From Candidatus Cloacimonadota bacterium (GTDB lineage: Bacteria > Cloacimonadota > Cloacimonadia > Cloacimonadales > JAJBBL01), in NCBI GenBank assembly GCA_019429305.1, contig JAHYIR010000001.1, positions 1 through 64,000 on the forward strand: DNA of 64,000 nucleotides, given 5' to 3'. Positions 1 to 64,000 of the stretch are shown in pieces. The notes beneath the pieces were generated by a model. It worked only from the letters and a program-made list of their open reading frames with translations, ran no database searches and was not told the DNA's origin. Both the position numbers and the translations under genes were made by a program. Position 1 is the first letter of the stretch; every line of letters begins with the position of its first letter.

Positions 1-681
1 AAAACTGTTATATCCGATAGCACCTGGAGTATTAACAACCACGCCGGCAACACCTTCGTTACCGTTAGCACCAATACCAGTAGGCCAGTTAACACTGGTA
101 GCATAACCGATGTTTGTTTCCCATTCTTTGGATACTTTAGTTAAATAACTTGTCCAAAGATTAGTAGTACCTGAGCCGTCTGAACGGTGAACGACTTGAA
201 TCGGCAATCTGGGGAGTCTTTTCCCCGGATTAAGGTCTTGAATTCTCTTATCATTCCAGGTTTTAACCTTTCCTAAAAAAATGTCAGCCAAGAGAGGACC
301 GTCAAAAATCAATCCTTTCTCTATACCGGGAAGATTATAGGTGACAACCACATCAGCCAAAGTAATTGGCATATTGAAAGCTTTACCACTGGTATTTTGC
401 TCGATGTTTCTCATGACATCGTCGGAAAGAAATGCTTCGGTCATGCCAAACATTATGGTCTGCTCACTGAACTGGCGAATACCGCCACCAGATCCTATTG
501 ATTGATAATTTATAGTTACTCTACCGTTGGTAACATCACGATACTCATCAGCCATAGCTGTCACTAATGGTGCAGGGAAAGATGCACCGGCACCTAAAAG
601 CTCAACTCTTCTTTGTGCTTCTAAACTAATAAAACTGAAGCATAATAGAATTACCAAAAAAAGTAAGGTTATTTTCCTCAT
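1..681 (-). CDS. pstS: Phosphate ABC transporter substrate-binding protein PstS (3' end beyond left edge)
   Basis: Reverse-strand frame open from an ATG at 679-681 to base 1 (227 codons seen), so the C-terminus lies outside the window. Residues 1-22 form a Sec signal peptide (basic MRKIT start, then a Leu/Ile/Phe core). The mature protein begins with the family signature LLGAGASFPAPL, followed by YQSIGSGGG and RSDGSGTTNLWTSYL, the segments that line the phosphate site in PstS, and ends in view with a GVVVNTPGAIGY stretch. It should be the periplasmic phosphate receptor of the high-affinity Pst importer; pstCAB are not in the window. It is divergent from phoU, and TGTTAA repeats upstream suggest phosphate-starvation control. 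Confidence 0.93.
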   Translation of the reverse strand, partial: MRKITLLFLVILLCFSFISLEAQRRVELLGAGASFPAPLVTAMADEYRDVTNGRVTINYQSIGSGGGIRQFSEQTIMFGMTEAFLSDDVMRNIEQNTSGKAFNMPITLADVVVTYNLPGIEKGLIFDGPLLADIFLGKVKTWNDKRIQDLNPGKRLPRLPIQVVHRSDGSGTTNLWTSYLTKVSKEWETNIGYATSVNWPTGIGANGNEGVAGVVVNTPGAIGYNSF

Positions 682-754
682 TTCTAAACTCCTTAGTTTG
701 TTTTAGCGGAGAACTATTTCTCCACATACTGACACTTAAGGGTTACCAAATATT

Positions 755-782
755 TGTTAATAAAGTATAAAGGAACTGTTAA
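755..782 (-). promoter_or_regulatory. Pho-box-like repeats in front of pstS
   Basis: TGTTAA occurs at 755-760 and 777-782, exactly 22 bp apart, which is TTAACA on the coding (minus) strand. The intervening 11-bp register (766-771) is degenerate (TATAAA). The hexamer and 11-bp period are those of PhoP/PhoB boxes (established for Bacillus and E. coli). It lies about 75-100 bp upstream of the pstS start. Binding is inferred. Confidence 0.45.
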
Positions 783-932
783 ACTTGGGTTAGAGTTGAG
801 CAGTGGTATTTGACAGCCTGAATAGGCAGAAATCTTATAAAAGAATACCTAAAACATGTAAAATTGAGTTCTTTGCCGAACACCAGTAAACAGATAAGGC
901 ATTATAAAACAAAACTGTCTGAGTGCATCATT

Positions 933-971
933 TTAACATTATCTTAACACTTCGATTATTGGCTTTTAACA
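933..971 (+). promoter_or_regulatory. Pho-box-like direct repeats in front of phoU
   Basis: TTAACA is present at 933-938, 944-949 and 966-971, that is at 0, +11 and +33 bp, with a degenerate copy at +22 (955-960, ATTATT). This matches the TTAACA-type, 11-bp-period Pho box of PhoP/PhoB regulators. A TAAAAT at 981-986 could serve as the -10. The array is on the strand coding for phoU, mirror-oriented to the pstS repeats. No PhoB/PhoR gene is in the window. Confidence 0.5.
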
Positions 972-1089
972 TACATAATGTAAAATTGAGTATCTGTTAA
1001 CTTAGTAACAGAAATAACCTTAGATAGTTTTAATTATGTAGAGGATGAGAAATCTAAGGTTTTAATCTGTTTTATAAAAGGAGAAGAAA

Positions 1090-1740
1090 ATGATAAAAGA
1101 GAAGATCTTGAAACTAAAAGAAAAGCTAATTGCTGAAGCAAACATTGTTCAGATGATGATAGAGAAAAGTATTGATGGTTTAATTGAGGGTTACTCCGAT
1201 AAACTGTTTGAAGTTATGAGACACGAAAGTGAAATAAATCAAATGGAGATCGAGATCGAAGAGTTATGTACTAACACAATAGCTCTCTTTCAACCGGAAG
1301 CCAAGGATCTGAGAACTGTCCTGATGATATATAAAATCAACAATGACATTGAACGAATCGGTGATCAGGCAGTAAATATAGCAGAAAGTAGTCAATTCTT
1401 GATCGAAAGACCAGCTCTGAACTTGATTAAGACTATTCCACCTATGGCAAAAGAAACTATAGGGATGATACGAGACAGTATTTCAGCTTTCGCTGATGAA
1501 GATACTAAACTCTCTATGAGTGTTTGTGTGCGTGACTCTAAAGTGGATAACATGAATGAAGAGATCATAAAAGAATTAATAGAGGAGATGATCAAGGATC
1601 CTCAAACCGTTGAGAGAGCCTTTCATCTGATCAGAATCTCAAAGAACTTAGAAAGAATTGCTGACTTATCAACTAACATTGCCGAAGATACAATCTTCAT
1701 GACCGCTGGTAGGGTTATAAAACACCATCAGGAAGCTTAA
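1090..1740 (+). CDS. phoU: PhoU phosphate-uptake regulator
   Basis: 216 residues, the usual PhoU length. All-helical with two repeated three-helix PhoU domains, each carrying the metal-binding signature: NDIERIGDQAVNIAE in the first half and KNLERIADLSTNIAED in the second. PhoU proteins bind metal ions and connect the Pst transporter to the PhoR sensor kinase, keeping phosphate uptake and the Pho response in check. The start follows a clear ribosome site (AAGGAGAAG, about 1078-1086). It is transcribed away from pstS and has an upstream TTAACA array, so both are likely co-controlled by phosphate. Followed by 134 bp with no recognisable feature. Confidence 0.92.
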   Translation: MIKEKILKLKEKLIAEANIVQMMIEKSIDGLIEGYSDKLFEVMRHESEINQMEIEIEELCTNTIALFQPEAKDLRTVLMIYKINNDIERIGDQAVNIAESSQFLIERPALNLIKTIPPMAKETIGMIRDSISAFADEDTKLSMSVCVRDSKVDNMNEEIIKELIEEMIKDPQTVERAFHLIRISKNLERIADLSTNIAEDTIFMTAGRVIKHHQEA

Positions 1741-1874
1741 GAAGAAAAACTAATATTACTTATTATGACATTTGATTTCACTAGCTCTTCTACAAACTAC
1801 GATTCGTGAATACTCACGACAATTAGACTTGACTTGAGACGTATCTCTTAACATCAATCATTACTGAGGTATAA

Positions 1875-2315
1875 ATGATGAAGGTTGTCATACAAAGAGT
1901 AGAGCAAACAGTTGTCAAAGTTGCTGATCAGGTGATCGCATCTATGGGTAAAGGACTCTTGCTGTTGCTTGGAATTGCTGCAGAAGACGATGGGAATCAA
2001 ATTCCTTGGTTAGCAAAAAAGATAGTTGAATTGAGGATCTTTCCTGATCAAGAGGGCAAAATGAATCTGTCGGTAAAAGACATCGGTGGCGAGATCCTCT
2101 TGGTTTCACAATTTACTCTTTGTGCTAATACAGATAGAGGTAGAAGACCAGATTTCTTTATTGCTGCTGAACCGGAAAAGGCAGAGAAATTGTATGAAGA
2201 GTTTGCTCTTGAATTGGAAAAACACGGGATAAAGCCAAAACTGGGAAGTTTCGGTGCCTACATGAAGATCAGTCTTACTAATGACGGACCGGTTACTTTT
2301 GTTTTGGAGAGATAG
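1875..2315 (+). CDS. dtd: D-aminoacyl-tRNA deacylase
   Basis: 146 residues, family-typical. The N-terminus MKVVIQRVEQTVVKV, the SQFTL motif near residue 78 with the downstream DRGRRPDF, and the C-terminal NDGPVTF (cross-subunit Gly-cisPro region and substrate pocket) identify Dtd. It hydrolyses D-amino acids (classically D-Tyr) and mischarged Gly from tRNA in the cytoplasm. Two adjacent ATGs (1875 and 1878) are possible; GAGG at 1866-1869 fits both and family members usually start at the second. Monocistronic by appearance. Confidence 0.93.
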   Translation: MMKVVIQRVEQTVVKVADQVIASMGKGLLLLLGIAAEDDGNQIPWLAKKIVELRIFPDQEGKMNLSVKDIGGEILLVSQFTLCANTDRGRRPDFFIAAEPEKAEKLYEEFALELEKHGIKPKLGSFGAYMKISLTNDGPVTFVLER

Positions 2316-2356
2316 AAGAGATTAATTCCTCAATGCAAATAGACGCTATCTTCATA

Positions 2357-2407
2357 CTTCACCAAAATGGATTGCTATATAGAATTGGTTTTACTATTTT
2401 GGTGAAG
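2357..2407. other. 12-bp perfect inverted repeat with 27-nt loop
   Basis: CTTCACCAAAAT at 2357-2368 is perfectly complementary to ATTTTGGTGAAG at 2396-2407. It lies between dtd and the PFOR gene, about 160 bp before the PFOR start. There is no T-run after it, so it is not an obvious intrinsic terminator; it could be an operator with widely spaced arms or an mRNA leader hairpin. The rest of 2316-2568 shows nothing else I can name. Confidence 0.45.
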
Positions 2408-2568
2408 GAGACTCAGGATGATATAATTAGAGGATCAAAGTGATCATTAAGATCTCTGAAACGTTAATGTATCCTATTATCAGCTAAAAATTCCGATTAT
2501 CATTGACGTTTTTTTAGAGGATGATTTTTTGTTTAAAAAAAGAAAAAATAGGAGTAAAAGGGGGACTT

Positions 2569-5500
2569 ATGTCAAGAGTAAAGAAAGAAACGATGGATGG
2601 TAACACTGCAGCGGCTCATGTAGCGTATGCCTTAAGTGAAGTAGCAGCGATATATCCAATAACACCTTCTTCGCCGATGGGTGAGCTTTCAGACGCTTGG
2701 TCAGCTGAAGGTCGTAAGAATATATTTGGTTTACCTGTTGAGGTAGTTGAATTACAATCTGAAGGCGGAGCTGCCGGGGCAGTACATGGCGCCTTATCAG
2801 CAGGAGCGCTAACTACAACATTTACAGCATCACAAGGGTTGATGCTGATGTTACCTAATATGCACAAGATAGCGGGGGAGATGTTGCCTACGGTATTTCA
2901 TGTCTCTGCTCGATCTTTAGCTTGCCAGTCGTTATCTATATTTGGTGACCATTCCGATGTTATGTCGGCACGCAATACCGGCTTTGCTTTAATGGCAGGA
3001 AGTTCAGTACAGGAAGTACTCGATCTGGCTACGGTATGTCATTTGGCAACTCTCAAATCTAAGGTACCGTTCTTGAACTTTTTTGATGGTTTTCGTACCT
3101 CCAATGAAGTACAGAAAATCGAGGTGATGGATTATGATGCTCTCAAAGAACTCGTTGATATGAAGTATATCGAAGAGTTTCGCTCTCGAGCTATGAATCC
3201 CGAGTTACCAAGAGTAAAAGTTGGTGCACAGAATCCTGATGTCTATTTTCAGGGTAGAGAAACGGTAAATAAATATTACCAAGTCACACCTGCTATTGTG
3301 CAAGAATATATGGATCTGTTTGCTCAAAAATTTGGCAGACAATATCACTGTTTTGACTATTTCGGAGCTCCTGATGCAGATAGAGTTATTGTCGCAATGG
3401 GAAGTGGTTGTGATACTATCGATGAGACGATTCAATACCTGAATAATCATGGATATAAGGTTGGTCTGATCAAAGTAAGATTATACCGTCCTTTTGATGT
3501 TGAGAGATTTTTAAAGGTTATCCCCTCTTCTGTTAAGAAGATAGCTGTTCTGGACAGGACAAAAGAACCGGGTTCGATTGGCGAACCTCTTTATCTCGAT
3601 GTAGTTACTGCTCTGCAAGAAAGGCGTGATATAAAAGTTATTGGTGGTAGATATGGTCTATCATCAAAGGAATTTACGCCGTCGATGGTAAAAGCTGTTT
3701 ATGAGCATTTAAACGATAAATGTACTCATGGTTTTACGGTTGGTATTAATGATGATGTATCCAATCATTCCATACCGATAAAGGATCATATCAATACTAT
3801 CCCTGAAGGAACAATAAGTTGTAAGTTCTGGGGTCTCGGTTCTGACGGAACCGTAGGAGCAAATAAGAACTCGATCAAAATAATCGGTGATAGTACCGAT
3901 ATGTACGCTCAAGGTTATTTCCAATATGACTCCAAAAAATCTGGTGGTATAACCAGAAGCCATCTGCGATTTGGAAAAAAGCCGATCCAATCACCTTATT
4001 TAGTGCAAAATGCCGACTTTATCGCCTGTCATAATCAGGCATTTATTGGCAGGTATGACCTTTTAGAAGGAATTAAAGAGAAGGGAACATTTCTGCTTAA
4101 CTCTAATTGGACTGCAGAGGAAGCTTTCTGTAAGTTAACCGAAGATATGCAGAAGACGATTATCGAGAAAAAGATCAAATTCTATAACATTGATGCCTTG
4201 AAGATAGCTACTGCAGTTGGCTTAGGCAATAGAATCAATTCTGTGATGCAAACTGCCTTTTTCCTGATCTCAGGTGTACTGGAGAGACAGGAAGCAATCA
4301 AATTGATCAAAGCCGCTATCAAGAAGACCTATCAAAAAAAAGGTGAGAATATCGTCAAAATGAACTGGGAAGCAGTTGATAAAACCGATGAAGCACTGAA
4401 AGAGATACCGGTACCACAAGAGATACCGGGACAATGTTCTGATCATAAAAAACTCGTTCCTGACGATTCGAACGAATTTATAAGAAAAGTTATCGAACCG
4501 ATAATGAGAGAGAAAGGGGATGAAATACCTGTTTCTATGATGCCTCTCGATGGTTATGTCCCTTCCGGAACTACCAGACTGGAGAAGAGAGGAGTTTCAG
4601 CGATAGTACCACATTGGATATCTGAGAAGTGTATCCAGTGCAACCGTTGTTCGTTTGTCTGTCCACATGCAGCTATACGAGTCAAACTTATCGATAAAAA
4701 ACTACTCGATAAGGCACCAAATACTTTTACCACACTGGAAGCTGCAGGTAAAGACAAGGATAACTACAACTTCAAGGTTCAAGTATATATAGAAGACTGT
4801 CAGGGCTGCCGCAACTGTGTTATCGAGTGCCCTGTACAGGCATTAGAGATGAAGCCGGTAGAAGAAGAAAGAGAAGCTGGAGAATTTAACAATGAGCTCT
4901 TCTTTGAATCTTTACCGAATGATGTGATCGGCGATTCCGTAAAAGAGACTACCGTCAAAGGTAGCCAGTTCAAACAACCGTTATTGGAGTTTTCCGGTGC
5001 CTGTGCAGGATGTGGAGAAACACCATATGTTAAACTTATTACTCAGCTCTATGGTGATAGAATGATCATTGCGAATGCTACTGGTTGTTCTTCAATCTGG
5101 GGAGGCACTTTCCCGAGTATTCCATATTGTAAGAATTCAGATGGGGAAGGTCCAACTTGGGCTAATTCGCTCTTTGAAGATAATGCCGAATATGGCTTTG
5201 GGATGCGGCTAGCAGTCGATTCCAATCGTCGTATGTTAGCTCTCAATATAGACAAATTACTGGAGATAGGAACTGATTCTGAGCTGATAAAAGCTCTGCA
5301 AAAGGCAAAAGAACTCTGGAAGGAGACCGGAAAAGAAGCCAAAGAGAATGTCAAATTGATCAAGAAGATGTTGTCTCAGTCATTGGGTAACGAAAAAACC
5401 GATCCTTATGTTAAGAGAATTATAGAGCTACAACACTATTTCATCCAAAAGAGTGTCTGGGCATTTGGTGGTGATGGTTGGGCTTATGATATTGGGTACG

Positions 5501-6093
5501 GTGGTCTTGATCATGTGCTGGCTTCCAATAGGAATGTGAATATACTGGTTATGGATACAGAAGTTTATTCCAATACCGGAGGTCAGGCATCAAAAGCAAC
5601 TCCCTTAGGAGCGGTTGCGAGATTTGCTGAATCAGGGAAAAAGACAACTAAGAAAGATCTCGGTATGATGCTGATGAGTTACGGTTATATCTATGTAGCT
5701 TCAGTAGCCATGGGATACGATAAAAACCAGCTCACTAAAGCTATCATCGAAGCCGAAACTTATGATGGTCCTTCTATTATAATAGCTTATGCACCTTGTA
5801 TAAATCATGGTCTTGATATGTCATTGACCCAAAAAGAAGAAAAACTGGCAGTAGATTCCGGTTATTGGATACTGTACCGTTATGATCCTCGTTTAAGAGA
5901 GCAGGGGAAAAATCCGTTACAATTGGATTCCAAAGAACCTGGTGAACCGGTTACTAAATTCCTCGATAATGAGAAACGTTATAGTTCTTTGAAGAACACT
6001 TTCCCAGATAAGTTCGACAATTACAGGGGAGAGATCGAAAAGTTCGTTAAGGAACGATACACTGCCTATAAGAGAATGGCTCAAGAATTCTAA
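2569..6093 (+). CDS. nifJ: Pyruvate:ferredoxin (flavodoxin) oxidoreductase, single-chain
   Basis: 1174 residues from the start I prefer; the upstream ATG at 2521 would add 16 residues that do not look like the family, whereas the 2569 start has AAGGGGG just upstream and begins like known enzymes (TMDGNTAAAHVAYA). It oxidises pyruvate plus CoA to acetyl-CoA and CO2 with ferredoxin. Domain order is canonical: pyrimidine-type TPP domain with YPITPSSPMGE, two-[4Fe-4S] ferredoxin insert (C688/691/694/698 and C744/747/750/754), and C-terminal PP-type TPP domain with the proximal cluster cysteines C812, C815 and C840 and the GDGWAYDIGYGGLDH TPP/Mg motif. Own transcription unit, closed by a terminator. 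Core enzyme of anaerobic metabolism; direction in vivo not decidable. Confidence 0.96.
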   Translation: MSRVKKETMDGNTAAAHVAYALSEVAAIYPITPSSPMGELSDAWSAEGRKNIFGLPVEVVELQSEGGAAGAVHGALSAGALTTTFTASQGLMLMLPNMHKIAGEMLPTVFHVSARSLACQSLSIFGDHSDVMSARNTGFALMAGSSVQEVLDLATVCHLATLKSKVPFLNFFDGFRTSNEVQKIEVMDYDALKELVDMKYIEEFRSRAMNPELPRVKVGAQNPDVYFQGRETVNKYYQVTPAIVQEYMDLFAQKFGRQYHCFDYFGAPDADRVIVAMGSGCDTIDETIQYLNNHGYKVGLIKVRLYRPFDVERFLKVIPSSVKKIAVLDRTKEPGSIGEPLYLDVVTALQERRDIKVIGGRYGLSSKEFTPSMVKAVYEHLNDKCTHGFTVGINDDVSNHSIPIKDHINTIPEGTISCKFWGLGSDGTVGANKNSIKIIGDSTDMYAQGYFQYDSKKSGGITRSHLRFGKKPIQSPYLVQNADFIACHNQAFIGRYDLLEGIKEKGTFLLNSNWTAEEAFCKLTEDMQKTIIEKKIKFYNIDALKIATAVGLGNRINSVMQTAFFLISGVLERQEAIKLIKAAIKKTYQKKGENIVKMNWEAVDKTDEALKEIPVPQEIPGQCSDHKKLVPDDSNEFIRKVIEPIMREKGDEIPVSMMPLDGYVPSGTTRLEKRGVSAIVPHWISEKCIQCNRCSFVCPHAAIRVKLIDKKLLDKAPNTFTTLEAAGKDKDNYNFKVQVYIEDCQGCRNCVIECPVQALEMKPVEEEREAGEFNNELFFESLPNDVIGDSVKETTVKGSQFKQPLLEFSGACAGCGETPYVKLITQLYGDRMIIANATGCSSIWGGTFPSIPYCKNSDGEGPTWANSLFEDNAEYGFGMRLAVDSNRRMLALNIDKLLEIGTDSELIKALQKAKELWKETGKEAKENVKLIKKMLSQSLGNEKTDPYVKRIIELQHYFIQKSVWAFGGDGWAYDIGYGGLDHVLASNRNVNILVMDTEVYSNTGGQASKATPLGAVARFAESGKKTTKKDLGMMLMSYGYIYVASVAMGYDKNQLTKAIIEAETYDGPSIIIAYAPCINHGLDMSLTQKEEKLAVDSGYWILYRYDPRLREQGKNPLQLDSKEPGEPVTKFLDNEKRYSSLKNTFPDKFDNYRGEIEKFVKERYTAYKRMAQEF

Positions 6094-6120
6094 ATAGAGT
6101 AAACTATATCGACATAAATA

Positions 6121-6151
6121 AAAGTCCTCGTATTGAACGGGGACTTTTTTT
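6121..6151 (+). terminator. Rho-independent terminator after PFOR
   Basis: AAAGTCCTCG (6121-6130) pairs with CGGGGACTTT (6138-6147) through ten base pairs including one G-T wobble, with a 7-nt loop, and runs into seven Ts (6145-6151). It lies 28 bp after the PFOR stop. The following stretch to 6350 shows no gene. Confidence 0.9.
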
Positions 6152-6350
6152 GTTACAATAAATCTATAATATTATTAAGAGAGGTAAGGTGATTTATTCT
6201 GTAGATCTCTCTGCTAACTCAATGTATTACATATTTATGAAAAGTCTGAGAGAAGTATTTCTATCTCAGGAATCATACTTGACAAAAAGAACATCACTTT
6301 TAAGAGGATTATGGAGCTAAGGAGCTCTTTTAATATTATTTTTAGAGGAT

Positions 6351-9300
6351 ATGGTTTTGGAAACATTAGATTCTAAGGCATTAGCTGACAACCTTGCTGC
6401 GACCAAAGTTGCCGATATAATACTCGATAAGGATGCGTTGTTTTTGCTTTCCTTATCTGATGAGTATTATGGCATTCAAGAGCGTTGTAAGCGCTTTTTA
6501 GAAGAGTTATATCACCCGTATGTCAATCCCGATACAGTAATATTAATGATGCGGCAGTGTGTTCTGGGAGATTTGTGGCTTTATGTGCAAGTGCCAGAAT
6601 CTACTAATGCTATTAAGGTTATAATTAAGCTGTTTAAGAAACTGGATACTGTATGTAAAAAACCAAATCAAGAAAAACTCTTAATTCAGTTGTTTTTGGA
6701 ATTTGTTTCAGCTCTTTCCGATCACAGAAACTTAACAATTAATGTTTTAGACAATATCAAAATCATATTACAAGATTGGATAAAGCATAAGAAAGATGTT
6801 TTTATCCGATTGAGTGGGTTGTGCCGTAAAAGTCTGAATCGTTTGATTACTTTTCAAACAGAAGAGGATATTTTTTTTCAGATAGTAAAGAATCTCCTGA
6901 AAGAAAGTCTAAAATATTGGGAAAAGAACACAGATATTGAGAGTTTATACAAACGCATAGGCTCATCGAATAACGTAAGTATCGTTGAGCTAAATAATGC
7001 TATCGGGAAGGATTATTACCAGAACTGGCTGCGGAAATTGAGATATAGAAAAGACATGAGCTCCTTGAGTGATATACCTGCTTTCAATGATATAGCTGCT
7101 CAACATCGCGATTTTCTAAGAGAGTTTACTCATCTAACTGAGAGGATACATTACATATTCTATCTTTTAAGTTTGCCGGGTATGGTTGATTTGCGAGATC
7201 ATCTTTTATGGGATCTGAACCGGCAATTGGCTGATTTAAACAAAGAACTCTCACCGGAAGAAATTTTATCAATGCTCGATTCTCTGTTTAAAGCTTTTAA
7301 TGATCTTCGACAAAGTCATCTTACTATTGTTTTGGATTGTCTACATACCATCGGTAAAACAGTTTTATCAGGAGAGGATCAAGAACTAAAAAACACTCTA
7401 CTGCGGAAGATTATTGACTTAGGATTTACCCCTCCGGGAGATATTCACATAACTGATGACTGGCAGATCGAGGTAGATAAAAACCATATAAAGCATCTTA
7501 GAGTCTATTTGGAGTTAATAGCGATTGATCCCCTACAATGTAAAAACCTTCTGGCTCACATGATCATTAGTCTCACTCGCCAAGGTGTATTTATTTCCGA
7601 TACCGATCTTTTTCAAAAGGATGTATCGTCTTTCCTGAACTCTGACATAAAGCCATTGTTTGTACAAATAAAACATCTCTTACGTCTTTTCCCTGTCTTT
7701 TTCAATGAAATTGGAGCAGAGGGTGAAATACGAGATATCAGTACAGAAATAGATGAAATAGGTCATCGCAATGACCGTTTGATACATTTCCTGCGTAAAC
7801 AATTGCATAGTGAAAGTAACAATACTCACATACTTTTGATAGAAAAGATCTTAGCATACTGGATCGATCTGAATCCTAAACATCTCAACAAGATTATCCC
7901 TGAAGATGTAAAAAACTATATTCAGCGGCCAGATGAAAATACTAGAAAGCAGAGTAAGATCGTTAACCATTTTCTACAAGATAAAGGTTTTAGCGCTGAG
8001 GAACTTTTAAGTCTCTCTTGGCAGAAAGTTCAAGGATTGTTTGAAGATAGAAATGATGATTTTTTTCTAAAACGCTTGAAGTTGCTTTGCTATTGTCACT
8101 TTCTTCTCAAGGATAAATACAATTTAGACCCGCATGACGTAATAAAATTTCTCTCTCATTATAGCTTTTTTACTGCAAAAGAACAAAATCGGCTACGGCA
8201 TTGTTTGGTCCGTAAGGATTACGAAAGTTCAATCCGTCTCATGCTTAACTATATTGAAAGACTAAATATTACGATTTTGGACTCCAAACAAAGTACCGGT
8301 TGGGAAAACATTTATTACAAAAGACATATAGCCGCAGGGATTCCATCTATGTACGGTGTTTATAAAGAGCCGAAATTGGATGCTATGGGAATGGTATTTA
8401 GACTGGAGAATGTAATTCGCAGACTCTTTGAAAGGAATATTGCTCAGTTAAACATACATTATATAAATGGGAAAACACTACGTCGGATTATTCGCATTCT
8501 TGACCTTTATGACTATGCAATGAAGCAAGAGATGGTAACTAATGATGCCTTTAGTTCTGCATTGGCAATGTTGAGGTCAGTAGTGAATATAACAAATCTC
8601 TCACTTGACCAGTATTTAGATATTTTCAGACTACTGAAAGATAGTATAAATGAAATAATTAACGAATACTATTATCGATTTTACGATAGTGAGATTAAAA
8701 AGATCAGCCAGCTTTATAAAAGCAAAGAAGCATCAGAAATTTTTGCTGAAGAATTTTATCGTAATCTGTTCTCGACCTCTTTCTTGGTGCAAGGTTTGGA
8801 TAATTTTATAGCTAGCATATTAGATTCACTGGAAGAGATGAAATACCTATTTGCTTCAAACGATATATCTAGAGTAATGTCATATGATCCGGATAAGCTT
8901 TTTTTCCATCTTTATACCAAGAATTCCCGTATAGAAAATCAAGTGCTCTTGGGTTCAAAGGCATACTTTTTGAAGAGAATGTACCAATATGAATTTCCTA
9001 TACCACCAGGTTTTGTTATCACTACTGATCTGTATAGATATCGTGATATCATTAATACACATCCGAATATCTCTAATGAATTTGACGATCTTTTATGGCA
9101 AAATATTAAGCGATTAGAGCAATATACAGGTTTACGATTAGGAGATCCGGAAAGACCATTGATCTTATCTGTTAGATCTGGTGCTCCGTTAAGTCTTCCC
9201 GGAGCTATGGATACTTTCCTCAATATAGGACTGACTGATGAAATTACATTGAAGCTTTCCCAAAGACCTAATTATGGATGGACGGCTTGGGACTGCTATA

Positions 9301-10412
9301 GGCGATTAATTCAAAGTTGGGGAATGGCTCATGGTATTGACAGGGATGATTTCGATGCTGTTATGATCCGTTTCAAAAAGTTGTACCAAGTCGAGTTGAA
9401 AACTGAGTTTACTGATGATCAGATGCGTTTAATGGTTGATGAATATAAGGCTGTTTTAGCAGAAAATGACATTTACTTAGAACAAGAACCATTTATGCAG
9501 GTTTATAAGGCAATATCGCATGTTTTGGATAGCTGGAACACTGAACGAGCAAAACTATATCGACAAAAACTACATATAGCGGATGAATGGGGTACAGCTG
9601 TAATCATTCAGAAGATGGTGTTAGGCAACATATCTCTTGACTCCGGAACAGGGGTATTATTCACATATGCTGATTGGAATCCACAGCTTGGGATCTGTTT
9701 GAATGGAGATTTTAAATTGTGTAGTCAAGGTGAAGATGTTGTGGCTGGTCTGGTACATACTTTACCGATTTCAGAATCACAAAGACAGCAAGGACAGCAT
9801 TCAACAGAGATATCTTTAGAAAAAGATTTCTCGGAATTGTATCATGCATTGTTGTCTTATGCGAAAAAGCTGATTGAAGATCGCAACTATCCTCATCAGG
9901 AAATTGAATTTACCTTTGAAAGGCCCAATAAAGAAAAACTTTATATCCTCCAAACAAGAAATCAAGTTATTCATAAAACACCGGATTATAATGTGTTAGC
10001 TTTAGATAATAGCAAACGTAAACTGATCGGAACTGGTATAGGGATAGGGAAAGGTGCTGTTAACGGTATAATTGTAATTACTAAAGAAGATATTGAGCGT
10101 TTTGCTAATAAGGATTCAGCATTGATTCTGGTTAGACCTGACACAGTTCCGGATGATATGGATATGCTATTCGAATGTCAAGGTTTACTTACTTCCCGAG
10201 GAGGTGTAACTTCCCACGCTGCAGTGACTGCTACACGACTTGGATTAATCGGAGTAGTGAATTGTCGCGAATTAGTAGTAAACGAAGAAGTAGCAACTTG
10301 TCGCATTGGTAATTTCAGTTTAGTAGCTGGCGATAAAATTGCTTTGGATGCCACCAGTGGATCTATCTACTTAGGCCACTATCCATTAAAGAGTGTAAAT
10401 GCATTAAGATAG
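6351..10412 (+). CDS. PPDK/PEP-synthase-like protein with large unknown N-terminal region and no PEP-binding barrel
   Basis: 1353 residues. The C-terminal third is recognisable: a PPDK-type nucleotide-binding (ATP-grasp) domain starting near residue 862 (GSKAYFLKRM, PIPPGFVIT; SVRSGAPLSLPGAMDTFLNIG near 940) and a phosphohistidine swivel domain near 1275-1340 with TSRGGVTSHAAV, catalytic His 1289. The C-terminal TIM barrel that binds PEP/pyruvate in PPDK and PEP synthase is absent; the protein ends about 60 residues after the His. The first ~850 residues are helical and unrecognised. ATP-driven phosphorylation of the His is likely, but the acceptor is unknown. Start has GAGG close upstream (6344-6347). 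Likely co-transcribed with the GAPDH-like gene 26 bp downstream. Confidence 0.72.
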   Translation: MVLETLDSKALADNLAATKVADIILDKDALFLLSLSDEYYGIQERCKRFLEELYHPYVNPDTVILMMRQCVLGDLWLYVQVPESTNAIKVIIKLFKKLDTVCKKPNQEKLLIQLFLEFVSALSDHRNLTINVLDNIKIILQDWIKHKKDVFIRLSGLCRKSLNRLITFQTEEDIFFQIVKNLLKESLKYWEKNTDIESLYKRIGSSNNVSIVELNNAIGKDYYQNWLRKLRYRKDMSSLSDIPAFNDIAAQHRDFLREFTHLTERIHYIFYLLSLPGMVDLRDHLLWDLNRQLADLNKELSPEEILSMLDSLFKAFNDLRQSHLTIVLDCLHTIGKTVLSGEDQELKNTLLRKIIDLGFTPPGDIHITDDWQIEVDKNHIKHLRVYLELIAIDPLQCKNLLAHMIISLTRQGVFISDTDLFQKDVSSFLNSDIKPLFVQIKHLLRLFPVFFNEIGAEGEIRDISTEIDEIGHRNDRLIHFLRKQLHSESNNTHILLIEKILAYWIDLNPKHLNKIIPEDVKNYIQRPDENTRKQSKIVNHFLQDKGFSAEELLSLSWQKVQGLFEDRNDDFFLKRLKLLCYCHFLLKDKYNLDPHDVIKFLSHYSFFTAKEQNRLRHCLVRKDYESSIRLMLNYIERLNITILDSKQSTGWENIYYKRHIAAGIPSMYGVYKEPKLDAMGMVFRLENVIRRLFERNIAQLNIHYINGKTLRRIIRILDLYDYAMKQEMVTNDAFSSALAMLRSVVNITNLSLDQYLDIFRLLKDSINEIINEYYYRFYDSEIKKISQLYKSKEASEIFAEEFYRNLFSTSFLVQGLDNFIASILDSLEEMKYLFASNDISRVMSYDPDKLFFHLYTKNSRIENQVLLGSKAYFLKRMYQYEFPIPPGFVITTDLYRYRDIINTHPNISNEFDDLLWQNIKRLEQYTGLRLGDPERPLILSVRSGAPLSLPGAMDTFLNIGLTDEITLKLSQRPNYGWTAWDCYRRLIQSWGMAHGIDRDDFDAVMIRFKKLYQVELKTEFTDDQMRLMVDEYKAVLAENDIYLEQEPFMQVYKAISHVLDSWNTERAKLYRQKLHIADEWGTAVIIQKMVLGNISLDSGTGVLFTYADWNPQLGICLNGDFKLCSQGEDVVAGLVHTLPISESQRQQGQHSTEISLEKDFSELYHALLSYAKKLIEDRNYPHQEIEFTFERPNKEKLYILQTRNQVIHKTPDYNVLALDNSKRKLIGTGIGIGKGAVNGIIVITKEDIERFANKDSALILVRPDTVPDDMDMLFECQGLLTSRGGVTSHAAVTATRLGLIGVVNCRELVVNEEVATCRIGNFSLVAGDKIALDATSGSIYLGHYPLKSVNALR

Positions 10413-10438
10413 TATAAAATATAAAGGAGTATAGAAAA

Positions 10439-11689
10439 ATGGATCTTAGTTTAAAAAACAAAGATTTACTCGGTATCAATGGTATGGGTAGAATTGGTAA
10501 GCTGTTGTTGTGGAACCAGATTCACCTCAAAAAATTCGATGGTATAATAGTGAATTGTGGACGTGAGATTGGAAAAGATCTCGATGATCTCATTCAAGCT
10601 GTTGAGACGGACAGCACTTATGGTTCTATTCATAAGTTTCTCTATGGTATGACAGGAAAAAAGGCATCTATTACTATCTTAGATGCAAAGATGCCGATAC
10701 TGGAAATAGATGGAATTCCTGTAAAAATTCTGCGGAAAAATAGGAACCCTAAAGATATAAATTGGTTAAATGAAGGTGCAAAAATTGTTGTGGATTGCAC
10801 CGGCAACTTTCTTGATCCAACATTGACTGCTGAAGCAGGTAAACCCTGCCTGCGTGGACATCTGGAGGCAGGAGCTCTCAAAGTTATTTGTAGTGCACCT
10901 TTTAAAATAAAAGCCGGTTCTAATAACAGTGCAGATTCTAAGACTATGATCTACGGAATAAACCATCTGGATTATGACCCAAGGAAGCACCACATAATAT
11001 CTGCAGCTTCCTGTACAACAACGGGTTTAGCACACATGATAAAGCCACTATTAGAGAATAAATTAACTTCACGTGTAGTGACTGCCTCGATGAGTACGAT
11101 ACATGCCGCAACAAATACACAGTCCATTTTGGATAGTTTGCCCAAGACAGCAGCAACTGATCTTCGAAAGACACGTAGTGTTTTGAATAACATCATTCTC
11201 TCTACGACTGGGGTCACAAAAGCTTTAGAACAGGTGATGCCTATTATTAAACATATTGGCTTCATGGCGGATAGTGTTCGTATTCCTACTAATACCGTTT
11301 CTTTGATAAATCTGAATGTAACTTTTTATACTCAATTGAATGATTTAGGAGATCCCATCATCAACCGTAAAGTAATCAATGATGTTTATCAAGCAGCTGC
11401 AAATGGTGCACAAAAAGATCTTTTGATATATAGTGAAAGACAGAATGTTTCAGCTGATCTAATTGGTACAATGGCAGCAATTGTTATCGAAGCACATGAA
11501 ACCCATACAAGAACAGGATTTATAGATTTTCCACCTGAAGCATTAGCTCTTCAGGGAATAAAAACTGATAAGATGCTGGAAATGCCGGTAACTCATGCTA
11601 AGATATATGGCTGGTACGATAATGAACTGGGCTCATATGTGAACTGCCTCTCCCGTCTGACTAACTATATTAAAGAAAATTCTTTATGA
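10439..11689 (+). CDS. Glyceraldehyde-3-phosphate dehydrogenase-like protein, long form
   Basis: 416 residues against about 335 for ordinary GAPDH. Rossmann start LLGINGMGRIGKLLL; catalytic cysteine in SAASCTTTGLAHMIKPL (usual form SNASCTTN, so the Asn after the two Thr is Thr here); catalytic His region STIHAATNTQ; phosphate-binding STTGVTKAL; RIPT; and C-terminal GWYDNELGSYVN, the NAD-contacting WYDNE. Expected to oxidise glyceraldehyde-3-phosphate with NAD(P) and phosphate, or a related phospho-aldehyde. The extra length is spread over the N-terminal half and the segment between IKAGSNNS and the Cys. AAAGGAG ribosome site at about 10421. Follows the PPDK-like gene, so a glycolytic/gluconeogenic unit is plausible. 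Confidence 0.85.
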   Translation: MDLSLKNKDLLGINGMGRIGKLLLWNQIHLKKFDGIIVNCGREIGKDLDDLIQAVETDSTYGSIHKFLYGMTGKKASITILDAKMPILEIDGIPVKILRKNRNPKDINWLNEGAKIVVDCTGNFLDPTLTAEAGKPCLRGHLEAGALKVICSAPFKIKAGSNNSADSKTMIYGINHLDYDPRKHHIISAASCTTTGLAHMIKPLLENKLTSRVVTASMSTIHAATNTQSILDSLPKTAATDLRKTRSVLNNIILSTTGVTKALEQVMPIIKHIGFMADSVRIPTNTVSLINLNVTFYTQLNDLGDPIINRKVINDVYQAAANGAQKDLLIYSERQNVSADLIGTMAAIVIEAHETHTRTGFIDFPPEALALQGIKTDKMLEMPVTHAKIYGWYDNELGSYVNCLSRLTNYIKENSL

Positions 11690-11748
11690 TAGACAGAAGA
11701 TTTATTGACTAATGATTTAGATAATGGGAGTTAAGCTATTGAGGGAAA

Positions 11749-13593
11749 ATGAATAGAATTAAGGTATTGTCAGAAGAGGTAAGTAATAAGATAGCTGCCG
11801 GTGAGATTATTGATCGCCCTGTTTCAATAGTAAAAGAGTTGGTAGAAAATGCACTCGATGCAGAGGCAACAAAGATCACTGTTATTATTGAAAATGGTGG
11901 TAGAAAGAAAATTCAGGTTATTGATAATGGTCTCGGAATGAGTGAAGAAGATGCTCTTTTAGCTTTTGAACGGCATGCAACCAGTAAGATCCGCAATGTA
12001 GAAGATATAATCAAAATCTCTTCTCTTGGCTTTCGGGGAGAAGCAATACCGAGTATAGCTTCTGTAAGCCGTCTGGAGATGATAACAAAAGATGAAGAAA
12101 GTGAAACTGCTACGAAGATAGAAGCTGAATTCGGGAAGATAAGAAATGTTAGTAAAGTGCCTGCTAATAGGGGTACGGAAGTAACTGTACAAAGATTGTT
12201 CGATAATCTACCTGCCCGTAAGAGTTTTCTTAAATCAGAACAGGTGGAGTTAAAACATATCACCGATTATATGCATTATCAGGCACTGACCTTTCCTGAT
12301 ATCCAGATAAGATTGATTAGTAACGGACAGGAGAAATTAAACTATCCGGCTGTTAAAGATCAGACACAACGACTCTCAGCTGTATTAGGGAGTGGTTTTT
12401 ACAAACAGGATTTCGTGAAGATTTCAGCAAAAAGTGACCAAGTAGAGATCAATGGATATATTGCCGGTTTAGAGGAATCAAAAGGTACTTATGATGATTA
12501 CCGCTATATCTTTATCAATGGCAGATTTATTAGAGACCGCATCGTAATTCATTCTATTAGAGCAGCTTATGAGCCGTTTATAAAAAAGTATCGCATCTAT
12601 CAACAGGGGAAAACACCGCCATATATCCTATTTTTGAACATTGATCCTGAGTTGATAGACTTTAATGTTCATCCGGCTAAGTTAGAGGTTAGATTCCGAG
12701 ATCCGCATCTCGTGCATAGCTATCTTAAATCTACTATTATTCAAGCTTTATTGGGCTATCAGGAGAGCAAGTTCAAGATCGCCAAAGAAAAGTTTGATCT
12801 AACATATCAGGGGGGAAGCCCAAGTATCCTTGAAAAGCAGATGCTTGCCAAGAAAGCCAATAAGAAAGAACTCAGGCAGATGAATGTCATTCTGAATGAG
12901 CTGTATCAACCCGATATCTTTAAATCAGATGCTTCAGAGGGTGGGACGACAGTAAATATAGCACCGTTGGAACAGAGAGCTATTCCTGCGGATCTTTATC
13001 TACCTCCTGAAGAAGAGGTTGTTAACCCTTGGCAGCTACATAACAGCTATATTTTAGTTCAGAGTGAGGATGGTTTGATCATGATCGATCAACATGCTGC
13101 CCATGAAAGGATCATCTATGAAAAAGTTTTCCATAGGATGTGCGGAGTACCTGCAGAATCGCAAAAGATGCTTTTTCCGATTGTTGTTGATATACCCCCA
13201 ATACTCAGACCGACAGTCTCTATTATGTTAGAAGAAAATCCGGAATTATTCAATATGGTTGGCTTCTCTCTGAAAACTTTTAGTGGGGATTCGGTTGTTA
13301 TTGATGAAATCCCGGTAGAATTGGGTAACTGGGATGGGGGAGAGGTGTTTATTGAAATTCTATCTCAATTACAAGATGAATATAAAGAAACAGAAGATTT
13401 TCGAGACAGTATCGCCAAAGCAGTAGCCTGTAAAGCCGCTATTAAGGCAGGAGATAAAATATCCCGCAAAGAGATGCTGCAACTTATAAACGATCTTTTT
13501 GCCTGTCAGGTTCCTTATTTCTGTCCACACGGCAGACCGGTACTGATAAAATTCACTCTCACCGATTTGGAGAGAAAATTCAAAAGAATATGA
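11749..13593 (+). CDS. mutL: DNA mismatch repair protein MutL with endonuclease motif
   Basis: 614 residues. N-terminal GHKL ATPase: NKIAAGEIIDRPVSIVKELVENALDA, DNGLGMS, RHATSKI, GFRGEA. The C-terminal dimerisation domain carries DQHAAHERIIYE (from residue 447), the DQHA(x)2E(x)4E metal-dependent endonuclease motif, plus ACKAAIKAGD and CPHGRP (Cys 592). MutL of this type nicks DNA itself and is found in bacteria without MutH/Dam; this fits the absence of methyl-directed repair genes here. GAGGGAAA precedes the ATG. Its stop overlaps the miaA start (ATGA), so translation is coupled. Confidence 0.96.
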   Translation: MNRIKVLSEEVSNKIAAGEIIDRPVSIVKELVENALDAEATKITVIIENGGRKKIQVIDNGLGMSEEDALLAFERHATSKIRNVEDIIKISSLGFRGEAIPSIASVSRLEMITKDEESETATKIEAEFGKIRNVSKVPANRGTEVTVQRLFDNLPARKSFLKSEQVELKHITDYMHYQALTFPDIQIRLISNGQEKLNYPAVKDQTQRLSAVLGSGFYKQDFVKISAKSDQVEINGYIAGLEESKGTYDDYRYIFINGRFIRDRIVIHSIRAAYEPFIKKYRIYQQGKTPPYILFLNIDPELIDFNVHPAKLEVRFRDPHLVHSYLKSTIIQALLGYQESKFKIAKEKFDLTYQGGSPSILEKQMLAKKANKKELRQMNVILNELYQPDIFKSDASEGGTTVNIAPLEQRAIPADLYLPPEEEVVNPWQLHNSYILVQSEDGLIMIDQHAAHERIIYEKVFHRMCGVPAESQKMLFPIVVDIPPILRPTVSIMLEENPELFNMVGFSLKTFSGDSVVIDEIPVELGNWDGGEVFIEILSQLQDEYKETEDFRDSIAKAVACKAAIKAGDKISRKEMLQLINDLFACQVPYFCPHGRPVLIKFTLTDLERKFKRI

Positions 13594-14528
13594 TCCCTTT
13601 AATTATCATAGAAGGTCCGACAGCAGCAGGGAAAAGCTTTTTAGCTATACAGATAGCAGAAGCTTTGGAGACAGAAATCATATCTGCGGATTCAAGACAG
13701 ATCTACCGCTACATGAATATTGGTACAGCAAAACCAACGAAGCAAGAAAGAGAAAGGATAAAACATCACTTAATTGATATTGTTGAACCCAATGAAGAAT
13801 ACAGTGCCGGTCAATTTTCCTCTGATGCCGATACAATACTAAAACAACTAAACTCTGAAGGGAAAATTCCCATAATCTGTGGTGGTACTGGGTTTTATAT
13901 AAAATCACTTCTGGAAGGGCTTTTTGCGGCACCAGAAATACCTGAAAAAATTCGTACTGATCTGGAAGAATTAGAAGACAGCAAAGGGACAGATTATCTA
14001 TTTCAAATGCTGTTAAATGTTGATCCTAATTCTGCAGATAGGATCCATCAGAATGATAGTTATCGCATCAAGAGAGCATTAGAAGTATGGATTGCTACCG
14101 GTAAAAGCCTTGGAGAACATTGGGAGAATCAAGAAAAAATTGAAAAGAAATATAATACTTGCAGGATAATGGTTACGGAAGACCGCCAAATACTTTATGA
14201 GAGAATAAACAGTCGCCTAGAAAAGATGATCCAAGATGGATTGATCAATGAGATAAAGCAAATATTAGAAGCCGGATATAGTGAAGATGATCCGGGGATT
14301 ACCTCTGTAGGGTATAGAGAATTCATTCCTTTTATTAAGGAGAATACTTCATTTCTTACCTGTCTGGAAGAAGCAAAGAAAGATACTCGCAATTATGCCA
14401 AACGTCAATTAACGTGGTATAGAAAGGTTTTTTTCGATATGATTATTCATATTACCGACTACAAAGTACATGACCTGCTAGACAGGATCAAATATTTCTT
14501 GGAAAGTGAAGATAAAGCATTATCTTGA
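13590..14528 (+). CDS. miaA: tRNA dimethylallyltransferase MiaA
   Basis: 312 residues. P-loop GPTAAGKS at residues 8-15, then SADSRQIYRYMNIGTAKP (the DSRQxY substrate motif) and CGGTGFYIKSLLEGL. It transfers the dimethylallyl group to N6 of A37 in tRNAs that read U-starting codons. The start codon overlaps the mutL stop by four bases. The mutL-miaA pairing is a common bacterial arrangement. Confidence 0.95.
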   Translation: MIPLIIIEGPTAAGKSFLAIQIAEALETEIISADSRQIYRYMNIGTAKPTKQERERIKHHLIDIVEPNEEYSAGQFSSDADTILKQLNSEGKIPIICGGTGFYIKSLLEGLFAAPEIPEKIRTDLEELEDSKGTDYLFQMLLNVDPNSADRIHQNDSYRIKRALEVWIATGKSLGEHWENQEKIEKKYNTCRIMVTEDRQILYERINSRLEKMIQDGLINEIKQILEAGYSEDDPGITSVGYREFIPFIKENTSFLTCLEEAKKDTRNYAKRQLTWYRKVFFDMIIHITDYKVHDLLDRIKYFLESEDKALS

Positions 14529-14588
14529 GTAGAAAGAAGCTAATTATGTTAGTTTTTTTTGGAACAAAAATATAAAGGAAGGTAAATA

Positions 14589-15461
14589 ATGATTGTTGCC
14601 AGTGTCAACAATTACGATATTGATGAAAGAGAGTTTCTGGCCGAATTGAACAGATTGCTCCGAGAAAAAAATCGACAGCAAGTTAATGCCCAAATGAAAG
14701 AAATCGCCTTAGATAATCTCATTAGCGGTGCCATAATATTAGAAGAAGCACGACTTCAGAATCTGAGTGTTTCAGAAGATGAAGTACAACAGGAGATGAT
14801 AAACTTCCAAATGTGTTTTAAAACTTCTGAAGAGTATGAAGAGTTTCTCAAATCAACTGGATTGACCCATGAACAGATGTTACAGAGACTGTATGATAAG
14901 ATTCTAGTCCGACGTTATTTGGAAAGTTGTGTTTCAAAAGAGTTTGATGTGGATGATCAATATCTTCGAGAGTTTTATGAAAAAAATATCCTACTATTCA
15001 ATACAGAATTGATGATTCGAGTTTCACATATCCTGACAACCTTAGACAAGGGATTGGCAGGATCTGAGGAATTACGACAAGAGATTAAAAATCCTAAAGA
15101 TTTTGACCAGGTAGCGAAAAAGTGTTCTGAGTGTCCAAGTTGTTGTCAGGCAGGAGATCTGGGGTATATAGTCAAAGGTAAGATGGTCAAAGAATTCGAT
15201 GAGACTGCCTTTAATTTGAAAGTAAATGAGATCAGCCAACCGGTAAAAACAAAACATGGCTATCATATAATTATGGTTACCGAACGCAAAGAACCGGGTA
15301 CGCTTTCGTTTGATGAGGTAAAAGAACCTCTAAAAAAGAGATTATGCCAGATTGAATATGAGTTGGAAGTAGATAGACATATCAAAGATCTAAGGGATAA
15401 AGCAGATATCTATATCAATGAAGAATATTTCGGTTTTAAACTCAAGAAAGGAGCTCTTTAA
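14589..15461 (+). CDS. Parvulin-type peptidyl-prolyl isomerase
   Basis: 290 residues. Helical N-terminal chaperone-like segment (1-130), then a PpiC rotamase domain at roughly 135-240 (MIRVSHILTTL, CQAGDLGYIVKGKMVKEFDETAF, VKTKHGYHIIMVTERK). Similar layout to SurA/PrsA/NifM proteins, but no signal peptide is visible (MIVASVNNYDIDE), so it is probably cytoplasmic. Four cysteines cluster in KKCSECPSCC, unusual for this family. AAAGGAAGG precedes the ATG. One base separates its stop from pdxJ. Its client protein is unknown. Confidence 0.85.
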   Translation: MIVASVNNYDIDEREFLAELNRLLREKNRQQVNAQMKEIALDNLISGAIILEEARLQNLSVSEDEVQQEMINFQMCFKTSEEYEEFLKSTGLTHEQMLQRLYDKILVRRYLESCVSKEFDVDDQYLREFYEKNILLFNTELMIRVSHILTTLDKGLAGSEELRQEIKNPKDFDQVAKKCSECPSCCQAGDLGYIVKGKMVKEFDETAFNLKVNEISQPVKTKHGYHIIMVTERKEPGTLSFDEVKEPLKKRLCQIEYELEVDRHIKDLRDKADIYINEEYFGFKLKKGAL

Positions 15462-15462
15462 G

Positions 15463-16170
15463 ATGGCTTTATTAGGTGTTAATATTGATCATATTGCTAC
15501 CATAAGACAGGCAAGATTGGGCATTGAACCTGAACCTTTACATGCTGCTCTTATTGCTCAACAAAACGGGGCAGACCAGATTACTGTTCATTTAAGAGAG
15601 GATAGAAGACATATCCAGATCAGGGATGTTAAGATGCTGCGAGGTATAGTACAAACAAAACTGAATTTGGAAATGGCACTGACTACAGAACTTATAGCCA
15701 TAGCTAAATCAATTAAACCGGATACGGTCACGCTTGTACCTGAAAAAAGAGAAGAACTCACTACAGAAGGGGGGTTGAATCTCAATATAAAAGGATTGGA
15801 AGATAGCATCAAAGAGCTTATAGATAACGGAATTGAGGTAAGTCTCTTTGTCGAACCGGATCTAGAAATAATAAAAACTGCTGATAGACTAAAAGTCCAA
15901 GCAGTAGAGATACATACCGGAACTTATGCCAATGCTAAAGATGAACAAGATATTAAAAATGAACTAGCAAGGATTTACAAGGCAAGTAAAGCTATTAAAT
16001 CTGCAGGCATGAGAGTTGTTGCGGGGCATGGCATAAATTACCATAATGTGTTTGGATTAACTGCCTTAAACATAATAGAAGAGTATAATATTGGACATAG
16101 CATTGTCTCTCGTGCAGTATTCACAGGTCTTGCAGAAGCCGTTTCTACCATGAAAAAGTTTATTTCCTGA
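15463..16170 (+). CDS. pdxJ: Pyridoxine 5'-phosphate synthase
   Basis: 235 residues starting at MALLGVNIDHIATIRQARLG; an in-frame ATG at 15418 inside the upstream gene is less likely because AAAGGAG sits at about 15448 in front of 15463 and family members begin here. TIM-barrel PdxJ motifs: NIDHIATIRQAR, DQITVHLREDRRHI (His and Arg of the active site), TLVPEKREELTTEGG (Glu), HTGTYA, VVAGHGINYHNV. Condenses 1-deoxyxylulose-5-phosphate with 3-amino-2-oxopropyl phosphate to make vitamin B6. Last gene of the mutL operon. Confidence 0.96.
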   Translation: MALLGVNIDHIATIRQARLGIEPEPLHAALIAQQNGADQITVHLREDRRHIQIRDVKMLRGIVQTKLNLEMALTTELIAIAKSIKPDTVTLVPEKREELTTEGGLNLNIKGLEDSIKELIDNGIEVSLFVEPDLEIIKTADRLKVQAVEIHTGTYANAKDEQDIKNELARIYKASKAIKSAGMRVVAGHGINYHNVFGLTALNIIEEYNIGHSIVSRAVFTGLAEAVSTMKKFIS

Positions 16171-16235
16171 TCATCGTTTTTCCAATGAAAATAAGATAAA
16201 TAATTTCCCTTTAGAACTAGTGATTATGCGGTGTG

Positions 16236-16595
16236 ATGGATTATAAGAAGAAACTATACTCTATAGAATGGTTAGTTATACCGGCTCCAGATATTCAAAA
16301 AGCCCGCATTTTTTATAGTAATGTTTTTAACTTTCAATTAACAGAATACAACGAATCCTTTACTCTGTTTAAAGCCGGTAACATCAGTGGTGCTTTGGAT
16401 AGTAGTTTAAAACCATCCATCAATAGTCTCAGTTTTTCTATTACAGTGGATGATATACTAGAAGTATCCGATAAAATTTTACAATATGGGGGAGTGATCA
16501 TCAAAGAAACGTATTCACTAGGGGGAAATCTTGGTGTTTGTGCGCAATTTGCTGATCCCAATGGTAATATTCTCGAACTCTATTCTACAAAATAA
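16236..16595 (+). CDS. VOC-family (glyoxalase/bleomycin resistance-like) protein
   Basis: 119 residues from the ATG; a GTG directly before it at 16233 is an alternative start. Typical VOC half-domains: WLVIPAPDIQKARIFYSNVFNFQ near the start and CAQFADPNGNILELYS at the end, the latter with the usual metal-ligand Glu. Substrate cannot be told; the family includes small metal-dependent lyases, dioxygenases and binding proteins. Ribosome site is weak. Sits between pdxJ and an acyltransferase-like gene without evident functional link. Confidence 0.8.
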   Translation: MDYKKKLYSIEWLVIPAPDIQKARIFYSNVFNFQLTEYNESFTLFKAGNISGALDSSLKPSINSLSFSITVDDILEVSDKILQYGGVIIKETYSLGGNLGVCAQFADPNGNILELYSTK

Positions 16596-16620
16596 TCATT
16601 AATCTTATGAAGGGGAAAGT

Positions 16621-17745
16621 ATGTCGATTGAAATCCGAGAGATAAAATCTCAACGAGAGGTTAATCAATTTGTCAAGTTACCGGCGAAATTGCATAAAGA
16701 TCATCCTAACTGGGTTCCACCTATCCATTCTGAAGAAAAAAAGCTACTTGATCCTAAACAGAACTTATCCCATTCCTATTGTGATACGATCTTTGCTTTA
16801 GCATATGAAGAAGATCAGATTATTGGCAGGATTGGAGGGATAATTAACAAACGCTACAATGAAAAACAAAACTTGATTAATGTGCGGTTTACTCATCTGG
16901 AGTCTCCTGATAGAATTGAAGTTACCCGAGCTCTGCTAAATTTTATTGAAAACTGGGCGAAAAAGAAAGGAATGGAGAAAATCATCGGACCGATGGGATG
17001 GACTGAAGAGGATCCGGAAGGCTTTATGATCGAAGGATTTGAACATATTCCCAATCTGGTCACTTATCAGAACTTCCCCTATATTAACTACCATCTGGAG
17101 CAGTTAGGTTATAGCAAAGAGATGGATTATGTAGTTTATAAAATAGATTTGAAGAACGCTATGACTGATTTTTATCGGAAAGTTTATGAGAGAGTGAAGC
17201 AATACAAAGAAGTAAAACTCCTTGAATTTCAAAAAAGAAAAGCTCTGAAGAGATACATAGTGCCAATATTCCGTTTAATGAATGAGTGTTTTATCAATAT
17301 CTATGGTTATTCCGAACTCGACGAAGAAGAAATGAAACATTTAGCGAAAAGATATATTCCTGTTATAGATCCCCGATTTGTCAAAATCGCTGTCAATAAT
17401 CAAGGTGATGTAGTTGGCTTTATTATTGGAATTCCTAGTTTAGCAAAGGGTTTGATTAAGGCAAAAGGACGACTCTTTCCCTTCGGTTTTTATCATATTC
17501 TATCAGCTCGGAGAAAAGCGAAAAAGCTCGATGTATATCTCGGTGCTATTAAAGAATCTTATCGAGGTAAAGGAGTTGATATTTTGATGGGTTATCACAT
17601 GCTAACATCAGCTATTGCCACCGGTTATGAATACATAGACAGCCATCACGAAATGGAGACGAATACAAAAGTCAGAGCTGAAATGGAAAGAGTAGGTGGA
17701 CAAGTATATAAAAGATTCAGACTCTATCAAAAGAGTTTAATTTAG
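16621..17745 (+). CDS. GNAT-fold acyltransferase-like protein, uncharacterised
   Basis: 374 residues. N-terminal IREIKSQREVNQFVKLPAKLHKDHPNW then WVPPIHSEEKKLLDP and GRIGGIINKRYNE, followed in the C-terminal half by ARRKAKKLDVYLGAI-KESYRGKGVDILMGY, which resembles the acetyl-CoA pyrophosphate loop (R-G-K-G) of GNAT enzymes. Proteins of this type are common in FCB-group genomes and are uncharacterised as far as I know. GAAGGGG ribosome site. No signal peptide or membrane helix. Confidence 0.6.
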   Translation: MSIEIREIKSQREVNQFVKLPAKLHKDHPNWVPPIHSEEKKLLDPKQNLSHSYCDTIFALAYEEDQIIGRIGGIINKRYNEKQNLINVRFTHLESPDRIEVTRALLNFIENWAKKKGMEKIIGPMGWTEEDPEGFMIEGFEHIPNLVTYQNFPYINYHLEQLGYSKEMDYVVYKIDLKNAMTDFYRKVYERVKQYKEVKLLEFQKRKALKRYIVPIFRLMNECFINIYGYSELDEEEMKHLAKRYIPVIDPRFVKIAVNNQGDVVGFIIGIPSLAKGLIKAKGRLFPFGFYHILSARRKAKKLDVYLGAIKESYRGKGVDILMGYHMLTSAIATGYEYIDSHHEMETNTKVRAEMERVGGQVYKRFRLYQKSLI

Positions 17746-17839
17746 GTTTTTACAGAGATTTTTAGAGAAAATATCTCTTTTTAGTTATACCGATCGACAT
17801 TTTACCTTTACACCTTCTATCATAATTATCCTCTCTGTT

Positions 17840-17872
17840 AAGGGTTTACCTGATTCAGGGGGAAAATCCCTT
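17840..17872 (+). other. Nested hairpin in the leader of the AOR-Nuo operon
   Basis: AAGGG+TTT (17840-17847) pairs with AAA and CCCTT (to 17872) with one bulged T, enclosing a small CCTG/CAGG hairpin (17849-17859). It lies about 140 bp before the first AOR gene. Whether it is a regulatory RNA is unknown. The remainder of 17746-18009 is AT-rich with a good AAGGAGG-type ribosome site at about 17997-18002. Confidence 0.3.
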
Positions 17873-18009
17873 GACGTTAAGACTGTTTATTAAGAAGGGT
17901 TTCATTACAAATTCATAGTAATTTTCAGCATCTTGAATACAGAGCTTCAATCTAAAGGATAGAACCTGATAAAATTAAGAAAATAAAAAATAGATAAGGA
18001 GGCCATAAG

Positions 18010-19326
18010 ATGGCATTAGAAGTGATGAAATCTAAAATTGCCAAAATGCAAGAGAAACACAACATATTATTAGAGTACTCCTTTGATGTAGTTGAGTTGG
18101 ATAAAGGATACGCCAATCGCTATCTGCGGGTAGATCTAATGAAAAAAGAGGTCACTATTCAACTGGTTACCGAACAGATGAAGGATCTTTGGGTTGGAGG
18201 AAAAGGGTTTGATCTTTGGTTAACTTTTAAGGAGATTACCCCTCAAACTCGTTGGGATAGTCCAGAGAACCCTATTTGCTTCTCGCCGGGTCCTTTAGGT
18301 GGTACTACATCTTTTCCGGGTTCCGGGAAAACCTTAGTTACAGCAATATCGCCACTGACCAATATTATGATCGACAGTAATGTCGGTGGATATTTTGGAC
18401 CTTATTTGAAATTTGCTGGATTTGATGCTTTGTTGGTCATAGGGAAAGCAGAAGAAGATGTTGTATTGGTTATTGATGCTGCCAAAGGGAAGATCAGGAT
18501 TGAAACAGCTCCGGAAGAACATCTCGATTCACATATCTTAGCTGAAGAGCTAACTGAGATGTACGCAGATAATGAGTTAGACAAACGTAATGTTGCTGTA
18601 GTTTCTTCTGGTAGTGCTGCCGCTTATTCTCGAATAGCTATGCTTAACTTCTCATTCTGGGATTGGAGAAGAGGAGTAACGAGGTTTAAGCAGGCCGGAC
18701 GTGGTGGCATTGGCATGGTATTTCGTGATAAAGGATTGAAAGCTATAGTAGCCAAGAACCTTGATATAACTCCCGCTTGGCGTATTGAAGAGAGCAAAGT
18801 TGCCCATCTGTTACGTCCTGAAAAGATATCTATTCAAGAAGATGAAGGAGATATAACCAAGATTATAGACATAATCAATAAATGGCATAAAGATGAGGAA
18901 TATGTCATAGAGATGATGCAGGACATCCAACAAGAGTTCAGACATATATCTCAGACAGCGATTGATCTGATCAATAAAGAGACCGGCAAACCTAAAGCTT
19001 ACCTTTATCATATAGCAACTTTCTATAAATCACTCTCCTTGGATGAAAAAGGAGAATTAAATATTCAGGTCTGTATGGGAACTACCTGTCATGTAAAAGG
19101 TGCTGCCCGAATTATTGACCGTTTCGAACAGATCTTAGGTATTAAGTGTGGTGAAACAACGAAAGATAAAAAATACTCCTTAGAAGCTGTTGCTTGTCTG
19201 GGTGCTTGCAGTATTGCGCCGGTCATCAAAATTGGTGAAAAGGTAGTAGGTAATGTACAGGTAAAAGATGTCGAACGGTTGATCAAAGACCCTGAAACAG
19301 ATCAAAGAGAAGGAGAACAGAAATGA
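18010..19326 (+). CDS. Fusion: aldehyde ferredoxin oxidoreductase N-terminal domain + NuoE-like [2Fe-2S] subunit
   Basis: 438 residues. After a ~32-residue leader, residues 33-255 are an AOR N-terminal (pterin-binding) domain: GYANRYLRVDL, GGKGFDLWL, FSPGPLGGTTSFPGSGKTLV, SNVGGYFGPYLKFAGFDALLV and RGGIGMVFRDKGLKAIV. AOR domains 2-3 do not follow. Instead residues ~275-430 are a NuoE/HydC thioredoxin-like domain with C355, C360 (CX4C) and C396, C400 (CX3C) for a [2Fe-2S] cluster. The missing AOR part is in the third gene of the operon. The protein probably contributes part of a tungsto- or molybdopterin site plus an electron-relay cluster. Its stop overlaps the next start; strong AAGGAGG site. 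Cytoplasmic. Confidence 0.85.
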   Translation: MALEVMKSKIAKMQEKHNILLEYSFDVVELDKGYANRYLRVDLMKKEVTIQLVTEQMKDLWVGGKGFDLWLTFKEITPQTRWDSPENPICFSPGPLGGTTSFPGSGKTLVTAISPLTNIMIDSNVGGYFGPYLKFAGFDALLVIGKAEEDVVLVIDAAKGKIRIETAPEEHLDSHILAEELTEMYADNELDKRNVAVVSSGSAAAYSRIAMLNFSFWDWRRGVTRFKQAGRGGIGMVFRDKGLKAIVAKNLDITPAWRIEESKVAHLLRPEKISIQEDEGDITKIIDIINKWHKDEEYVIEMMQDIQQEFRHISQTAIDLINKETGKPKAYLYHIATFYKSLSLDEKGELNIQVCMGTTCHVKGAARIIDRFEQILGIKCGETTKDKKYSLEAVACLGACSIAPVIKIGEKVVGNVQVKDVERLIKDPETDQREGEQK

Positions 19327-21209
19327 TGAAGAATATAAGTATTGATGATCTGACAAAAATTGCCGGTTCTGAAAAAGAGCGCTGGGCAAATTATAAAGGG
19401 ATGTTGATGGTCTGTACTGGTACAGGTTGCGTTTCTGCCGGTGGTATGACGATTAGAGATAAGTTCGTGGAGGAACTTAAAAAACATAATCTTTCGGAAG
19501 ACTATCTGACTGTTGGAACAGGTTGTAACGGATTCTGTGCCGTTGGTCCTATCTGTGTAGTGCAACCGGATGGGATCTTTTATCAAAAACTAAAATTGAA
19601 AGATGTGGAAGAGATAGTTGAATCCCACCTTAGTAATGGTGTTGTAGTAGAGAGATGCCTGCATAAAGATCCACTCAGCGGTGAAGTTAATGAAAAGATG
19701 AAAGATATCCAGTTCTTTACTAAGCAGTATTTAATAGCATTAAGAAACAAAGGGTTAATTGACCCGGAGAATATTGATCATTACATAGCTCGTGATGGAT
19801 ATCAGGGACTAAAGAAAGCTCTGACAGAACTTACACCACAAGATATTATCGATTTAGTTAAGAAATCTGCTATTCGCGGAAGAGGAGGCGGTGGTTTCCC
19901 TGCAGGTTGGAAATGGGAAACTGCTTATAAAACTGCCCAAAATAAGAATGAAGAAATCTATATAGTCTGTAATGCAGACGAAGGGGATCCCGGTGCCTAT
20001 ATGGACCGAAGTATAATTGAAACTGATCCTCATACTGTTCTGGAAGGGATGATAATCGGAGCTATAGCTGTGGGTGCGAAAGAGGGATTTATCTATATCC
20101 GAAAAGAATACCCACTGGCAATGGAGAGATTGCAGAAGGCGATTGAACAAGCCCGAGAATATGGGTTACTTGGGAAAAATATCCTCCAAAAGGGTATCGA
20201 CTTTGATATTCATATCCATCGTGGAGCCGGAGCATTTGTCTGTGGTGAATCGAGTGCTTTAATGGCTTCGATGTCTGGTATGGCAGGTGAGCCGCGAGCC
20301 AAGTATGTTCATAATGTTGAAGTTGGTTATCGTGATAAACCGACAGTTCTTAATAATGTGGAAACATGGGCTAATATTCCGGTAATAATCACTAAAGGAG
20401 CTGAATGGTTTGCCCAAATAGGTAGCGGAGATGTTAGCGAGAACCCTTGGAATGGTTCTTCCGGTACCAAGGTTTTCTCTTTAGTAGGGGATATTCACAA
20501 TACCGGTTTAGTTGAAGTCCCTATGGGTATAACCTTGAGAGAGATTATCGAAGAAATTGGCGGAGGAATACCTAATAATAGAGAGTTTAAGGCAGTACAA
20601 ACAGGAGGTCCTTCCGGTGGTTGTTTGCCAGCTAGTAAACTCGATATGCCGGTTGACTTTGATTCTTTAACTGCTGCAGGTTCAATGATGGGTTCCGGTG
20701 GAATGATTGTTATGGATGACAAAACCTGTATGGTGGATGTAGCGAGATACTTTGTCGATTTCCTGATAGATGAATCTTGCGGAAAGTGTACACCATGCCG
20801 TGAGGGGCTATTTGCTCTGAATAAGATTCTTACGAGAATTTGCAACGGCGAAGGAAAAGAACAAGATCTCGAGGAGTTAAGGTCATTATCGGATACTATC
20901 AGAGATGCCAGCTTATGCCAGTTAGGAGGATCGGCTCCCAATCCTGTACTAAGTACAATGAACTATTTCATGGATGAATATATCGAACATATTCGAGAAA
21001 GAAAGTGTCGTGCCGGAGTTTGTAAACCACTGATCAAATATTCTATCAGTGAAGAGCACTGCACCGGTTGTACGTTATGTGCCCGCAATTGCCCTGTAGC
21101 TGCTATAACAGGTGAAACCAAGAAATTGCATGTTATAGATCAAGAAAAATGTATTAAATGTGGTATCTGCTACGAAGTTTGTAATTTTAATGCTGTGGAG
21201 GTGAAATAA
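19323..21209 (+). CDS. NuoF/HydB-like NADH:FMN subunit with extra [2Fe-2S] and ferredoxin domains
   Basis: 628 residues, laid out like HydB of bifurcating hydrogenases and NADP-reducing complexes. N-terminal thioredoxin-like [2Fe-2S] domain (C31, C36, C68, C72); NuoF core with RGRGGGGFPAGWKWE near residue 185 (NADH/FMN glycine-rich loop) and CNADEGDPGAYMDR; SLBB region; [4Fe-4S] ligands C486, C489, C492 and C532; C-terminal two-cluster ferredoxin (C580/583/586/590, C610/613/616/620). This is where NAD+ or NADH would meet the flavin. A tandem ATG (19323, 19326) is possible for the start; AGAAGGAG upstream. Overlaps both neighbours, so stoichiometric expression with them is likely. Confidence 0.93.
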   Translation: MMKNISIDDLTKIAGSEKERWANYKGMLMVCTGTGCVSAGGMTIRDKFVEELKKHNLSEDYLTVGTGCNGFCAVGPICVVQPDGIFYQKLKLKDVEEIVESHLSNGVVVERCLHKDPLSGEVNEKMKDIQFFTKQYLIALRNKGLIDPENIDHYIARDGYQGLKKALTELTPQDIIDLVKKSAIRGRGGGGFPAGWKWETAYKTAQNKNEEIYIVCNADEGDPGAYMDRSIIETDPHTVLEGMIIGAIAVGAKEGFIYIRKEYPLAMERLQKAIEQAREYGLLGKNILQKGIDFDIHIHRGAGAFVCGESSALMASMSGMAGEPRAKYVHNVEVGYRDKPTVLNNVETWANIPVIITKGAEWFAQIGSGDVSENPWNGSSGTKVFSLVGDIHNTGLVEVPMGITLREIIEEIGGGIPNNREFKAVQTGGPSGGCLPASKLDMPVDFDSLTAAGSMMGSGGMIVMDDKTCMVDVARYFVDFLIDESCGKCTPCREGLFALNKILTRICNGEGKEQDLEELRSLSDTIRDASLCQLGGSAPNPVLSTMNYFMDEYIEHIRERKCRAGVCKPLIKYSISEEHCTGCTLCARNCPVAAITGETKKLHVIDQEKCIKCGICYEVCNFNAVEVK

Positions 21210-23209
21210 TGAGTAATCAAATGGTCACAATACTGGTAAATGATAGAAAAGAACTGCAAGTTCAACTGGATACTTTTTTACTTAAACCAATATTAGCTGC
21301 TGGAATAGTAGTTCCTACATTATGTTATCACAAAGACTTAACTCCGGACGGTTCTTGTAGATTGTGTGTATGTGAGATAGAAGTGAAAGGGAAGAGAAGG
21401 TTAGTCACCTCTTGTAATTACCCTGTTAGGGAAAACATCAAAGTTTGGACAGATTCAGAGCGAGTTAAACAGCATCGCCAGAAACTAGCTGAGATGTATT
21501 TAGGTAGATGGCCAAATGTCAAAGTGGTACAAGATGCTGCTAAACAATGCGGAGTAACTGACGGATCAAAATTCAGAAGTGAGTTGACAGAAGAAAGCGA
21601 TAAAGCATGTATCTTATGTGGTAAGTGTGTCCGTGCGTGTAAAGAATTCATCTTGGAAAGAATAATAGATTTTGCCGGAAGAGGAATAAAGCGTCATATA
21701 ACTATGCCTTTTGGACAGGTAGATAAACACTGTATCGGCTGTACTTCATGTGCTTATGTCTGCCCAACCGGAGCTATAGAGATCATTGATGATATGAATC
21801 ATCCCGTTGATCCAAAACTCATTCGTGATCACGGAATGAAGGTCAATGCCGAAATGGCAACTCTTGATAGCCATCAATGTTGCATGCGTGAAGTGGGAAC
21901 AGCAAATATCGTAGAGGTTATGGACCGATATGATCTGTTACCGGTTCATAATTTCAAGTATGGTTCTCATCCCGATACACCCAAAACAGATTCCATCGTT
22001 TTGAGGAAGAAGTATTTTACTCAGGAACATGCAGATGCCTGTTGGCGTGGTTGTTCTATGGCTTGCTCTAAGGCAGTAGATGGATTTGAATTGAAAACAG
22101 GTCCTTATAAGGGAGACAAAGTTGTAGTTGATGGACCGGAATATGAAACAGCAGCAGGTTGTACGAATATGGGTTGTTTCGATCCCGATTTTGTTGTAGA
22201 ATTCAATTTCTACTGCGATACTTACGGAATTGATACAATATCCATGGCAACAGCAACTGCCTTTGCTATGGAATGTTATGAAGCTGGGATACTCACAAAA
22301 GAGGATACCGGAGGCAAAGAACTCAATTTCGGCAACGGAGATGCAGTTCTGGAATGCTTGCATGAGATGTCACGCGGAGAAGGTTTCGGAGTAGAATTGG
22401 GACAGGGCATTAGATATCTGAAAGAAAAGCTCCAGAAGAAATATCCTGATAGAGCTCAATGGTTGCACGATATTGGTATGGAAGTAAAAGGTCTCGAGTA
22501 TTCGGAATATGTCAGCAAAGAATCATTAGCCCAACAGGGTGGTTATGCTATGGCTGTTAAAGGTCCTCAGCACGATGAAGCTTGGCTGATCTTTATGGAT
22601 ATGGTCAATAACCAAATACCGACATTCGAGGATAAAGCAGAAGCGTTATATTATTTCCCGCTGTTCAGAACTTGGTTTGGCTTGATGGGTCTCTGTAAAA
22701 TTGTCTGGAACGATGTAGTCCCTGCCGACAATGCAAAAAAATATCCGCCGCAAGTAGCGGCAAAAATACCAGATCACGTAGAAAATTACTGGAAGTTCTT
22801 TGAAGGGATGACTGGTAAGGAGCTCGATGAACAGAAGATGTTAGATCAGTCAGCAAGAGTTCATAACTTGCAAAGAGTTATGAGCGTTATGATGGGTTAT
22901 GGCAAAAGAGAAGATGACATGCCACCTTACAGGGCTATGGGTCCTGTTACAGAGGAGGAATACCTATCCAGAGAAGATCGTTATGATAAACAACTTCAAG
23001 AAAATCTGGGAGTAGATCCGACAAAACTATCCCTAACAGAAAAGATGGAGATGACCCGTAAACATCGCTTTGATCAATATAATAAGTTAATGGATGCTGC
23101 CTATGAAAGACGTGGTTGGAATAAGCAAGGAATTCCTAAAATAGAGAGATTACAAGAATTAGGAATAGATCTGCCTGAATTAGTCGAGATTGTTCGACCA
23201 TTTCAATAG
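21209..23209 (+). CDS. Fusion: NuoG-type iron-sulfur domain + aldehyde ferredoxin oxidoreductase C-terminal domains
   Basis: 666 residues. Residues 1-200: [2Fe-2S] domain (C39, C50, C53, C69) and two [4Fe-4S] clusters (C134/137/140/144, C175/178/181/185). The HisCys3 segment usual between them in NuoG is not evident. Residues ~230-640: AOR domains 2-3, with ACWRGCSMAC (C278, C282, C286), GIDTISMATATAFAMECYE, GEGFGVELGQGIRYLKEKL, VKGLEYSEY and FGLMGLC (C496, equivalent of the fourth cluster Cys). No AOR N-terminal domain; that is in the first gene. The two halves presumably assemble into one AOR-like active centre wired to NuoE/F. ATG overlaps the preceding TAA. Confidence 0.88.
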   Translation: MSNQMVTILVNDRKELQVQLDTFLLKPILAAGIVVPTLCYHKDLTPDGSCRLCVCEIEVKGKRRLVTSCNYPVRENIKVWTDSERVKQHRQKLAEMYLGRWPNVKVVQDAAKQCGVTDGSKFRSELTEESDKACILCGKCVRACKEFILERIIDFAGRGIKRHITMPFGQVDKHCIGCTSCAYVCPTGAIEIIDDMNHPVDPKLIRDHGMKVNAEMATLDSHQCCMREVGTANIVEVMDRYDLLPVHNFKYGSHPDTPKTDSIVLRKKYFTQEHADACWRGCSMACSKAVDGFELKTGPYKGDKVVVDGPEYETAAGCTNMGCFDPDFVVEFNFYCDTYGIDTISMATATAFAMECYEAGILTKEDTGGKELNFGNGDAVLECLHEMSRGEGFGVELGQGIRYLKEKLQKKYPDRAQWLHDIGMEVKGLEYSEYVSKESLAQQGGYAMAVKGPQHDEAWLIFMDMVNNQIPTFEDKAEALYYFPLFRTWFGLMGLCKIVWNDVVPADNAKKYPPQVAAKIPDHVENYWKFFEGMTGKELDEQKMLDQSARVHNLQRVMSVMMGYGKREDDMPPYRAMGPVTEEEYLSREDRYDKQLQENLGVDPTKLSLTEKMEMTRKHRFDQYNKLMDAAYERRGWNKQGIPKIERLQELGIDLPELVEIVRPFQ

Positions 23210-23287
23210 ATCAGAGAAAAGGTACAGATTGAAGTCTAAGTTACATAAAAAAAGGAAAAGAATAAAACCGATCAGGGGTAGAGTGCG

Positions 23288-23896
23288 ATGAATATCGAAG
23301 ATTTATTCTTAAGAAATGTTCCCAAGATGAGAGAGAAGCTAAAAGCCAACAAGGTTGGTATAGCAGGGTGTGGTGGTTTAGGAACCAATATAGCTGTTAG
23401 TCTTGTCAGAGCAGGCATTGGTGAGATACTTCTTGCTGACTTCGATAAAGTGGAACTATCTAATCTAAATCGTCAGTATTTCTTTTTGGATGATATAGGT
23501 AAAATGAAGACCGAAGCATTAAAAGAAATCATACAGCGGATAAATCCGGAAGTGAAGATAACGACGATAAATGAAGAACTTACTCCCCAAAATGTCGTAG
23601 AGATTTTCTCTGATATAGATGTAATGGTAGAAGCGTTTGACTTGGCAGACAGAAAGTACTGGCTCATTGACAGCTGGTCTCGTCATCACAAAGAGATCCC
23701 ATTGGTATGTGGTAGCGGAGTAGCCGGTTATGGCAAGAGCAACGAATTAAAAATGGTTCGTATCGGTAATCTCTATGTCTGTGGTGATCAAAGATCAGAT
23801 ATGAAAGATGGACTCTGCTCTGCCCGAGTTGCGTTAGTTGCCAATATGCAGGCAAATACAGTCATTGAGATCATCATGCAGAAGGAGTTTAAATGA
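23288..23896 (+). CDS. ThiF/MoeB-family adenylyltransferase (short form)
   Basis: 202 residues. E1-like Rossmann fold: VGIAGCGGLGTNIAVSLVRAGIG, then ADFDKVELSNLNRQYF (Asp and the ATP-binding NxNRQ) and the acidic DLADRK. These enzymes adenylate the C-terminal GlyGly of a ThiS/MoaD carrier. The next gene, overlapping by four bases, encodes just such a carrier. Because it lies 78 bp after the AOR fusion operon, a role in sulfur transfer for the tungsto/molybdopterin is favoured over thiamine synthesis, for which no thiG or thiH is nearby; that is inference. CX2C zinc pairs typical of MoeB are not seen. Confidence 0.87.
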   Translation: MNIEDLFLRNVPKMREKLKANKVGIAGCGGLGTNIAVSLVRAGIGEILLADFDKVELSNLNRQYFFLDDIGKMKTEALKEIIQRINPEVKITTINEELTPQNVVEIFSDIDVMVEAFDLADRKYWLIDSWSRHHKEIPLVCGSGVAGYGKSNELKMVRIGNLYVCGDQRSDMKDGLCSARVALVANMQANTVIEIIMQKEFK

Positions 23897-24093
23897 TAAC
23901 TATCAATAATAGAGATAAACTAAACTGGCAACAGGATCTGACAATAAAAGATATACTAAAAAAAATGAATTATGATTATAGTTTGATCAGTATTTATCTG
24001 AACGAAGAATATGTACCACCGGAAGAATATGAAAGTAGAGAAATCCCTGATGATTCTTCTGTGCAGATCATACATCTGGCACATGGTGGGTGA
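23893..24093 (+). CDS. MoaD/ThiS-like sulfur carrier protein
   Basis: 66 residues with a beta-grasp pattern and a C-terminal HLAHGG, the diglycine that is adenylated and thiocarboxylated in this family. Start overlaps the ThiF-like stop (ATGA). Length and ending suit either ThiS or a small MoaD; placement after the AOR genes suggests delivery of dithiolene sulfur to the pterin. No terminator is evident before the convergent gene 22 bp on. Confidence 0.85.
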   Translation: MITINNRDKLNWQQDLTIKDILKKMNYDYSLISIYLNEEYVPPEEYESREIPDDSSVQIIHLAHGG

Positions 24094-24115
24094 TTAACAA
24101 AGCTTAGGGTTTTAT

Positions 24116-26131
24116 TTAGTTAAAGAAGAACCAACGAATTCCTAAATTCCAGTGAATCCCGGCTACAGGATAACCAAAGACTGCATCTGTCTCCAGAAGA
24201 TTCTTAGCATCTGCCTGAATATCGAATAATCTAGTGATGCTGATTCTAATATAACCATCAAGGACATTAGTTGCCGGTACTTTACGGATTGGCGTATAGT
24301 ACTCTTCTGTATGAAGATATATCAATCCTGCTGTAATAGCATTATTATGCAGTAGGTTATAACGGCATTCCAGATTTGTTTTACCATACCAACGAGGCAG
24401 ATAATCGAGTTCATTATTCACATTTGACGTCACAAAACCAGCTAATAACCAATCGGTAACTCCCAAGCTTTGGGTCACTTCAAATTCTCCACTTACATAA
24501 GGTGTAGATAAATCTACAGTCTTTTCATTTCCTGAACTTATCAGTTCTTCTTCCGGATCAAGAAAATCATCCAAGTAATGATATGATAATCCGTATTGCC
24601 TCTGTTTCCTCTGCCCAAATGATGTTTTGAAGTGCCCAAATGATGTATTGATATTCAATGTTGCATAAAGATCGTTTTTGATCAGTGTACTAACACTATT
24701 TTGTTGATTGAATCTCGGTTCACTATCTAACAATCCTAGACCAACGGAGTACAATTCAGCTGGGTGGTAACTCAATTGGCTGTGGGAATGATAATTAAAT
24801 CCCATACCGGAAAATGCTTCTGTTTCAAATTTTATCTGATCACTACCGTAGCTATACCAGATTTTTCTTATATCTTTATGTTTTGTAGTCAGATATGGAT
24901 AACTAAAGAATTCTGTCTCATCAATATCAAAATATTCGTATTGGAGATTGATCCGGTGATTTCGCCAATGTAAAGTACGGTTGAGCAATAATTGATAAAG
25001 AGTCCTCTCTGGTCTTTCTATTTCTGGTATCTTACGGTATTCCATAGTTTCATACCTTAAACCTAAATTAAGATATGGATTTTCCCAAAATACTGAATGT
25101 TCATTGATCTTCTCTTCATAGGGAAGATTGGTAATATACTCATATTGGTTGCTGATTTTTACCGGCGGGATATCCTGACTGATAAAGAGAGAGTTCCAAT
25201 AGAACCTATGTCTTCCCAAAGGATATTTCAAGTTAATTGCTAAATTGGTGCTTTTTTCATTAACCCCCATCCAGAATCCATCCTGAAAAAGAAGCGTAGC
25301 CCAGATCTGCAGATCGTCAATGTTTAGAGCGTTGTTCTTTCCCAGATTGATATGAGCAAAGTCCATATCAAGAAACCCGATTCCTGCATAACCTTCAATA
25401 AAGGTAACAGGAAGAGTATATTCAGTTGAACTGAAAGACCAGCTATGTTTTGAAACATCTGCTTTATAAAGGGGATAGTAATTCTGGAAAATATGAGAAG
25501 ACAGAGTTTGTGACGGAATTATGGAAAAATTGTCTCTCTTGATATACGGTACTCTTCTCTGCCATGATATGATATGATAATTTTCACAATAAAATGGTTC
25601 GTTGACTAGATTCAAAGAATGATTGATCGGTTCTTGACGCGTATCAATGAATTTTTCTATCTTGTCCTGTAATCTTTCTATCTCTGCCGTATCTATCATG
25701 ATTGTGTCGGCTAAGGCGATCTCTTCGTCTATCTCCAAAAAATCAGGGATGAAATTGACTTCGACAGTTAACAACCCGATGGTCGGTTCATCGTCTCTGT
25801 AAGCCGGCTCAAAAGTCCATTCCATAACGTTAGCTATTGCCAGACTATCCAGTTCGGGGACAGATTCTATGATACCAATATAACCAATGGTACTGTCAGC
25901 CAGTACAGTAACCTCTAATACAACTCTGCCCATGATCAATTCATCTTGCAACTCTTGCGGATAATAAAGAGGGGTACGATTAATAACTTGCGGGGGGACA
26001 ATTTCCGAATTATCAAGTTGAGCGAGGATCTCGCATCTGATACAAGCATATAATTGAGTTGGGAAGATGTTAAGGATAATCGATAGTATTGTGATAAAGG
26101 TTAAAATGATCAGATACTTCTTCATAGCCAA
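24116..26131 (-). CDS. TonB C-terminal-like domain fused to an outer-membrane beta-barrel
   Basis: 671 residues. Signal peptide near residues 1-29 (MKKYLIILTFITILSIIL). Residues ~45-125 read as a TonB C-terminal domain (VINRTPLYYPQELQDELIMGRVVLEVTVLADSTIG, VMEWTFEPAYRDDEP). The remaining ~540 residues alternate polar and aromatic residues as in beta-barrels and end in a short strand closing on aromatic residues (LGIRWFFFN). This is the reverse of expectation, since TonB domains normally sit in a separate inner-membrane-anchored protein. A plug domain is not evident. Starts at 26131 or 26125 (two Met), within the end of the epimerase gene, so co-translated with it. Function unknown. Confidence 0.65.
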   Translation of the reverse strand: MAMKKYLIILTFITILSIILNIFPTQLYACIRCEILAQLDNSEIVPPQVINRTPLYYPQELQDELIMGRVVLEVTVLADSTIGYIGIIESVPELDSLAIANVMEWTFEPAYRDDEPTIGLLTVEVNFIPDFLEIDEEIALADTIMIDTAEIERLQDKIEKFIDTRQEPINHSLNLVNEPFYCENYHIISWQRRVPYIKRDNFSIIPSQTLSSHIFQNYYPLYKADVSKHSWSFSSTEYTLPVTFIEGYAGIGFLDMDFAHINLGKNNALNIDDLQIWATLLFQDGFWMGVNEKSTNLAINLKYPLGRHRFYWNSLFISQDIPPVKISNQYEYITNLPYEEKINEHSVFWENPYLNLGLRYETMEYRKIPEIERPERTLYQLLLNRTLHWRNHRINLQYEYFDIDETEFFSYPYLTTKHKDIRKIWYSYGSDQIKFETEAFSGMGFNYHSHSQLSYHPAELYSVGLGLLDSEPRFNQQNSVSTLIKNDLYATLNINTSFGHFKTSFGQRKQRQYGLSYHYLDDFLDPEEELISSGNEKTVDLSTPYVSGEFEVTQSLGVTDWLLAGFVTSNVNNELDYLPRWYGKTNLECRYNLLHNNAITAGLIYLHTEEYYTPIRKVPATNVLDGYIRISITRLFDIQADAKNLLETDAVFGYPVAGIHWNLGIRWFFFN

Positions 26132-27096
26132 CCCTGTTCCTTATACCACTCATAAGTTTGTCGCAACTCTTCTGTAAGGTTACTCTCTAAATCAAATCCG
26201 AGAGATTCTTTAGCTTTTCCAACGTCACAGATCCAATTTCCTTCTTTCATTTCTCTTACCTTCTGCAAATTGATCAAAGCAGCTCTCTTGCTTAACCCCC
26301 CTTTAACTTCTCCCCACAAGGCAACTGGATAGACAAGAAATTCAGGAATTCTAATACGTAAAGTTTTCTTTCCCATTGCTTTTTCTAAAGCGCTGATGAA
26401 ATCTTCCCAGCTATAAAATGAGCTGCAGGAAGCAAAAAAGATCTCATTAAAAGCTTGGGGATTATCGAAAGTTCTGTATACCATATCAACCAGACCGGAG
26501 ATATGAATGAGACTGATGTATCTCGGTCGAAAACCAATGATAAAAGATATACCGGAGCGAACGAGTTTAAAATACTGCAAGAAATCTGCATCTCCTGCAC
26601 CGAAAACAGAAGCAGGTCTGATTATTGTCCAATTCTTACGACAGTTATTCATTATCTCTTCTTCTGCCAGCAGTTTGCTTCTACCATAATAGCTGACAGG
26701 TAAACACTCCTCATGTTCTCTCTTCCCGGCAGTTCCTGTACATACTCCTGCTGCTGCCTGACTACTGATAAAGACGAATTGCTTGAGCGACTGGATCTCA
26801 TTGAATATTTTTACTAAATGGTTAGTAAGTTCAACGTTCTGTTGATAGAATTGCTGCCAGTTCTTACCTCGAGTTATGGCTGCGTTATGAACGATGATAT
26901 CTTGATCATGCAAAACAGATTTAACCTGTTCACTATCCCAATAGTCAACTTTAGTTGCTGTATAGTTTTTAGGTAATAAGGACAAATTGGCAGTGTGTCG
27001 GACTAAACCGGTAACCTGACACCCTTTTTCAAGGGAATATTTTACTAAGTTACTACCAACAAAACCATTGGCTCCGGTTATCGCGACTTTAAGCAT
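26122..27096 (-). CDS. NAD-dependent epimerase/dehydratase (extended SDR)
   Basis: 324 residues. Rossmann motif ITGANGFVGSNLVKYSLEKG at residues 6-25, IVHNAAITRG (NAA motif), FISSQAAAG (Ser) and SYYGRSKLLAEE, where Tyr and Lys are the catalytic YxxxK pair. Acts on nucleotide sugars or related hydroxy/keto compounds; substrate not evident. The 3' end overlaps the start of the barrel protein gene by 10 bp. 148 bp of unremarkable sequence separates it from the broken gene upstream. Confidence 0.9.
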   Translation of the reverse strand: MLKVAITGANGFVGSNLVKYSLEKGCQVTGLVRHTANLSLLPKNYTATKVDYWDSEQVKSVLHDQDIIVHNAAITRGKNWQQFYQQNVELTNHLVKIFNEIQSLKQFVFISSQAAAGVCTGTAGKREHEECLPVSYYGRSKLLAEEEIMNNCRKNWTIIRPASVFGAGDADFLQYFKLVRSGISFIIGFRPRYISLIHISGLVDMVYRTFDNPQAFNEIFFASCSSFYSWEDFISALEKAMGKKTLRIRIPEFLVYPVALWGEVKGGLSKRAALINLQKVREMKEGNWICDVGKAKESLGFDLESNLTEELRQTYEWYKEQGWL

Positions 27097-27244
27097 ATTT
27101 TTCCTATTCGAATCTCTCTAATAATAATTGCTGATTACTATTAAATAGCAAGAAATTGAGTCAAACTTTTTGTTGCAGAAAGACCGAGGAAAACACTTCT
27201 TCGTGGCTGCTTCCGAGCTCGACGAAGTCATTCATAGGAAGGAT

Positions 27245-28573
27245 CTATTTCAATAGCAGCATTTTCCCTATAGTTTTTTCTGTCTCTGTTTCTAACACAG
27301 GGAAGTAAATCCCGCTTGGTAAGAGATTGCCCTTTTTATCTGCTCCATCCCATACGATAGAATGGTCTCCGTTTTGTAAAGAATCATCAAGAAGGGTTAC
27401 TATACGGTTCCCTTTAATAGAATATATAGAGAGATTGACATTCGCCGATTCAGGAAGACTGAACCGAATTGTAGTTCGATAGTTGAAGGGATTCGGATAA
27501 TTCGTTATCTGTAAAGATTTGCTCGGGATAATAAATTCTTCTTCCGTAGAGACCTCATCTATCTCATTTCTGTATCTGAAAACGCCGTCTCCTATAGTGC
27601 CAAGAAACAGTTCATCTAATCCTTCAAGAGCACGGTATTCTAAACTATAAGTCATTCTTTTGCCGAATCCACCGTTTACCACATCCCAAGTTTCTCCACT
27701 ATCAGAACTAATATAAAGGAGAAAATCTTCATAGACATATCTTTGATGCGATGAAGCATAGACGATCTGATTATTATGTTTGCTGACAGCCATTCCCCAG
27801 ATATCAAATTCACTTTCCATCATTACAGTCCAATTATAACCACCATCAGTACTTTTAATCACTCTGCCTTCCATACCAACATAAAGTGTTTGATCATCAA
27901 CAGGATCGAATGCTATAGATTCAGAGGCATTATCTCCGCCAACTAATGTAGCAAGGTTGAATTCTAACCAGTTATCACCACCATCATAAGATTTTAACAG
28001 AAATGGGGTCAAAGAACCATATTCTCCGCCAACTCAGATAAGATTAGGATGTTCAGGGTGAATTTTTACAAAATGATATCCTAAAGCTATCATACTCCAG
28101 TCTCCGGCTACTAATTCCCATATGTTAGAGGGTTCAATCAATCTGAGAACATAAGATATACCGGTAGAAAATATTATATGAGGAGTTTCCGGATGATAGT
28201 CTATAGATAGAGTTTGAAAGTAAAAATCATCGGGATCTATCCCTTCAGAAAAAGGATACCACAATATTCCGCCATTATCGGTTCGAAGAATAGGGTGTTC
28301 GGAATTTAAGAAACTCATTCCGGCAATTATAGTTTCATGGTTCAATACTGTAAGACAATTAACATATTGTTCTTCTAATCCCAGATGAACCCATAAGGTG
28401 TCTTCTTGATCGATGTTCTTTTTATAGATACCATTATCTGTTGCTGCATAAAGATACTCTTCATAGATTGTCAAATCGAGTACAAAGTGATTAGAAAGGC
28501 CAAGGTGAGTCCACTCACTAAATAATGAACATGTCGTTAACGACAATAAGAGTACTAATAAGATAGTTTTCAT
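27245..28573 (-). pseudogene. Secreted beta-propeller-like protein with C-terminal sorting domain, interrupted by an in-frame TGA
   Basis: Two reading frames (28573-28034 and 28012-27245) are in the same phase, separated only by a TGA at 28034-28036. Read through, 442 residues: signal peptide MKTILLVLLLSLTTCSLFS, repeats of the sortilin/photosynthesis-stability-factor kind (LRTDNGGILWYPF, LKSYDGGDNWLEF, IKSTDGGYNWTVM, ISSDSGETWDVV), then a C-terminal sorting domain beginning NYPNPFNYRTTIRFSLPES and ending KMLLLK. Good ribosome site (AAGGAGGAT). The codon falls in HPNLI-stop-VGGEYG, inside a repeat, and elsewhere in the window TGA is a normal stop (mutL, gap). So this looks like a recent nonsense mutation or a base-call error. 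Confidence 0.75.
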
Positions 28574-28834
28574 AGCATATCCTCCTTATTATTTCATCAC
28601 CCACAAAGATGCCTGTAGTTAACTGTCATAAGCCAATTTGTCAAGTTATTTATTTATGCCCTTATCCTATTAATCGATGCTCATTTTGGGCTTAGTTCTA
28701 ATTTTTATCAAGAGATGATTTTGTTAATCTACAGAGGATTTAGAATCATAAGCAATCTTATTATAAGATAGTTGCTATAGCAATAATTTCAACAAAAATT
28801 AGTTACACTTCTCTGAATTCAATACTTATTTTAG

Positions 28835-28862
28835 TTGACATTTCGGGTTGATAAAATATGAA
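28835..28862 (+). promoter_or_regulatory. Probable sigma-70 promoter of the ECF transporter operon
   Basis: TTGACA at 28835-28840 and TATGAA at 28857-28862, 16 bp apart. Perfect -35, 4/6 -10. Transcription would start near 28869, giving a leader of about 185 nt. The part of the intergenic region before it (28574-28834) shows nothing I can name. Confidence 0.45.
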
Positions 28863-28869
28863 GCAGTAA

Positions 28870-28990
28870 CGCCGAGCAATATGGTCTAACCCATTTGGAA
28901 TGATCAGTTGCCGATAGGGTAAAGAGGGAAACTTCTTTGCCTCCCCTGTTCTTCTTTAAGAAGAGAAGATTTTGGAAAGGTGAAAAAAGC
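28870..28990 (+). ncRNA. Structured 5' leader of the ECF transporter operon (possible riboswitch, class unknown)
   Basis: Contains a 7-bp hairpin closed by a GAAA tetraloop (AAAGAGG 28921-28927 with CTTCTTT 28932-28938), an ACCC/GGGT helix enclosing TTGG/CCGA, and further on a TCTTCT-TTA-AGAAGA hairpin. The upstream half resembles the 3' half of c-di-GMP-I riboswitches (ACGC...GGTCTAA...CAGTTGCCGA), but its 5' partner strand is missing. ECF operons are commonly riboswitch-controlled. Only a structure-aware search can decide. Confidence 0.3.
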
Positions 28991-29055
28991 AAATATGAAC
29001 ACTTCCTGGATCTTCTTTCTTTGAGATAATAGTATAGAAATTAAAAGAGGTTACT

Positions 29056-29628
29056 TTGTCACGTTGGTTGAGTAAATTTTCGACTCAGGATTTGATTATC
29101 ATAGCGATAATAGCGGCTCTCGGTTTAGCGGTAAAGCCGGTTATTACCCCTATTGTGCATCTGGTTTCTGCACCACTACTGATCCCCGGCGGTTCTTTAG
29201 CGGGTGGTTTCTATATGCTCTGGTTCGGTTTGATAGTTGTATTGGTTCCCCGTAAAGGTTCGGCAATTTTAACTGCATTTGTCCAAGGTGTAGTTACTCT
29301 GATCATTGGTCATTTTGGTCATCATGGGGTGATGAGCATTCTGATCTATACTGCACCGGGAGTTGCTGTGGAGGTTGTTGCTTTGTTCTTTCGAGATAAG
29401 AGTTCTGTCATTGCCCAGACAACAATCTGCGCCGGTGCTAATCTTGTCGGATCGTTACTGGTAGCACTTCTCATAATGAGATTACCGACGATTCCATTGG
29501 CAATATCTCTCACAACTGCTTTGATTTCAGGTATTGGAGGTGGAATAGTTAGCTATGCTATCATAAAACAATTAAAAAAACACCGGTTCGAACTACTCAC
29601 AAGAGAAACAGAAGGAGATAGTGATTAA
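29056..29628 (+). CDS. ECF transporter substrate-capture (S) component, YkoE-like
   Basis: 190 residues, five to six membrane helices, short termini. Starts with TTG (29056-29058) behind AAAAGAGG; no ATG fits. Pattern of GGSLAGGFYMLWFGLIVVLVPRKGSAILTAF followed by VQGVVTLIIG and a final GGGIVSYAII resembles the thiamin/HMP-type S component YkoE, and the operon carries the matching ATPases and T subunit. Substrate not provable; a vitamin or its precursor is expected. Stop overlaps the next start by one base. Confidence 0.75.
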   Translation: MSRWLSKFSTQDLIIIAIIAALGLAVKPVITPIVHLVSAPLLIPGGSLAGGFYMLWFGLIVVLVPRKGSAILTAFVQGVVTLIIGHFGHHGVMSILIYTAPGVAVEVVALFFRDKSSVIAQTTICAGANLVGSLLVALLIMRLPTIPLAISLTTALISGIGGGIVSYAIIKQLKKHRFELLTRETEGDSD

Positions 29629-31001
29629 TGAAGCGAATTTTCTTGATCATAGGAATACTATTGTTCCTAATTGTATTGAGTTTAGTCATTTATCACTACT
29701 TCCACGAATTTGCCGGTTATGAAATCTATGGGGGAGAAGCAACCTTTAGCTTGATCCGGGAAACAGGGAATTTAGTTGATATCTTAAAACAACACGACGC
29801 AGGGGAGATTTACGAGATTCTTATCTTCGATGAGCAAAACAAAACAATAATTATTCAGGAAGAAAACTTAGCCGATTTTCAGGTAAAGAGAGGAGTAAGA
29901 GGTTTCTTTTTATCTGATCTGCTGACTAATACCAGATTAATTGATGTTAAAAGGATCGTTATTCAGACCAATAACTCTCATTTTGGAGTTTATCATCTCA
30001 GCTATACCGAGGAACTATCTTTTTATCCTATCTATGATTTGATCAAGGAGATGATCTATTATCAAGGTTCTGAAGGGGCTAGTTATTTTTATGGTAGTTA
30101 TAATCCATCTGATGAAGTATTTACCGTTCCTATAGAAGCTGATTCTATCCTCTTTGTATATAGTAGCGGTGAAGAAGAGTGGAGAATAGTCGATTCTCCA
30201 GAGAATTTCTCTGTTTATCAGGAGCTAATCTTTTCCTATTCTCCTGATCAACAAGAGAGAAAGCTATTGAAAGCTATCTGGGAAAAGCCACCTCTACTCT
30301 CAGCATTAGATATGAATGCGAAATTAAAACAAGCTGTGGGAGAGAAACCGACTTTAGCAATCTTTATTGACGGTTTGGGCTATAAACTTTGGAATTATGC
30401 TGAGGAGATGGGATATACAAATTCTTTCCCTGAGATGCTAATTTTGCCTATGAGATCGGTCTTCCCACCAAAAACTATCTATAACTATTATGCCTTTGGA
30501 ACAGGGGATTTATTACCGGACAATCTATCAGAGCGGAAAGAGATTTTCGCAGATCTCTTCTTTTCAGGAGTAAATGGTGTTATTATTGAAGGGGAGATGC
30601 AGATCTTCTTTTCGCCTTATGAACAAATACTACATACAAAGCAAGCTCATTATGATAATATCGATGTTAGGATCTTTAACTCTGCTCTGGAAGTCTTAAA
30701 CGATTATGATTTTGTCTTCATCCATTTTCACGACATCGACAATAATGGGCATAGATTTGGTCCTTACAGCAGCGAAGTACTGGAAGCTATTCAGAGAACA
30801 GGCAATTTTATTACTGAGTTGAAAAACAGATGGAAAGGAAGCTTTTTTATCTTCTCTGATCATGGGATGCACTGTCATTATGAAGAAGATCAGAAAAATT
30901 GTAGTGGAGCTCACTATACAGCACAAGCAGAAGATATTATCGCAATTTTTTCGGATATTTCTGAAGATATCTATCAAGGAGTATTAGATGAAAAACAGTA
31001 A
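29628..31001 (+). CDS. Membrane-anchored phosphodiesterase/alkaline-phosphatase-superfamily protein
   Basis: 457 residues. One N-terminal membrane helix (residues ~4-24) and the rest outside the cytoplasm. The C-terminal half (from ~235) matches the type I phosphodiesterase/nucleotide pyrophosphatase fold: LAIFIDGLGYKLW (metal-binding Asp), FVFIHFHDIDNNGHRFGPYS (D and H ligands) and FFIFSDHGMH (DHG). The usual Thr/Ser nucleophile after the first Asp is not clear by eye (KTIYNYYAFGTGD is a candidate). The N-terminal half is unrecognised. Being inside an ECF operon, it may strip phosphate or a nucleotide from a vitamin before uptake; inference only. Confidence 0.65.
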   Translation: MKRIFLIIGILLFLIVLSLVIYHYFHEFAGYEIYGGEATFSLIRETGNLVDILKQHDAGEIYEILIFDEQNKTIIIQEENLADFQVKRGVRGFFLSDLLTNTRLIDVKRIVIQTNNSHFGVYHLSYTEELSFYPIYDLIKEMIYYQGSEGASYFYGSYNPSDEVFTVPIEADSILFVYSSGEEEWRIVDSPENFSVYQELIFSYSPDQQERKLLKAIWEKPPLLSALDMNAKLKQAVGEKPTLAIFIDGLGYKLWNYAEEMGYTNSFPEMLILPMRSVFPPKTIYNYYAFGTGDLLPDNLSERKEIFADLFFSGVNGVIIEGEMQIFFSPYEQILHTKQAHYDNIDVRIFNSALEVLNDYDFVFIHFHDIDNNGHRFGPYSSEVLEAIQRTGNFITELKNRWKGSFFIFSDHGMHCHYEEDQKNCSGAHYTAQAEDIIAIFSDISEDIYQGVLDEKQ

Positions 31002-31431
31002 GAAAGCATGGTTAGCCATTTTACTGGTCTTAATTATTTTGAGCGCAGTTTTGTTATCATTGATCTATATACGTTATCACGATTTAGAGCATATCAACGG
31101 ACTGCAGATCATTTGGGGAGATCTTACTATTCATCCTTCCCACAACGATTTAGAAAATATACCCCTAACGACCATTAAGATGGATAACAGGGCTGAATTT
31201 TATGGTTATCTGGTAAAGGATCTGATCAATTATTATAGTATCAAATGGGCAGACATAAGCGTAGTTTACTTCACAGCTCGTGATGGCAGTAGAATAGTAG
31301 TTTCAAAAGATGAAATAGAGAGCAGAGATGTCCTGTTAGCTCTTGATTATAGTGAATTCCGTTTAGTTTTTCCGCAGGACAGTTTTCCTAACAGATGGCT
31401 AAAAAACATTATCTTAGTGGAGTTGAAGTAA
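30988..31431 (+). CDS. Small membrane-anchored protein resembling part of the sulfite-oxidase (molybdopterin-binding) fold
   Basis: 147 residues; N-terminal membrane helix at ~8-27. The exposed part (FYGYLVKDLINYYSIKWADISVVYFTARDGSRIVVSKDEI... FRLVFPQDSFPNRWLKNIILVEL) follows the G-v-L-L-xD-L...V-x-F-x-A-x-DG...RLV-P...W-l-k-x-I sequence of the SUOX domain, but it lacks the Cys ligand region, so it probably does not bind molybdopterin. The start overlaps the previous gene by 14 bp. Accessory role in the ECF system, perhaps substrate binding, is a guess. Confidence 0.5.
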   Translation: MKNSKKAWLAILLVLIILSAVLLSLIYIRYHDLEHINGLQIIWGDLTIHPSHNDLENIPLTTIKMDNRAEFYGYLVKDLINYYSIKWADISVVYFTARDGSRIVVSKDEIESRDVLLALDYSEFRLVFPQDSFPNRWLKNIILVELK

Positions 31432-31437
31432 CTAAAA

Positions 31438-32097
31438 ATGCTCACTTTGAATAACTACACTTTTCGTTATCCCGGTGATGATAAATTTCTCTGGCAGCCG
31501 TTGAATTTTTCTTTTAATCGAGGAGAGATCATTCTGATCAAAGGTAGTAACGGTAGTGGGAAAACCACTCTACTATATAGCTTATGTGGAATAATCCCGC
31601 AAGCAATAAGTGGGGAGATGAAAGGTGAGATTCTTTTCAATCAAGAATCAGTATCAAATATACCTCTCAAAGAGATTGCGACGGAGATCAATATCCTCTT
31701 TCAGGAGCCGGACAAACAGATTTTTATGCCCTTTGTAGAGGAAGAAATTGCCTTTGGTCCGGAAAATCTCGCTTTGGATCGGGAAGACATAAAAAGAAGA
31801 ATTGATAATCTTCTTGATAGGTTTGATATAGTTGAACTTCGTAAAAGAGCTACCGCCTCTCTCTCATACGGAGAAAAAAAGTTGGTAGTTTTAGCGGCGA
31901 TCTTAGCGATCTCACCCGCTGTTATCCTGATTGATGAATTTTCGGCAGGCATAGGTGATAATATGATAAACCGTTTTGTATCTTATCTAAGGGAACTGAA
32001 GGATGAGGGGAAGACAATAGTCCTCGCTGAACACCATCCTGCTGTGAGAGAGATAGCAGCTAAAGTTATTGATCTCGATGCATTGAAATATGGATAA
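31438..32097 (+). CDS. ECF transporter ATPase, first
   Basis: 219 residues. Walker A GSNGSGKTT (about 36-44), Q-loop FQEPDKQIFMPFVEEEIAFGPEN, signature SLSYGEKK in place of LSGGQ, Walker B ILIDEFSAG, H-loop AEHH. The Q-loop followed by an E-E-I-A-FGPEN stretch is characteristic of EcfA-type proteins. Powers uptake with its partner 32090-32761, overlapped by 8 bp. Cytoplasmic, membrane-associated. Confidence 0.9.
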   Translation: MLTLNNYTFRYPGDDKFLWQPLNFSFNRGEIILIKGSNGSGKTTLLYSLCGIIPQAISGEMKGEILFNQESVSNIPLKEIATEINILFQEPDKQIFMPFVEEEIAFGPENLALDREDIKRRIDNLLDRFDIVELRKRATASLSYGEKKLVVLAAILAISPAVILIDEFSAGIGDNMINRFVSYLRELKDEGKTIVLAEHHPAVREIAAKVIDLDALKYG

Positions 32098-32761
32098 GAT
32101 TTATCGCATCTCCAATCTCTCTTTTTCGTATGAAGAAGAGATCAATGTTTTTTCCGCAGTTAACATTGACTTACCCTCAAGTGAGATATCTGTCATCGTT
32201 GGCAAGAACGGAGCCGGCAAAACAACATTAGCTCGCATTCTGACCGGATTAACAAAGGGTTATACCGGATCGATCTTGCTGGATAATATCGAATTATCCA
32301 AGCAAAGAAGGGGAACGATCATTGATCAAGTTCTCTATGTAAAGCAAGATCTGATCGGGAATTTTATGGGTATTACACCCGATGAAGATCTGATGATCTG
32401 GCAGAATAGGTTTATTGAGGAGGATAATAGAAAGAAAAAACAGGATAGAGAAAATGCTCTTTATCAATTAGGGATAACCCACCTATTCAACAAACCTGTT
32501 TGGGAATTGAGTTACGGTCAGAAAAGAAGATCAATGCTCTCTGTTTCATCACTCTTGGCTAACAAATTCTGGATCCTTGATGAACCAACGGCATCTCTCG
32601 ATGAACAGGGTATCTCACTGTTAATGAAGTTAATAGCAGAAAAAAAAGAGACTAACAGCGGGATGTTAATTCTGACACATAGACCGGAACTCTTTAATAA
32701 ATTAACCAATAGCGTCTATTTCATAAGAGAGAGCCAAATAATCAAAAACTCTCAATCTTAG
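32090..32761 (+). CDS. ECF transporter ATPase, second
   Basis: 223 residues. Walker A GKNGAGKTT, signature ELSYGQKRR, Walker B FWILDEPTASLD, H-loop LTHR. Q-loop is VKQDLIGNFMGIT, less like standard EcfA. Forms the ATPase pair with the upstream protein. Starts inside the upstream gene. Confidence 0.9.
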   Translation: MDKIYRISNLSFSYEEEINVFSAVNIDLPSSEISVIVGKNGAGKTTLARILTGLTKGYTGSILLDNIELSKQRRGTIIDQVLYVKQDLIGNFMGITPDEDLMIWQNRFIEEDNRKKKQDRENALYQLGITHLFNKPVWELSYGQKRRSMLSVSSLLANKFWILDEPTASLDEQGISLLMKLIAEKKETNSGMLILTHRPELFNKLTNSVYFIRESQIIKNSQS

Positions 32762-32768
32762 AGTTGGT

Positions 32769-33503
32769 ATGCACAGACTAATAAATGTCCGAACGATTTT
32801 GTTAACAGCTCTAACGCTTTCTAGTATTGCGGTTTTCAGACAAAACATCTTAACACAGCTAATGGTGGCTTTTATAGCTATCCTGCTCCTTATGCTACAA
32901 AGAGACAGAAGATCACTATTCGGTAAGCTAATTGGTAGGATAAGGCATTTCTGGTTTGCTATAGTAGCGATAATTATTCTTCAGATCTTATTCAGACAAG
33001 ATGGAGCTGTCTATCTGAGTATCTGGTTTGTTAAGGTTACCGATGTAGGGGTAATGTATGGTCTATCTGTCGGGATGAGGTTGATTAACCTGATCCTGAT
33101 TGCCGGTCTCCTGTTTAACATCTCATCTTCCGAGTATATGCTCGCTTTCAAAGCTTGGAGAATACCCTACGAGATCTCCTTTCTGGTAACTACGGTCATC
33201 CGTTTCATTCCCGATTATTATCGCCTGTTCATTGCCTACCGTGAGACGATGTATCTACGGAATATAAATCTGAAAGAATTAAGTATCAGAAATAAATTAT
33301 CTGCTCTGGTATCCTTGTTGATCCCGGCTCTGACAACCAATTTGGCAGATGTAAAGTATCGGGCTATAGCTCTCGATCTAAAAGGATTCAGATATTCCAA
33401 ACAGAGAACTAATCTTTACGAATCGAAGCTGAAAGCCCATGATTATCTGATACAGTTCATTACACTCGCAGGATTTGTTTTACTTATTGTTTTTATCTTA
33501 TGA
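32769..33503 (+). CDS. ECF transporter transmembrane (T) component
   Basis: 244 residues with about five membrane helices. Contains AWRIPYEISFLVTTVIRFIPDYY and the coupling-helix segment KYRAIALDLKGFRYSKQRT, corresponding to the Ala-Arg motifs that contact the two ATPases in EcfT. Completes the S-A-A-T set of a dedicated (group I) ECF importer. Ends the operon; no clear terminator. Confidence 0.85.
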   Translation: MHRLINVRTILLTALTLSSIAVFRQNILTQLMVAFIAILLLMLQRDRRSLFGKLIGRIRHFWFAIVAIIILQILFRQDGAVYLSIWFVKVTDVGVMYGLSVGMRLINLILIAGLLFNISSSEYMLAFKAWRIPYEISFLVTTVIRFIPDYYRLFIAYRETMYLRNINLKELSIRNKLSALVSLLIPALTTNLADVKYRAIALDLKGFRYSKQRTNLYESKLKAHDYLIQFITLAGFVLLIVFIL

Positions 33504-33598
33504 AGAGAATCAGCAAAACAGATACTGGTAGCATGATTATAGCGTCGAGAGACATTTTACTTGACGATAAAAACCGGCTCTTATTTTTCTGAACTTAA

Positions 33599-33686
33599 GC
33601 TGAAGTGGTGAAATTGGTAGACACGCTAGGTTCAGGGTCTAGTGGGTGAATTGCCCATGGGGGTTCGAGTCCCCCCTTCAGCACCA
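33599..33686 (+). tRNA. tRNA-Leu (anticodon CAG)
   Basis: 88 nt with CCA encoded. Acceptor GCTGAAG (33599-33605) pairs CTTCAGC (33676-33682); D arm GTG/CAC; anticodon stem CTAGG/TCTAG with loop TTCAGGG, anticodon CAG at 33633-33635; long class II variable arm (TGGG...CCCA); T arm GGGGG-TTCGAGT-CCCCC; discriminator A. A TTGACG (33561-33566) and TATTTT (33582-33587) upstream may be its promoter. Confidence 0.97.
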
Positions 33687-33820
33687 GTTTTGTATTACCT
33701 GATCGATTTAATACATTATGATAGATAATTGATATGAAAAGTACTATAAGTTTTACTCCTGTTGATCAACCATGTAATCTTCAAAACAATTTTTCTCCTT
33801 GCTAATCCTTTCGTAGGAGC

Positions 33821-33870
33821 ATCTATGTTTATCCTTTTTTTAATCTGTGCACATCGGTGGTTGATGCTTA
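33821..33870. repeat. Dispersed ~50-bp intergenic repeat, copy 1
   Basis: Begins ATCTATGTTTATC and ends ATCGGTGGTTGATGCTTA. About four-fifths of bases match the copy at 55994-56044, including one indel. Both copies lie between genes. The core AATCxGTGxxxATCxGTGGTT resembles short repeats widespread in FCB genomes (from memory). Confidence 0.5.
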
Positions 33871-33921
33871 CTTTCATAACTATTTAGGGGATCAGCAGGA
33901 TATTTATCAGGGAGTTCTATT

Positions 33922-34659
33922 ATGACTAGATTAGAAAAGAAAATCATCAGTGAGATCGATCATGCAAATGATATATGGCAACTCTTCTCAGAGGGGGAGA
34001 GGGTGCTGTTAGGAATATCCGGAGGTAAAGACTCAATTGCTCTCTACCATCTCTTACAAAATTATCAACTAAAACTGGAAGCTCTCCATATCAGATTGAG
34101 TTCTCGCTTCAGTATCGACTTCATTACCCAGAATAACCTTACAGATAAACTTGAGGTCATCGAGACCGATATCTATGATCAAATTAAAAAGTCTGATAAC
34201 AGTCTCAATACATGCTTTGTCTGTTCCAGAGAGAGAAGGAAGAGAATACTGGAGTATGCTAACGATAAAGGTATCAAGAAGATCGTTTTTGGTCATCACC
34301 GCAATGATGTTGTGGAAACCTTGTTGCTCAATCTTCTTTTCAGCAGAGAGATCAGTACTCTCTTACCAAAGCAAACTCTTTTTGAAGGTAGATTTGAAAT
34401 TATCAGGCCCCTTTATCTGGTTGAAGAACAACTGCTAATATCTCTCCAGAAAGAGAAGGGTTGGCAGATATCTAAACCGGTTTGCGAAGAATCAATATCC
34501 TCCAAGCGCCAGTATATGCGAGACCTTCTTACCCAAATTCAGGACCAACATCCAAAGATAGATATCAGAGATAACATCTTCTCTTCTTTAAAATCGGTAA
34601 AAACGTCGTTTATGCCGTTCCCATTTATAGAACAAGGAGGAGGCCGAGATGAGGAATAA
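33922..34659 (+). CDS. TtcA/TilS-superfamily PP-loop tRNA-modifying protein
   Basis: 245 residues. PP-loop SGGKDS near residue 34, CX2C in NTCFVCSRERRKR, then GHHRNDVVETLLLN and a third Cys in ISKPVCEESI. This is the TtcA pattern (three Cys holding an Fe-S cluster; 2-thiolation of C32 in tRNA), although Ncs6-like enzymes share parts. ATG follows GGGAG. Sits beside a tRNA gene, probably by chance. Confidence 0.8.
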   Translation: MTRLEKKIISEIDHANDIWQLFSEGERVLLGISGGKDSIALYHLLQNYQLKLEALHIRLSSRFSIDFITQNNLTDKLEVIETDIYDQIKKSDNSLNTCFVCSRERRKRILEYANDKGIKKIVFGHHRNDVVETLLLNLLFSREISTLLPKQTLFEGRFEIIRPLYLVEEQLLISLQKEKGWQISKPVCEESISSKRQYMRDLLTQIQDQHPKIDIRDNIFSSLKSVKTSFMPFPFIEQGGGRDEE

Positions 34660-34669
34660 ATATTTGCTA

Positions 34670-34698
34670 TTGACACTATTAGATATTATCTAATAGAT
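34670..34698 (+). promoter_or_regulatory. Promoter with 7-1-7 Fur/PerR-type operator in front of rubrerythrin
   Basis: A perfect -35 TTGACA (34670-34675) is followed immediately by a perfect 10-1-10 inverted repeat, CTATTAGATA-T-TATCTAATAG (34676-34696), which fills the spacer and overlaps the -10 area (TAATAG/ATAGAT). Its core TTAGATA-T-TATCTAA has the 7-1-7 geometry of Fur-family boxes (PerR: TTATAAT-N-ATTATAA). Rubrerythrins are classic PerR targets in anaerobes. Binding protein inferred. Confidence 0.6.
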
Positions 34699-34725
34699 AT
34701 GAAAAAGAATACTGAAGGAGGAAAA

Positions 34726-35223
34726 ATGGAGAAGGTTGAATTATTAGAGGCAATTAAAAAAGGAATCATGGCAGAACGGGACAGTATCGAACTCTATCAG
34801 AAAGCTTTAAACAGTGCTGAAGATGAAGAAGTGCGATCATTTTTTCAGGAAAGGGTCGAAGAAGAAAAACAACATTATAACTATCTTGTGAATTATTCTC
34901 ATGATATTGAACAGGACAAAGATTTAGTAGATTATACACAAGATCTACCCGATCCGGATCCAGCAAAGATATTCAGCGATTCATTTCTGAAAAGAATTGG
35001 CGAAAAACAGACCCTCTTTTCAGCTATTTCTACAGCTGTTTTATTAGAGAAAGATTCTCTACAACACTATAAAAACTTAGCTCAGGATGCCGAACAACCT
35101 GAGTTGAAAAGCTTTTTCAGCAGAATGGGACATTGGGAGACCCAGCATTACATCGATGTTCTCAACATCCAAAAAGAGGCAGAAAGATACTATTGGGAAT
35201 TAAACGAGTTCGAACCTTTTTAA
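34726..35223 (+). CDS. Rubrerythrin-like diiron protein (no rubredoxin domain)
   Basis: 165 residues from the ATG at 34726, chosen because GGAGG lies just before it; the ATG at 34699 falls in the promoter. Ferritin-like four-helix bundle: helix with MAERDSIELYQKAL (Glu), EERVEEEKQHYNYL (ExxH), VLLEKDSLQHYKNL (Glu) and HWETQHYIDVL (ExxH), the two ExxH pairs that bind a diiron site. No Cys for a rubredoxin domain. Likely reduces hydrogen peroxide or stores/handles iron in this anaerobe. The Fur/PerR-type operator agrees with a stress role. Confidence 0.88.
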   Translation: MEKVELLEAIKKGIMAERDSIELYQKALNSAEDEEVRSFFQERVEEEKQHYNYLVNYSHDIEQDKDLVDYTQDLPDPDPAKIFSDSFLKRIGEKQTLFSAISTAVLLEKDSLQHYKNLAQDAEQPELKSFFSRMGHWETQHYIDVLNIQKEAERYYWELNEFEPF

Positions 35224-35230
35224 AGTAAGA

Positions 35231-35932
35231 TTATTTTTTAAATAATTCCGGATTCTCTTCGATAAACTGATCTTTGAGTTTCCAAAAGGTAATGTCTTTG
35301 GACAGTTTTTTCTTACTATAACAGTAACCAATAACCGATACTATAAGTGCACCAATTGTATTAACAATGAAATCTCTCATAGTATCTAAAACCCCTAATC
35401 TGGTATCGAAAACCCCGTACACTTCTTCTAAATTACGTGCTTTCTGCATGTTAACACCGAATAGTGTGTCAACACCAAATTCAAATATTTCCCATAATAC
35501 TCCTACTGTCATAGCGAAGCAGAAAGTGAAAAGAGCAATGAAAAAGGGGCTGAGTTTTACGTGAATATTCTTATCTTTATTGAGGGCATAGATCAACAAG
35601 AAGCCAATATATCCCAGAATAATGGCAGAGATAGAATGCAACATACTATCCCACCAACTATACCGGTAAAAGTAATTCTGGATCTCACCCAGATACATAG
35701 AAGCAAAGATGAAAAGGAGGATTATTATTTGGAACAGAGCAGGGATATGGATTTTCGTTCTTTTAGAAAAGATAGTCGGTAAGAGGAAGAGTAAGAGTGT
35801 CAGGATGGCACTGAGTAATATCTCCCATTGATAATTAATGAAGTTGTAAACAATGGCTGCAATGGTTATAACAATAAAGAAATAACGCATTATTGGTTCG
35901 ATCTTTTCAGCAATCATTTTCTTCCTTTTCAT
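35231..35932 (-). CDS. YjdF/DUF2238-like multi-pass membrane protein
   Basis: 233 residues with about six membrane helices. Conserved-looking WWDSMLHSISAIILGYIGFLL, VLWEIFEFGVDTLFGVNMQ and DTMRDFIVNTIGALIVSVIGY place it in the YjdF-like family, function unknown. Convergent with rubrerythrin; an AT-rich 7-bp hairpin (35230-35246) at the junction could end transcription in both directions. AAGGAAG ribosome site. Confidence 0.75.
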   Translation of the reverse strand: MKRKKMIAEKIEPIMRYFFIVITIAAIVYNFINYQWEILLSAILTLLLFLLPTIFSKRTKIHIPALFQIIILLFIFASMYLGEIQNYFYRYSWWDSMLHSISAIILGYIGFLLIYALNKDKNIHVKLSPFFIALFTFCFAMTVGVLWEIFEFGVDTLFGVNMQKARNLEEVYGVFDTRLGVLDTMRDFIVNTIGALIVSVIGYCYSKKKLSKDITFWKLKDQFIEENPELFKK

Positions 35933-35963
35933 ATTGAAATCTTCCTTGAGGTTACTTAAATAC

Positions 35964-38900
35964 TTATTCTACCTGCTTAGTTCGAATGAATAAATAATAT
36001 ACTGATGGAATAATGAATAGTGTCAAGAGCGCAGAAACAATTACACCACCAATACTGACAATGCCCATTGCCTGCCGGAATTCCCTGGCAGCAGTTCCGA
36101 TTCCCAAAGCCATGGGCAGCATTCCCAGAATTATAGCAAAAGTTGCCATTACTATCGGTTTTAATTTTGTAGGACAGGCGATGAGCAGAGCTGTTCTGAC
36201 TTCATCCCCGCGTCGGACAAGTTGATTGGTATAATCTAGCAGAAGGATAGCATTATTGACTACTATTCCCACCAGCATGATGATAGCCATCATGGAAACT
36301 ATATTCATGGTTTGACCTGTTACAAAGAGAGCCAGAAAAACACCGATCAGAGCCAAAGGGAGAGTAGCAAGAATAAATATTGGTTGGACAAAACTCTCTA
36401 AGATAGCGGCGAGCAACATATAAGTCAATAATACAGCCAAGATGAATGTTCGGATCATATCTGTTATTGTTTCATCAAGCATTTGGCTTTCACCACCCCA
36501 TTCTACACGAAATCCCGGTGGTAATTCTACTTCATTTGTGATGACCTGATTGATTTGTCCGGTTATGTCACCTAAAACAGCTCCACCTGTTAGATCCCCT
36601 GTAAATTCAATGGCAGCAAATTTATCTTTGCGGAAAAGCATACTGGAGCCGGTAGCAAAGTCTAAATCTGCTAACTGAGAAAAACTATAAACTCCGCTTT
36701 GTGTAACAATAGGAAGGTCAGCTATTTTTGCCGGAGTATCATAAGAAGGGCGATCAAGCAGCACTTTTACATCGTATTCCCTATCTCCTTCCCGATATTG
36801 TGTTGCGACTAATCCCTCAACTGAGGAGCGGAGATTAATAGCCAGTTCTTGACTCGTCACTCCAGCCGCTGACATCCTGTCTAATCTAGGTTTGAAAGTC
36901 AGCTCCGGTTTTCCCGGTCTTAATGAAGTATTTAGATTGGCTAAGCCGGGTATATCCTTTAGCTTATCATAGATTTCTTGGGACATTTCTTCTAAGCGAT
37001 CTAAATCCTGTCCCATTACAAAAAAGTTGATCGGAGAATCTCCACCGCCTATAGATGAAATGGCTGAAACTCTTATTTTGGTATTAGGTATTCCGGATAA
37101 ATCTTCAATGAATATATCGGCAATCTGTCGAGTAGTTAAATTACGCTCTTTGGCAGCGATAAGATTGACACTTGCCCGAGCTACGTTGCTTCCGACATTT
37201 AGAGTACCGATGGAACCGATATTAGTTAAGATAAAATCTACTTCCGAATGTTGAGAGATAATATCTTTAACTTGCTCCATTACAAGTGCTGTCTCGGAAA
37301 GATCATAACCTTCCGGTAGCTCAACTTCTACTCTAATATTTCCTTCATCGAGAGATGGTAAAAACTCAAATCCTACAGCAGCAGCAATAAAGAAACTCAG
37401 GACTAACAAAATAAATACCGAACCGACGAAAGAGATCGCGATCTTGCGGTTTTTTATCAAGAATCCAAGGATCTTTTTATAGAATGCTTCCCATTTCATG
37501 AAAATCTTTTCCATCTTCTTACTAAAGCGGTTATCTTTCTGATTTTGTGGCAAAATTTGTGATGCCAGCATAGGTGTAAGAGTAAAAGAGATCAATAAAG
37601 AAAACAGAGTAGCGAAAGTTACTACCAGAGCAAATTCGGTGAAAAACTGACCTGCCATAGAAGTCATCGTTGCTATGGGTAGGAAAACGACAATATTGGT
37701 CAGAGTAGAAGCAATTACAGCAGTTGCGATCTCGGAGGTGCCCAGATCAGCGGCTACTTTACGAGTATTCCCCATATTCTTGTGACGAAAGATGTTTTCC
37801 AGTACGATCACTGAGTTTGTAACCAAGATCCCTACAGCGGTTGAGAATCCCATCAAGGTCATCATATTCAAAGTAAAACCGGCGATCTGCATCAAAATAA
37901 AGGTTGATATTATGGAAGTTGGCATTGCCAAAGCGACAATAAAAGTGGAGCGCAGATCATTGAGGAACAAGAATAAGAGGATACCGGTAAATAGTATTCC
38001 GAGCAGAATATTTCCCATAGTATCGTTGACTGAACTTTCAATAAAGTCGGCTCGATCAGTCACAATATACAGCTTCATATTTTCCGGAAGTTCTGCCAGG
38101 ATATCAGGCCATTCTCTATGTACTTGTCTCGAGATGTTAACCGGGTTACCTTCCGGACTCGGAATTAAGCTGAAGCGAATGATGTTATCTTCTCTAACCC
38201 CTGTTCTGTTATCAAAAAAGATAGCTCTTTCTCGAATTTCAGAACCGGTATCGATGATCTCTGCGATCTCATGTAATTTTCTCAAACCGGAAATAGTTGG
38301 TATCTCCAGATTACGAAGAGTTTCCAGATCTCCTATTTGTCCTTGTAATCTAACGGCAAATTCCTGTCCTCTTTGTTGAAACTGTCCACCCGGCATATCC
38401 ATATTGTAAGCAGCTAAGATTCCCGAGAGTTGAGGCAAGGATATGGCGTTCTGTTCTACAGTTTGACGATTCAGAACTACATGGATCTCCCTTTTCTGAC
38501 CACCGCTGATCTCGACTCGGGCTATACCCTCTATTTGTGAGAAACGATCTCTTAATCTTTGATCGGCATAATCATACAATTCGGTTCCACTGACCTCGCC
38601 ACTGAATACTATATCCATTACCGGAATAGCAGAGATATCCCAAGTTAGAGCAATCGGTCTTTCGGCATCTCGTGGCAGTTCATTCAGGATAGCATCGATT
38701 TTTTCTTTTACTTCTCGGATCGCTACTTCCTGACTCTTTCTCATACTGAAACGCATCATCACAAAAGAGACATTTTCCATTGAATAGGTTTGGATAAAAT
38801 CTACCTGACTGATAATGGAAACTGCATCTTCTATACGACGACTGATCTGGGATTCGATCTCTTGAGGACCTGCTCCGACATAGACAGTCTGTACAACAAC

Positions 38901-39032
38901 AAAGGGAAAATCAATTGCCGGCATCAAATTGAGGGATAACCCTAAATATGCTAAAACTCCAAAGACCAAGAAAACCGAGATTAACATCGTGATCAGTACC
39001 GGTCTTTTGATAGATACTTTTGCTAAAAACAT
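35964..39032 (-). CDS. RND efflux pump inner-membrane permease (AcrB/HAE1-like)
   Basis: 1022 residues, full length. N-terminal membrane helix (RPVLITMLISVFLVFGVLAYLGL), LMPAIDFPFVVVQTVYVGAGPQEIE porter start, two large periplasmic loops, and two bundles of membrane helices with FSTAVGILVTNSVIVLENIFRHK and IIMLVGIVVNNAILLLDYTNQLVR. Proton-driven export of drugs, bile-like compounds or other hydrophobic solutes with the MFP and TolC proteins encoded just upstream. Third gene in a TetR-TolC-MFP-RND operon; 8 bp after the MFP gene. Confidence 0.94.
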   Translation of the reverse strand: MFLAKVSIKRPVLITMLISVFLVFGVLAYLGLSLNLMPAIDFPFVVVQTVYVGAGPQEIESQISRRIEDAVSIISQVDFIQTYSMENVSFVMMRFSMRKSQEVAIREVKEKIDAILNELPRDAERPIALTWDISAIPVMDIVFSGEVSGTELYDYADQRLRDRFSQIEGIARVEISGGQKREIHVVLNRQTVEQNAISLPQLSGILAAYNMDMPGGQFQQRGQEFAVRLQGQIGDLETLRNLEIPTISGLRKLHEIAEIIDTGSEIRERAIFFDNRTGVREDNIIRFSLIPSPEGNPVNISRQVHREWPDILAELPENMKLYIVTDRADFIESSVNDTMGNILLGILFTGILLFLFLNDLRSTFIVALAMPTSIISTFILMQIAGFTLNMMTLMGFSTAVGILVTNSVIVLENIFRHKNMGNTRKVAADLGTSEIATAVIASTLTNIVVFLPIATMTSMAGQFFTEFALVVTFATLFSLLISFTLTPMLASQILPQNQKDNRFSKKMEKIFMKWEAFYKKILGFLIKNRKIAISFVGSVFILLVLSFFIAAAVGFEFLPSLDEGNIRVEVELPEGYDLSETALVMEQVKDIISQHSEVDFILTNIGSIGTLNVGSNVARASVNLIAAKERNLTTRQIADIFIEDLSGIPNTKIRVSAISSIGGGDSPINFFVMGQDLDRLEEMSQEIYDKLKDIPGLANLNTSLRPGKPELTFKPRLDRMSAAGVTSQELAINLRSSVEGLVATQYREGDREYDVKVLLDRPSYDTPAKIADLPIVTQSGVYSFSQLADLDFATGSSMLFRKDKFAAIEFTGDLTGGAVLGDITGQINQVITNEVELPPGFRVEWGGESQMLDETITDMIRTFILAVLLTYMLLAAILESFVQPIFILATLPLALIGVFLALFVTGQTMNIVSMMAIIMLVGIVVNNAILLLDYTNQLVRRGDEVRTALLIACPTKLKPIVMATFAIILGMLPMALGIGTAAREFRQAMGIVSIGGVIVSALLTLFIIPSVYYLFIRTKQVE

Positions 39033-39040
39033 ATTTTCAC

Positions 39041-40072
39041 CTAACTTTCAATTCTTATCTTAATACCGTTACTAACTAATTGAGAACCTTCCTTGATGAG
39101 AATATCTCCTACTGCCAACCCTTCAGCGATCTCGTAAACCATGCGATCGTTAGCTCCGAGTTTGACATATCTTTTAACCGCATTACCATTAGCGACAATA
39201 AACACATAATCGCCCTCAATATCCGATTGAATGTATTGTCTCGGAACAATGATTGCCTTATCATTTCCGTAAGTTATTATATCTATTGATACCATTACCC
39301 CTGAGAGTAGTAAATTCTCTGGATTGTCAAATTCCAGATCGACACCAAATGCTTGACGATTACCGTCTATAGAACGGGCAACTTGAACAACTCTACCCGG
39401 CAGCTCCTGTTCCTGCCAGCGAGCAACAGCTCCTAATCCCGGTCTAACCGCGTTGATATCTCTCTCAATAACCCAGACCTTCGAACGATATCTATCTATC
39501 TGGGAGATAGTGATCAAGGGGTCACCAAAATTAGCTGTCTCAGTCTCTCTGAAATTTATTTGGGTAACATAACCTGCTATGGATGCCTTGATATAGATCA
39601 TTTTGCTGGCAGCAAGGTAATTTGCCTGATTGATACTCTTCATGGTCTCTAACTGATCGAGTTCCTGTCTCGATATGCCACCCTCTGCAAAGAGGACACT
39701 CATTCTTTGATAGGTCTGTTCAGAGCTTTCAAAAGCCGCTTTTGCCTGCCGATATTGTGCTGAGGGACTATCTTCTGGGAAGGTTAACAACAACTGATCC
39801 TTCTCAACATAATCACCTACCTTGACCAAAACAGTTTCAACTCTGTCACTGAGAAGAGATGTCACTGTAGTTTCTCTGATCCCATTCAGGTTCGCATTGT
39901 AGCTCAGTATCAGCGAAAATGGCTGATAGACTATCTCCTCAACCTTGACTGGAATACCATCTTCCTGATGGATCTGTTCAATATTACGCATATTGTTATC
40001 ATCATTGTTTCCACAAGCTGTTAAGAGAAACAACAAGGAAACGAGCATCAAAAGAAAACTGATTTTGTTCAT
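39041..40072 (-). CDS. RND periplasmic adaptor (membrane fusion protein), lipoprotein
   Basis: 343 residues. Lipoprotein signal peptide with lipobox LLTAC (Cys about residue 20). HlyD-type layout: barrel-sandwich segment LLSDRVETVLVKVGDYVEKDQLL, alpha hairpin (REYRQAKAAFESSEQTYQ-like helix, Glu/Gln-rich), lipoyl half KASIAGYVTQINFRETETANFGDPLI, then beta-barrel. Links the RND permease to the TolC channel. Between tolC-like (33 bp) and RND (8 bp) genes. Confidence 0.93.
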   Translation of the reverse strand: MNKISFLLMLVSLLFLLTACGNNDDNNMRNIEQIHQEDGIPVKVEEIVYQPFSLILSYNANLNGIRETTVTSLLSDRVETVLVKVGDYVEKDQLLLTFPEDSPSAQYRQAKAAFESSEQTYQRMSVLFAEGGISRQELDQLETMKSINQANYLAASKMIYIKASIAGYVTQINFRETETANFGDPLITISQIDRYRSKVWVIERDINAVRPGLGAVARWQEQELPGRVVQVARSIDGNRQAFGVDLEFDNPENLLLSGVMVSIDIITYGNDKAIIVPRQYIQSDIEGDYVFIVANGNAVKRYVKLGANDRMVYEIAEGLAVGDILIKEGSQLVSNGIKIRIES

Positions 40073-40104
40073 ATTATATCTAACTCCTAAAAAAGATTTA
40101 TTGT

Positions 40105-41484
40105 TTAAAATATTATACCCATTGATTTGTGCAGAGCTTTCTGCGCCATGGTTATCTCATAAGCTGCCTGTAAGTAAGCCAAACGAGCTATTTTATGCTC
40201 TAACTGGGCATCTAATACCTCTAAATTGATACCGACCTGACTCTCGTAACGAGCAGTGGCAATGTTCAGACCTCTCTCTGCTAAACCGATCCGCAAAACC
40301 TGAGTTTCATAATTCTTTTGAGCATGAGCCAATCGTAAATAAGCATTCCTGATATCTAATTCTATCATATCTTGGAGATCTAAATAATCCAACGTTGCCT
40401 TGTTATACTGATGCCGAGCTTGAGCTGTCTTTGCCCGATTTCCGAAACCTTTGAAGATCGGGATCTGTATTCCCAACATTACTTGATAAGAAGAACCGAA
40501 ATCGTCCGGTTCCCAAGTGAATTTATTTATATTGGAAAAACGATTATACTCCGCAGAGAGGGCTACATTAGGCAAATAATTACCCCGTTCTGCCCGCCAA
40601 TTGATTTCATACATATCTCTGACCGCTCCCGAAAGATACAGCTCTATGCGTTCAGATTTGCCGCTTTCAATTGCCTCATCCAACTCGACTTCTATCTCTG
40701 GAGGAACTGCGATCTCTCCCTGTAAGGTTAGATCATAATCAATACCTAATCCGAGATGTTTTTTAAAACTCTCCTGCCAGAGTGAATAGTTGTTTTCTGC
40801 TTCCATTAGTTGAGGTTGCAGCTTATGGAGTTCTAACTCTGCCCGAATAAGATCAAATTCCGATACCAAACCCTGTCCGTACATAGAACTTATTCTATTA
40901 TAATGCTGCTCTGCCAATTCCAAAGCTTCCCGGTTGATCTCCACGACATCGGTTAGAAGCAAACCCTGATAGAACAGATCGGTCGTTTCATAGATCAGGT
41001 TCTGCTTAGTTAATTCATAACGCTTGGCTTCGACTGTTCGATAGATACCGGCTGCTTTGATACCACTGAGCAGTTTACCACCTAAATAGACAACTTGGTC
41101 GAGTTTTATCTGACCAAAGAAATTGGTCTCATCCTGTTTTTGCTCCGGAATAAGCATATTGAAACCCTGTTCAATATAAGCAGCTAATAGTTCATCATCT
41201 TCAGTGGCATTCTCTGATAACTCATCGGTTATGTTAAACGCCGGGGGGATCATCGAACCGGGCAGCTCGGTTCTTAGCAATTGATAACCACCATTGAAGC
41301 TTATCTGAGGGAGCAATGCTGATGTCACTTCTCTGTAAAACTCCCGGGCGATCGCTATATCTTCCCCTGCCGATCGAAGAGATAGATTGTTCTTGATCGC
41401 CAATTCTATACTGTCTTCCAGTGTTATACTGATTAGTGATGATGTAAGTAATAAGATTAATGTAAACAATATTATAGTTTTCAC
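40105..41484 (-). CDS. TolC-family outer-membrane efflux channel
   Basis: 459 residues. Signal peptide MKTIILFTLILLLTSSLIS; then LTLEDSIELAIKNNLSLRSAGEDI and a repeated second half (AEYNRFSNINKF, NAYLRLAHAQKNYETQV), the two structural repeats of TolC proteins with long heptad-rich helices. Start overlaps the tetR stop by four bases, so repressor and channel are co-translated. Confidence 0.92.
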   Translation of the reverse strand: MKTIILFTLILLLTSSLISITLEDSIELAIKNNLSLRSAGEDIAIAREFYREVTSALLPQISFNGGYQLLRTELPGSMIPPAFNITDELSENATEDDELLAAYIEQGFNMLIPEQKQDETNFFGQIKLDQVVYLGGKLLSGIKAAGIYRTVEAKRYELTKQNLIYETTDLFYQGLLLTDVVEINREALELAEQHYNRISSMYGQGLVSEFDLIRAELELHKLQPQLMEAENNYSLWQESFKKHLGLGIDYDLTLQGEIAVPPEIEVELDEAIESGKSERIELYLSGAVRDMYEINWRAERGNYLPNVALSAEYNRFSNINKFTWEPDDFGSSYQVMLGIQIPIFKGFGNRAKTAQARHQYNKATLDYLDLQDMIELDIRNAYLRLAHAQKNYETQVLRIGLAERGLNIATARYESQVGINLEVLDAQLEHKIARLAYLQAAYEITMAQKALHKSMGIIF

Positions 41485-42095
41485 TTGTCCTCCTTGTGGA
41501 CATCTATGTTGATCAAATCAGCTATATTATTCACGAGGATAGAGATGTATTTGTCCCGAGTATTTTTTTTTGTAAAATCCTTACCCAAGAAATCCTCAAA
41601 GAGTTTTGGGAAAAGACCCGGATAAAACACTGCAGAGAGTACTTGTACAAGAACTATTTTCTTTTCAGGTAATGTCGAACCGGGAAGTTTTTCACTGATC
41701 AAAGCAAAAAAACGATTCAAGAAATCACTAAACCTTCTTACAAACTCCGGATCATATTTACCATGAATAAAGGCATCGTAGAAATGTGCCTTCATTAAAC
41801 CCCGATACATAAACATACCTTCGATAGTATCACTAAGATAACTCTTTAATGCTTTGAGAGGATCTTTTTCCCATAAGATCTCATAGACTCTAAGGTTATT
41901 GATAAACGCCTCATCAAGGGTTGCTTTTAAGGTTTCCTCTATCAAATTTTCCTTAGAACCAAAGTAATAGTTGATAGCTGCAGGATTTACTTTGGCTTTA
42001 TCGGCGATCTTTCTTACTGTTACTTGCTGGATCCCTTCCTCTTCGATACACTCTATCACAGCCAGAATTATCTGCTTGATTATTTCTTCTCTCAT
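41481..42095 (-). CDS. TetR-family repressor of the efflux operon
   Basis: 204 residues from an ATG preceded by GAGAGGAG; seven codons upstream (42116) another ATG is possible but lies over the operator-like repeats. HTH: EEGIQQVTVRKIADKAKVNPAAINYYFGSKENLIEE, classical TetR N-terminus. C-terminal ligand domain not informative. First gene of the operon, so likely autoregulated through the tandem repeats directly upstream. Confidence 0.9.
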   Translation of the reverse strand: MREEIIKQIILAVIECIEEEGIQQVTVRKIADKAKVNPAAINYYFGSKENLIEETLKATLDEAFINNLRVYEILWEKDPLKALKSYLSDTIEGMFMYRGLMKAHFYDAFIHGKYDPEFVRRFSDFLNRFFALISEKLPGSTLPEKKIVLVQVLSAVFYPGLFPKLFEDFLGKDFTKKNTRDKYISILVNNIADLINIDVHKEDK

Positions 42096-42108
42096 CTCTC
42101 CTCTCTTC

Positions 42109-42178
42109 TTAAACAATTGTCTTAAACGATTGATTCAAACAAGTGTTTCAAAAAATGTTTTACCCCTTTCCCTGTCAA
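42109..42178 (-). promoter_or_regulatory. Promoter with four tandem 13-bp repeats upstream of the tetR-efflux operon
   Basis: On the plus strand four head-to-tail 13-mers: TTAAACAATTGTC (42109), TTAAACGATTGAT (42122), TCAAACAAGTGTT (42135), TCAAAAAATGTTT (42148). The third forms an inverted repeat, AAACA-AG-TGTTT (42137-42148). On the minus strand a -35 TTGACA lies at 42178-42173 and the -10 position (about 42156-42150, T-rich) overlaps the last repeat, so a repressor here would block RNA polymerase. Presumed site of the TetR protein. Confidence 0.5.
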
Positions 42179-42937
42179 GATTTTAAGAGATCCAACTCTC
42201 ACATCCCCCCCATTTTTTTTCTAAAAGCATGACAACTGCACCATCTGATTAGCCGATCCTTTGAATGGAATCTTCGAATACCTCTTGAAACACTCGAATA
42301 TTTCAGCTGCCACATTAGCCAAACGGTATAGACAAATACCTTCTGTTTTCCTAGATGATTCTTCCTAACAAGCATGAACTATCTCTTTCGATTATTAATC
42401 CGTTGCTTTTCTGCGAGTTGTTGATTTCTTACCTTGGGGTATAGCCTCTCACAACTTTTCTTTAAACTGACCTTTTCTTCCAACTTCATTCCGACATGGT
42501 TAACAATTATAGAAGATTTTTCAATATATCCCGTACGCTATCACAGGAGAACTTAAACCCGGGCAAAGTGAATTCATTAATGTAGCCGGATAGCTCTGCT
42601 ATTGATAGATAGTATCAAAGAGATTTCTTATTCTAATAATGAAGAAGGTATCACAGTTCTTGGGAAGAGAAAATCTGTCGCCTAAAAAGTATTCACATAA
42701 CAGACTGGAAAAGGCTTTTACAAGTATAATGAAGTACTGGAATTCCAGATAGAAAAGGTCTATGACTTCAACTGAAACATACGGTCAAAGCTGCTGCAAA
42801 TATGCTTCGCCTCGATAACCGGATACACAATCAACCCTTACTCCGCTGGGTGTCTCATTCTCTACGGTAAATACCCTGAAGAAAAAAGGGGATGCGAGAT
42901 TTATAAAATACTATTTCCTCCAGTTATTTGCTTTTAC
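42179..42937. other. Long intergenic stretch without a supported gene
   Basis: About 760 bp between two minus-strand genes. Only a 37-codon frame (ATG near 42639, plus strand, ending at the TAG near 42750) stands out, with no ribosome site or recognisable product. Base composition is less AT-rich towards 42780-42900. It may be a decayed gene or simply upstream regulatory DNA of the efflux operon; I see no RNA gene or repeat. Confidence 0.5.
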
Positions 42938-44557
42938 TCATTTCAGATAGAGCATTTTGCGAGTTCTGTCATAGTCTCCGGCCTGTAGGCGGTAGAGATA
43001 TACCCCGCTGGGGAGGTCTCCGCCCCTGGTAGTTCGTGGTGACCAGATCACCGAATGCTCTCCCTGTTCCAATCTATCATCTATCAGGGTAGTTATCTTC
43101 TGCCCACCGATATTGAAGACTTCCAGTTTTACCTTCTCTCCCTTATCAAGATAGAAACTGATCCTTGTCTCCGGATTGAAGGGGTTGGGGTAGTTACCGA
43201 GGAGTTCGGTTCTGAAGGGGATAATTTCAGGTTCGGAAGAACTTAAGGACGGGGTTGCCAGTACTCGGTTGGATGGTCCGGATTCTCCCTCATCATACAG
43301 TGCCGTGACATAATATCTGTAGGTGACCTCATTGATCACATCGGTATCAAGATACTCGGTGACAGCGAGTAACTCCTCGTTGATCTGCTCATCATCACGA
43401 TAGACATTATATCCGAGAAGGGTTCGCAGGCTGTCGGGCGGCTCGTGCCAGTTAAGGGTTACGATCTTATCACCGGGAGTAGCAGAAAGAGAAGCAGGGG
43501 GAATGAACTCGAAATAGAAAGTCTGCCAGCTCAGATAGGGGTAGCCGTCATTATGGAACATATAGACATCTTCAACCCAGATATTCTCGAAATCCCAGTT
43601 GATATACACATTGTCCGCATAGGGATAGGTCATCTCTTCGGTAGTTCTACCGTATGGGAATCCGGCGTATGGGAATCCGGTTGTCTCTGTATTGTAATAA
43701 CAATTCCAGGGTGCACACTCCCAAACAAACCCCACTATCGGTCCTCCATACTGCTCTGAACAGGTGATAGCACCGGTAACGTAGCTGAGGTCCATATATG
43801 TACTCCATGCCATTCCTGCTATTCCGCCGACATAAATACCACCGGAAACCTCAGCATGAGTATATAAATTATTGGTCTGTGACCAATTGATATACCCAAC
43901 CAGCCCGCCAACATAACTGCTTCCGGAGACAGACCCTTTTGTATAACACTTTGTTACTTCAACGCCACTGTTATAGCCTATTAAGCCTCCAACAAAATCA
44001 CCTCCGCTTATGTTCCCTTCCACGAAACAATTTTCGATTAAGCCGCTTTCTGCTGCCTGACCGGCAATCCCGCCGACATGTTCATCCCCTATAACCGTGA
44101 TATTGGTCAATCCCAGGTTTCTTACCGTTGCTCCATAGCTTATACTGGCAAATAGTCCTACTCCCCATCCCTCCGGGCGGTTAATATAAAGTCCGTCAAT
44201 CTTATGCCCCTGTCCGTCAAAATGACCTTGGAAACTGTAAAAATCACGTTCATTTGCAGGCAGGATACCACTCTTGTTTAACGGTCCACCAAAATCATAG
44301 TTTTCTCCTATCGGTTCCCAGCCCTCTCCGTCAAACCAGTTGATGGTTTCCGAAGCATCGATATCGGATGTCTGAACAAAGTAAAGACCGTCGGTTTCGT
44401 TATTAGATTGATAGACGGTTATCCAGTAGAGATTCTCCAGGCAAGCTATCTGATAAGGATTGGGCTCTGTCCCGTCACCGGCGGGTGGTACAGCGGTCTG
44501 GGAAAAAATACTTACGGTTAAAAGCAGTAGAACGAGTATAGAGTAATACTTAAACAT
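42938..44557 (-). CDS. Secreted GLUG-repeat protein with FnIII domain and C-terminal sorting domain
   Basis: 539 residues. Signal peptide MFKYYSILVLLLLTVSIFSQ; N-terminal region AGDGTEPNPYQIACLENLYWI; GLUG-type repeats from about 130 to 290 (VGGIAGQAAESGLIENC, VGGLIGYNSG, VGGLVGYINW, VGGIAGMAW), which form a beta-helix in surface adhesins; an FnIII-like domain (TPGDKIVTLNWHEPPDS ... YRYYVTALYDEGESG); then a sorting domain NYPNPFNPETRISFYL ... KMLYLK. Exported and probably attached to the surface by a type IX-like system. Visibly more GC-rich than its neighbours, which hints at recombination or transfer. Confidence 0.87.
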   Translation of the reverse strand: MFKYYSILVLLLLTVSIFSQTAVPPAGDGTEPNPYQIACLENLYWITVYQSNNETDGLYFVQTSDIDASETINWFDGEGWEPIGENYDFGGPLNKSGILPANERDFYSFQGHFDGQGHKIDGLYINRPEGWGVGLFASISYGATVRNLGLTNITVIGDEHVGGIAGQAAESGLIENCFVEGNISGGDFVGGLIGYNSGVEVTKCYTKGSVSGSSYVGGLVGYINWSQTNNLYTHAEVSGGIYVGGIAGMAWSTYMDLSYVTGAITCSEQYGGPIVGFVWECAPWNCYYNTETTGFPYAGFPYGRTTEEMTYPYADNVYINWDFENIWVEDVYMFHNDGYPYLSWQTFYFEFIPPASLSATPGDKIVTLNWHEPPDSLRTLLGYNVYRDDEQINEELLAVTEYLDTDVINEVTYRYYVTALYDEGESGPSNRVLATPSLSSSEPEIIPFRTELLGNYPNPFNPETRISFYLDKGEKVKLEVFNIGGQKITTLIDDRLEQGEHSVIWSPRTTRGGDLPSGVYLYRLQAGDYDRTRKMLYLK

Positions 44558-44688
44558 TTTTTCCTCCTGATAATCGGGTTACCGACAGAGCAATACTCTG
44601 CCGGTAACCCTTGTTGTGTCAATGTTTAATTATGCTCGTCATTTTATAATGAGCATCTTTTTTACCTGTGAATAATTATCTGCGACCA

Positions 44689-44742
44689 ACCTTTAGTCAT
44701 CTATATAGTCGGATAGATCCGACTATATAGATGACTAAGGGT
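44689..44742. repeat. 54-bp near-perfect palindrome
   Basis: Arms 44689-44714 and 44717-44742 pair over 26 positions with one G-T wobble around a two-base centre (AG at 44715-44716). Inner arm reads AGTCATCTATATAGTCGGAT. It lies between divergent genes (start of the GLUG gene and of the GNAT gene) and has no T-run, so it is not an ordinary terminator. See findings. Confidence 0.85.
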
Positions 44743-44884
44743 AAGAGAGAGATATAAAGCATTAAGTAGAGGCATATTAAGCAGATTAAAAGAAGTTTTT
44801 TGAATATCTGGATGTTATTCTCAAAGTGCTTTACAATTCTCCAAGGATATTTTTCTTTGTTGGAAAATAATTGAGGTACTATAA

Positions 44885-45301
44885 TTGAAAGAAATAACCT
44901 ATCGTATAATTAAAGAAGCTGATAATGAGCAGTTAGTGAAACTATACCGGACAGCCGGTTGGTGGAGTGAAAAGAATGATAACATTGATTTTTTGAGTGA
45001 TCTGGTAAGAAATTCTTTTCTCTTTATCGGAGCATATGATGGAGAGGATCTGATAGGAATGGGTCGCAGCCTTTCTGACGGGGTAAGTGATGCTTATATT
45101 CAGGATGTGACAGTTCTACCGGAATACCGGAAAAGGGGTATAGGTGGCGAGATAATCAAGACAATAGTCAAGAATCTGCATGCCAGAGGGATAAAATGGA
45201 TTGGTTTGATCGGAGAACCTGGAACCCAGCATTTTTACGAAGAATTGGGTTTTTCTAAAATGGTTGATTATATACCGATGCATTATAAAGGTAAGAAATG
45301 A
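44885..45301 (+). CDS. GNAT-family N-acetyltransferase
   Basis: 138 residues, TTG start (44885-44887) after GAGG. One GNAT domain: DAYIQDVTVLPEYRKRGIGGEIIKTIV contains motif A (R-x-x-G-I-G) for acetyl-CoA, and HFYEELGFSK is the usual C-terminal strand. Acceptor unknown. Its stop overlaps the start of the DUF2156 gene by four bases. Confidence 0.88.
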   Translation: MKEITYRIIKEADNEQLVKLYRTAGWWSEKNDNIDFLSDLVRNSFLFIGAYDGEDLIGMGRSLSDGVSDAYIQDVTVLPEYRKRGIGGEIIKTIVKNLHARGIKWIGLIGEPGTQHFYEELGFSKMVDYIPMHYKGKK

Positions 45302-46230
45302 TCAGTTTTGATATCAGCATGCTTCGAAACGTTAAGATCGAAGATTATGAAGAAATATCGGTAGTATTGAAGAGGTATCCAACATCAAGAAGTGCGTATG
45401 ATATAGTAAATTTGATGATTTGGGGTACCCAGTTCAAATCACAATGGACAGAACATAATGGAAGACTACTTATTTACAATGAGCTTTGGACTTGTATTCT
45501 TATGCCTTTGGGATCTTATCCATCTCCCGATGAGTTAAAAGAGATTGCCCGGGCATTTTATAATGCCGGAAAGTGTAGCTCCATTTCTTATGTAGATAAT
45601 GAATATGTAGCACAATTTGGAGATCATCTTCAAGAATTTGAAGTTGTGAAAGATCTTAATACTGCAGACTATATCTATCTCAGCGAGAGATTAGCTAAAC
45701 TTAGCGGGAAGAAGCTGCAAAAAAAGAAGAATTTGATCTCTCAGTTTCTCAGGGCAAATGGAGATTATGAAGTGCATGATCTAAGCCCGACCGATGGAGA
45801 AGAGTGTCTACAGTTTTCTGATGAGTGGAAAGAAGAGCATCCGGAAGACAAAGAAAAGGGTTATAAGTATGAACGGGAAGCCATGAGACGCGCTTTCCAA
45901 TATTTTGACAGATTGGCTCTCTCTGGCTTGGTTATCAGGCATAACAAGAAAATTATCGCCTTTTCTATATTTTCCGAACTGAAGGAAGACATGGCGATCA
46001 TTCATTTCGAAAAATTTGCCAGAGATGTCAAAGGTTCTGCGCAAATAATCAACTGGGAGACAGCAAAGCATTTAAATAAGAATTATCAGTATATAAACCG
46101 AGAAGAGGATATGGGCATTCCCGGACTGAGAAAATCGAAACTTTCCTACCAGCCATTGATGCTCTTGGACAGCTATAAACTCAAGAGGAAGAAAAGTGAA
46201 CAAATGGCGAAAGTGAATGCTGGTGTTTAA
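45298..46230 (+). CDS. DUF2156 (phosphatidylglycerol lysyltransferase C-domain-like) protein
   Basis: 310 residues without a membrane region. LSGKKLQKKKNLISQFLRANGDYEV, FSDEWKEEHPEDKEKGYKYEREAMRRAFQYF and YINREEDMGIPGLRKSKLSYQP are typical of DUF2156, a double-GNAT fold related to the catalytic domain of MprF. The soluble form may use aminoacyl-tRNA or acyl-CoA; unknown. Co-translated with the GNAT gene before it; followed by queD after 20 bp. Confidence 0.8.
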   Translation: MISFDISMLRNVKIEDYEEISVVLKRYPTSRSAYDIVNLMIWGTQFKSQWTEHNGRLLIYNELWTCILMPLGSYPSPDELKEIARAFYNAGKCSSISYVDNEYVAQFGDHLQEFEVVKDLNTADYIYLSERLAKLSGKKLQKKKNLISQFLRANGDYEVHDLSPTDGEECLQFSDEWKEEHPEDKEKGYKYEREAMRRAFQYFDRLALSGLVIRHNKKIIAFSIFSELKEDMAIIHFEKFARDVKGSAQIINWETAKHLNKNYQYINREEDMGIPGLRKSKLSYQPLMLLDSYKLKRKKSEQMAKVNAGV

Positions 46231-46250
46231 TTTAAAGATAAGGAGTTGTG

Positions 46251-46619
46251 ATGTATAAGTTAAAAGTGACAACCAATTTTTCTGCAGCCCATCGCTTAGA
46301 TGGTTATCAGGGCGATTGTGCGAATCTGCATGGACATAACTGGCGTGTTCAGGTCGGAATTATATGTCTGGAACAGGATGATATTGGCTTAACGATAGAT
46401 TTTAAAGAGGTTAAGAAAAGATTAAATCAGGTTGTTTCCGAATTAGATCATAAACTATTAAATGATCTCCCCTGGTTTCGTGATAAAAATCCGACCTCTG
46501 AAGAGTTAGCTCGTCATCTGTATAACAGAGTAAAGGAATCATTTAATGATCTTTCTTGCCAGATCGCAGAAGTAGAGATCTGGGAATCGGAAAACAGTTC
46601 TTTGGTGTATTCAGAATAA
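46251..46619 (+). CDS. queD: 6-pyruvoyl-tetrahydropterin synthase family, QueD-like
   Basis: 122 residues from the ATG (a GTG one codon earlier is possible; AGGAG spacing suits both). Zinc-binding His residues in NFSAAHRL and NLHGHNW, catalytic Cys four before the first of these (DCANLHGHNW), DFKEVKKRLN, LDHKLLND and a C-terminal EVEIWES with the pterin-anchoring Glu. The Cys-x3-His-x-His layout fits 6-carboxytetrahydropterin synthase (queuosine pathway); queC and queE are not in the window. Confidence 0.85.
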   Translation: MYKLKVTTNFSAAHRLDGYQGDCANLHGHNWRVQVGIICLEQDDIGLTIDFKEVKKRLNQVVSELDHKLLNDLPWFRDKNPTSEELARHLYNRVKESFNDLSCQIAEVEIWESENSSLVYSE

Positions 46620-46624
46620 TTGAG

Positions 46625-47248
46625 ATGCTGAAAATAGTCGAATCCGAATTTATAACCAGTGCTGTAGAGAAACGACAATACCCGGAAAGCCCCTTTCTGG
46701 AGATTGCTTTTGCCGGAAAATCCAATGTCGGTAAGTCTTCGTTGATCAATGTGTTGCTCAACAGAAAAAAGATAGCTAAAACAAGTTCTACACCGGGTAA
46801 AACAAGATTGATCAATTTCTTCAAGGTTCGCGTGATTCGATATAATGAGCAACAGGAGAGAATCGGAGAGGGTTTTTTCTCGCTGGTTGATCTGCCCGGT
46901 TACGGTTATGCTAAAGTCAGTAAAACCGAGCGTGAAAAATGGAAAGCAATGATCAAAACCTATCTGGAGTCGAGACCTGAATTGAGATTACTGCTTTTGT
47001 TGGTCGATATCAGACATAGTGCCGATCATAAGGATAAGTTAATGATCGAGATGCTGGAAGCTTATCAGCTGCCTTATATCATAATTGCTACTAAAGCGGA
47101 TAAAGTTCCTAAAACTACTATTAATAAATATCTAAAAGGGCTCAGTCGCGAATTTGGTAAAGACAGGGGAGAGTTCTTGGCAGTTTCGGTGTTGAATAAG
47201 ACCGGAATCAAGGAAATGCTCGAAAAATTAGAAGAGACACTATTCTAA
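46625..47248 (+). CDS. engB: Ribosome-biogenesis GTPase EngB/YsxC
   Basis: 207 residues from MLKIVESEFI; frames reaching further upstream would run through queD. G1 GKSNVGKSS, switch Thr in KTSSTPGKTRLINFF, G3 DLPGYGYAK, RHSADHKDKLMIEML and G4 ATKADK. Small single-domain GTPase needed for large ribosomal subunit assembly. Six bases after queD with a weak ribosome site, so coupling is likely. Confidence 0.95.
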   Translation: MLKIVESEFITSAVEKRQYPESPFLEIAFAGKSNVGKSSLINVLLNRKKIAKTSSTPGKTRLINFFKVRVIRYNEQQERIGEGFFSLVDLPGYGYAKVSKTEREKWKAMIKTYLESRPELRLLLLLVDIRHSADHKDKLMIEMLEAYQLPYIIIATKADKVPKTTINKYLKGLSREFGKDRGEFLAVSVLNKTGIKEMLEKLEETLF

Positions 47249-47297
47249 GATCGTTGTAAATTTATGATTGGATAGTCTCTGTATTGTTTGCAGTAGC

Positions 47298-48146
47298 TTA
47301 ATGTTGTGCGTTATCGTTTTCCTGTTTCAGTAATTTAGCTAATTTATTTCCCACATATGAGATTTTTTTATCTCTCTCAGCCCTCCAATCGTAGATGACA
47401 AATTTTGTCAAAGTCATGAAATCGGGAGATTTATCTTTTAATCCTTTCTGCAAATAGATCGAGAGGATTTTTCTTAGAGCCATCATCAGGGTTCGTATTC
47501 TTTTATCGGAACCGGTCATTATCCATTCCCTAATATATGGATAGGTTTCTGCAGGACGGGAACGAACAACCTGTAAAAGGATATGAGTGACTTTCTTCTG
47601 TACCTCTAAACTTTCATCATCTAGCGCTCGGGTTAAAAAATCTAGAACAAAGGTCGGATCTCTCTCTGCCATTAGTTCCATGCCGTGAAAAGAGATGATT
47701 CTTTTCTTTTCTATATCGGATTTAAGCCATTCCGGCATCATTTCCTTCATTACATTCTGGTTTTTCCGCCACATCTCATAAATAATACTTTCTACTTCCC
47801 ATGGAACTGATTCATAATTTTTTTCCAAGATAGCTACGATATTTTTGGGGTCATTGGCGTAAAGGTTATAGAAAAAGAAAAAAGCAGTTGCTCTGATGCC
47901 GTATATTTTGTGTGTTAACATTTGATCGGCAATTTTTGTAATCTGTTTCTTGTTTTTGTAATTAGTCATCAACTTACCGACTAATTCTCTAATGAAATAA
48001 TTCGAGGTTTTACTCAATTCTTCTAATAGTTCCATAGCAGCTTGTTCTTTTTTCTCATCAAGTAAAGCAAATGCTTTATTAACTTCACCTTCGATATTTT
48101 GCATTTGTAGAGCATCAAGTCTGCCGACATCTTTGATTTCAATCAT
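47298..48146 (-). CDS. HEAT/ALK-repeat-like helical protein
   Basis: 282 residues, almost entirely helical with repeating pairs such as YFIRELVGKLMTNYKNKKQI, YGIRATAFFFFYNLYANDP and RIRTLMMALRKILSIYLQKG. Resembles AlkD/DNA-alkylation-repeat proteins in repeat style, but I cannot see the catalytic Asp/Trp set with confidence. Cytoplasmic. Convergent with engB. Function unknown. Confidence 0.6.
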   Translation of the reverse strand: MIEIKDVGRLDALQMQNIEGEVNKAFALLDEKKEQAAMELLEELSKTSNYFIRELVGKLMTNYKNKKQITKIADQMLTHKIYGIRATAFFFFYNLYANDPKNIVAILEKNYESVPWEVESIIYEMWRKNQNVMKEMMPEWLKSDIEKKRIISFHGMELMAERDPTFVLDFLTRALDDESLEVQKKVTHILLQVVRSRPAETYPYIREWIMTGSDKRIRTLMMALRKILSIYLQKGLKDKSPDFMTLTKFVIYDWRAERDKKISYVGNKLAKLLKQENDNAQH

Positions 48147-48521
48147 AGTTTACCATCTTTATTGATTTCTTTGTTTCTGTTGATTAAATATGCCTATCTG
48201 GGATGAGATAGCTTTCTATTGTTAGTTTTTTACTCACTTCAATAATGTTCATCTAAATTGTAATATTGATTATCCTCTCGAATGTGGCATTTATATCAAT
48301 AGCAGTTAAGGGATTCCCTTAACAAAATCTATGTTACAAATGAGTTGGAATCAGTCAATCTCTTTTTTTCATGCAATGCTCCCAATTCAGCTATTAATCT
48401 CGATCAGTTGAACCAATTTTACTGAAGTGTTTTTCAGTTTTCACTTGATAATTAATTGCAGTATAATTATTAGTCTTACGAGACATTAATTCTGAGTAAG
48501 TGCTATTATAAGGGAGGAATA
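48147..48521. other. Intergenic region with the probable corA promoter
   Basis: 375 bp between divergent genes. A consensus TATAAT at 48462-48467, about 55 bp before the corA start, is the best -10; the -35 at 17 bp would be TTTCAC (48439-48444), weak. I see no riboswitch-like pairing of Mg-box type. AT-rich otherwise. Confidence 0.35.
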
Positions 48522-49580
48522 ATGCCAAAAATAGTTAAAAGGTCAGTTAAAGCCGGGTTACCCCCGGGTACTCTGATTCATATTGGAGAACAGAAAGTTA
48601 CCGATATCAAGATCACATCCATCCATTACAATAACTCTCAGGTCTCGAAGGAAGAGATCAAAGAGTTTTCCAGTGACTTGATCAGAAAGGATGATTTTGT
48701 GCAATGGATCAACATCGATGGATTGCATAATGTTGATTTGCTGAAACAGATCGGTACTACCTGTGATTTGCATATTCTAACCTTGGAAGATATTCTCAAT
48801 ACCGAACAAAGACCAAAGATCGAGGATTATGGGAACTACTATTTTATAGTAATTAAAATGCTCTCTTATAACAAAGAAACTCATGAAATAGAACAAGAGC
48901 AAGTCAGTGTTATAGTAAAAGACAATTTGGTAGTTACATTTCAGGAAAGAGAAGGTGATGTATTTGATCCGATCAGAGAAAGGGTCAACACAGTCGATTC
49001 CAGAATAAGACGCAACGGTGTTGATTTCTTGCTCTATGCATTGATAGATGCAATAGTAGATAACTATTTTATCATTCTTGAAAGAATAGGAGACGAGATA
49101 GAGGACATTGAAGAGACTATCCTTTCTAACCCGTCTGATGAAGTGATGCGAAATCTCTATATGCTGAAAAGAAATGTTGTTTTAATGAGAAAGAACATCT
49201 GGCCAATGAGAGAAGTGATAGGGTTTTTAGAAAGAACAGATGTCAGATTGGTCAAAGAAGGGAATAAGGTATATTTCAGAGATCTATATGACCATACCAT
49301 ACAGGTGATTGACAATATCGAGAGTTTGCGAGATTTGATTGCCGGTATGGTAGATATCTATCTATCTACTATTAGTAATCGTATGAATTCGGTAATGAAG
49401 GTTTTGACTATTATTGCAACAATATTTATCCCCTTGACCTTTATTGCCGGAGTTTACGGAATGAATTTTGTCAATATGCCGGAACTGGAATGGAAACTGG
49501 GATATCCCCTTGTCATAGCGATAATGATAGGGATCGGTTTAGTTATGTTGCATATATTTAGACGTAAAAAATGGCTATAA
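48522..49580 (+). CDS. corA: CorA-type magnesium/cobalt transporter
   Basis: 352 residues. Large N-terminal cytoplasmic domain, long helix (DNYFIILERIGDEIEDIEETILSNPS) and two C-terminal membrane helices separated by the pore motif YGMNF (GVYGMNFVNMPELEW), diagnostic of CorA. C-terminal RRKKW basic tail. GGGAGG ribosome site. First of three genes that run to mscS; ion and osmotic homeostasis may be their common theme. Confidence 0.95.
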   Translation: MPKIVKRSVKAGLPPGTLIHIGEQKVTDIKITSIHYNNSQVSKEEIKEFSSDLIRKDDFVQWINIDGLHNVDLLKQIGTTCDLHILTLEDILNTEQRPKIEDYGNYYFIVIKMLSYNKETHEIEQEQVSVIVKDNLVVTFQEREGDVFDPIRERVNTVDSRIRRNGVDFLLYALIDAIVDNYFIILERIGDEIEDIEETILSNPSDEVMRNLYMLKRNVVLMRKNIWPMREVIGFLERTDVRLVKEGNKVYFRDLYDHTIQVIDNIESLRDLIAGMVDIYLSTISNRMNSVMKVLTIIATIFIPLTFIAGVYGMNFVNMPELEWKLGYPLVIAIMIGIGLVMLHIFRRKKWL

Positions 49581-49600
49581 ACAATAAAAGTGAGGTAAAA

Positions 49601-50392
49601 ATGAAGTATTGGCAACCAGTGGAGATAACAGATAAAACTTTCTATAACACAAGATTGGGACCTCTACAGATCTTGCTGGTCAAGGAACTCAATGAATTGA
49701 AGATATCCGAGAGCCGGCTAACAGAAGAGGAGATGATAGAGGAAGATTGGGAGCAGATTAGTAGGAAAGCAGAGAAATGTGATCCACTTGATTCTTCAAA
49801 TTGGAAAAGATGGATTGTGCCAGAAGAACCTTTGAAATTGAAATTCATTCCGGTTATGCCTGATCGTCCTGTAGTAGTAAGACCGGAGAGTGCTATTCAG
49901 ATCTTGCCCGGTAATAAGACCCGCTTTTTTGTTTCAATCCCTGTTTGGGTTAGAATTGCTACAGAAAAGGATGAAACTCTGACCGATATTCCAACTCTTA
50001 TTCCTTCCAATACTTGGTTTGGTGAACCACTTACCGGCGAGCTTTGTTATGCGGTTAAATCAAAGACAATTACCAATTTTGAACACCGGAAAGTGAAAGT
50101 TTATACTGCAATCTGCCCTATTTTTATTGAGAATCATTCTCCTAGTAACTTCTTTTTTAGACGAATATCTATCCATACAGAGTTTTTGGGTATATATGCC
50201 GGGCAGAAGCACCTCTGGACAAATCAGCTCGATGTTAAGATCGAAGGTGATGACCAGAAGAGTTACATAGATTTTTCAGAATCTGCTCCTGAAATAGAGA
50301 AGATCAGCGGTCAGTTGTCTGCACCACGAGAAGTGCCTACTAAAAAACTTTATCGTAAGATGTTTGCTGATCTACCTTTTATTAAGGGCTAG
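49601..50392 (+). CDS. Uncharacterised protein between corA and mscS (DUF432-like, tentative)
   Basis: 263 residues from the ATG behind GAGG; an earlier ATG at 49571 overlaps corA. No signal peptide or membrane helix. Beta-rich with RPVVVRPESAIQILPGNKTRFFVSIPVWVRI and TLIPSNTWFGEPLTGELCYAVKS. I recall DUF432 proteins beside MscS genes, and the content fits, but I cannot confirm the family. Nine bases before mscS. Confidence 0.6.
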   Translation: MKYWQPVEITDKTFYNTRLGPLQILLVKELNELKISESRLTEEEMIEEDWEQISRKAEKCDPLDSSNWKRWIVPEEPLKLKFIPVMPDRPVVVRPESAIQILPGNKTRFFVSIPVWVRIATEKDETLTDIPTLIPSNTWFGEPLTGELCYAVKSKTITNFEHRKVKVYTAICPIFIENHSPSNFFFRRISIHTEFLGIYAGQKHLWTNQLDVKIEGDDQKSYIDFSESAPEIEKISGQLSAPREVPTKKLYRKMFADLPFIKG

Positions 50393-50400
50393 GAGGTTGT

Positions 50401-51264
50401 ATGTCATCAATTATTGAAACTATTGCAAGCTGGCTGACTCCGGAAAATTTAAGAATAGTCATCAAGATAGCTATAATCGTTTTTATCGGAATCCCTTTAG
50501 TTAAAATAATCGCTAATTCTCTTGGGAGATCGGTCGGTAGAAGAAAGAGTTCACTACAGAGTGAAATGCTGATCAGAAAAACTATTTATTATTTAGGTCT
50601 GACGATCATATTCGTTACTCTGCTCAATATATTTGGTTTTAATATCTCTGTACTGCTTGGAGCAATAGGAATATTTGGAGTTGCTCTCGGCTTTGCTTCT
50701 CAAACTAGTGTATCCAATATTATCAGTGGTATTTTCCTGATTACGGAAAAACCGATAGAAATCGGTGATGTAGTACAGATAGGTACTACTGTCGGTATAG
50801 TTCTCTCAGTAGATTTATTGTCAGTGAAATTGAGAACTTTCGATAACAGATTTGTGAGAATTCCCAATGAGTCAATCATCAAAACGGAAATGGTTAACAT
50901 CACAAGATTTCCTATACGGCGACTTGATCTGGATATTGGAGTTGCCTATAAAGAGGATATTGCCAGAGTTATTAGTATTCTAAAAGATTTAGCAGCAAAA
51001 AATCCTTACTGTTTAGAAGAGCCAGAACCTATGATCTTTTTGAATAACTTCGGCAATTCTTCCATTGATATCAGATTCGCCCTCTGGTTTGAGAAGAAGG
51101 ATTTGATCAATCTAAGAAGCAGTATTATGCTGGCGATAAAAGAGAGATTTGATGCCGAAGGTATTGAAATACCTTTCCCACACATCACTGTCTATACCGG
51201 AGAAGAGGCAAAGCCGTATCCTATCAAACTTACTGAAGGGGATAAAAGCTCAAAGCCGAGTTAG
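50401..51264 (+). CDS. mscS: Small-conductance mechanosensitive channel (MscS family)
   Basis: 287 residues, close to the E. coli MscS length (286). Three membrane helices; TM3 is [37 protein letters not shown], with the Gly/Ala-rich pore lining and the hallmark kink, followed by the beta-domain [12 protein letters not shown] and [16 protein letters not shown]. Opens under membrane tension to release solutes. TAGGAGG ribosome site. The last 15 bp overlap the 3' end of the convergent dCMP deaminase gene. Confidence 0.95.
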
Positions 51265-51723
51265 CTTCCAAGTATCCTTTTCTACGTGAATTAACTCGAC
51301 ATCAGCTTCTTTGAACATCTGTTGAGCTAATTGGTCTGGGTAACCGTCAAAGATATATACTGTCTTAATCTCAGCATTGATAATCATCTTGGCACAAATA
51401 CTACAGGGGTGGTTAGTGCAGTACATCTCTGCTCTTTGGGTTGTACTGCCATTGATGGCTGCCTGAATAATGGCATTTTGTTCGGCATGTATTCCGCGAC
51501 ATAACTCATGTCTTTCACCGGAGGGGATATTGTTCTGTAATCTGATACAACCCGTGTGTTCACAATGGGCAATATGCTTGGGAGCTCCATTATATCCGGT
51601 TGATATGATCTGATTATCTTTAACTAAAACAGCTCCGACTTTACGTCTAATACAGGTAGAGCGCTGTGAAACTAAAACTGCCATGTCCATGAAATACTGT
51701 TGCCAAGTTGGTCGATTTTCCAT
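51250..51723 (-). CDS. Deoxycytidylate (dCMP) deaminase
   Basis: 157 residues from [24 protein letters not shown], preceded by AAGGA at good spacing; an ATG 15 codons earlier is less likely. Zinc deaminase motifs: HAEQNAI (His ligand and catalytic Glu) and [13 protein letters not shown] (PCxxC), plus the extra zinc-site cysteines of the ComEB/dCMP deaminase group (CEHTGC..., [10 protein letters not shown]). Converts dCMP to dUMP for dTMP supply. Convergent with mscS. Confidence 0.92.
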
Positions 51724-51948
51724 ATATACATCCTTCTTCAGTATATGTTGAACTTTTAATAAAGACACTCTATGTCAAGCAGAGATTTATGTTTCCTGAA
51801 AGTTAATGTATAATAGTTATGTTAGAAATCCAAGGAGTTAACAGAGAAACAGCATTCTATTTACACATAACCGTACAAAGTTCTTTACATGAAAAATAGG
51901 TCAGCAAAACTTGCCGGTAAGAAAAAATCACAAAAGAGTAAGGTATAA

Positions 51949-52554
51949 ATGAATAGATCAAAGCTTGTAGAAATAAACCTGCTGTTCATAATTGTTGGAA
52001 TGTTAGTTTTATCCGTAAATAGTTGTAGTAGATGTTCTCCAGATGAAGAAATGCATTTCAGAATTAACGAAGAACTGCTGGGAGAGACCTTTGCCGATTC
52101 ATTGTTAGCTATCGAGTTGCGAATTCCAGTTAACTGGACTGACATTACTGAAGATATTAAGATCTTAGTAGAGTCGAGATTTGAAGACGCTCAGCTCGAT
52201 TTTGAGCAGGGGCTTAAATTTCAAAAGGGATATGGTAACTTAGAAGAGATGGCATTCATGCTTATCTTTGATTTTGATTATCGGAAAATTAGTGATGACA
52301 AAGAAGAAGCGATCTTAACTTTTTTAACTGACTTCGCTGAAGTTACAGAAATATTTCAACAGGGGACTTACTTGTTTAATGATTTTCGTTTTCATCAACT
52401 AACATCGAGAGAGAACGATATTATCAATATTAAATTGTTAGGATACGGTCAGGAAGAAGGTGTTTTCTTGCTTGATTATTACATTCATGAACCTAAATAT
52501 ATGAATTACATTGCAACTATAGAGTCTTCCATCGGTTCAATAAAACATAAGTAA
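51949..52554 (+). CDS. Putative lipoprotein, unknown function
   Basis: 201 residues. N-terminal basic stretch and hydrophobic core ending in a lipobox-like SVNSC (Cys about residue 26). The remainder, e.g. LLAIELRIPVNWTDITEDIKILVESRFEDAQLDFEQG, has no family I recognise. Probably anchored in the periplasmic or outer membrane. AGTAAGG ribosome site. Followed closely by another lipoprotein and a secreted peptidase. Confidence 0.7.
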   Translation: MNRSKLVEINLLFIIVGMLVLSVNSCSRCSPDEEMHFRINEELLGETFADSLLAIELRIPVNWTDITEDIKILVESRFEDAQLDFEQGLKFQKGYGNLEEMAFMLIFDFDYRKISDDKEEAILTFLTDFAEVTEIFQQGTYLFNDFRFHQLTSRENDIINIKLLGYGQEEGVFLLDYYIHEPKYMNYIATIESSIGSIKHK

Positions 52555-52565
52555 GCGGAGGTAAT

Positions 52566-52913
52566 ATGCTGAAAAAAGGTGTTATGTTGACTATAGCACT
52601 TATTCTTTTATTGAGCTTAATTGCTTGCAGTACGCATGTACATACTGTTGGTAGAGGTCCTCAAACCGGGCAAGAAGTTCAAGCCCGCCAATGGTATATT
52701 TTATGGGGTTTGGTACCCATTAATACCGTTGATACTTATCAGATGGTTGCTGGTGCAACTGATTATGAAATCAAAACAGAACAGAGTTTTCTTGATGTAG
52801 TTATCAATTTCTTTACAAGTTCAGTTACCGTTTATTCAAGAACAGTAACAGTAAAAAATAATCCTACAATCAGAGAGCCATGGAAGACTCTTCATTATTT
52901 TTTAAGGAGTTAA
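52566..52913 (+). CDS. Bor-like small lipoprotein
   Basis: 115 residues. Lipoprotein signal with lipobox LIAC (Cys about 21). The body (ARQWYILWGLVPINTVDTYQMVAGATDYEIKTEQSFLDVVINFFTSSV) follows the pattern of the Bor/Iss family (a short repeat-free outer-membrane lipoprotein), known from phage lambda and E. coli. Here it is chromosomal with no phage genes around. Function in this setting unknown. GGAGG before the ATG. Confidence 0.65.
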   Translation: MLKKGVMLTIALILLLSLIACSTHVHTVGRGPQTGQEVQARQWYILWGLVPINTVDTYQMVAGATDYEIKTEQSFLDVVINFFTSSVTVYSRTVTVKNNPTIREPWKTLHYFLRS

Positions 52914-52917
52914 TAAA

Positions 52918-55806
52918 ATGACAAAGCGTTTTTCTTTAACAGTATTACTAATTACTCTGATCATTACTCTTTTTGGAGTTGATGCAAATTACCTGATCAG
53001 CGTTGATGTTGCCAATGCCTGCAACAGAACTATTTTACGTGAGTTTGATCTGCAGATCTATCACATATCAGGAGATAATCTAATTGCTGGTATCTCTGAT
53101 CTAAACAAGATATCACGTTCAGATGTTTCATGGAAGCTGATTGATGAGAATCCATGGTCAGATAAATATTACATTATCTCTGATAAAAAGGGAAAAAAGA
53201 TAGAATTGGATGCAACTTTAGGAAAAGAGATCTATCGAGATGAAAATATAATGATCATCAAAACAACGGAGTTATCAGTAGAGCAGATTACTATTATCCC
53301 TTACTCGATCACAGAGATGTTTCCTATTCCGATAAATTACCGTTATGAGAGGGTCTATCCTTCATTGAGGACAGAAATCCAAACTGAAAGAACAGTAGTT
53401 AATGATCTATTAACTGAGATAAATCCCGATAGCTTGGGTTACTTTATTCAGAGTCTGGAGGATTTTGGAACAAGATATTGTTTTGCTGCTAACCGTGATC
53501 AGGTAGCAAATTGGATCAAAAACGAGTTTATAAGATTTGGATATACCGATGTCGTTATTGATTCTTTTTATCAAAACAATGTTTGGCATAAGAATGTAGT
53601 AGCAACGATAGAAGGAACCTTAAATCCGGAACAGATTGTTATTATTGGTGGTCATCATGATGCCATTACTTATACTAATCCATATGTTAATGCACCCGGT
53701 GCAGATGATAATGCTTCCGGTTCTGGTGCTGCTCTGGAGATAGCCCGGGCTCTGAAGGCGATAAACTATCAACCCGAAACGACTATTAGATTCATTACTT
53801 TCGCTGCTGAAGAGGTCGGTTTGTGGGGTAGCCATCACTATGCGCAAGCTGCTTTTGATCAGGGAATGAACATCAAAATTATGCTTAATAATGATATGAT
53901 CGCTCATACAACCTATCCTCCCGATAATTGGTCTATTGTGATTTATGAATACTCTGGTTTTGAAAATGAAGCAAATTTTTCCAGACAGGTATTACAGCAG
54001 TTTACCAATTTAACTCCAGTAACAGGATACAACTCTCCTTCTTCAGATAGTTATCCTTTTTGGACAAGAGGATTTCCTCCTATTTTCTTTATTGAGACAG
54101 ATTTCAATCCCTATTATCATACAGTAAACGATCTTTTCATTCATCTCAATATGGACTATGCTATCGAGACGGTTAAAGCTACAGCTGCTATAGCAGTTCT
54201 CATAAACTCAGTTCCCGACATACCAGAAGATTTTTTAGCAAGAGATGCCGGTAACGGTTCTGAGCTCATTTTAGAATGGTCTCCTGTTGAATCTACTGTC
54301 ATTGACTATTATCAAATAGGAGTCGGTTTGAGTACTGGGAGTTATACCTCTTTTTATGAGACTGAGGATACTTCACTGACACTATCAGGCCTCACAGAAG
54401 GGGTGACATATTATGTAGGTCTTAGTGCAGTAGGTGCTTCGGGATATGCCAGTGCGATGGTCGAAACGACGGGTACTCCAAGATCTGTACCATTAGCTCC
54501 GGTAGGGCTATTTGATATGCCTCTATCTGACAGAATAATTTTGAACTGGTCTCCCAATATGGAAGCAGATCTAGCTGGTTATAGGTTATACCGTTCCGAG
54601 CAGGAAGGGGAGTTGGGAGTTCAGATCAATCAAGAACTATTAACTGAAAACTCGTATATTGATATCGATGTTGAAGCAGGTATTTATTATTACTATACTC
54701 TCAAAGCAGTAGATGAAACTAACAATGAAAGTGAACCATCCGAGCAAGTTAGGTCGAGAATCGTCACTATGGATCAGGGTGTATTAATAGTTGCCGATAC
54801 ACCTGACGGTAACGGAAGCTTTCAAAATCCTACTCTGGCTAGTGTAACAAGCTTCTATAATCAAATTCTGACAGGATACTATCCGGATATCTATCCCTTA
54901 TGGTCTGAATATCGAGTCAAATTAGCCGATCTGGGTGCCTATTCGACAATAGTCTGGCATAAAAATAATGTTGCAGTTTCTACTTACGATGATGAGATAA
55001 TCAACGTTATCAAACAGTTTCTTGATCTCGGTGGCAATATTCTTTTCTCTACCTACTTTCCCGGAAACCTTTTTGGTAACTCCAACGTCTATCCAAACAA
55101 CTTTAGTCAGGGGAATTTTATTTTCGATTACCTAAAAATAAATCAAGTAAACATGATCAGTTCGGCAAGGTTTAAGTCTGCTAATTCGACTGTTTCTAAC
55201 TATCCTGAGTTGATAATTGATGAAGATAAAGCTCCTGCCGGTTTTAACTATCATATTTTCAATGTTGAGAGCATTACACCTGCAAATCAGGGCACTGAGA
55301 TATACAGCTATCATTCCGATTTTCCGGATGGAAGCCCTGAAGCTTCGATGAACGGTTTACCGGTAGGTATCGAATATATCGGGAATGATTACAAGGTCAT
55401 CACTTTGAGTTTTCCTCTCTATTACATTGATCAGCAAGATGCTCGTGATTTCATCTCTTATGTAATGAATGAGAAATTCTTTGAGCCGGTCAGTGTAGAA
55501 GATGATGTTGTTATTCCCATCACCGATAAAGAGTTCTATTTATATGGCAACTATCCGAATCCCTTCAACCCTGAAACTGTCATCAAGTTCTATTTACAGC
55601 GAGAATCAATTGTTACTCTTGCAGTCTATAATCTTAAAGGACAAAGAGTTAGGGTGCTAATTGATGATAAAGTGGGAGTGGGTGAACACTTAGCTGTCTG
55701 GAATGGTAAAGACGATCATAATCGGGAAGTAGCGAGTGGGATCTATTTTTACCAATTAACAACGGAGTTTGGTCAAGATATCAAGAAGATGCTTCTGATG
55801 AAATAA
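52918..55806 (+). CDS. Secreted M28-family metallopeptidase with FnIII domains and C-terminal sorting domain
   Basis: 962 residues. Signal peptide MTKRFSLTVLLITLIITLFG. Peptidase unit about 165-430 with the M28 zinc ligands in order: GGHHDA (about 245), GADDNASG (about 261), AAEEVG (catalytic Glu, about 298), NNDMI (about 323) and YHTVND (about 399). Two FnIII-like domains follow (about 435-520, 525-610), then an unassigned alpha/beta region (VLIVADTPDGNG... FLDLGGNILFSTYFPG), and finally a sorting domain NYPNPFNPETVIKFYL ... KKMLLMK. Aminopeptidase activity on extracellular protein is expected, in line with a peptide-fermenting anaerobe. Four bases after the Bor-like gene. Confidence 0.9.
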   Translation: MTKRFSLTVLLITLIITLFGVDANYLISVDVANACNRTILREFDLQIYHISGDNLIAGISDLNKISRSDVSWKLIDENPWSDKYYIISDKKGKKIELDATLGKEIYRDENIMIIKTTELSVEQITIIPYSITEMFPIPINYRYERVYPSLRTEIQTERTVVNDLLTEINPDSLGYFIQSLEDFGTRYCFAANRDQVANWIKNEFIRFGYTDVVIDSFYQNNVWHKNVVATIEGTLNPEQIVIIGGHHDAITYTNPYVNAPGADDNASGSGAALEIARALKAINYQPETTIRFITFAAEEVGLWGSHHYAQAAFDQGMNIKIMLNNDMIAHTTYPPDNWSIVIYEYSGFENEANFSRQVLQQFTNLTPVTGYNSPSSDSYPFWTRGFPPIFFIETDFNPYYHTVNDLFIHLNMDYAIETVKATAAIAVLINSVPDIPEDFLARDAGNGSELILEWSPVESTVIDYYQIGVGLSTGSYTSFYETEDTSLTLSGLTEGVTYYVGLSAVGASGYASAMVETTGTPRSVPLAPVGLFDMPLSDRIILNWSPNMEADLAGYRLYRSEQEGELGVQINQELLTENSYIDIDVEAGIYYYYTLKAVDETNNESEPSEQVRSRIVTMDQGVLIVADTPDGNGSFQNPTLASVTSFYNQILTGYYPDIYPLWSEYRVKLADLGAYSTIVWHKNNVAVSTYDDEIINVIKQFLDLGGNILFSTYFPGNLFGNSNVYPNNFSQGNFIFDYLKINQVNMISSARFKSANSTVSNYPELIIDEDKAPAGFNYHIFNVESITPANQGTEIYSYHSDFPDGSPEASMNGLPVGIEYIGNDYKVITLSFPLYYIDQQDARDFISYVMNEKFFEPVSVEDDVVIPITDKEFYLYGNYPNPFNPETVIKFYLQRESIVTLAVYNLKGQRVRVLIDDKVGVGEHLAVWNGKDDHNREVASGIYFYQLTTEFGQDIKKMLLMK

Positions 55807-55927
55807 AAGAATTAAATCCTATATAGTTAGTTTATCGACAAAAGAGTTGTATATAAATCTTTTTTATGATGTGACTTCATCAAGCTCAGAAGCAGTAACT
55901 AAGAAGAAATATCCTCGGTTCGATAAA

Positions 55928-55955
55928 TTTTACCACTCAAAAATGAGTGGTAAAA
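55928..55955. other. 12-bp hairpin downstream of the M28 peptidase gene
   Basis: TTTTACCACTCA (55928-55939) and TGAGTGGTAAAA (55944-55955) pair perfectly around AAAA. It is about 120 bp after the peptidase stop. No T-run on the plus strand, so terminator function is only possible, not shown. Confidence 0.5.
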
Positions 55956-55993
55956 CACTCATGATTACATATATTATTGTAATTCTTTTTATA

Positions 55994-56044
55994 ATCTGTG
56001 TTTATCATTTTTTAAATCAGTGTAAATCCGTGGTTTAATGCTTG
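55994..56044. repeat. Dispersed ~50-bp intergenic repeat, copy 2
   Basis: Second copy of the repeat at 33821-33870, same orientation (ATCTGTGTTTATC ... ATCCGTGGTTTAATGCTTG). Directly after it (56060-56112) comes a stretch with CCATTTCGCTACGCTCCAG and TCGAGATGACA that also looks like a short interspersed intergenic repeat, but only one copy is in the window. Confidence 0.5.
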
Positions 56045-56134
56045 CTGTTTTGTTTCGAGGTTGGTCAGAAATGAGATCTCTCCATTTCGCTACGCTCCAG
56101 TCGAGATGACACTTCTATTTAGTCAGTTTTGTGG

Positions 56135-57277
56135 TTATTCAGAAATCAATTCTATGATGTGATCTTCTAATCTCCAGTTCCAGGTATCGAGTGCTGTTTT
56201 TCCAGATTTATCGAGGATAGCTCTATCTATATTATGTTTTAATAGGGTATCGATCGTCTGCGGATTTCCTCTTTCCAAGGCATAGAAAAGGGCAGACCAA
56301 CCATTGTTATCAACAGCATTGATCTCTGCACCTTTTGACAATAACATTGCCACAATATCCGGTAAATCCATCTTTACTGCTCTCATTAACGATGTATCGC
56401 TTAACTGAGCTCCGCGTGCATTGATATCAGCACCGGCAATGATCAGTTTTTCGGCAATTGATTTATCCCTGTTATCAATAGCTAAAAAGAGGGCTGGATT
56501 ATTCTGTCTTACATCCTTGACATCGGGGTTCACTCTACTCTCCAGTAGCAGACTAACTATTTGTTCATTCTTGTGAAAGATCGCCTCTACTAAGGGAAAT
56601 TCACCATGTCTCGTTTTCAACTCCGGATCAGCACCATTATTCAATAACAGAGATACCATTGGGGTATCCTGATTAGTAACAGCTGACAGGAGTGGAGTCC
56701 ATTGATAACGATCTCTTTGATTAACTCTCGCTTTGTTGGTTAAGAGATATTCAGCGATTCGATAATGACTAAATAGCACAGCATATCTCAGGGGAGTCAA
56801 ACCGTCTTCATCGGCTTTGTCAATTTCTGCTCTCGAATCGATCAAGAATCTCACAGCTTCGAACTTGCCATTTCTGGCAGCTAAAATGAGTGGAGTAAAG
56901 GAGTCCTCGTTAAGCCGGTTTATATCAAATCCGAGAGCAAACATAGTGTCCAGGATATTAACCAAACCAAGACCGGCAACAGTAACAAAGAGGTCCGGCA
57001 GGAAGAATCTACTTAGTTCGGAGGGTGTCATGCCGGTTATCTCTACGATCTCTAATAGATCAACGTTATGCAGAATCTCATTCAATTCGAGCAGATCTCT
57101 ATCTTCACGTAATCCTGAAGTCAATAAACTATTCAGTGTGCTTTTCGTCTCCATTAGTACTTCCTGACGTTCTATTTCCTGTAACTCTTCTGTAATTAAT
57201 TCATCAGCAGAGATCAGCGTATGGAAAGAAAAAAAACAGAATACTATTAGCAAACATAAAAAGATAGAGAACTTCAT
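56135..57277 (-). CDS. Exported ankyrin-repeat protein
   Basis: 380 residues. Signal peptide MKFSIFLCLLIVFCFFSFHTLISA. Unassigned segment to about 120, then seven to eight ankyrin repeats (DSFTPLILAARNGKFEAVRFLIDS, DGLTPLRYAVLFSHYRIAEYLLTN, WTPLLSAVTNQDTPMVSLLLNNGADPE, NGWSALFYALERGNPQTIDTLLK). Periplasmic protein-protein binding is likely; partner unknown. Start overlaps the folA stop by four bases. Confidence 0.9.
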   Translation of the reverse strand: MKFSIFLCLLIVFCFFSFHTLISADELITEELQEIERQEVLMETKSTLNSLLTSGLREDRDLLELNEILHNVDLLEIVEITGMTPSELSRFFLPDLFVTVAGLGLVNILDTMFALGFDINRLNEDSFTPLILAARNGKFEAVRFLIDSRAEIDKADEDGLTPLRYAVLFSHYRIAEYLLTNKARVNQRDRYQWTPLLSAVTNQDTPMVSLLLNNGADPELKTRHGEFPLVEAIFHKNEQIVSLLLESRVNPDVKDVRQNNPALFLAIDNRDKSIAEKLIIAGADINARGAQLSDTSLMRAVKMDLPDIVAMLLSKGAEINAVDNNGWSALFYALERGNPQTIDTLLKHNIDRAILDKSGKTALDTWNWRLEDHIIELISE

Positions 57278-57795
57278 ACGGTAGTTCTCTTTTGATATGT
57301 CATAAAGTCATAATCGAAAGGGTTATCTTCATCTCTTTTCCCCTTTTCGGAAGAGATAAGCAACCATTCATCCTCGTCATAGAGAGGAAAGTATGTATCT
57401 CCGGCAAAATCCTCATTGATTCTGGTCAGATAGAGTTTTTGCGCATAGGGAAGGAAGAGTTCGAAGAGTGTCTCGCCTCCGATGATGAAAATCTCTTTTT
57501 CCTGCCACTCACCTGAATTCATTTTCTGATCTATCAGGAGAAAAAACTCGTCTATATCAGCAACCCGATAGACATCTTCGTCCGTCTGTTTACGGGAAAA
57601 TAGGATATTGACACGACCGGGGAGCGGTTTTCCGATAGATTCTATAGTCTTTCTACCCATTACGACGATATTACCCCAAGTTAAGTTCTTAAAGTGCTTT
57701 AAATCTTCCGGCAAAGACCACGGTATCCTGTTTGCCAAACCAATTACCCTGTTCTTCGCTACGGCTGCAACAATTGATATCTTTAACTCATTCAT
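57274..57795 (-). CDS. folA: Dihydrofolate reductase
   Basis: 173 residues. ISIVAAVAKNRVIGLANRIPWSLPEDLKHFKNLT is the typical start with the IPWSLPEDL substrate/cofactor loop and its acidic residue; VVMGRKTIES, PLPGRVNILFSR and FIIGGETLFELFLPYAQKLYLTRI follow. Reduces dihydrofolate with NADPH. Overlaps the preceding SUOX-fold gene by 8 bp and the ankyrin gene by 4 bp; thymidylate synthase is not nearby. Confidence 0.95.
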   Translation of the reverse strand: MNELKISIVAAVAKNRVIGLANRIPWSLPEDLKHFKNLTWGNIVVMGRKTIESIGKPLPGRVNILFSRKQTDEDVYRVADIDEFFLLIDQKMNSGEWQEKEIFIIGGETLFELFLPYAQKLYLTRINEDFAGDTYFPLYDEDEWLLISSEKGKRDEDNPFDYDFMTYQKRTTV

Positions 57796-58393
57796 CTAAA
57801 AACCTCTTCACTTCTCCATCCGGTATCTGTCGAAGTTTGAAACCGGAATTAACATCTCTCATGAACCCGGCTGTAATATAGGCATCGTCGGGATATCCCC
57901 TTTTTTCCCAGAATCCGGAGACATATTTCTCGGAAAAGATAACTTCTACAACACTCTTTGCCGATTTATAACCCCAAAGATAGGGGCAGAATAATCTCAC
58001 CGGACCGCCGTAATCCTCTTCCAGCCATTGATCATCAAATTCATAAGCCAACAGAGTTCTCTCCTGCATTGCAATATCGAGAGGTATAGATGTATCATAG
58101 AACTTGCCGACTGACCAAAACCTCACAAAGTTAGTCTCCTCATTGATCCCTGCAGCTTCTGCCACATCGGATAATTTAACTCCACCCCAACGACCAAAGA
58201 CCGAAAAGCGGGTAACACTCGTCAATCTCGCTTCAGCTACTGTTTTTGGCATGTTCATGAGATAATCCCAGTTCAGGACCTGTGGATTTTGACAAGTACC
58301 ACTGATCTTAATCTCCCACTTCTCTCTCTTTAATCTTCCAGGATGACCTTCAGCCCAGAATATCGGTGTATTAAGTTCTTTTAATCTGCTCAT
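57788..58393 (-). CDS. Sulfite-oxidase-fold (molybdopterin-domain) protein lacking the Cys metal ligand
   Basis: 201 residues, no signal peptide or Tat motif. SUOX/YedY fold: WEIKISGTCQNPQVLNWDYLMNMPK, FGRWGGVKLSDVAEAAGI, LLAYEFDDQWLEEDYGGPVRLFCPYLWGYKSAKSVVEVIF and a final YITAGFMRDVN. Where catalytic members have T-C-V-x-G, this has T-S-V-T-R (Ser 59), so the thiolate that binds Mo is replaced. It may bind metal through Ser, or be a structural or cofactor-binding relative. Overlaps folA. GAGAGGA ribosome site. Confidence 0.75.
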   Translation of the reverse strand: MSRLKELNTPIFWAEGHPGRLKREKWEIKISGTCQNPQVLNWDYLMNMPKTVAEARLTSVTRFSVFGRWGGVKLSDVAEAAGINEETNFVRFWSVGKFYDTSIPLDIAMQERTLLAYEFDDQWLEEDYGGPVRLFCPYLWGYKSAKSVVEVIFSEKYVSGFWEKRGYPDDAYITAGFMRDVNSGFKLRQIPDGEVKRFLDE

Positions 58394-58424
58394 TAGACAG
58401 TCCTCTCTAAATAGCTATTTCTGT

Positions 58425-60902
58425 TTATTCACGCGTTAAAGCCAGTTTAACGGTTGTTCTCACTAAAAATGACCGATCGTTTGCCATGAGGTTCAGATAA
58501 CTTCTGCTCAAAGGTGTATCGATCTTTTTCAAGCTTCTGGCAGTGATAAATCTCAGATGTTCCGATTTAGATTCGATGAAGGGTATGATCATAGCCAGAA
58601 CAGTATCGTCAGAAAACTCACCTAACGCCCCAATCAGAGCAGGCAGATATTTTTTCTCTTGGATAAACTTTTCCAGCTTCGGAAGGTATTCTGCTAATTT
58701 TAATTCCCCAATCAAACTGATCGTATTTTTTACAGTGAGAGTGTCTTCAGCAGCTAACCCTTTGGCAAGATATTCCTGCATCAATTCCGATTTCTGAGCA
58801 AAATCCAGGATAGCCCGGTATTCTAATCCGCTTTTTGTATTCAATTTTTCTGTTAAGATATATTCTGCAGCCTCTTCCTCAAAATCAAGAATGCGAATTC
58901 TGGCTCGCCTGACTCGTTCTATGCTGCTTCCAACTTCCCATTCGGAAGCGATCTCAAAAATTTCCGAGACTGTCGTTAAGGTATCGATCTCTACCAAACT
59001 TTCATCATCTATCTTGATCTTAACTACTTCTTCCTCTTCTTTTAGCTGCTCGGTATCGATCCCGATCCCATAAACACCTCTTATCCAGAAATCATTGTTT
59101 CCCCATGTATCATCAGGGTAGATATCATCACCATCGAGATCCATGAAGATACCTATCCCGCCACTGTCACGAGCTTCATTGGCATAGCCGTAATTAGTAA
59201 GGCGGTTTCGTTCATAACGATCATTTCCCTCAACATCAAGAAATATACCGACCGAGTTGGTCAAACCGAGTCCGTTGCCGCCATCTATGGAATAGTGATC
59301 ATCACCTGCCCTGTCAATAAAGAACCCGACGGCATAGTCGTGACCTGCTCCCTGACCGGGACCGAAACGAGAATAGTAGGTATCATCACCCTCTGCATTA
59401 TATAGAAAACCGCCGGCAAGATGGATTCCGCTTCCCTGAGCATATTGAACGGCATTGAAGGTATCATTGCCACCACTATCAAGCAGAATACCCAAAGCAT
59501 ACCAGTAACCGACCCCTTGCGCATATACCGCACCTTCATAGCTGTCATTACCCGACTCATCATAAAGGATACCAATACCGCCACCCCAGTCAGGACGAAC
59601 CCCAAAACCGAATCCTTGAGCCATCGAACGGTAATCATCAGGTCTCAAAGGAGCATGCAAGTATTTGCCACCGGCATAGTAGAGATCATTACCACTATGA
59701 TCGATCAATAGTCCGGTTCCCAAAGTTCCGCCAAAACCGTGGCTATAACCGGTAGTATAGTAAATATCGTTTCCCTCTTCGTTGATATTGATGGAGAGAC
59801 CGAAAGTAGCAGCACTGAGAGAATACCGCCCTAAACGGTAAATATCATCTCCGCCACCGTCATAGTGATATTGATAACCGAGGAAAGCAGAGAAAGCCAG
59901 ATCGTCGCCATAATACCGGTCGTTACCCTCTAAGTCCATCATCCAACCGATACCACCCAAAACACGATTCATTGACCCGGGGGTATCATTCCGCCAGATA
60001 TCGTCCCCTGCCATATCGATCACTAAGTAATACGGCTGCTTGAAATCCGTATATAGATCCGAATAATAGATATCATTACCTGCCGACTCGATCATAAAGA
60101 CAAACGGTTCTCTATAAACATCATCTCCTTTAGTACCGATGATAAATCTGCCCCAAGCGGTATCTCTTGTTAGAGGAGATTTGTTAGTAAAATCAATTTT
60201 ATGTAGGTTTTCTTTCAGTGTTAGTACCCCTTGATTGAATACTCTGACTGCCGTAAAGAGATGCCCCCAATCTATCTTGTCTAATATCTCCTTCAGGTCT
60301 TTCATCTCCAGATCTTCATATTCATCTCTGTAAACTTCAGGTTTCAGTTTCTGATATCTCTCTTTGTCTCCAGAGTCCGACCACATCGTATAAGACAACC
60401 AAGTTAAAACCCCCATGTCTTTTTCAGTCAAAGCGGCAAAAGCTCTTTTTCTGTAGTTCTCGGTTCGTGCAAAGAGCATTTCTCCATAACTAAAAAGGTC
60501 TTTTGGTTGCCTTACTTTTTGAGTAAAATATTGCTGGAAGAATTCATCTGTCTCTTCCACAGTTTTTTGGATAGGTAACGAATAGTCGTCATATTCGAAA
60601 ATCTTAGGAACAAGAAAGTTTGTCAAACTGATGAGATCGCGGCTTTCTATCAGCGAGTTGAGATCATCTACAAAGCGGGGAAACTCCAGTGGAGTATTGA
60701 TTACATCAATGATCTGCTTGATCTTAAACTCAGTAGAAAGAGACCAATCCTTCACAAAATTAAGCGAATTTGTCTCTAAATCTGCTCTCACTAACAGAGA
60801 GTCGATGAGGGTATATTCATGATCCTTCATTACACCGGCGGCAAGGAGAGTGAGCTGACCTAAGATTACCAATATGACTAACAAATTTTTGACTGATAAC
60901 AT
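58425..60902 (-). CDS. Exported protein with tandem Gly-Asn/Asp-Asp-x-Tyr beta repeats and C-terminal HEAT-like repeats
   Basis: 825 residues. Signal peptide (MLSVKNLLVILVILGQLTLLAAG); helical N-terminal third (to about 260); then ten or so ~25-35-residue units (about 260-620) of the form G-x-G-I-x-x-D-x-x-G-N-D-x-Y-x-G, e.g. GIGILYDESGNDSYEG, GLLIDHSGNDLYYAGG, GFFIDRAGDDHYSIDGG, likely a beta-solenoid with acidic, possibly calcium-binding, turns; finally HEAT-like helices (about 650-825). Not standard RTX nonapeptides. Family not recognised; periplasmic or surface location inferred. GAGGAAAA ribosome site. Confidence 0.75.
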   Translation of the reverse strand: MLSVKNLLVILVILGQLTLLAAGVMKDHEYTLIDSLLVRADLETNSLNFVKDWSLSTEFKIKQIIDVINTPLEFPRFVDDLNSLIESRDLISLTNFLVPKIFEYDDYSLPIQKTVEETDEFFQQYFTQKVRQPKDLFSYGEMLFARTENYRKRAFAALTEKDMGVLTWLSYTMWSDSGDKERYQKLKPEVYRDEYEDLEMKDLKEILDKIDWGHLFTAVRVFNQGVLTLKENLHKIDFTNKSPLTRDTAWGRFIIGTKGDDVYREPFVFMIESAGNDIYYSDLYTDFKQPYYLVIDMAGDDIWRNDTPGSMNRVLGGIGWMMDLEGNDRYYGDDLAFSAFLGYQYHYDGGGDDIYRLGRYSLSAATFGLSININEEGNDIYYTTGYSHGFGGTLGTGLLIDHSGNDLYYAGGKYLHAPLRPDDYRSMAQGFGFGVRPDWGGGIGILYDESGNDSYEGAVYAQGVGYWYALGILLDSGGNDTFNAVQYAQGSGIHLAGGFLYNAEGDDTYYSRFGPGQGAGHDYAVGFFIDRAGDDHYSIDGGNGLGLTNSVGIFLDVEGNDRYERNRLTNYGYANEARDSGGIGIFMDLDGDDIYPDDTWGNNDFWIRGVYGIGIDTEQLKEEEEVVKIKIDDESLVEIDTLTTVSEIFEIASEWEVGSSIERVRRARIRILDFEEEAAEYILTEKLNTKSGLEYRAILDFAQKSELMQEYLAKGLAAEDTLTVKNTISLIGELKLAEYLPKLEKFIQEKKYLPALIGALGEFSDDTVLAMIIPFIESKSEHLRFITARSLKKIDTPLSRSYLNLMANDRSFLVRTTVKLALTRE

Positions 60903-61222
60903 GGTTTTTCCTCATCAGATATATTTCATTTTCACTTTTCGTTCGAGAAGATACGATGTAAAGTTTTTTCCGCAAGAAGATTTATAACCTTTATTCACCT
61001 TTCTTATACTTCTAAAAAATATGGTAAAAATGTCCAGTGACATCTTGGTACAGTGGAGCAGCATTACAATACTACTTAACGGTTCTTCAGTTAAAAAAGT
61101 GGAGTACTTTTCAATACTGTCGACCTTTCTATGAAAAACGAATGAAACAAGAAACATACCTTAACGTTTTAATTTTATCTGATTAAGTATTAATTCATTC
61201 AAAACAAAAGGAGGTTAAGACT
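60903..61222. other. Divergent intergenic region
   Basis: 320 bp between the repeat protein (minus) and a plus-strand gene. Only short inverted repeats are visible (AAAGT-GGAGT-ACTTT near 61095; ATGTC-CAGT-GACAT near 61028). Promoters for both genes presumably lie here; none is clear. AAAGGAGG ribosome site at about 61208-61215. Confidence 0.4.
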
Positions 61223-61951
61223 ATGAAACAAGTTGATTTATATACACCAATATTACATGATTTAGTAAGAAGAGTTTCACCGTGGCACATGTTTGTTGGT
61301 GGACCTAGTTTCCCCGAAAAACCCCTTTATAATCCGGACGAAAAATTTGATTCACTAACCAAAACAGAAGTAAAATATAATGATGGTGGACATATTAAAT
61401 CAATAAGTGGTGTTAATAAAGATGGAGAAGAAGCTTTTATTGAATTTAAAGTTGATGATTCAAATTCAGAATTTATAAAAGTATCAGCGATTCTAAAAAA
61501 AAATGATTTAATCCAATTAGAAATTACTGAGTGGCTTATTGACGATACACTTAATCTTACCTTTAGAACTCCACAAAATACAGATTATGATATTGATTTT
61601 TATTTTAAACAGTTAGACAATAATCAAGGTAAATATGATATCAAGATAGTAGTTAATGGTAAGACTTTACAAGGTATAGATACAGGAACAACTAAAATTC
61701 CTGAAATTGCTTTAGAATTTGCAGAAGAGATATCAGCTATGGACTCTGATCTCACAATAGCTGCCTTAAATACTGTTTTCTCAGGGATACTTGTTATGCA
61801 TGCATATAGTGAAGACATATTGTATCACACAAGAGATATCTTTAATCTAAATGTGAAAGCAGCCACATACTCAGACATCAAAGGGCCAGTAGTTACTATT
61901 GTAGTGTTTATTATAAGCTGTGTATTTATCTATTTTTATTTCAACAGATAA
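61223..61951 (+). CDS. Unknown C-terminally anchored protein
   Basis: 242 residues, not recognised. Mostly beta/mixed (YNDGGHIKSISGVNKDGEEAFIEFKVDDSN), with one hydrophobic helix at the very C-terminus (VVTIVVFIISCVFIYFYFNR), giving a tail-anchored layout with the body in the cytoplasm or a single-pass protein. More AT-rich than the surrounding genes, which could reflect acquisition. Strong ribosome site. Next to two small membrane proteins. Confidence 0.65.
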   Translation: MKQVDLYTPILHDLVRRVSPWHMFVGGPSFPEKPLYNPDEKFDSLTKTEVKYNDGGHIKSISGVNKDGEEAFIEFKVDDSNSEFIKVSAILKKNDLIQLEITEWLIDDTLNLTFRTPQNTDYDIDFYFKQLDNNQGKYDIKIVVNGKTLQGIDTGTTKIPEIALEFAEEISAMDSDLTIAALNTVFSGILVMHAYSEDILYHTRDIFNLNVKAATYSDIKGPVVTIVVFIISCVFIYFYFNR

Positions 61952-62018
61952 TTAGAGGAGATAAAATAGATGAAGTATCTCAAAGTCACCTGAATAAATT
62001 AAAACAAAGGGATAAGAA

Positions 62019-62246
62019 ATGGTCAAATTCTATCTGAAGAAGTATGTGTTTAATATAGCATCGACGATGCCATTTATGATAGGTGCACTACTATTATTTG
62101 AAGAGATTGGTTATTTAGCTACAATTGGTGTATGTTTGATTGGTCTCAGCGCTGCAACATTTGGATATTATGGAGAACAATTCAATAGCAATGCGATAAA
62201 ATACTACAAAAAGGCGAAAGATGAGAAAAATGAAAAAGATAAATAG
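62019..62246 (+). CDS. Small two-helix membrane protein, paralogue 1
   Basis: 75 residues. MVKFYLKKYVFNI start, two membrane helices (about 14-30 and 33-50), then GYYGEQFNSNAIKYYKKAKDEKNEKDK, a charged tail. Clearly related to 62406-62633: same length, same MVKFYxKK...FNI start, LIGxSAA..GYYGxQ and A-x-K-x-YKK positions. Function unknown. AAAGGGATAAG ribosome site. Confidence 0.75.
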   Translation: MVKFYLKKYVFNIASTMPFMIGALLLFEEIGYLATIGVCLIGLSAATFGYYGEQFNSNAIKYYKKAKDEKNEKDK

Positions 62247-62405
62247 CCAGTTAATATCTTTCTAAGCATGTTCTTAGTTTTAAGAATGCCTCTGTTTTGG
62301 AATGGTAGGTGATTTTATGAATCAGAGACTTGTAATATTTTAACAAGAATATCTACCTTAATGCATATTCTACTATGGTCTAGTTGAAAATAATTGGGGG
62401 GAGAA

Positions 62406-62633
62406 ATGGTAAAATTCTATTGGAAGAAAGCATTATTTAACATAACTACTGGTTTGATATTTGTAGGTGGGATTTGGATACTTCATCATTCCGGGATGAG
62501 TAAGATAGCAATTATAGGAATAGCTTTGATCGGAATAAGTGCTGCAATAGTTGGATATTATGGAAAGCAGTATGGTGGCGACGCACTAAAGTTCTATAAA
62601 AAGGATAATAAGGAAAATATAGAGGAAGATTAA
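62406..62633 (+). CDS. Small two-helix membrane protein, paralogue 2
   Basis: 75 residues from the ATG after GGGGGGAG. MVKFYWKKALFNITTG, two hydrophobic helices with LIGISAAIVGYYGKQYGGDALKFYKKDNKEN. A tandem duplicate of the upstream gene with about 40% identity by eye. The 159 bp between them hold nothing identifiable. Confidence 0.75.
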   Translation: MVKFYWKKALFNITTGLIFVGGIWILHHSGMSKIAIIGIALIGISAAIVGYYGKQYGGDALKFYKKDNKENIEED

Positions 62634-63041
62634 TACGGCATGTATCAAGAGATCTTGGACATTTACATCCCCCCGTTTTTTACTTACAAATTATGAAGGA
62701 TGTTATACATGCTTGTATATTTATTAGCTCCTGTTGTTTATAAAGCGAACCAAGTTTTTAAGGAGATCTTTTTTTAAAAAAATAGTTCATCAACTGCTTA
62801 TAAAGCATTATTCAGTATATCTCGAACAGATAAATTTTTACTTCTATTTTCATTACCTACTTATCGCTTCTAATTTGGCAGAGATCTTCTAAAATCGTAT
62901 CCTAAGTAACGGTAGTAAGGTCATTCAAGCTCTTTTAATAGAAGCATGCAAAAAAAATGAAAAAAAAATTTTGCTTCGGGGAAAAAGTGTTTAGATTATG
63001 TTAGTAAGCGATAACTTAATCGATATTTTAAGGAGTAAAAA
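62634..63041. other. Intergenic stretch without recognised feature
   Basis: About 400 bp, very AT-rich, with A-runs near 62950-62970. No tRNA, repeat or convincing hairpin. Holds the promoter of the ferredoxin-type gene presumably; AAGGAG at about 63030 is its ribosome site. Confidence 0.4.
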
Positions 63042-63863
63042 ATGTTAAGAAAGATCATTGAGATTGATGAAGAAAAGTGTACCGGATGCGGGTTGTGTAT
63101 TCCCGATTGTCCGGAAGGGGCATTACAGATCATTGATGGAAAGGCGAGATTGATCAGCGATCTATTTTGTGATGGATTGGGTGCCTGCGTCGGTGCTTGT
63201 CCCGAAGATGCCATGCATGTAGTCGAAAGAGAGGCAGAGCCGTATAATGAAGAGATCGTGATGGAGAATATCATCAAAGCGGGAGTTAACACTATAAAAG
63301 CCCATCTGCAACATCTTAAGGAACATGGTGAGCATGAACTATTTGAAGAGGCAGTAGCAGTGTTAAAGAAAAAGGGATTACCGATTCCTGAGTTGGAAGA
63401 AAAAGAGGAAAAGATGGCTTGTGGTTGTCCCGGCTCTCACGTTCGTGAGATCAAACCTCATGAAGAAAAAGAAAGATCAGCACCGGTAAGTACTAAGTCG
63501 GAATTACGACAATGGCCTGTACAATTGCATTTGATCAATCCTCAAGCCAAATATCTTGACAATGCCGATATTCTTTTAGCTGCTGATTGTACACCCTTTG
63601 CCTATGCTAATTTCCATCAGAGATTCATTAAAGGGAAGATCACCATAACCTTGTGTCCAAAACTCGATCACGGCATGGAGCAGTATTTGGAGAAGCTGGT
63701 GACTATCTTAAAAACACACGAGATCAAATCTCTAACTGTGGTTCACATGGAAGTACCTTGCTGTTCCGGGATAGTTCATTTAGCGGAAAGAGCGATCAGA
63801 GAATCGGGCAAGAATGTATTGTTTAGAGATTATACCATCTCAGTAGATGGTCAGATATTGTAA
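63042..63863 (+). CDS. Two-[4Fe-4S] ferredoxin-domain protein
   Basis: 273 residues. N-terminal ferredoxin domain with CTGCGLCIPDCPEGAL and a second, altered set C-x5-C-x3-CP (FCDGLGACVGACPEDAM). A middle segment has MACGCPGS (CxC). The C-terminal half (LLAADCTPFAYANFHQRFIKGKITITLCPKLD, VPCCSGIVHLAERAI) has further Cys. Proteins of this kind are common in anaerobes near redox regulators; the electron partner is unknown. Followed 17 bp later by a TetR gene. Confidence 0.85.
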   Translation: MLRKIIEIDEEKCTGCGLCIPDCPEGALQIIDGKARLISDLFCDGLGACVGACPEDAMHVVEREAEPYNEEIVMENIIKAGVNTIKAHLQHLKEHGEHELFEEAVAVLKKKGLPIPELEEKEEKMACGCPGSHVREIKPHEEKERSAPVSTKSELRQWPVQLHLINPQAKYLDNADILLAADCTPFAYANFHQRFIKGKITITLCPKLDHGMEQYLEKLVTILKTHEIKSLTVVHMEVPCCSGIVHLAERAIRESGKNVLFRDYTISVDGQIL

Positions 63864-63880
63864 GCAGCAAGGAAATGGTT

Positions 63881-64000
63881 ATGGGAATGAAACAGACAAG
63901 GTTGCCACAAGACGAAAGACGCGAACAGATCATTAAGACATCGATGCAGATCATAAATGAAGAGGGTTATGCGGCTTTTACTACGAGAAGATTGGCGGAG
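63881..64000 (+). CDS. TetR-family regulator (3' part beyond right edge)
   Basis: 40 codons visible. In-frame ATGs at 63875, 63881 and 63887; AAGGA at 63869-63873 fits 63881 or 63887 best. Translation PQDERREQIIKTSMQIINEEGYAAFTTRRLAE is the TetR HTH beginning. May control the ferredoxin-type gene just upstream. Confidence 0.75.
   Translation, partial: MGMKQTRLPQDERREQIIKTSMQIINEEGYAAFTTRRLAE

Follow-up and report, generated by a model that had tools for sequence, protein, structure and literature searches.

A six-gene ECF operon behind a Moco/Tuco riboswitch in a Cloacimonadota bacterium: a predicted importer of preformed tungsten or molybdenum pyranopterin

Group I ECF importers of the CbiMNQO/BioMNY type are encoded by one operon that comprises an S component, two ABC ATPases and a T component of the CbiQ family. 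A related logic is known from the uptake of B12 by BtuB-BtuF-BtuCD, in which a TonB-dependent receptor, a periplasmic binding protein, an ABC importer and a riboswitch serve a scarce metal cofactor. The molybdenum or tungsten cofactor is usually regarded as too unstable for sharing, and how it crosses membranes is an open question. Work on C. elegans left the movement of dietary Moco to unknown mechanisms (PMC9793310), a paper on the T11SS suggests molybdopterin uptake in passing only, and no description of a Moco or molybdopterin importer of the kind reported here was found in the open-licence literature.

The window analyzed here comprises 64,000 nucleotides at the start of contig JAHYIR010000001.1 of a Candidatus Cloacimonadota bacterium (GCA_019429305.1). 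It contains the same set of ECF genes within a six-gene operon, in the order S, anchored phosphodiesterase, anchored SUOX-fold protein, A, A, T:

28858..28998, + strand, Moco/Tuco riboswitch aptamer RF01055 without P3, in the 5' leader of the operon (Rfam 55.9 bits, gathering cut-off 36, E 1.5e-11)
29056..29628, + strand, ECF S component, distant member of the YkoE/PF09819 family, 190 aa, TTG start (PF09819, E 2.7e-12)
29628..31001, + strand, phosphodiesterase/nucleotide pyrophosphatase, membrane-anchored, extracytoplasmic, 457 aa (PF01663, E 1.4e-13)
30988..31431, + strand, SUOX/PruR-fold protein, membrane-anchored, extracytoplasmic, 147 aa, probable pterin-binding accessory (predicted model, Foldseek, hhalign)
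31438..32097, + strand, ECF ATPase 1 (PF00005, E 2e-24; closest NCBIfam cbiO/ECF_ATPase_1)
32090..32761, + strand, ECF ATPase 2 (PF00005, E 4.9e-27)
32769..33503, + strand, ECF T component, CbiQ family (PF02361, E 1.3e-17)

The genes of the S component and the phosphodiesterase overlap by 1 nt, those of the phosphodiesterase and the SUOX-like protein by 14 nt and the two ATPase genes by 8 nt; the remaining intergenic gaps measure 6-7 nt. PF09819, PF02361 and both PF00005 domains scored above cut-off and are encoded together, and the S-A-A-T module is, judged from these matches, an ECF importer with predicted substrate binding and ATP-driven uptake. The original prediction had described a tight unit in which two anchored proteins separate S from A-A-T, and all six genes were found where it had placed them. 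It had also proposed neighbourhood conservation as a check, and both content and order of the operon are kept in relatives. The start of the operon had to be moved, since it had been set at the S gene and the riboswitch lies in front, with the aptamer 57 nt upstream of the S start. The idea of an importer held in outline, but the substrate had been left as "a vitamin", and the riboswitch, the absent synthesis genes, the resemblance to PruR and the receptor arm had been missed. What the sequence shows, namely the gene content of the operon with its riboswitch, the structural matches, the catalytic residues, the lack of synthesis genes, the presence of client enzymes and the pattern of co-occurrence, leads us to infer that the operon probably encodes a dedicated ECF importer of preformed tungsten or molybdenum pyranopterin (tungstopterin or molybdopterin), most likely loaded with metal.

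In the Rfam alignment the P3 stem is missing from the operon aptamer, and the aptamer form without P3 is the one linked to the tungsten cofactor (Regulski 2008, PMC2408646). By this rule, with P3 calls taken from the printed Rfam alignments only, the operon aptamer is of the tungsten-cofactor type. P3 is absent from both aptamers of this genome and from 14 of the 15 aligned aptamers of the phylum; the aptamer of locus L028 has it. The second riboswitch copy lies elsewhere in the genome and precedes genes for a TonB-dependent receptor and a lipoprotein. With sufficient cofactor the riboswitch would, as we infer, turn the operon down.

The family of the S component could point to a different substrate. 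YkoE proteins (PF09819) are S components linked to thiamine metabolism, and the profile of this family is matched here with an E-value of 2.7e-12, so that the operon might import a thiamine precursor whose phosphorylated form is trimmed by the phosphodiesterase; a ThiF-like gene is also present in the window at 23288-23896. The riboswitch is however of the Moco class, and within 27000-36000, a 9-kb stretch that includes the operon, the Rfam search revealed no TPP riboswitch and only RF01055 and tRNA above cut-off. In addition, the genome already has a ThiB-type thiamine-binding protein, and the phylogenetic pattern tracks tungsten/molybdenum enzymes and MobB. Because of the riboswitch class and the co-occurrence the thiamine importer was rejected, and we consider it very improbable.

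The genome is 99.9% complete, and no MoaA C-domain, MoaC, MoeA or MoaE was found in it by searches that were each positive in 11 of 14 control genomes. It nevertheless encodes probable users of the cofactor. A formate dehydrogenase matches TIGR01591 with 852 bits (cut-off 666), and the same contig carries a tungsten-type enzyme:

18010..23209, + strand, split tungsten-type aldehyde oxidoreductase with NuoE/NuoF-type subunits, probable client enzyme
18010-19326, + strand, AFOR_N-NuoE subunit (PF02730, E 1.6e-49; PF01257, E 1.1e-40)
19323-21209, + strand, NuoF subunit (PF01512, E 9.4e-44)
21209-23209, + strand, Fe-S and AFOR_C subunit (PF01314, E 3.4e-92)

If the pterin were made inside the cell by unrecognised enzymes, the ECF transporter could instead import tungstate or molybdate oxyanions like ModABC or TupABC. 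Oxyanion transporters have been described under the control of Moco/Tuco riboswitches (PMC2408646), and genes of ModABC, TupABC and WtpABC can share the riboswitch class of this operon. A binding protein of the ModA, TupA or WtpA type is absent from the operon, and the sole PF13531 match of the genome is the ThiB-type protein. The lack of a ModA/TupA-type binding protein in the genome counts in favour of pyranopterin import but is also in line with oxyanion import by the ECF system, as is a clostridial S gene that adjoins moeA-moaA-moaC (L121). This explanation leaves the absence of MoaA, MoaC and MoeA unaccounted for, and a TonB-dependent receptor, a phosphodiesterase and proteins with a pterin-binding fold fit a small oxyanion poorly. 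Furthermore, moa-bearing relatives have oxyanion transporters behind the riboswitch: a ModA-type transporter lies downstream of it in G058, and in G092 it precedes, in place of S, genes of a TupA-type tungstate transporter, moeA, moaA and moaC. Oxyanion import therefore appears improbable.

The S component shares 40-74% identity with 12 relatives. It was detected in 83 of 125 Cloacimonadota genomes, nearly all of them MAGs, and for 38 of the 83 S genes a riboswitch is located on the same strand within 1.6 kb upstream. Across the phylum S co-occurs with the riboswitch (p 2e-12), the oxidoreductase (p 6e-6) and MobB (p 1e-6), with kinship ignored in these values; the pattern is also seen inside one family and inside genera. 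S, riboswitch, enzyme and MobB are all present in 55 genomes and all absent in 21, and the three genomes with moaC are all without S. Some genomes do not fit the import of pyranopterin. Aldehyde oxidoreductase or formate dehydrogenase without S and without moaC was found in 15 genomes, four of them of high quality. At the thresholds used, 14 genomes have S and neither of the two enzymes, as might be expected if some other compound were imported and the riboswitch tied the operon only indirectly to cofactor status. The same operons repeatedly contain MobB and accessory proteins with a Moco- or pterin-binding fold, which argues against this possibility, and we give it hardly any weight.

The operons of relatives additionally hold a TonB-dependent receptor, one or more PF00174 (SUOX-fold) proteins and MobB. 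The S-component family occurs also in Clostridium ragsdalei and other Clostridia, where two further S genes (L118, L119) adjoin mobB; an Rfam scan of the clostridial S loci showed no riboswitch above cut-off. A comparison of the S profile with the PDB gave no match, and no relatives of S were found in plasmids.

The SUOX-like protein has no direct Pfam match. Its label in the original prediction proved justified, as clostridial proteins at the equivalent operon position match PF00174 above cut-off, hhalign with the family of PF00174 proteins of about 300 aa gave a probability of 98.9%, and the predicted model (pLDDT 92.8) resembles PruR. The top seven Foldseek matches of this model are all PruR pterin-binding proteins (E 1.7e-5 to 1.4e-4, TM 0.57-0.62), and the best PDB match of the profile is 7kom (E 6.8e-4). 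The alignments show a conserved motif, RLxxPxDxFxxRWLKN, and no conserved Cys. A catalytic Moco enzyme of the SUOX family was rejected because the molybdenum-ligating Cys is not conserved. The periplasmic PruR (7KOS, 7KOM, 7RKB) likewise combines a SUOX-type fold and an extracytoplasmic location with the lack of a conserved molybdenum-ligating Cys. Judged from the model, the protein is a probable pterin-binding accessory, and the binding role that had been proposed for it was right in outline.

PruR itself binds simple pterins, and its pocket was reported to be probably too small for Moco (PMC13259868). The similarity to PruR would thus also suit a pterin that the cell converts after uptake, whether a precursor without metal (molybdopterin or cyclic pyranopterin monophosphate) or a different compound of this class. 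MoaE was not found even in moaA-bearing genomes of the phylum; pterin synthesis in Cloacimonadota is for this reason not fully understood, and an unknown later pathway may exist. MoeA, which inserts the metal, was found only in moaA-bearing relatives and is missing here, so that it is not evident how the cell would complete a product lacking metal; the riboswitch class, in turn, responds to the completed cofactor. We regard such a substrate as unlikely, though less so than the other alternatives considered here.

The phosphodiesterase consists of an N-terminal helix, a domain of unknown fold (residues ~28-215) and a catalytic domain of the NPP type (~225-445). Comparison of the N-terminal domain with the SUOX fold by hhalign gave a probability of 23.5%. 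In the alignment all seven expected active-site residues, D248, T283, D371, H375, D411, H412 and H429, are conserved or nearly so; T283, D371/H375 and D411/H412 line up with ENPP1 in the profile alignment, and the predicted model (pLDDT 80) matches ENPP1 and ENPP3. Fold and catalytic residues are thus common to PDE and the ENPP/NPP nucleotide pyrophosphatases, and the two-metal site and the Thr nucleophile are kept. Loss of the metal ligands had been named as a finding that would speak against the original prediction, and they are retained together with the nucleophile. The proposed trimming of the substrate agrees in outline with this active site; an essential role is doubtful because several relatives possess the N-terminal domain alone or no phosphodiesterase.

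For the import of preformed pyranopterin we propose the following route. The TonB-dependent receptor and the lipoprotein would carry the cofactor, which is scarce, through the outer membrane. The anchored phosphodiesterase would then act in the periplasm and cut the pyrophosphate of a dinucleotide form (e.g. MGD) to yield the mononucleotide pterin, and the anchored SUOX/PruR-fold protein would hold the pterin and hand it over to S. Uptake would be driven by the A-A-T module. Inside the cell the aldehyde oxidoreductase would use the cofactor, and MobB would help to form the guanylylated cofactor for formate dehydrogenase. That these proteins form a complete route for metal-loaded tungsten pyranopterin from the outer membrane to the cytoplasm, and that most Cloacimonadota are scavengers of cofactor freed by other microbes, has in our opinion an even chance of being correct.

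If true, this reading identifies specific genes for the import of pyranopterin and gives a role to the S-component family that includes the members in C. ragsdalei and other Clostridia. It also predicts auxotrophy for the cofactor, together with cross-feeding, throughout an anaerobic phylum, and it would add cofactor transport to what the Moco riboswitch is known to regulate.

Compared with described systems, the ECF architecture is known, whereas substrate, regulation and accessory set appear to be new. The operon differs from group I ECF importers in the predicted pyranopterin substrate, the extracytoplasmic phosphodiesterase and SUOX-fold proteins, the Moco/Tuco riboswitch and the outer-membrane receptor arm, and from YkoE systems in riboswitch class, gene neighbours and phylogenetic pattern. 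The sequence relation to ModABC, TupABC and WtpABC is limited to the ABC ATPases, and the oxyanion-binding protein of these transporters is missing. The phosphodiesterase is distinguished from ENPP/NPP enzymes by its additional N-terminal domain, its membrane anchor and its setting in a cofactor-import operon. PruR is a signalling protein, whereas the SUOX-like protein is membrane-anchored and encoded in a transporter operon; its gene neighbours are ECF genes, and a DcpA/DTB regulator gene is absent beside it. In comparison with B12 uptake, ECF replaces BtuCD, the riboswitch and the accessory proteins differ, and the receptor has its best NCBIfam match in the BtuB-type family TIGR01779, where it scores 98 bits (cut-off 600).

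Gene calls and domain profiles confirmed the six genes of the ECF importer operon (window 29056-33503) at the positions and with the identities of the original prediction: the substrate-binding component S, a phosphodiesterase (PDE), a SUOX-like protein, two ATPases (A) and the CbiQ-family component T. The unit is as tight as had been described. Adjacent genes overlap or have 6-7 nt between them, and because of this spacing the layout is consistent with a single transcript. In PDE and the SUOX-like protein a positively charged N-terminus precedes a single hydrophobic helix, which is replaced by a lipobox-like cysteine in several aligned PDE homologues; for these reasons both proteins most likely face the periplasm. 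Two minus-strand ORFs at window 27245-28573 (21 nt apart; signal-peptide N-terminus and BNR/FlgD-type C-terminal part) look like one secreted-protein gene interrupted by a stop or frameshift.

Two further features were identified in the window:

28858-28998, same strand as the operon: Moco/tungsten-cofactor riboswitch RF01055 (Rfam, 55.9 bits, gathering threshold 36, E 1.5e-11)
18010-23209: split aldehyde oxidoreductase, consisting of an AFOR_N-NuoE-like fusion, NuoF and a fusion of Fe-S domains with AFOR_C (profile matches)

The aptamer lies 57 nt upstream of the start codon of S. Its P3 stem is missing in the Rfam alignment, and 14 of the 15 aligned aptamers of the phylum lack P3 (exception, locus L028). 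Use of the tungsten cofactor has been associated with P3-less members of this class (Regulski et al. 2008, PMC2408646). A second RF01055 aptamer of the same genome (contig C11, 42304) stands ahead of the lipoprotein and TonB-dependent receptor genes, which are located here away from the operon. Closely spaced pairs of RF01055 aptamers occur in tandem in G057 (L057, C130 1469-2368) and divergently in G048 (C3 48954-49509).

Profile searches of this genome (2.39 Mb, high completeness) detected no MoaA C-terminal domain, MoaC, MoeA or MoaE. Named relatives assign the phylum to Cloacimonadota, and among its 125 genomes the corresponding counts were 0 (plus 2 weak), 3, 2 and 0, MoaE being absent also from the carriers of moaC clusters; each search was positive in 11 of 14 control genomes. 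The sole match of a ModA/TupA-type profile was a ThiB-like protein, and the same profile did detect a TupA-type protein in genome G092. Neither synthesis of the pterin nor its loading with metal therefore appears possible in this genome, which is the reason for favouring a cofactor already carrying its metal as the cargo. Demand for the cofactor is evident: the aldehyde ferredoxin oxidoreductase domain was found in 83 of the 125 genomes, including this window, and a formate dehydrogenase alpha subunit of the same genome scored over the equivalog cut-off. The split enzyme looks like an NAD-linked tungsten oxidoreductase with an unusual domain arrangement. G059 shares its layout (62-72% identity), with an RF01055 element whose start lies 90 nt before its end, immediately ahead of the first gene; the layout is also seen in G073, with the first gene split once more.

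The confident model of the SUOX-like protein (pLDDT 92.8) gave seven significant Foldseek matches, all of them to periplasmic, pterin-binding PruR proteins, including one structure with neopterin. PruR also ranked first in a profile search (E 6.8e-4). Like PruR, the protein lacks the conserved Mo-ligating cysteine; the PruR pocket is probably unable to hold Moco (PruR review, PMC13259868). The PDE model (pLDDT 80) matched ENPP1/ENPP3 and PorX. The catalytic positions, proposed for checking in the original prediction, are kept: on the ENPP1 profile T283 aligned with the nucleophile region and D371/H375 and D411/H412 with the metal-site motifs. The seven-residue set of NPPs is completed by D248 and H429, with residue roles assigned as in NPPs generally.

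The expected conservation of the neighbourhood was borne out, with additional genes. The order in relatives is lipoprotein, S, a secreted protein of about 300 aa matching the molybdopterin-binding SUOX domain PF00174, PDE, SUOX-like protein, A, A, TonB-dependent receptor and T, in some cases with MobB at the end. Strong S homologues were present in 83 of the 125 genomes, 38 of which carry RF01055 upstream of S on the same strand within 1.6 kb. Full-length PDE, searched with the window protein, matched in 12 genomes (2 very weakly), and some operons contain its N-terminal domain alone or no PDE; it therefore counts as an accessory and not as part of the core. In L162, L169, L192 and L200 about four conserved genes (products of 368, 231, 275 and 213 aa) are found either between T and MobB or in front of MobB. 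Directly after MobB, a small protein (about 200-215 aa) is encoded in L197 (7004-8382, C11 of this genome), L049, L162, L192, L198 and L200; the copies tested (L049, L162, L192) show weak APH-type kinase similarity, and a salvage kinase partner is possible.

In tests that ignore phylogeny S was associated with the riboswitch at p 2e-12, with the aldehyde oxidoreductase at p 6e-6 and with MobB at p 1e-6; the pattern was retained inside genera and in one family of 50 genomes, where the values were 1e-6, 1e-5 and 4e-9. In genus g9 all four occur together only in G032, and none was detected in the sister species G029, G030, G031, G033 and G034. Exceptions are 14 genomes with S and none of the tested enzymes, and 15 (4 of high quality) that have an enzyme and lack both S and moaC. 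The three moaC genomes (G058, G063, G092) all lack S. In G092 RF01055 precedes tungstate-transporter-like genes, which are accompanied by moeA, moaA, moaC, mog and a MOSC-domain-like gene; in G058 it occurs ahead of a ModA-type transporter and, at a separate site, ahead of an oxidoreductase. One riboswitch class thus governs the synthesis genes in genomes capable of synthesis and the ECF/receptor genes in those that are not. The moaC clusters L159 (G092), L160 (G058) and L171 (G063) contain MOSC-domain-like genes and mog, and L159 and L160 also moeA and moaA.

Outside the phylum, relatives of S were found in Clostridium ragsdalei as well as in several Family XIII Clostridiales. The gene directly after S encodes an anchored protein (PF00174 match in L117 and L121), L118 and L119 contain a mobB-like gene, and a scan of these loci for RF01055 found none. 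In L121 S has moeA-moaA-moaC and a moeB-like gene as neighbours, together with an enzyme of the molybdopterin-dependent xanthine-dehydrogenase type. This neighbourhood is, however, also consistent with transport of an oxyanion. The predicted link between S and the cofactor gains independent support from the clostridial neighbourhoods.

All functional assignments for the operon are predictions. In the most likely route the TonB-dependent receptor would capture the cofactor at the outer membrane, dinucleotide forms would be trimmed in the periplasm, and SUOX-fold proteins would bind the trimmed cofactor for uptake by the ECF transporter. The oxidoreductase would use the imported cofactor, formate dehydrogenase would do so after guanylylation with MobB (C11, 35012), and the riboswitch would provide feedback. 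No description of such an importer was found in the open literature searched, subscription journals lying outside its coverage. What appears to be new is the predicted substrate, together with the regulation and the set of accessory proteins; the ECF architecture is of a known kind.
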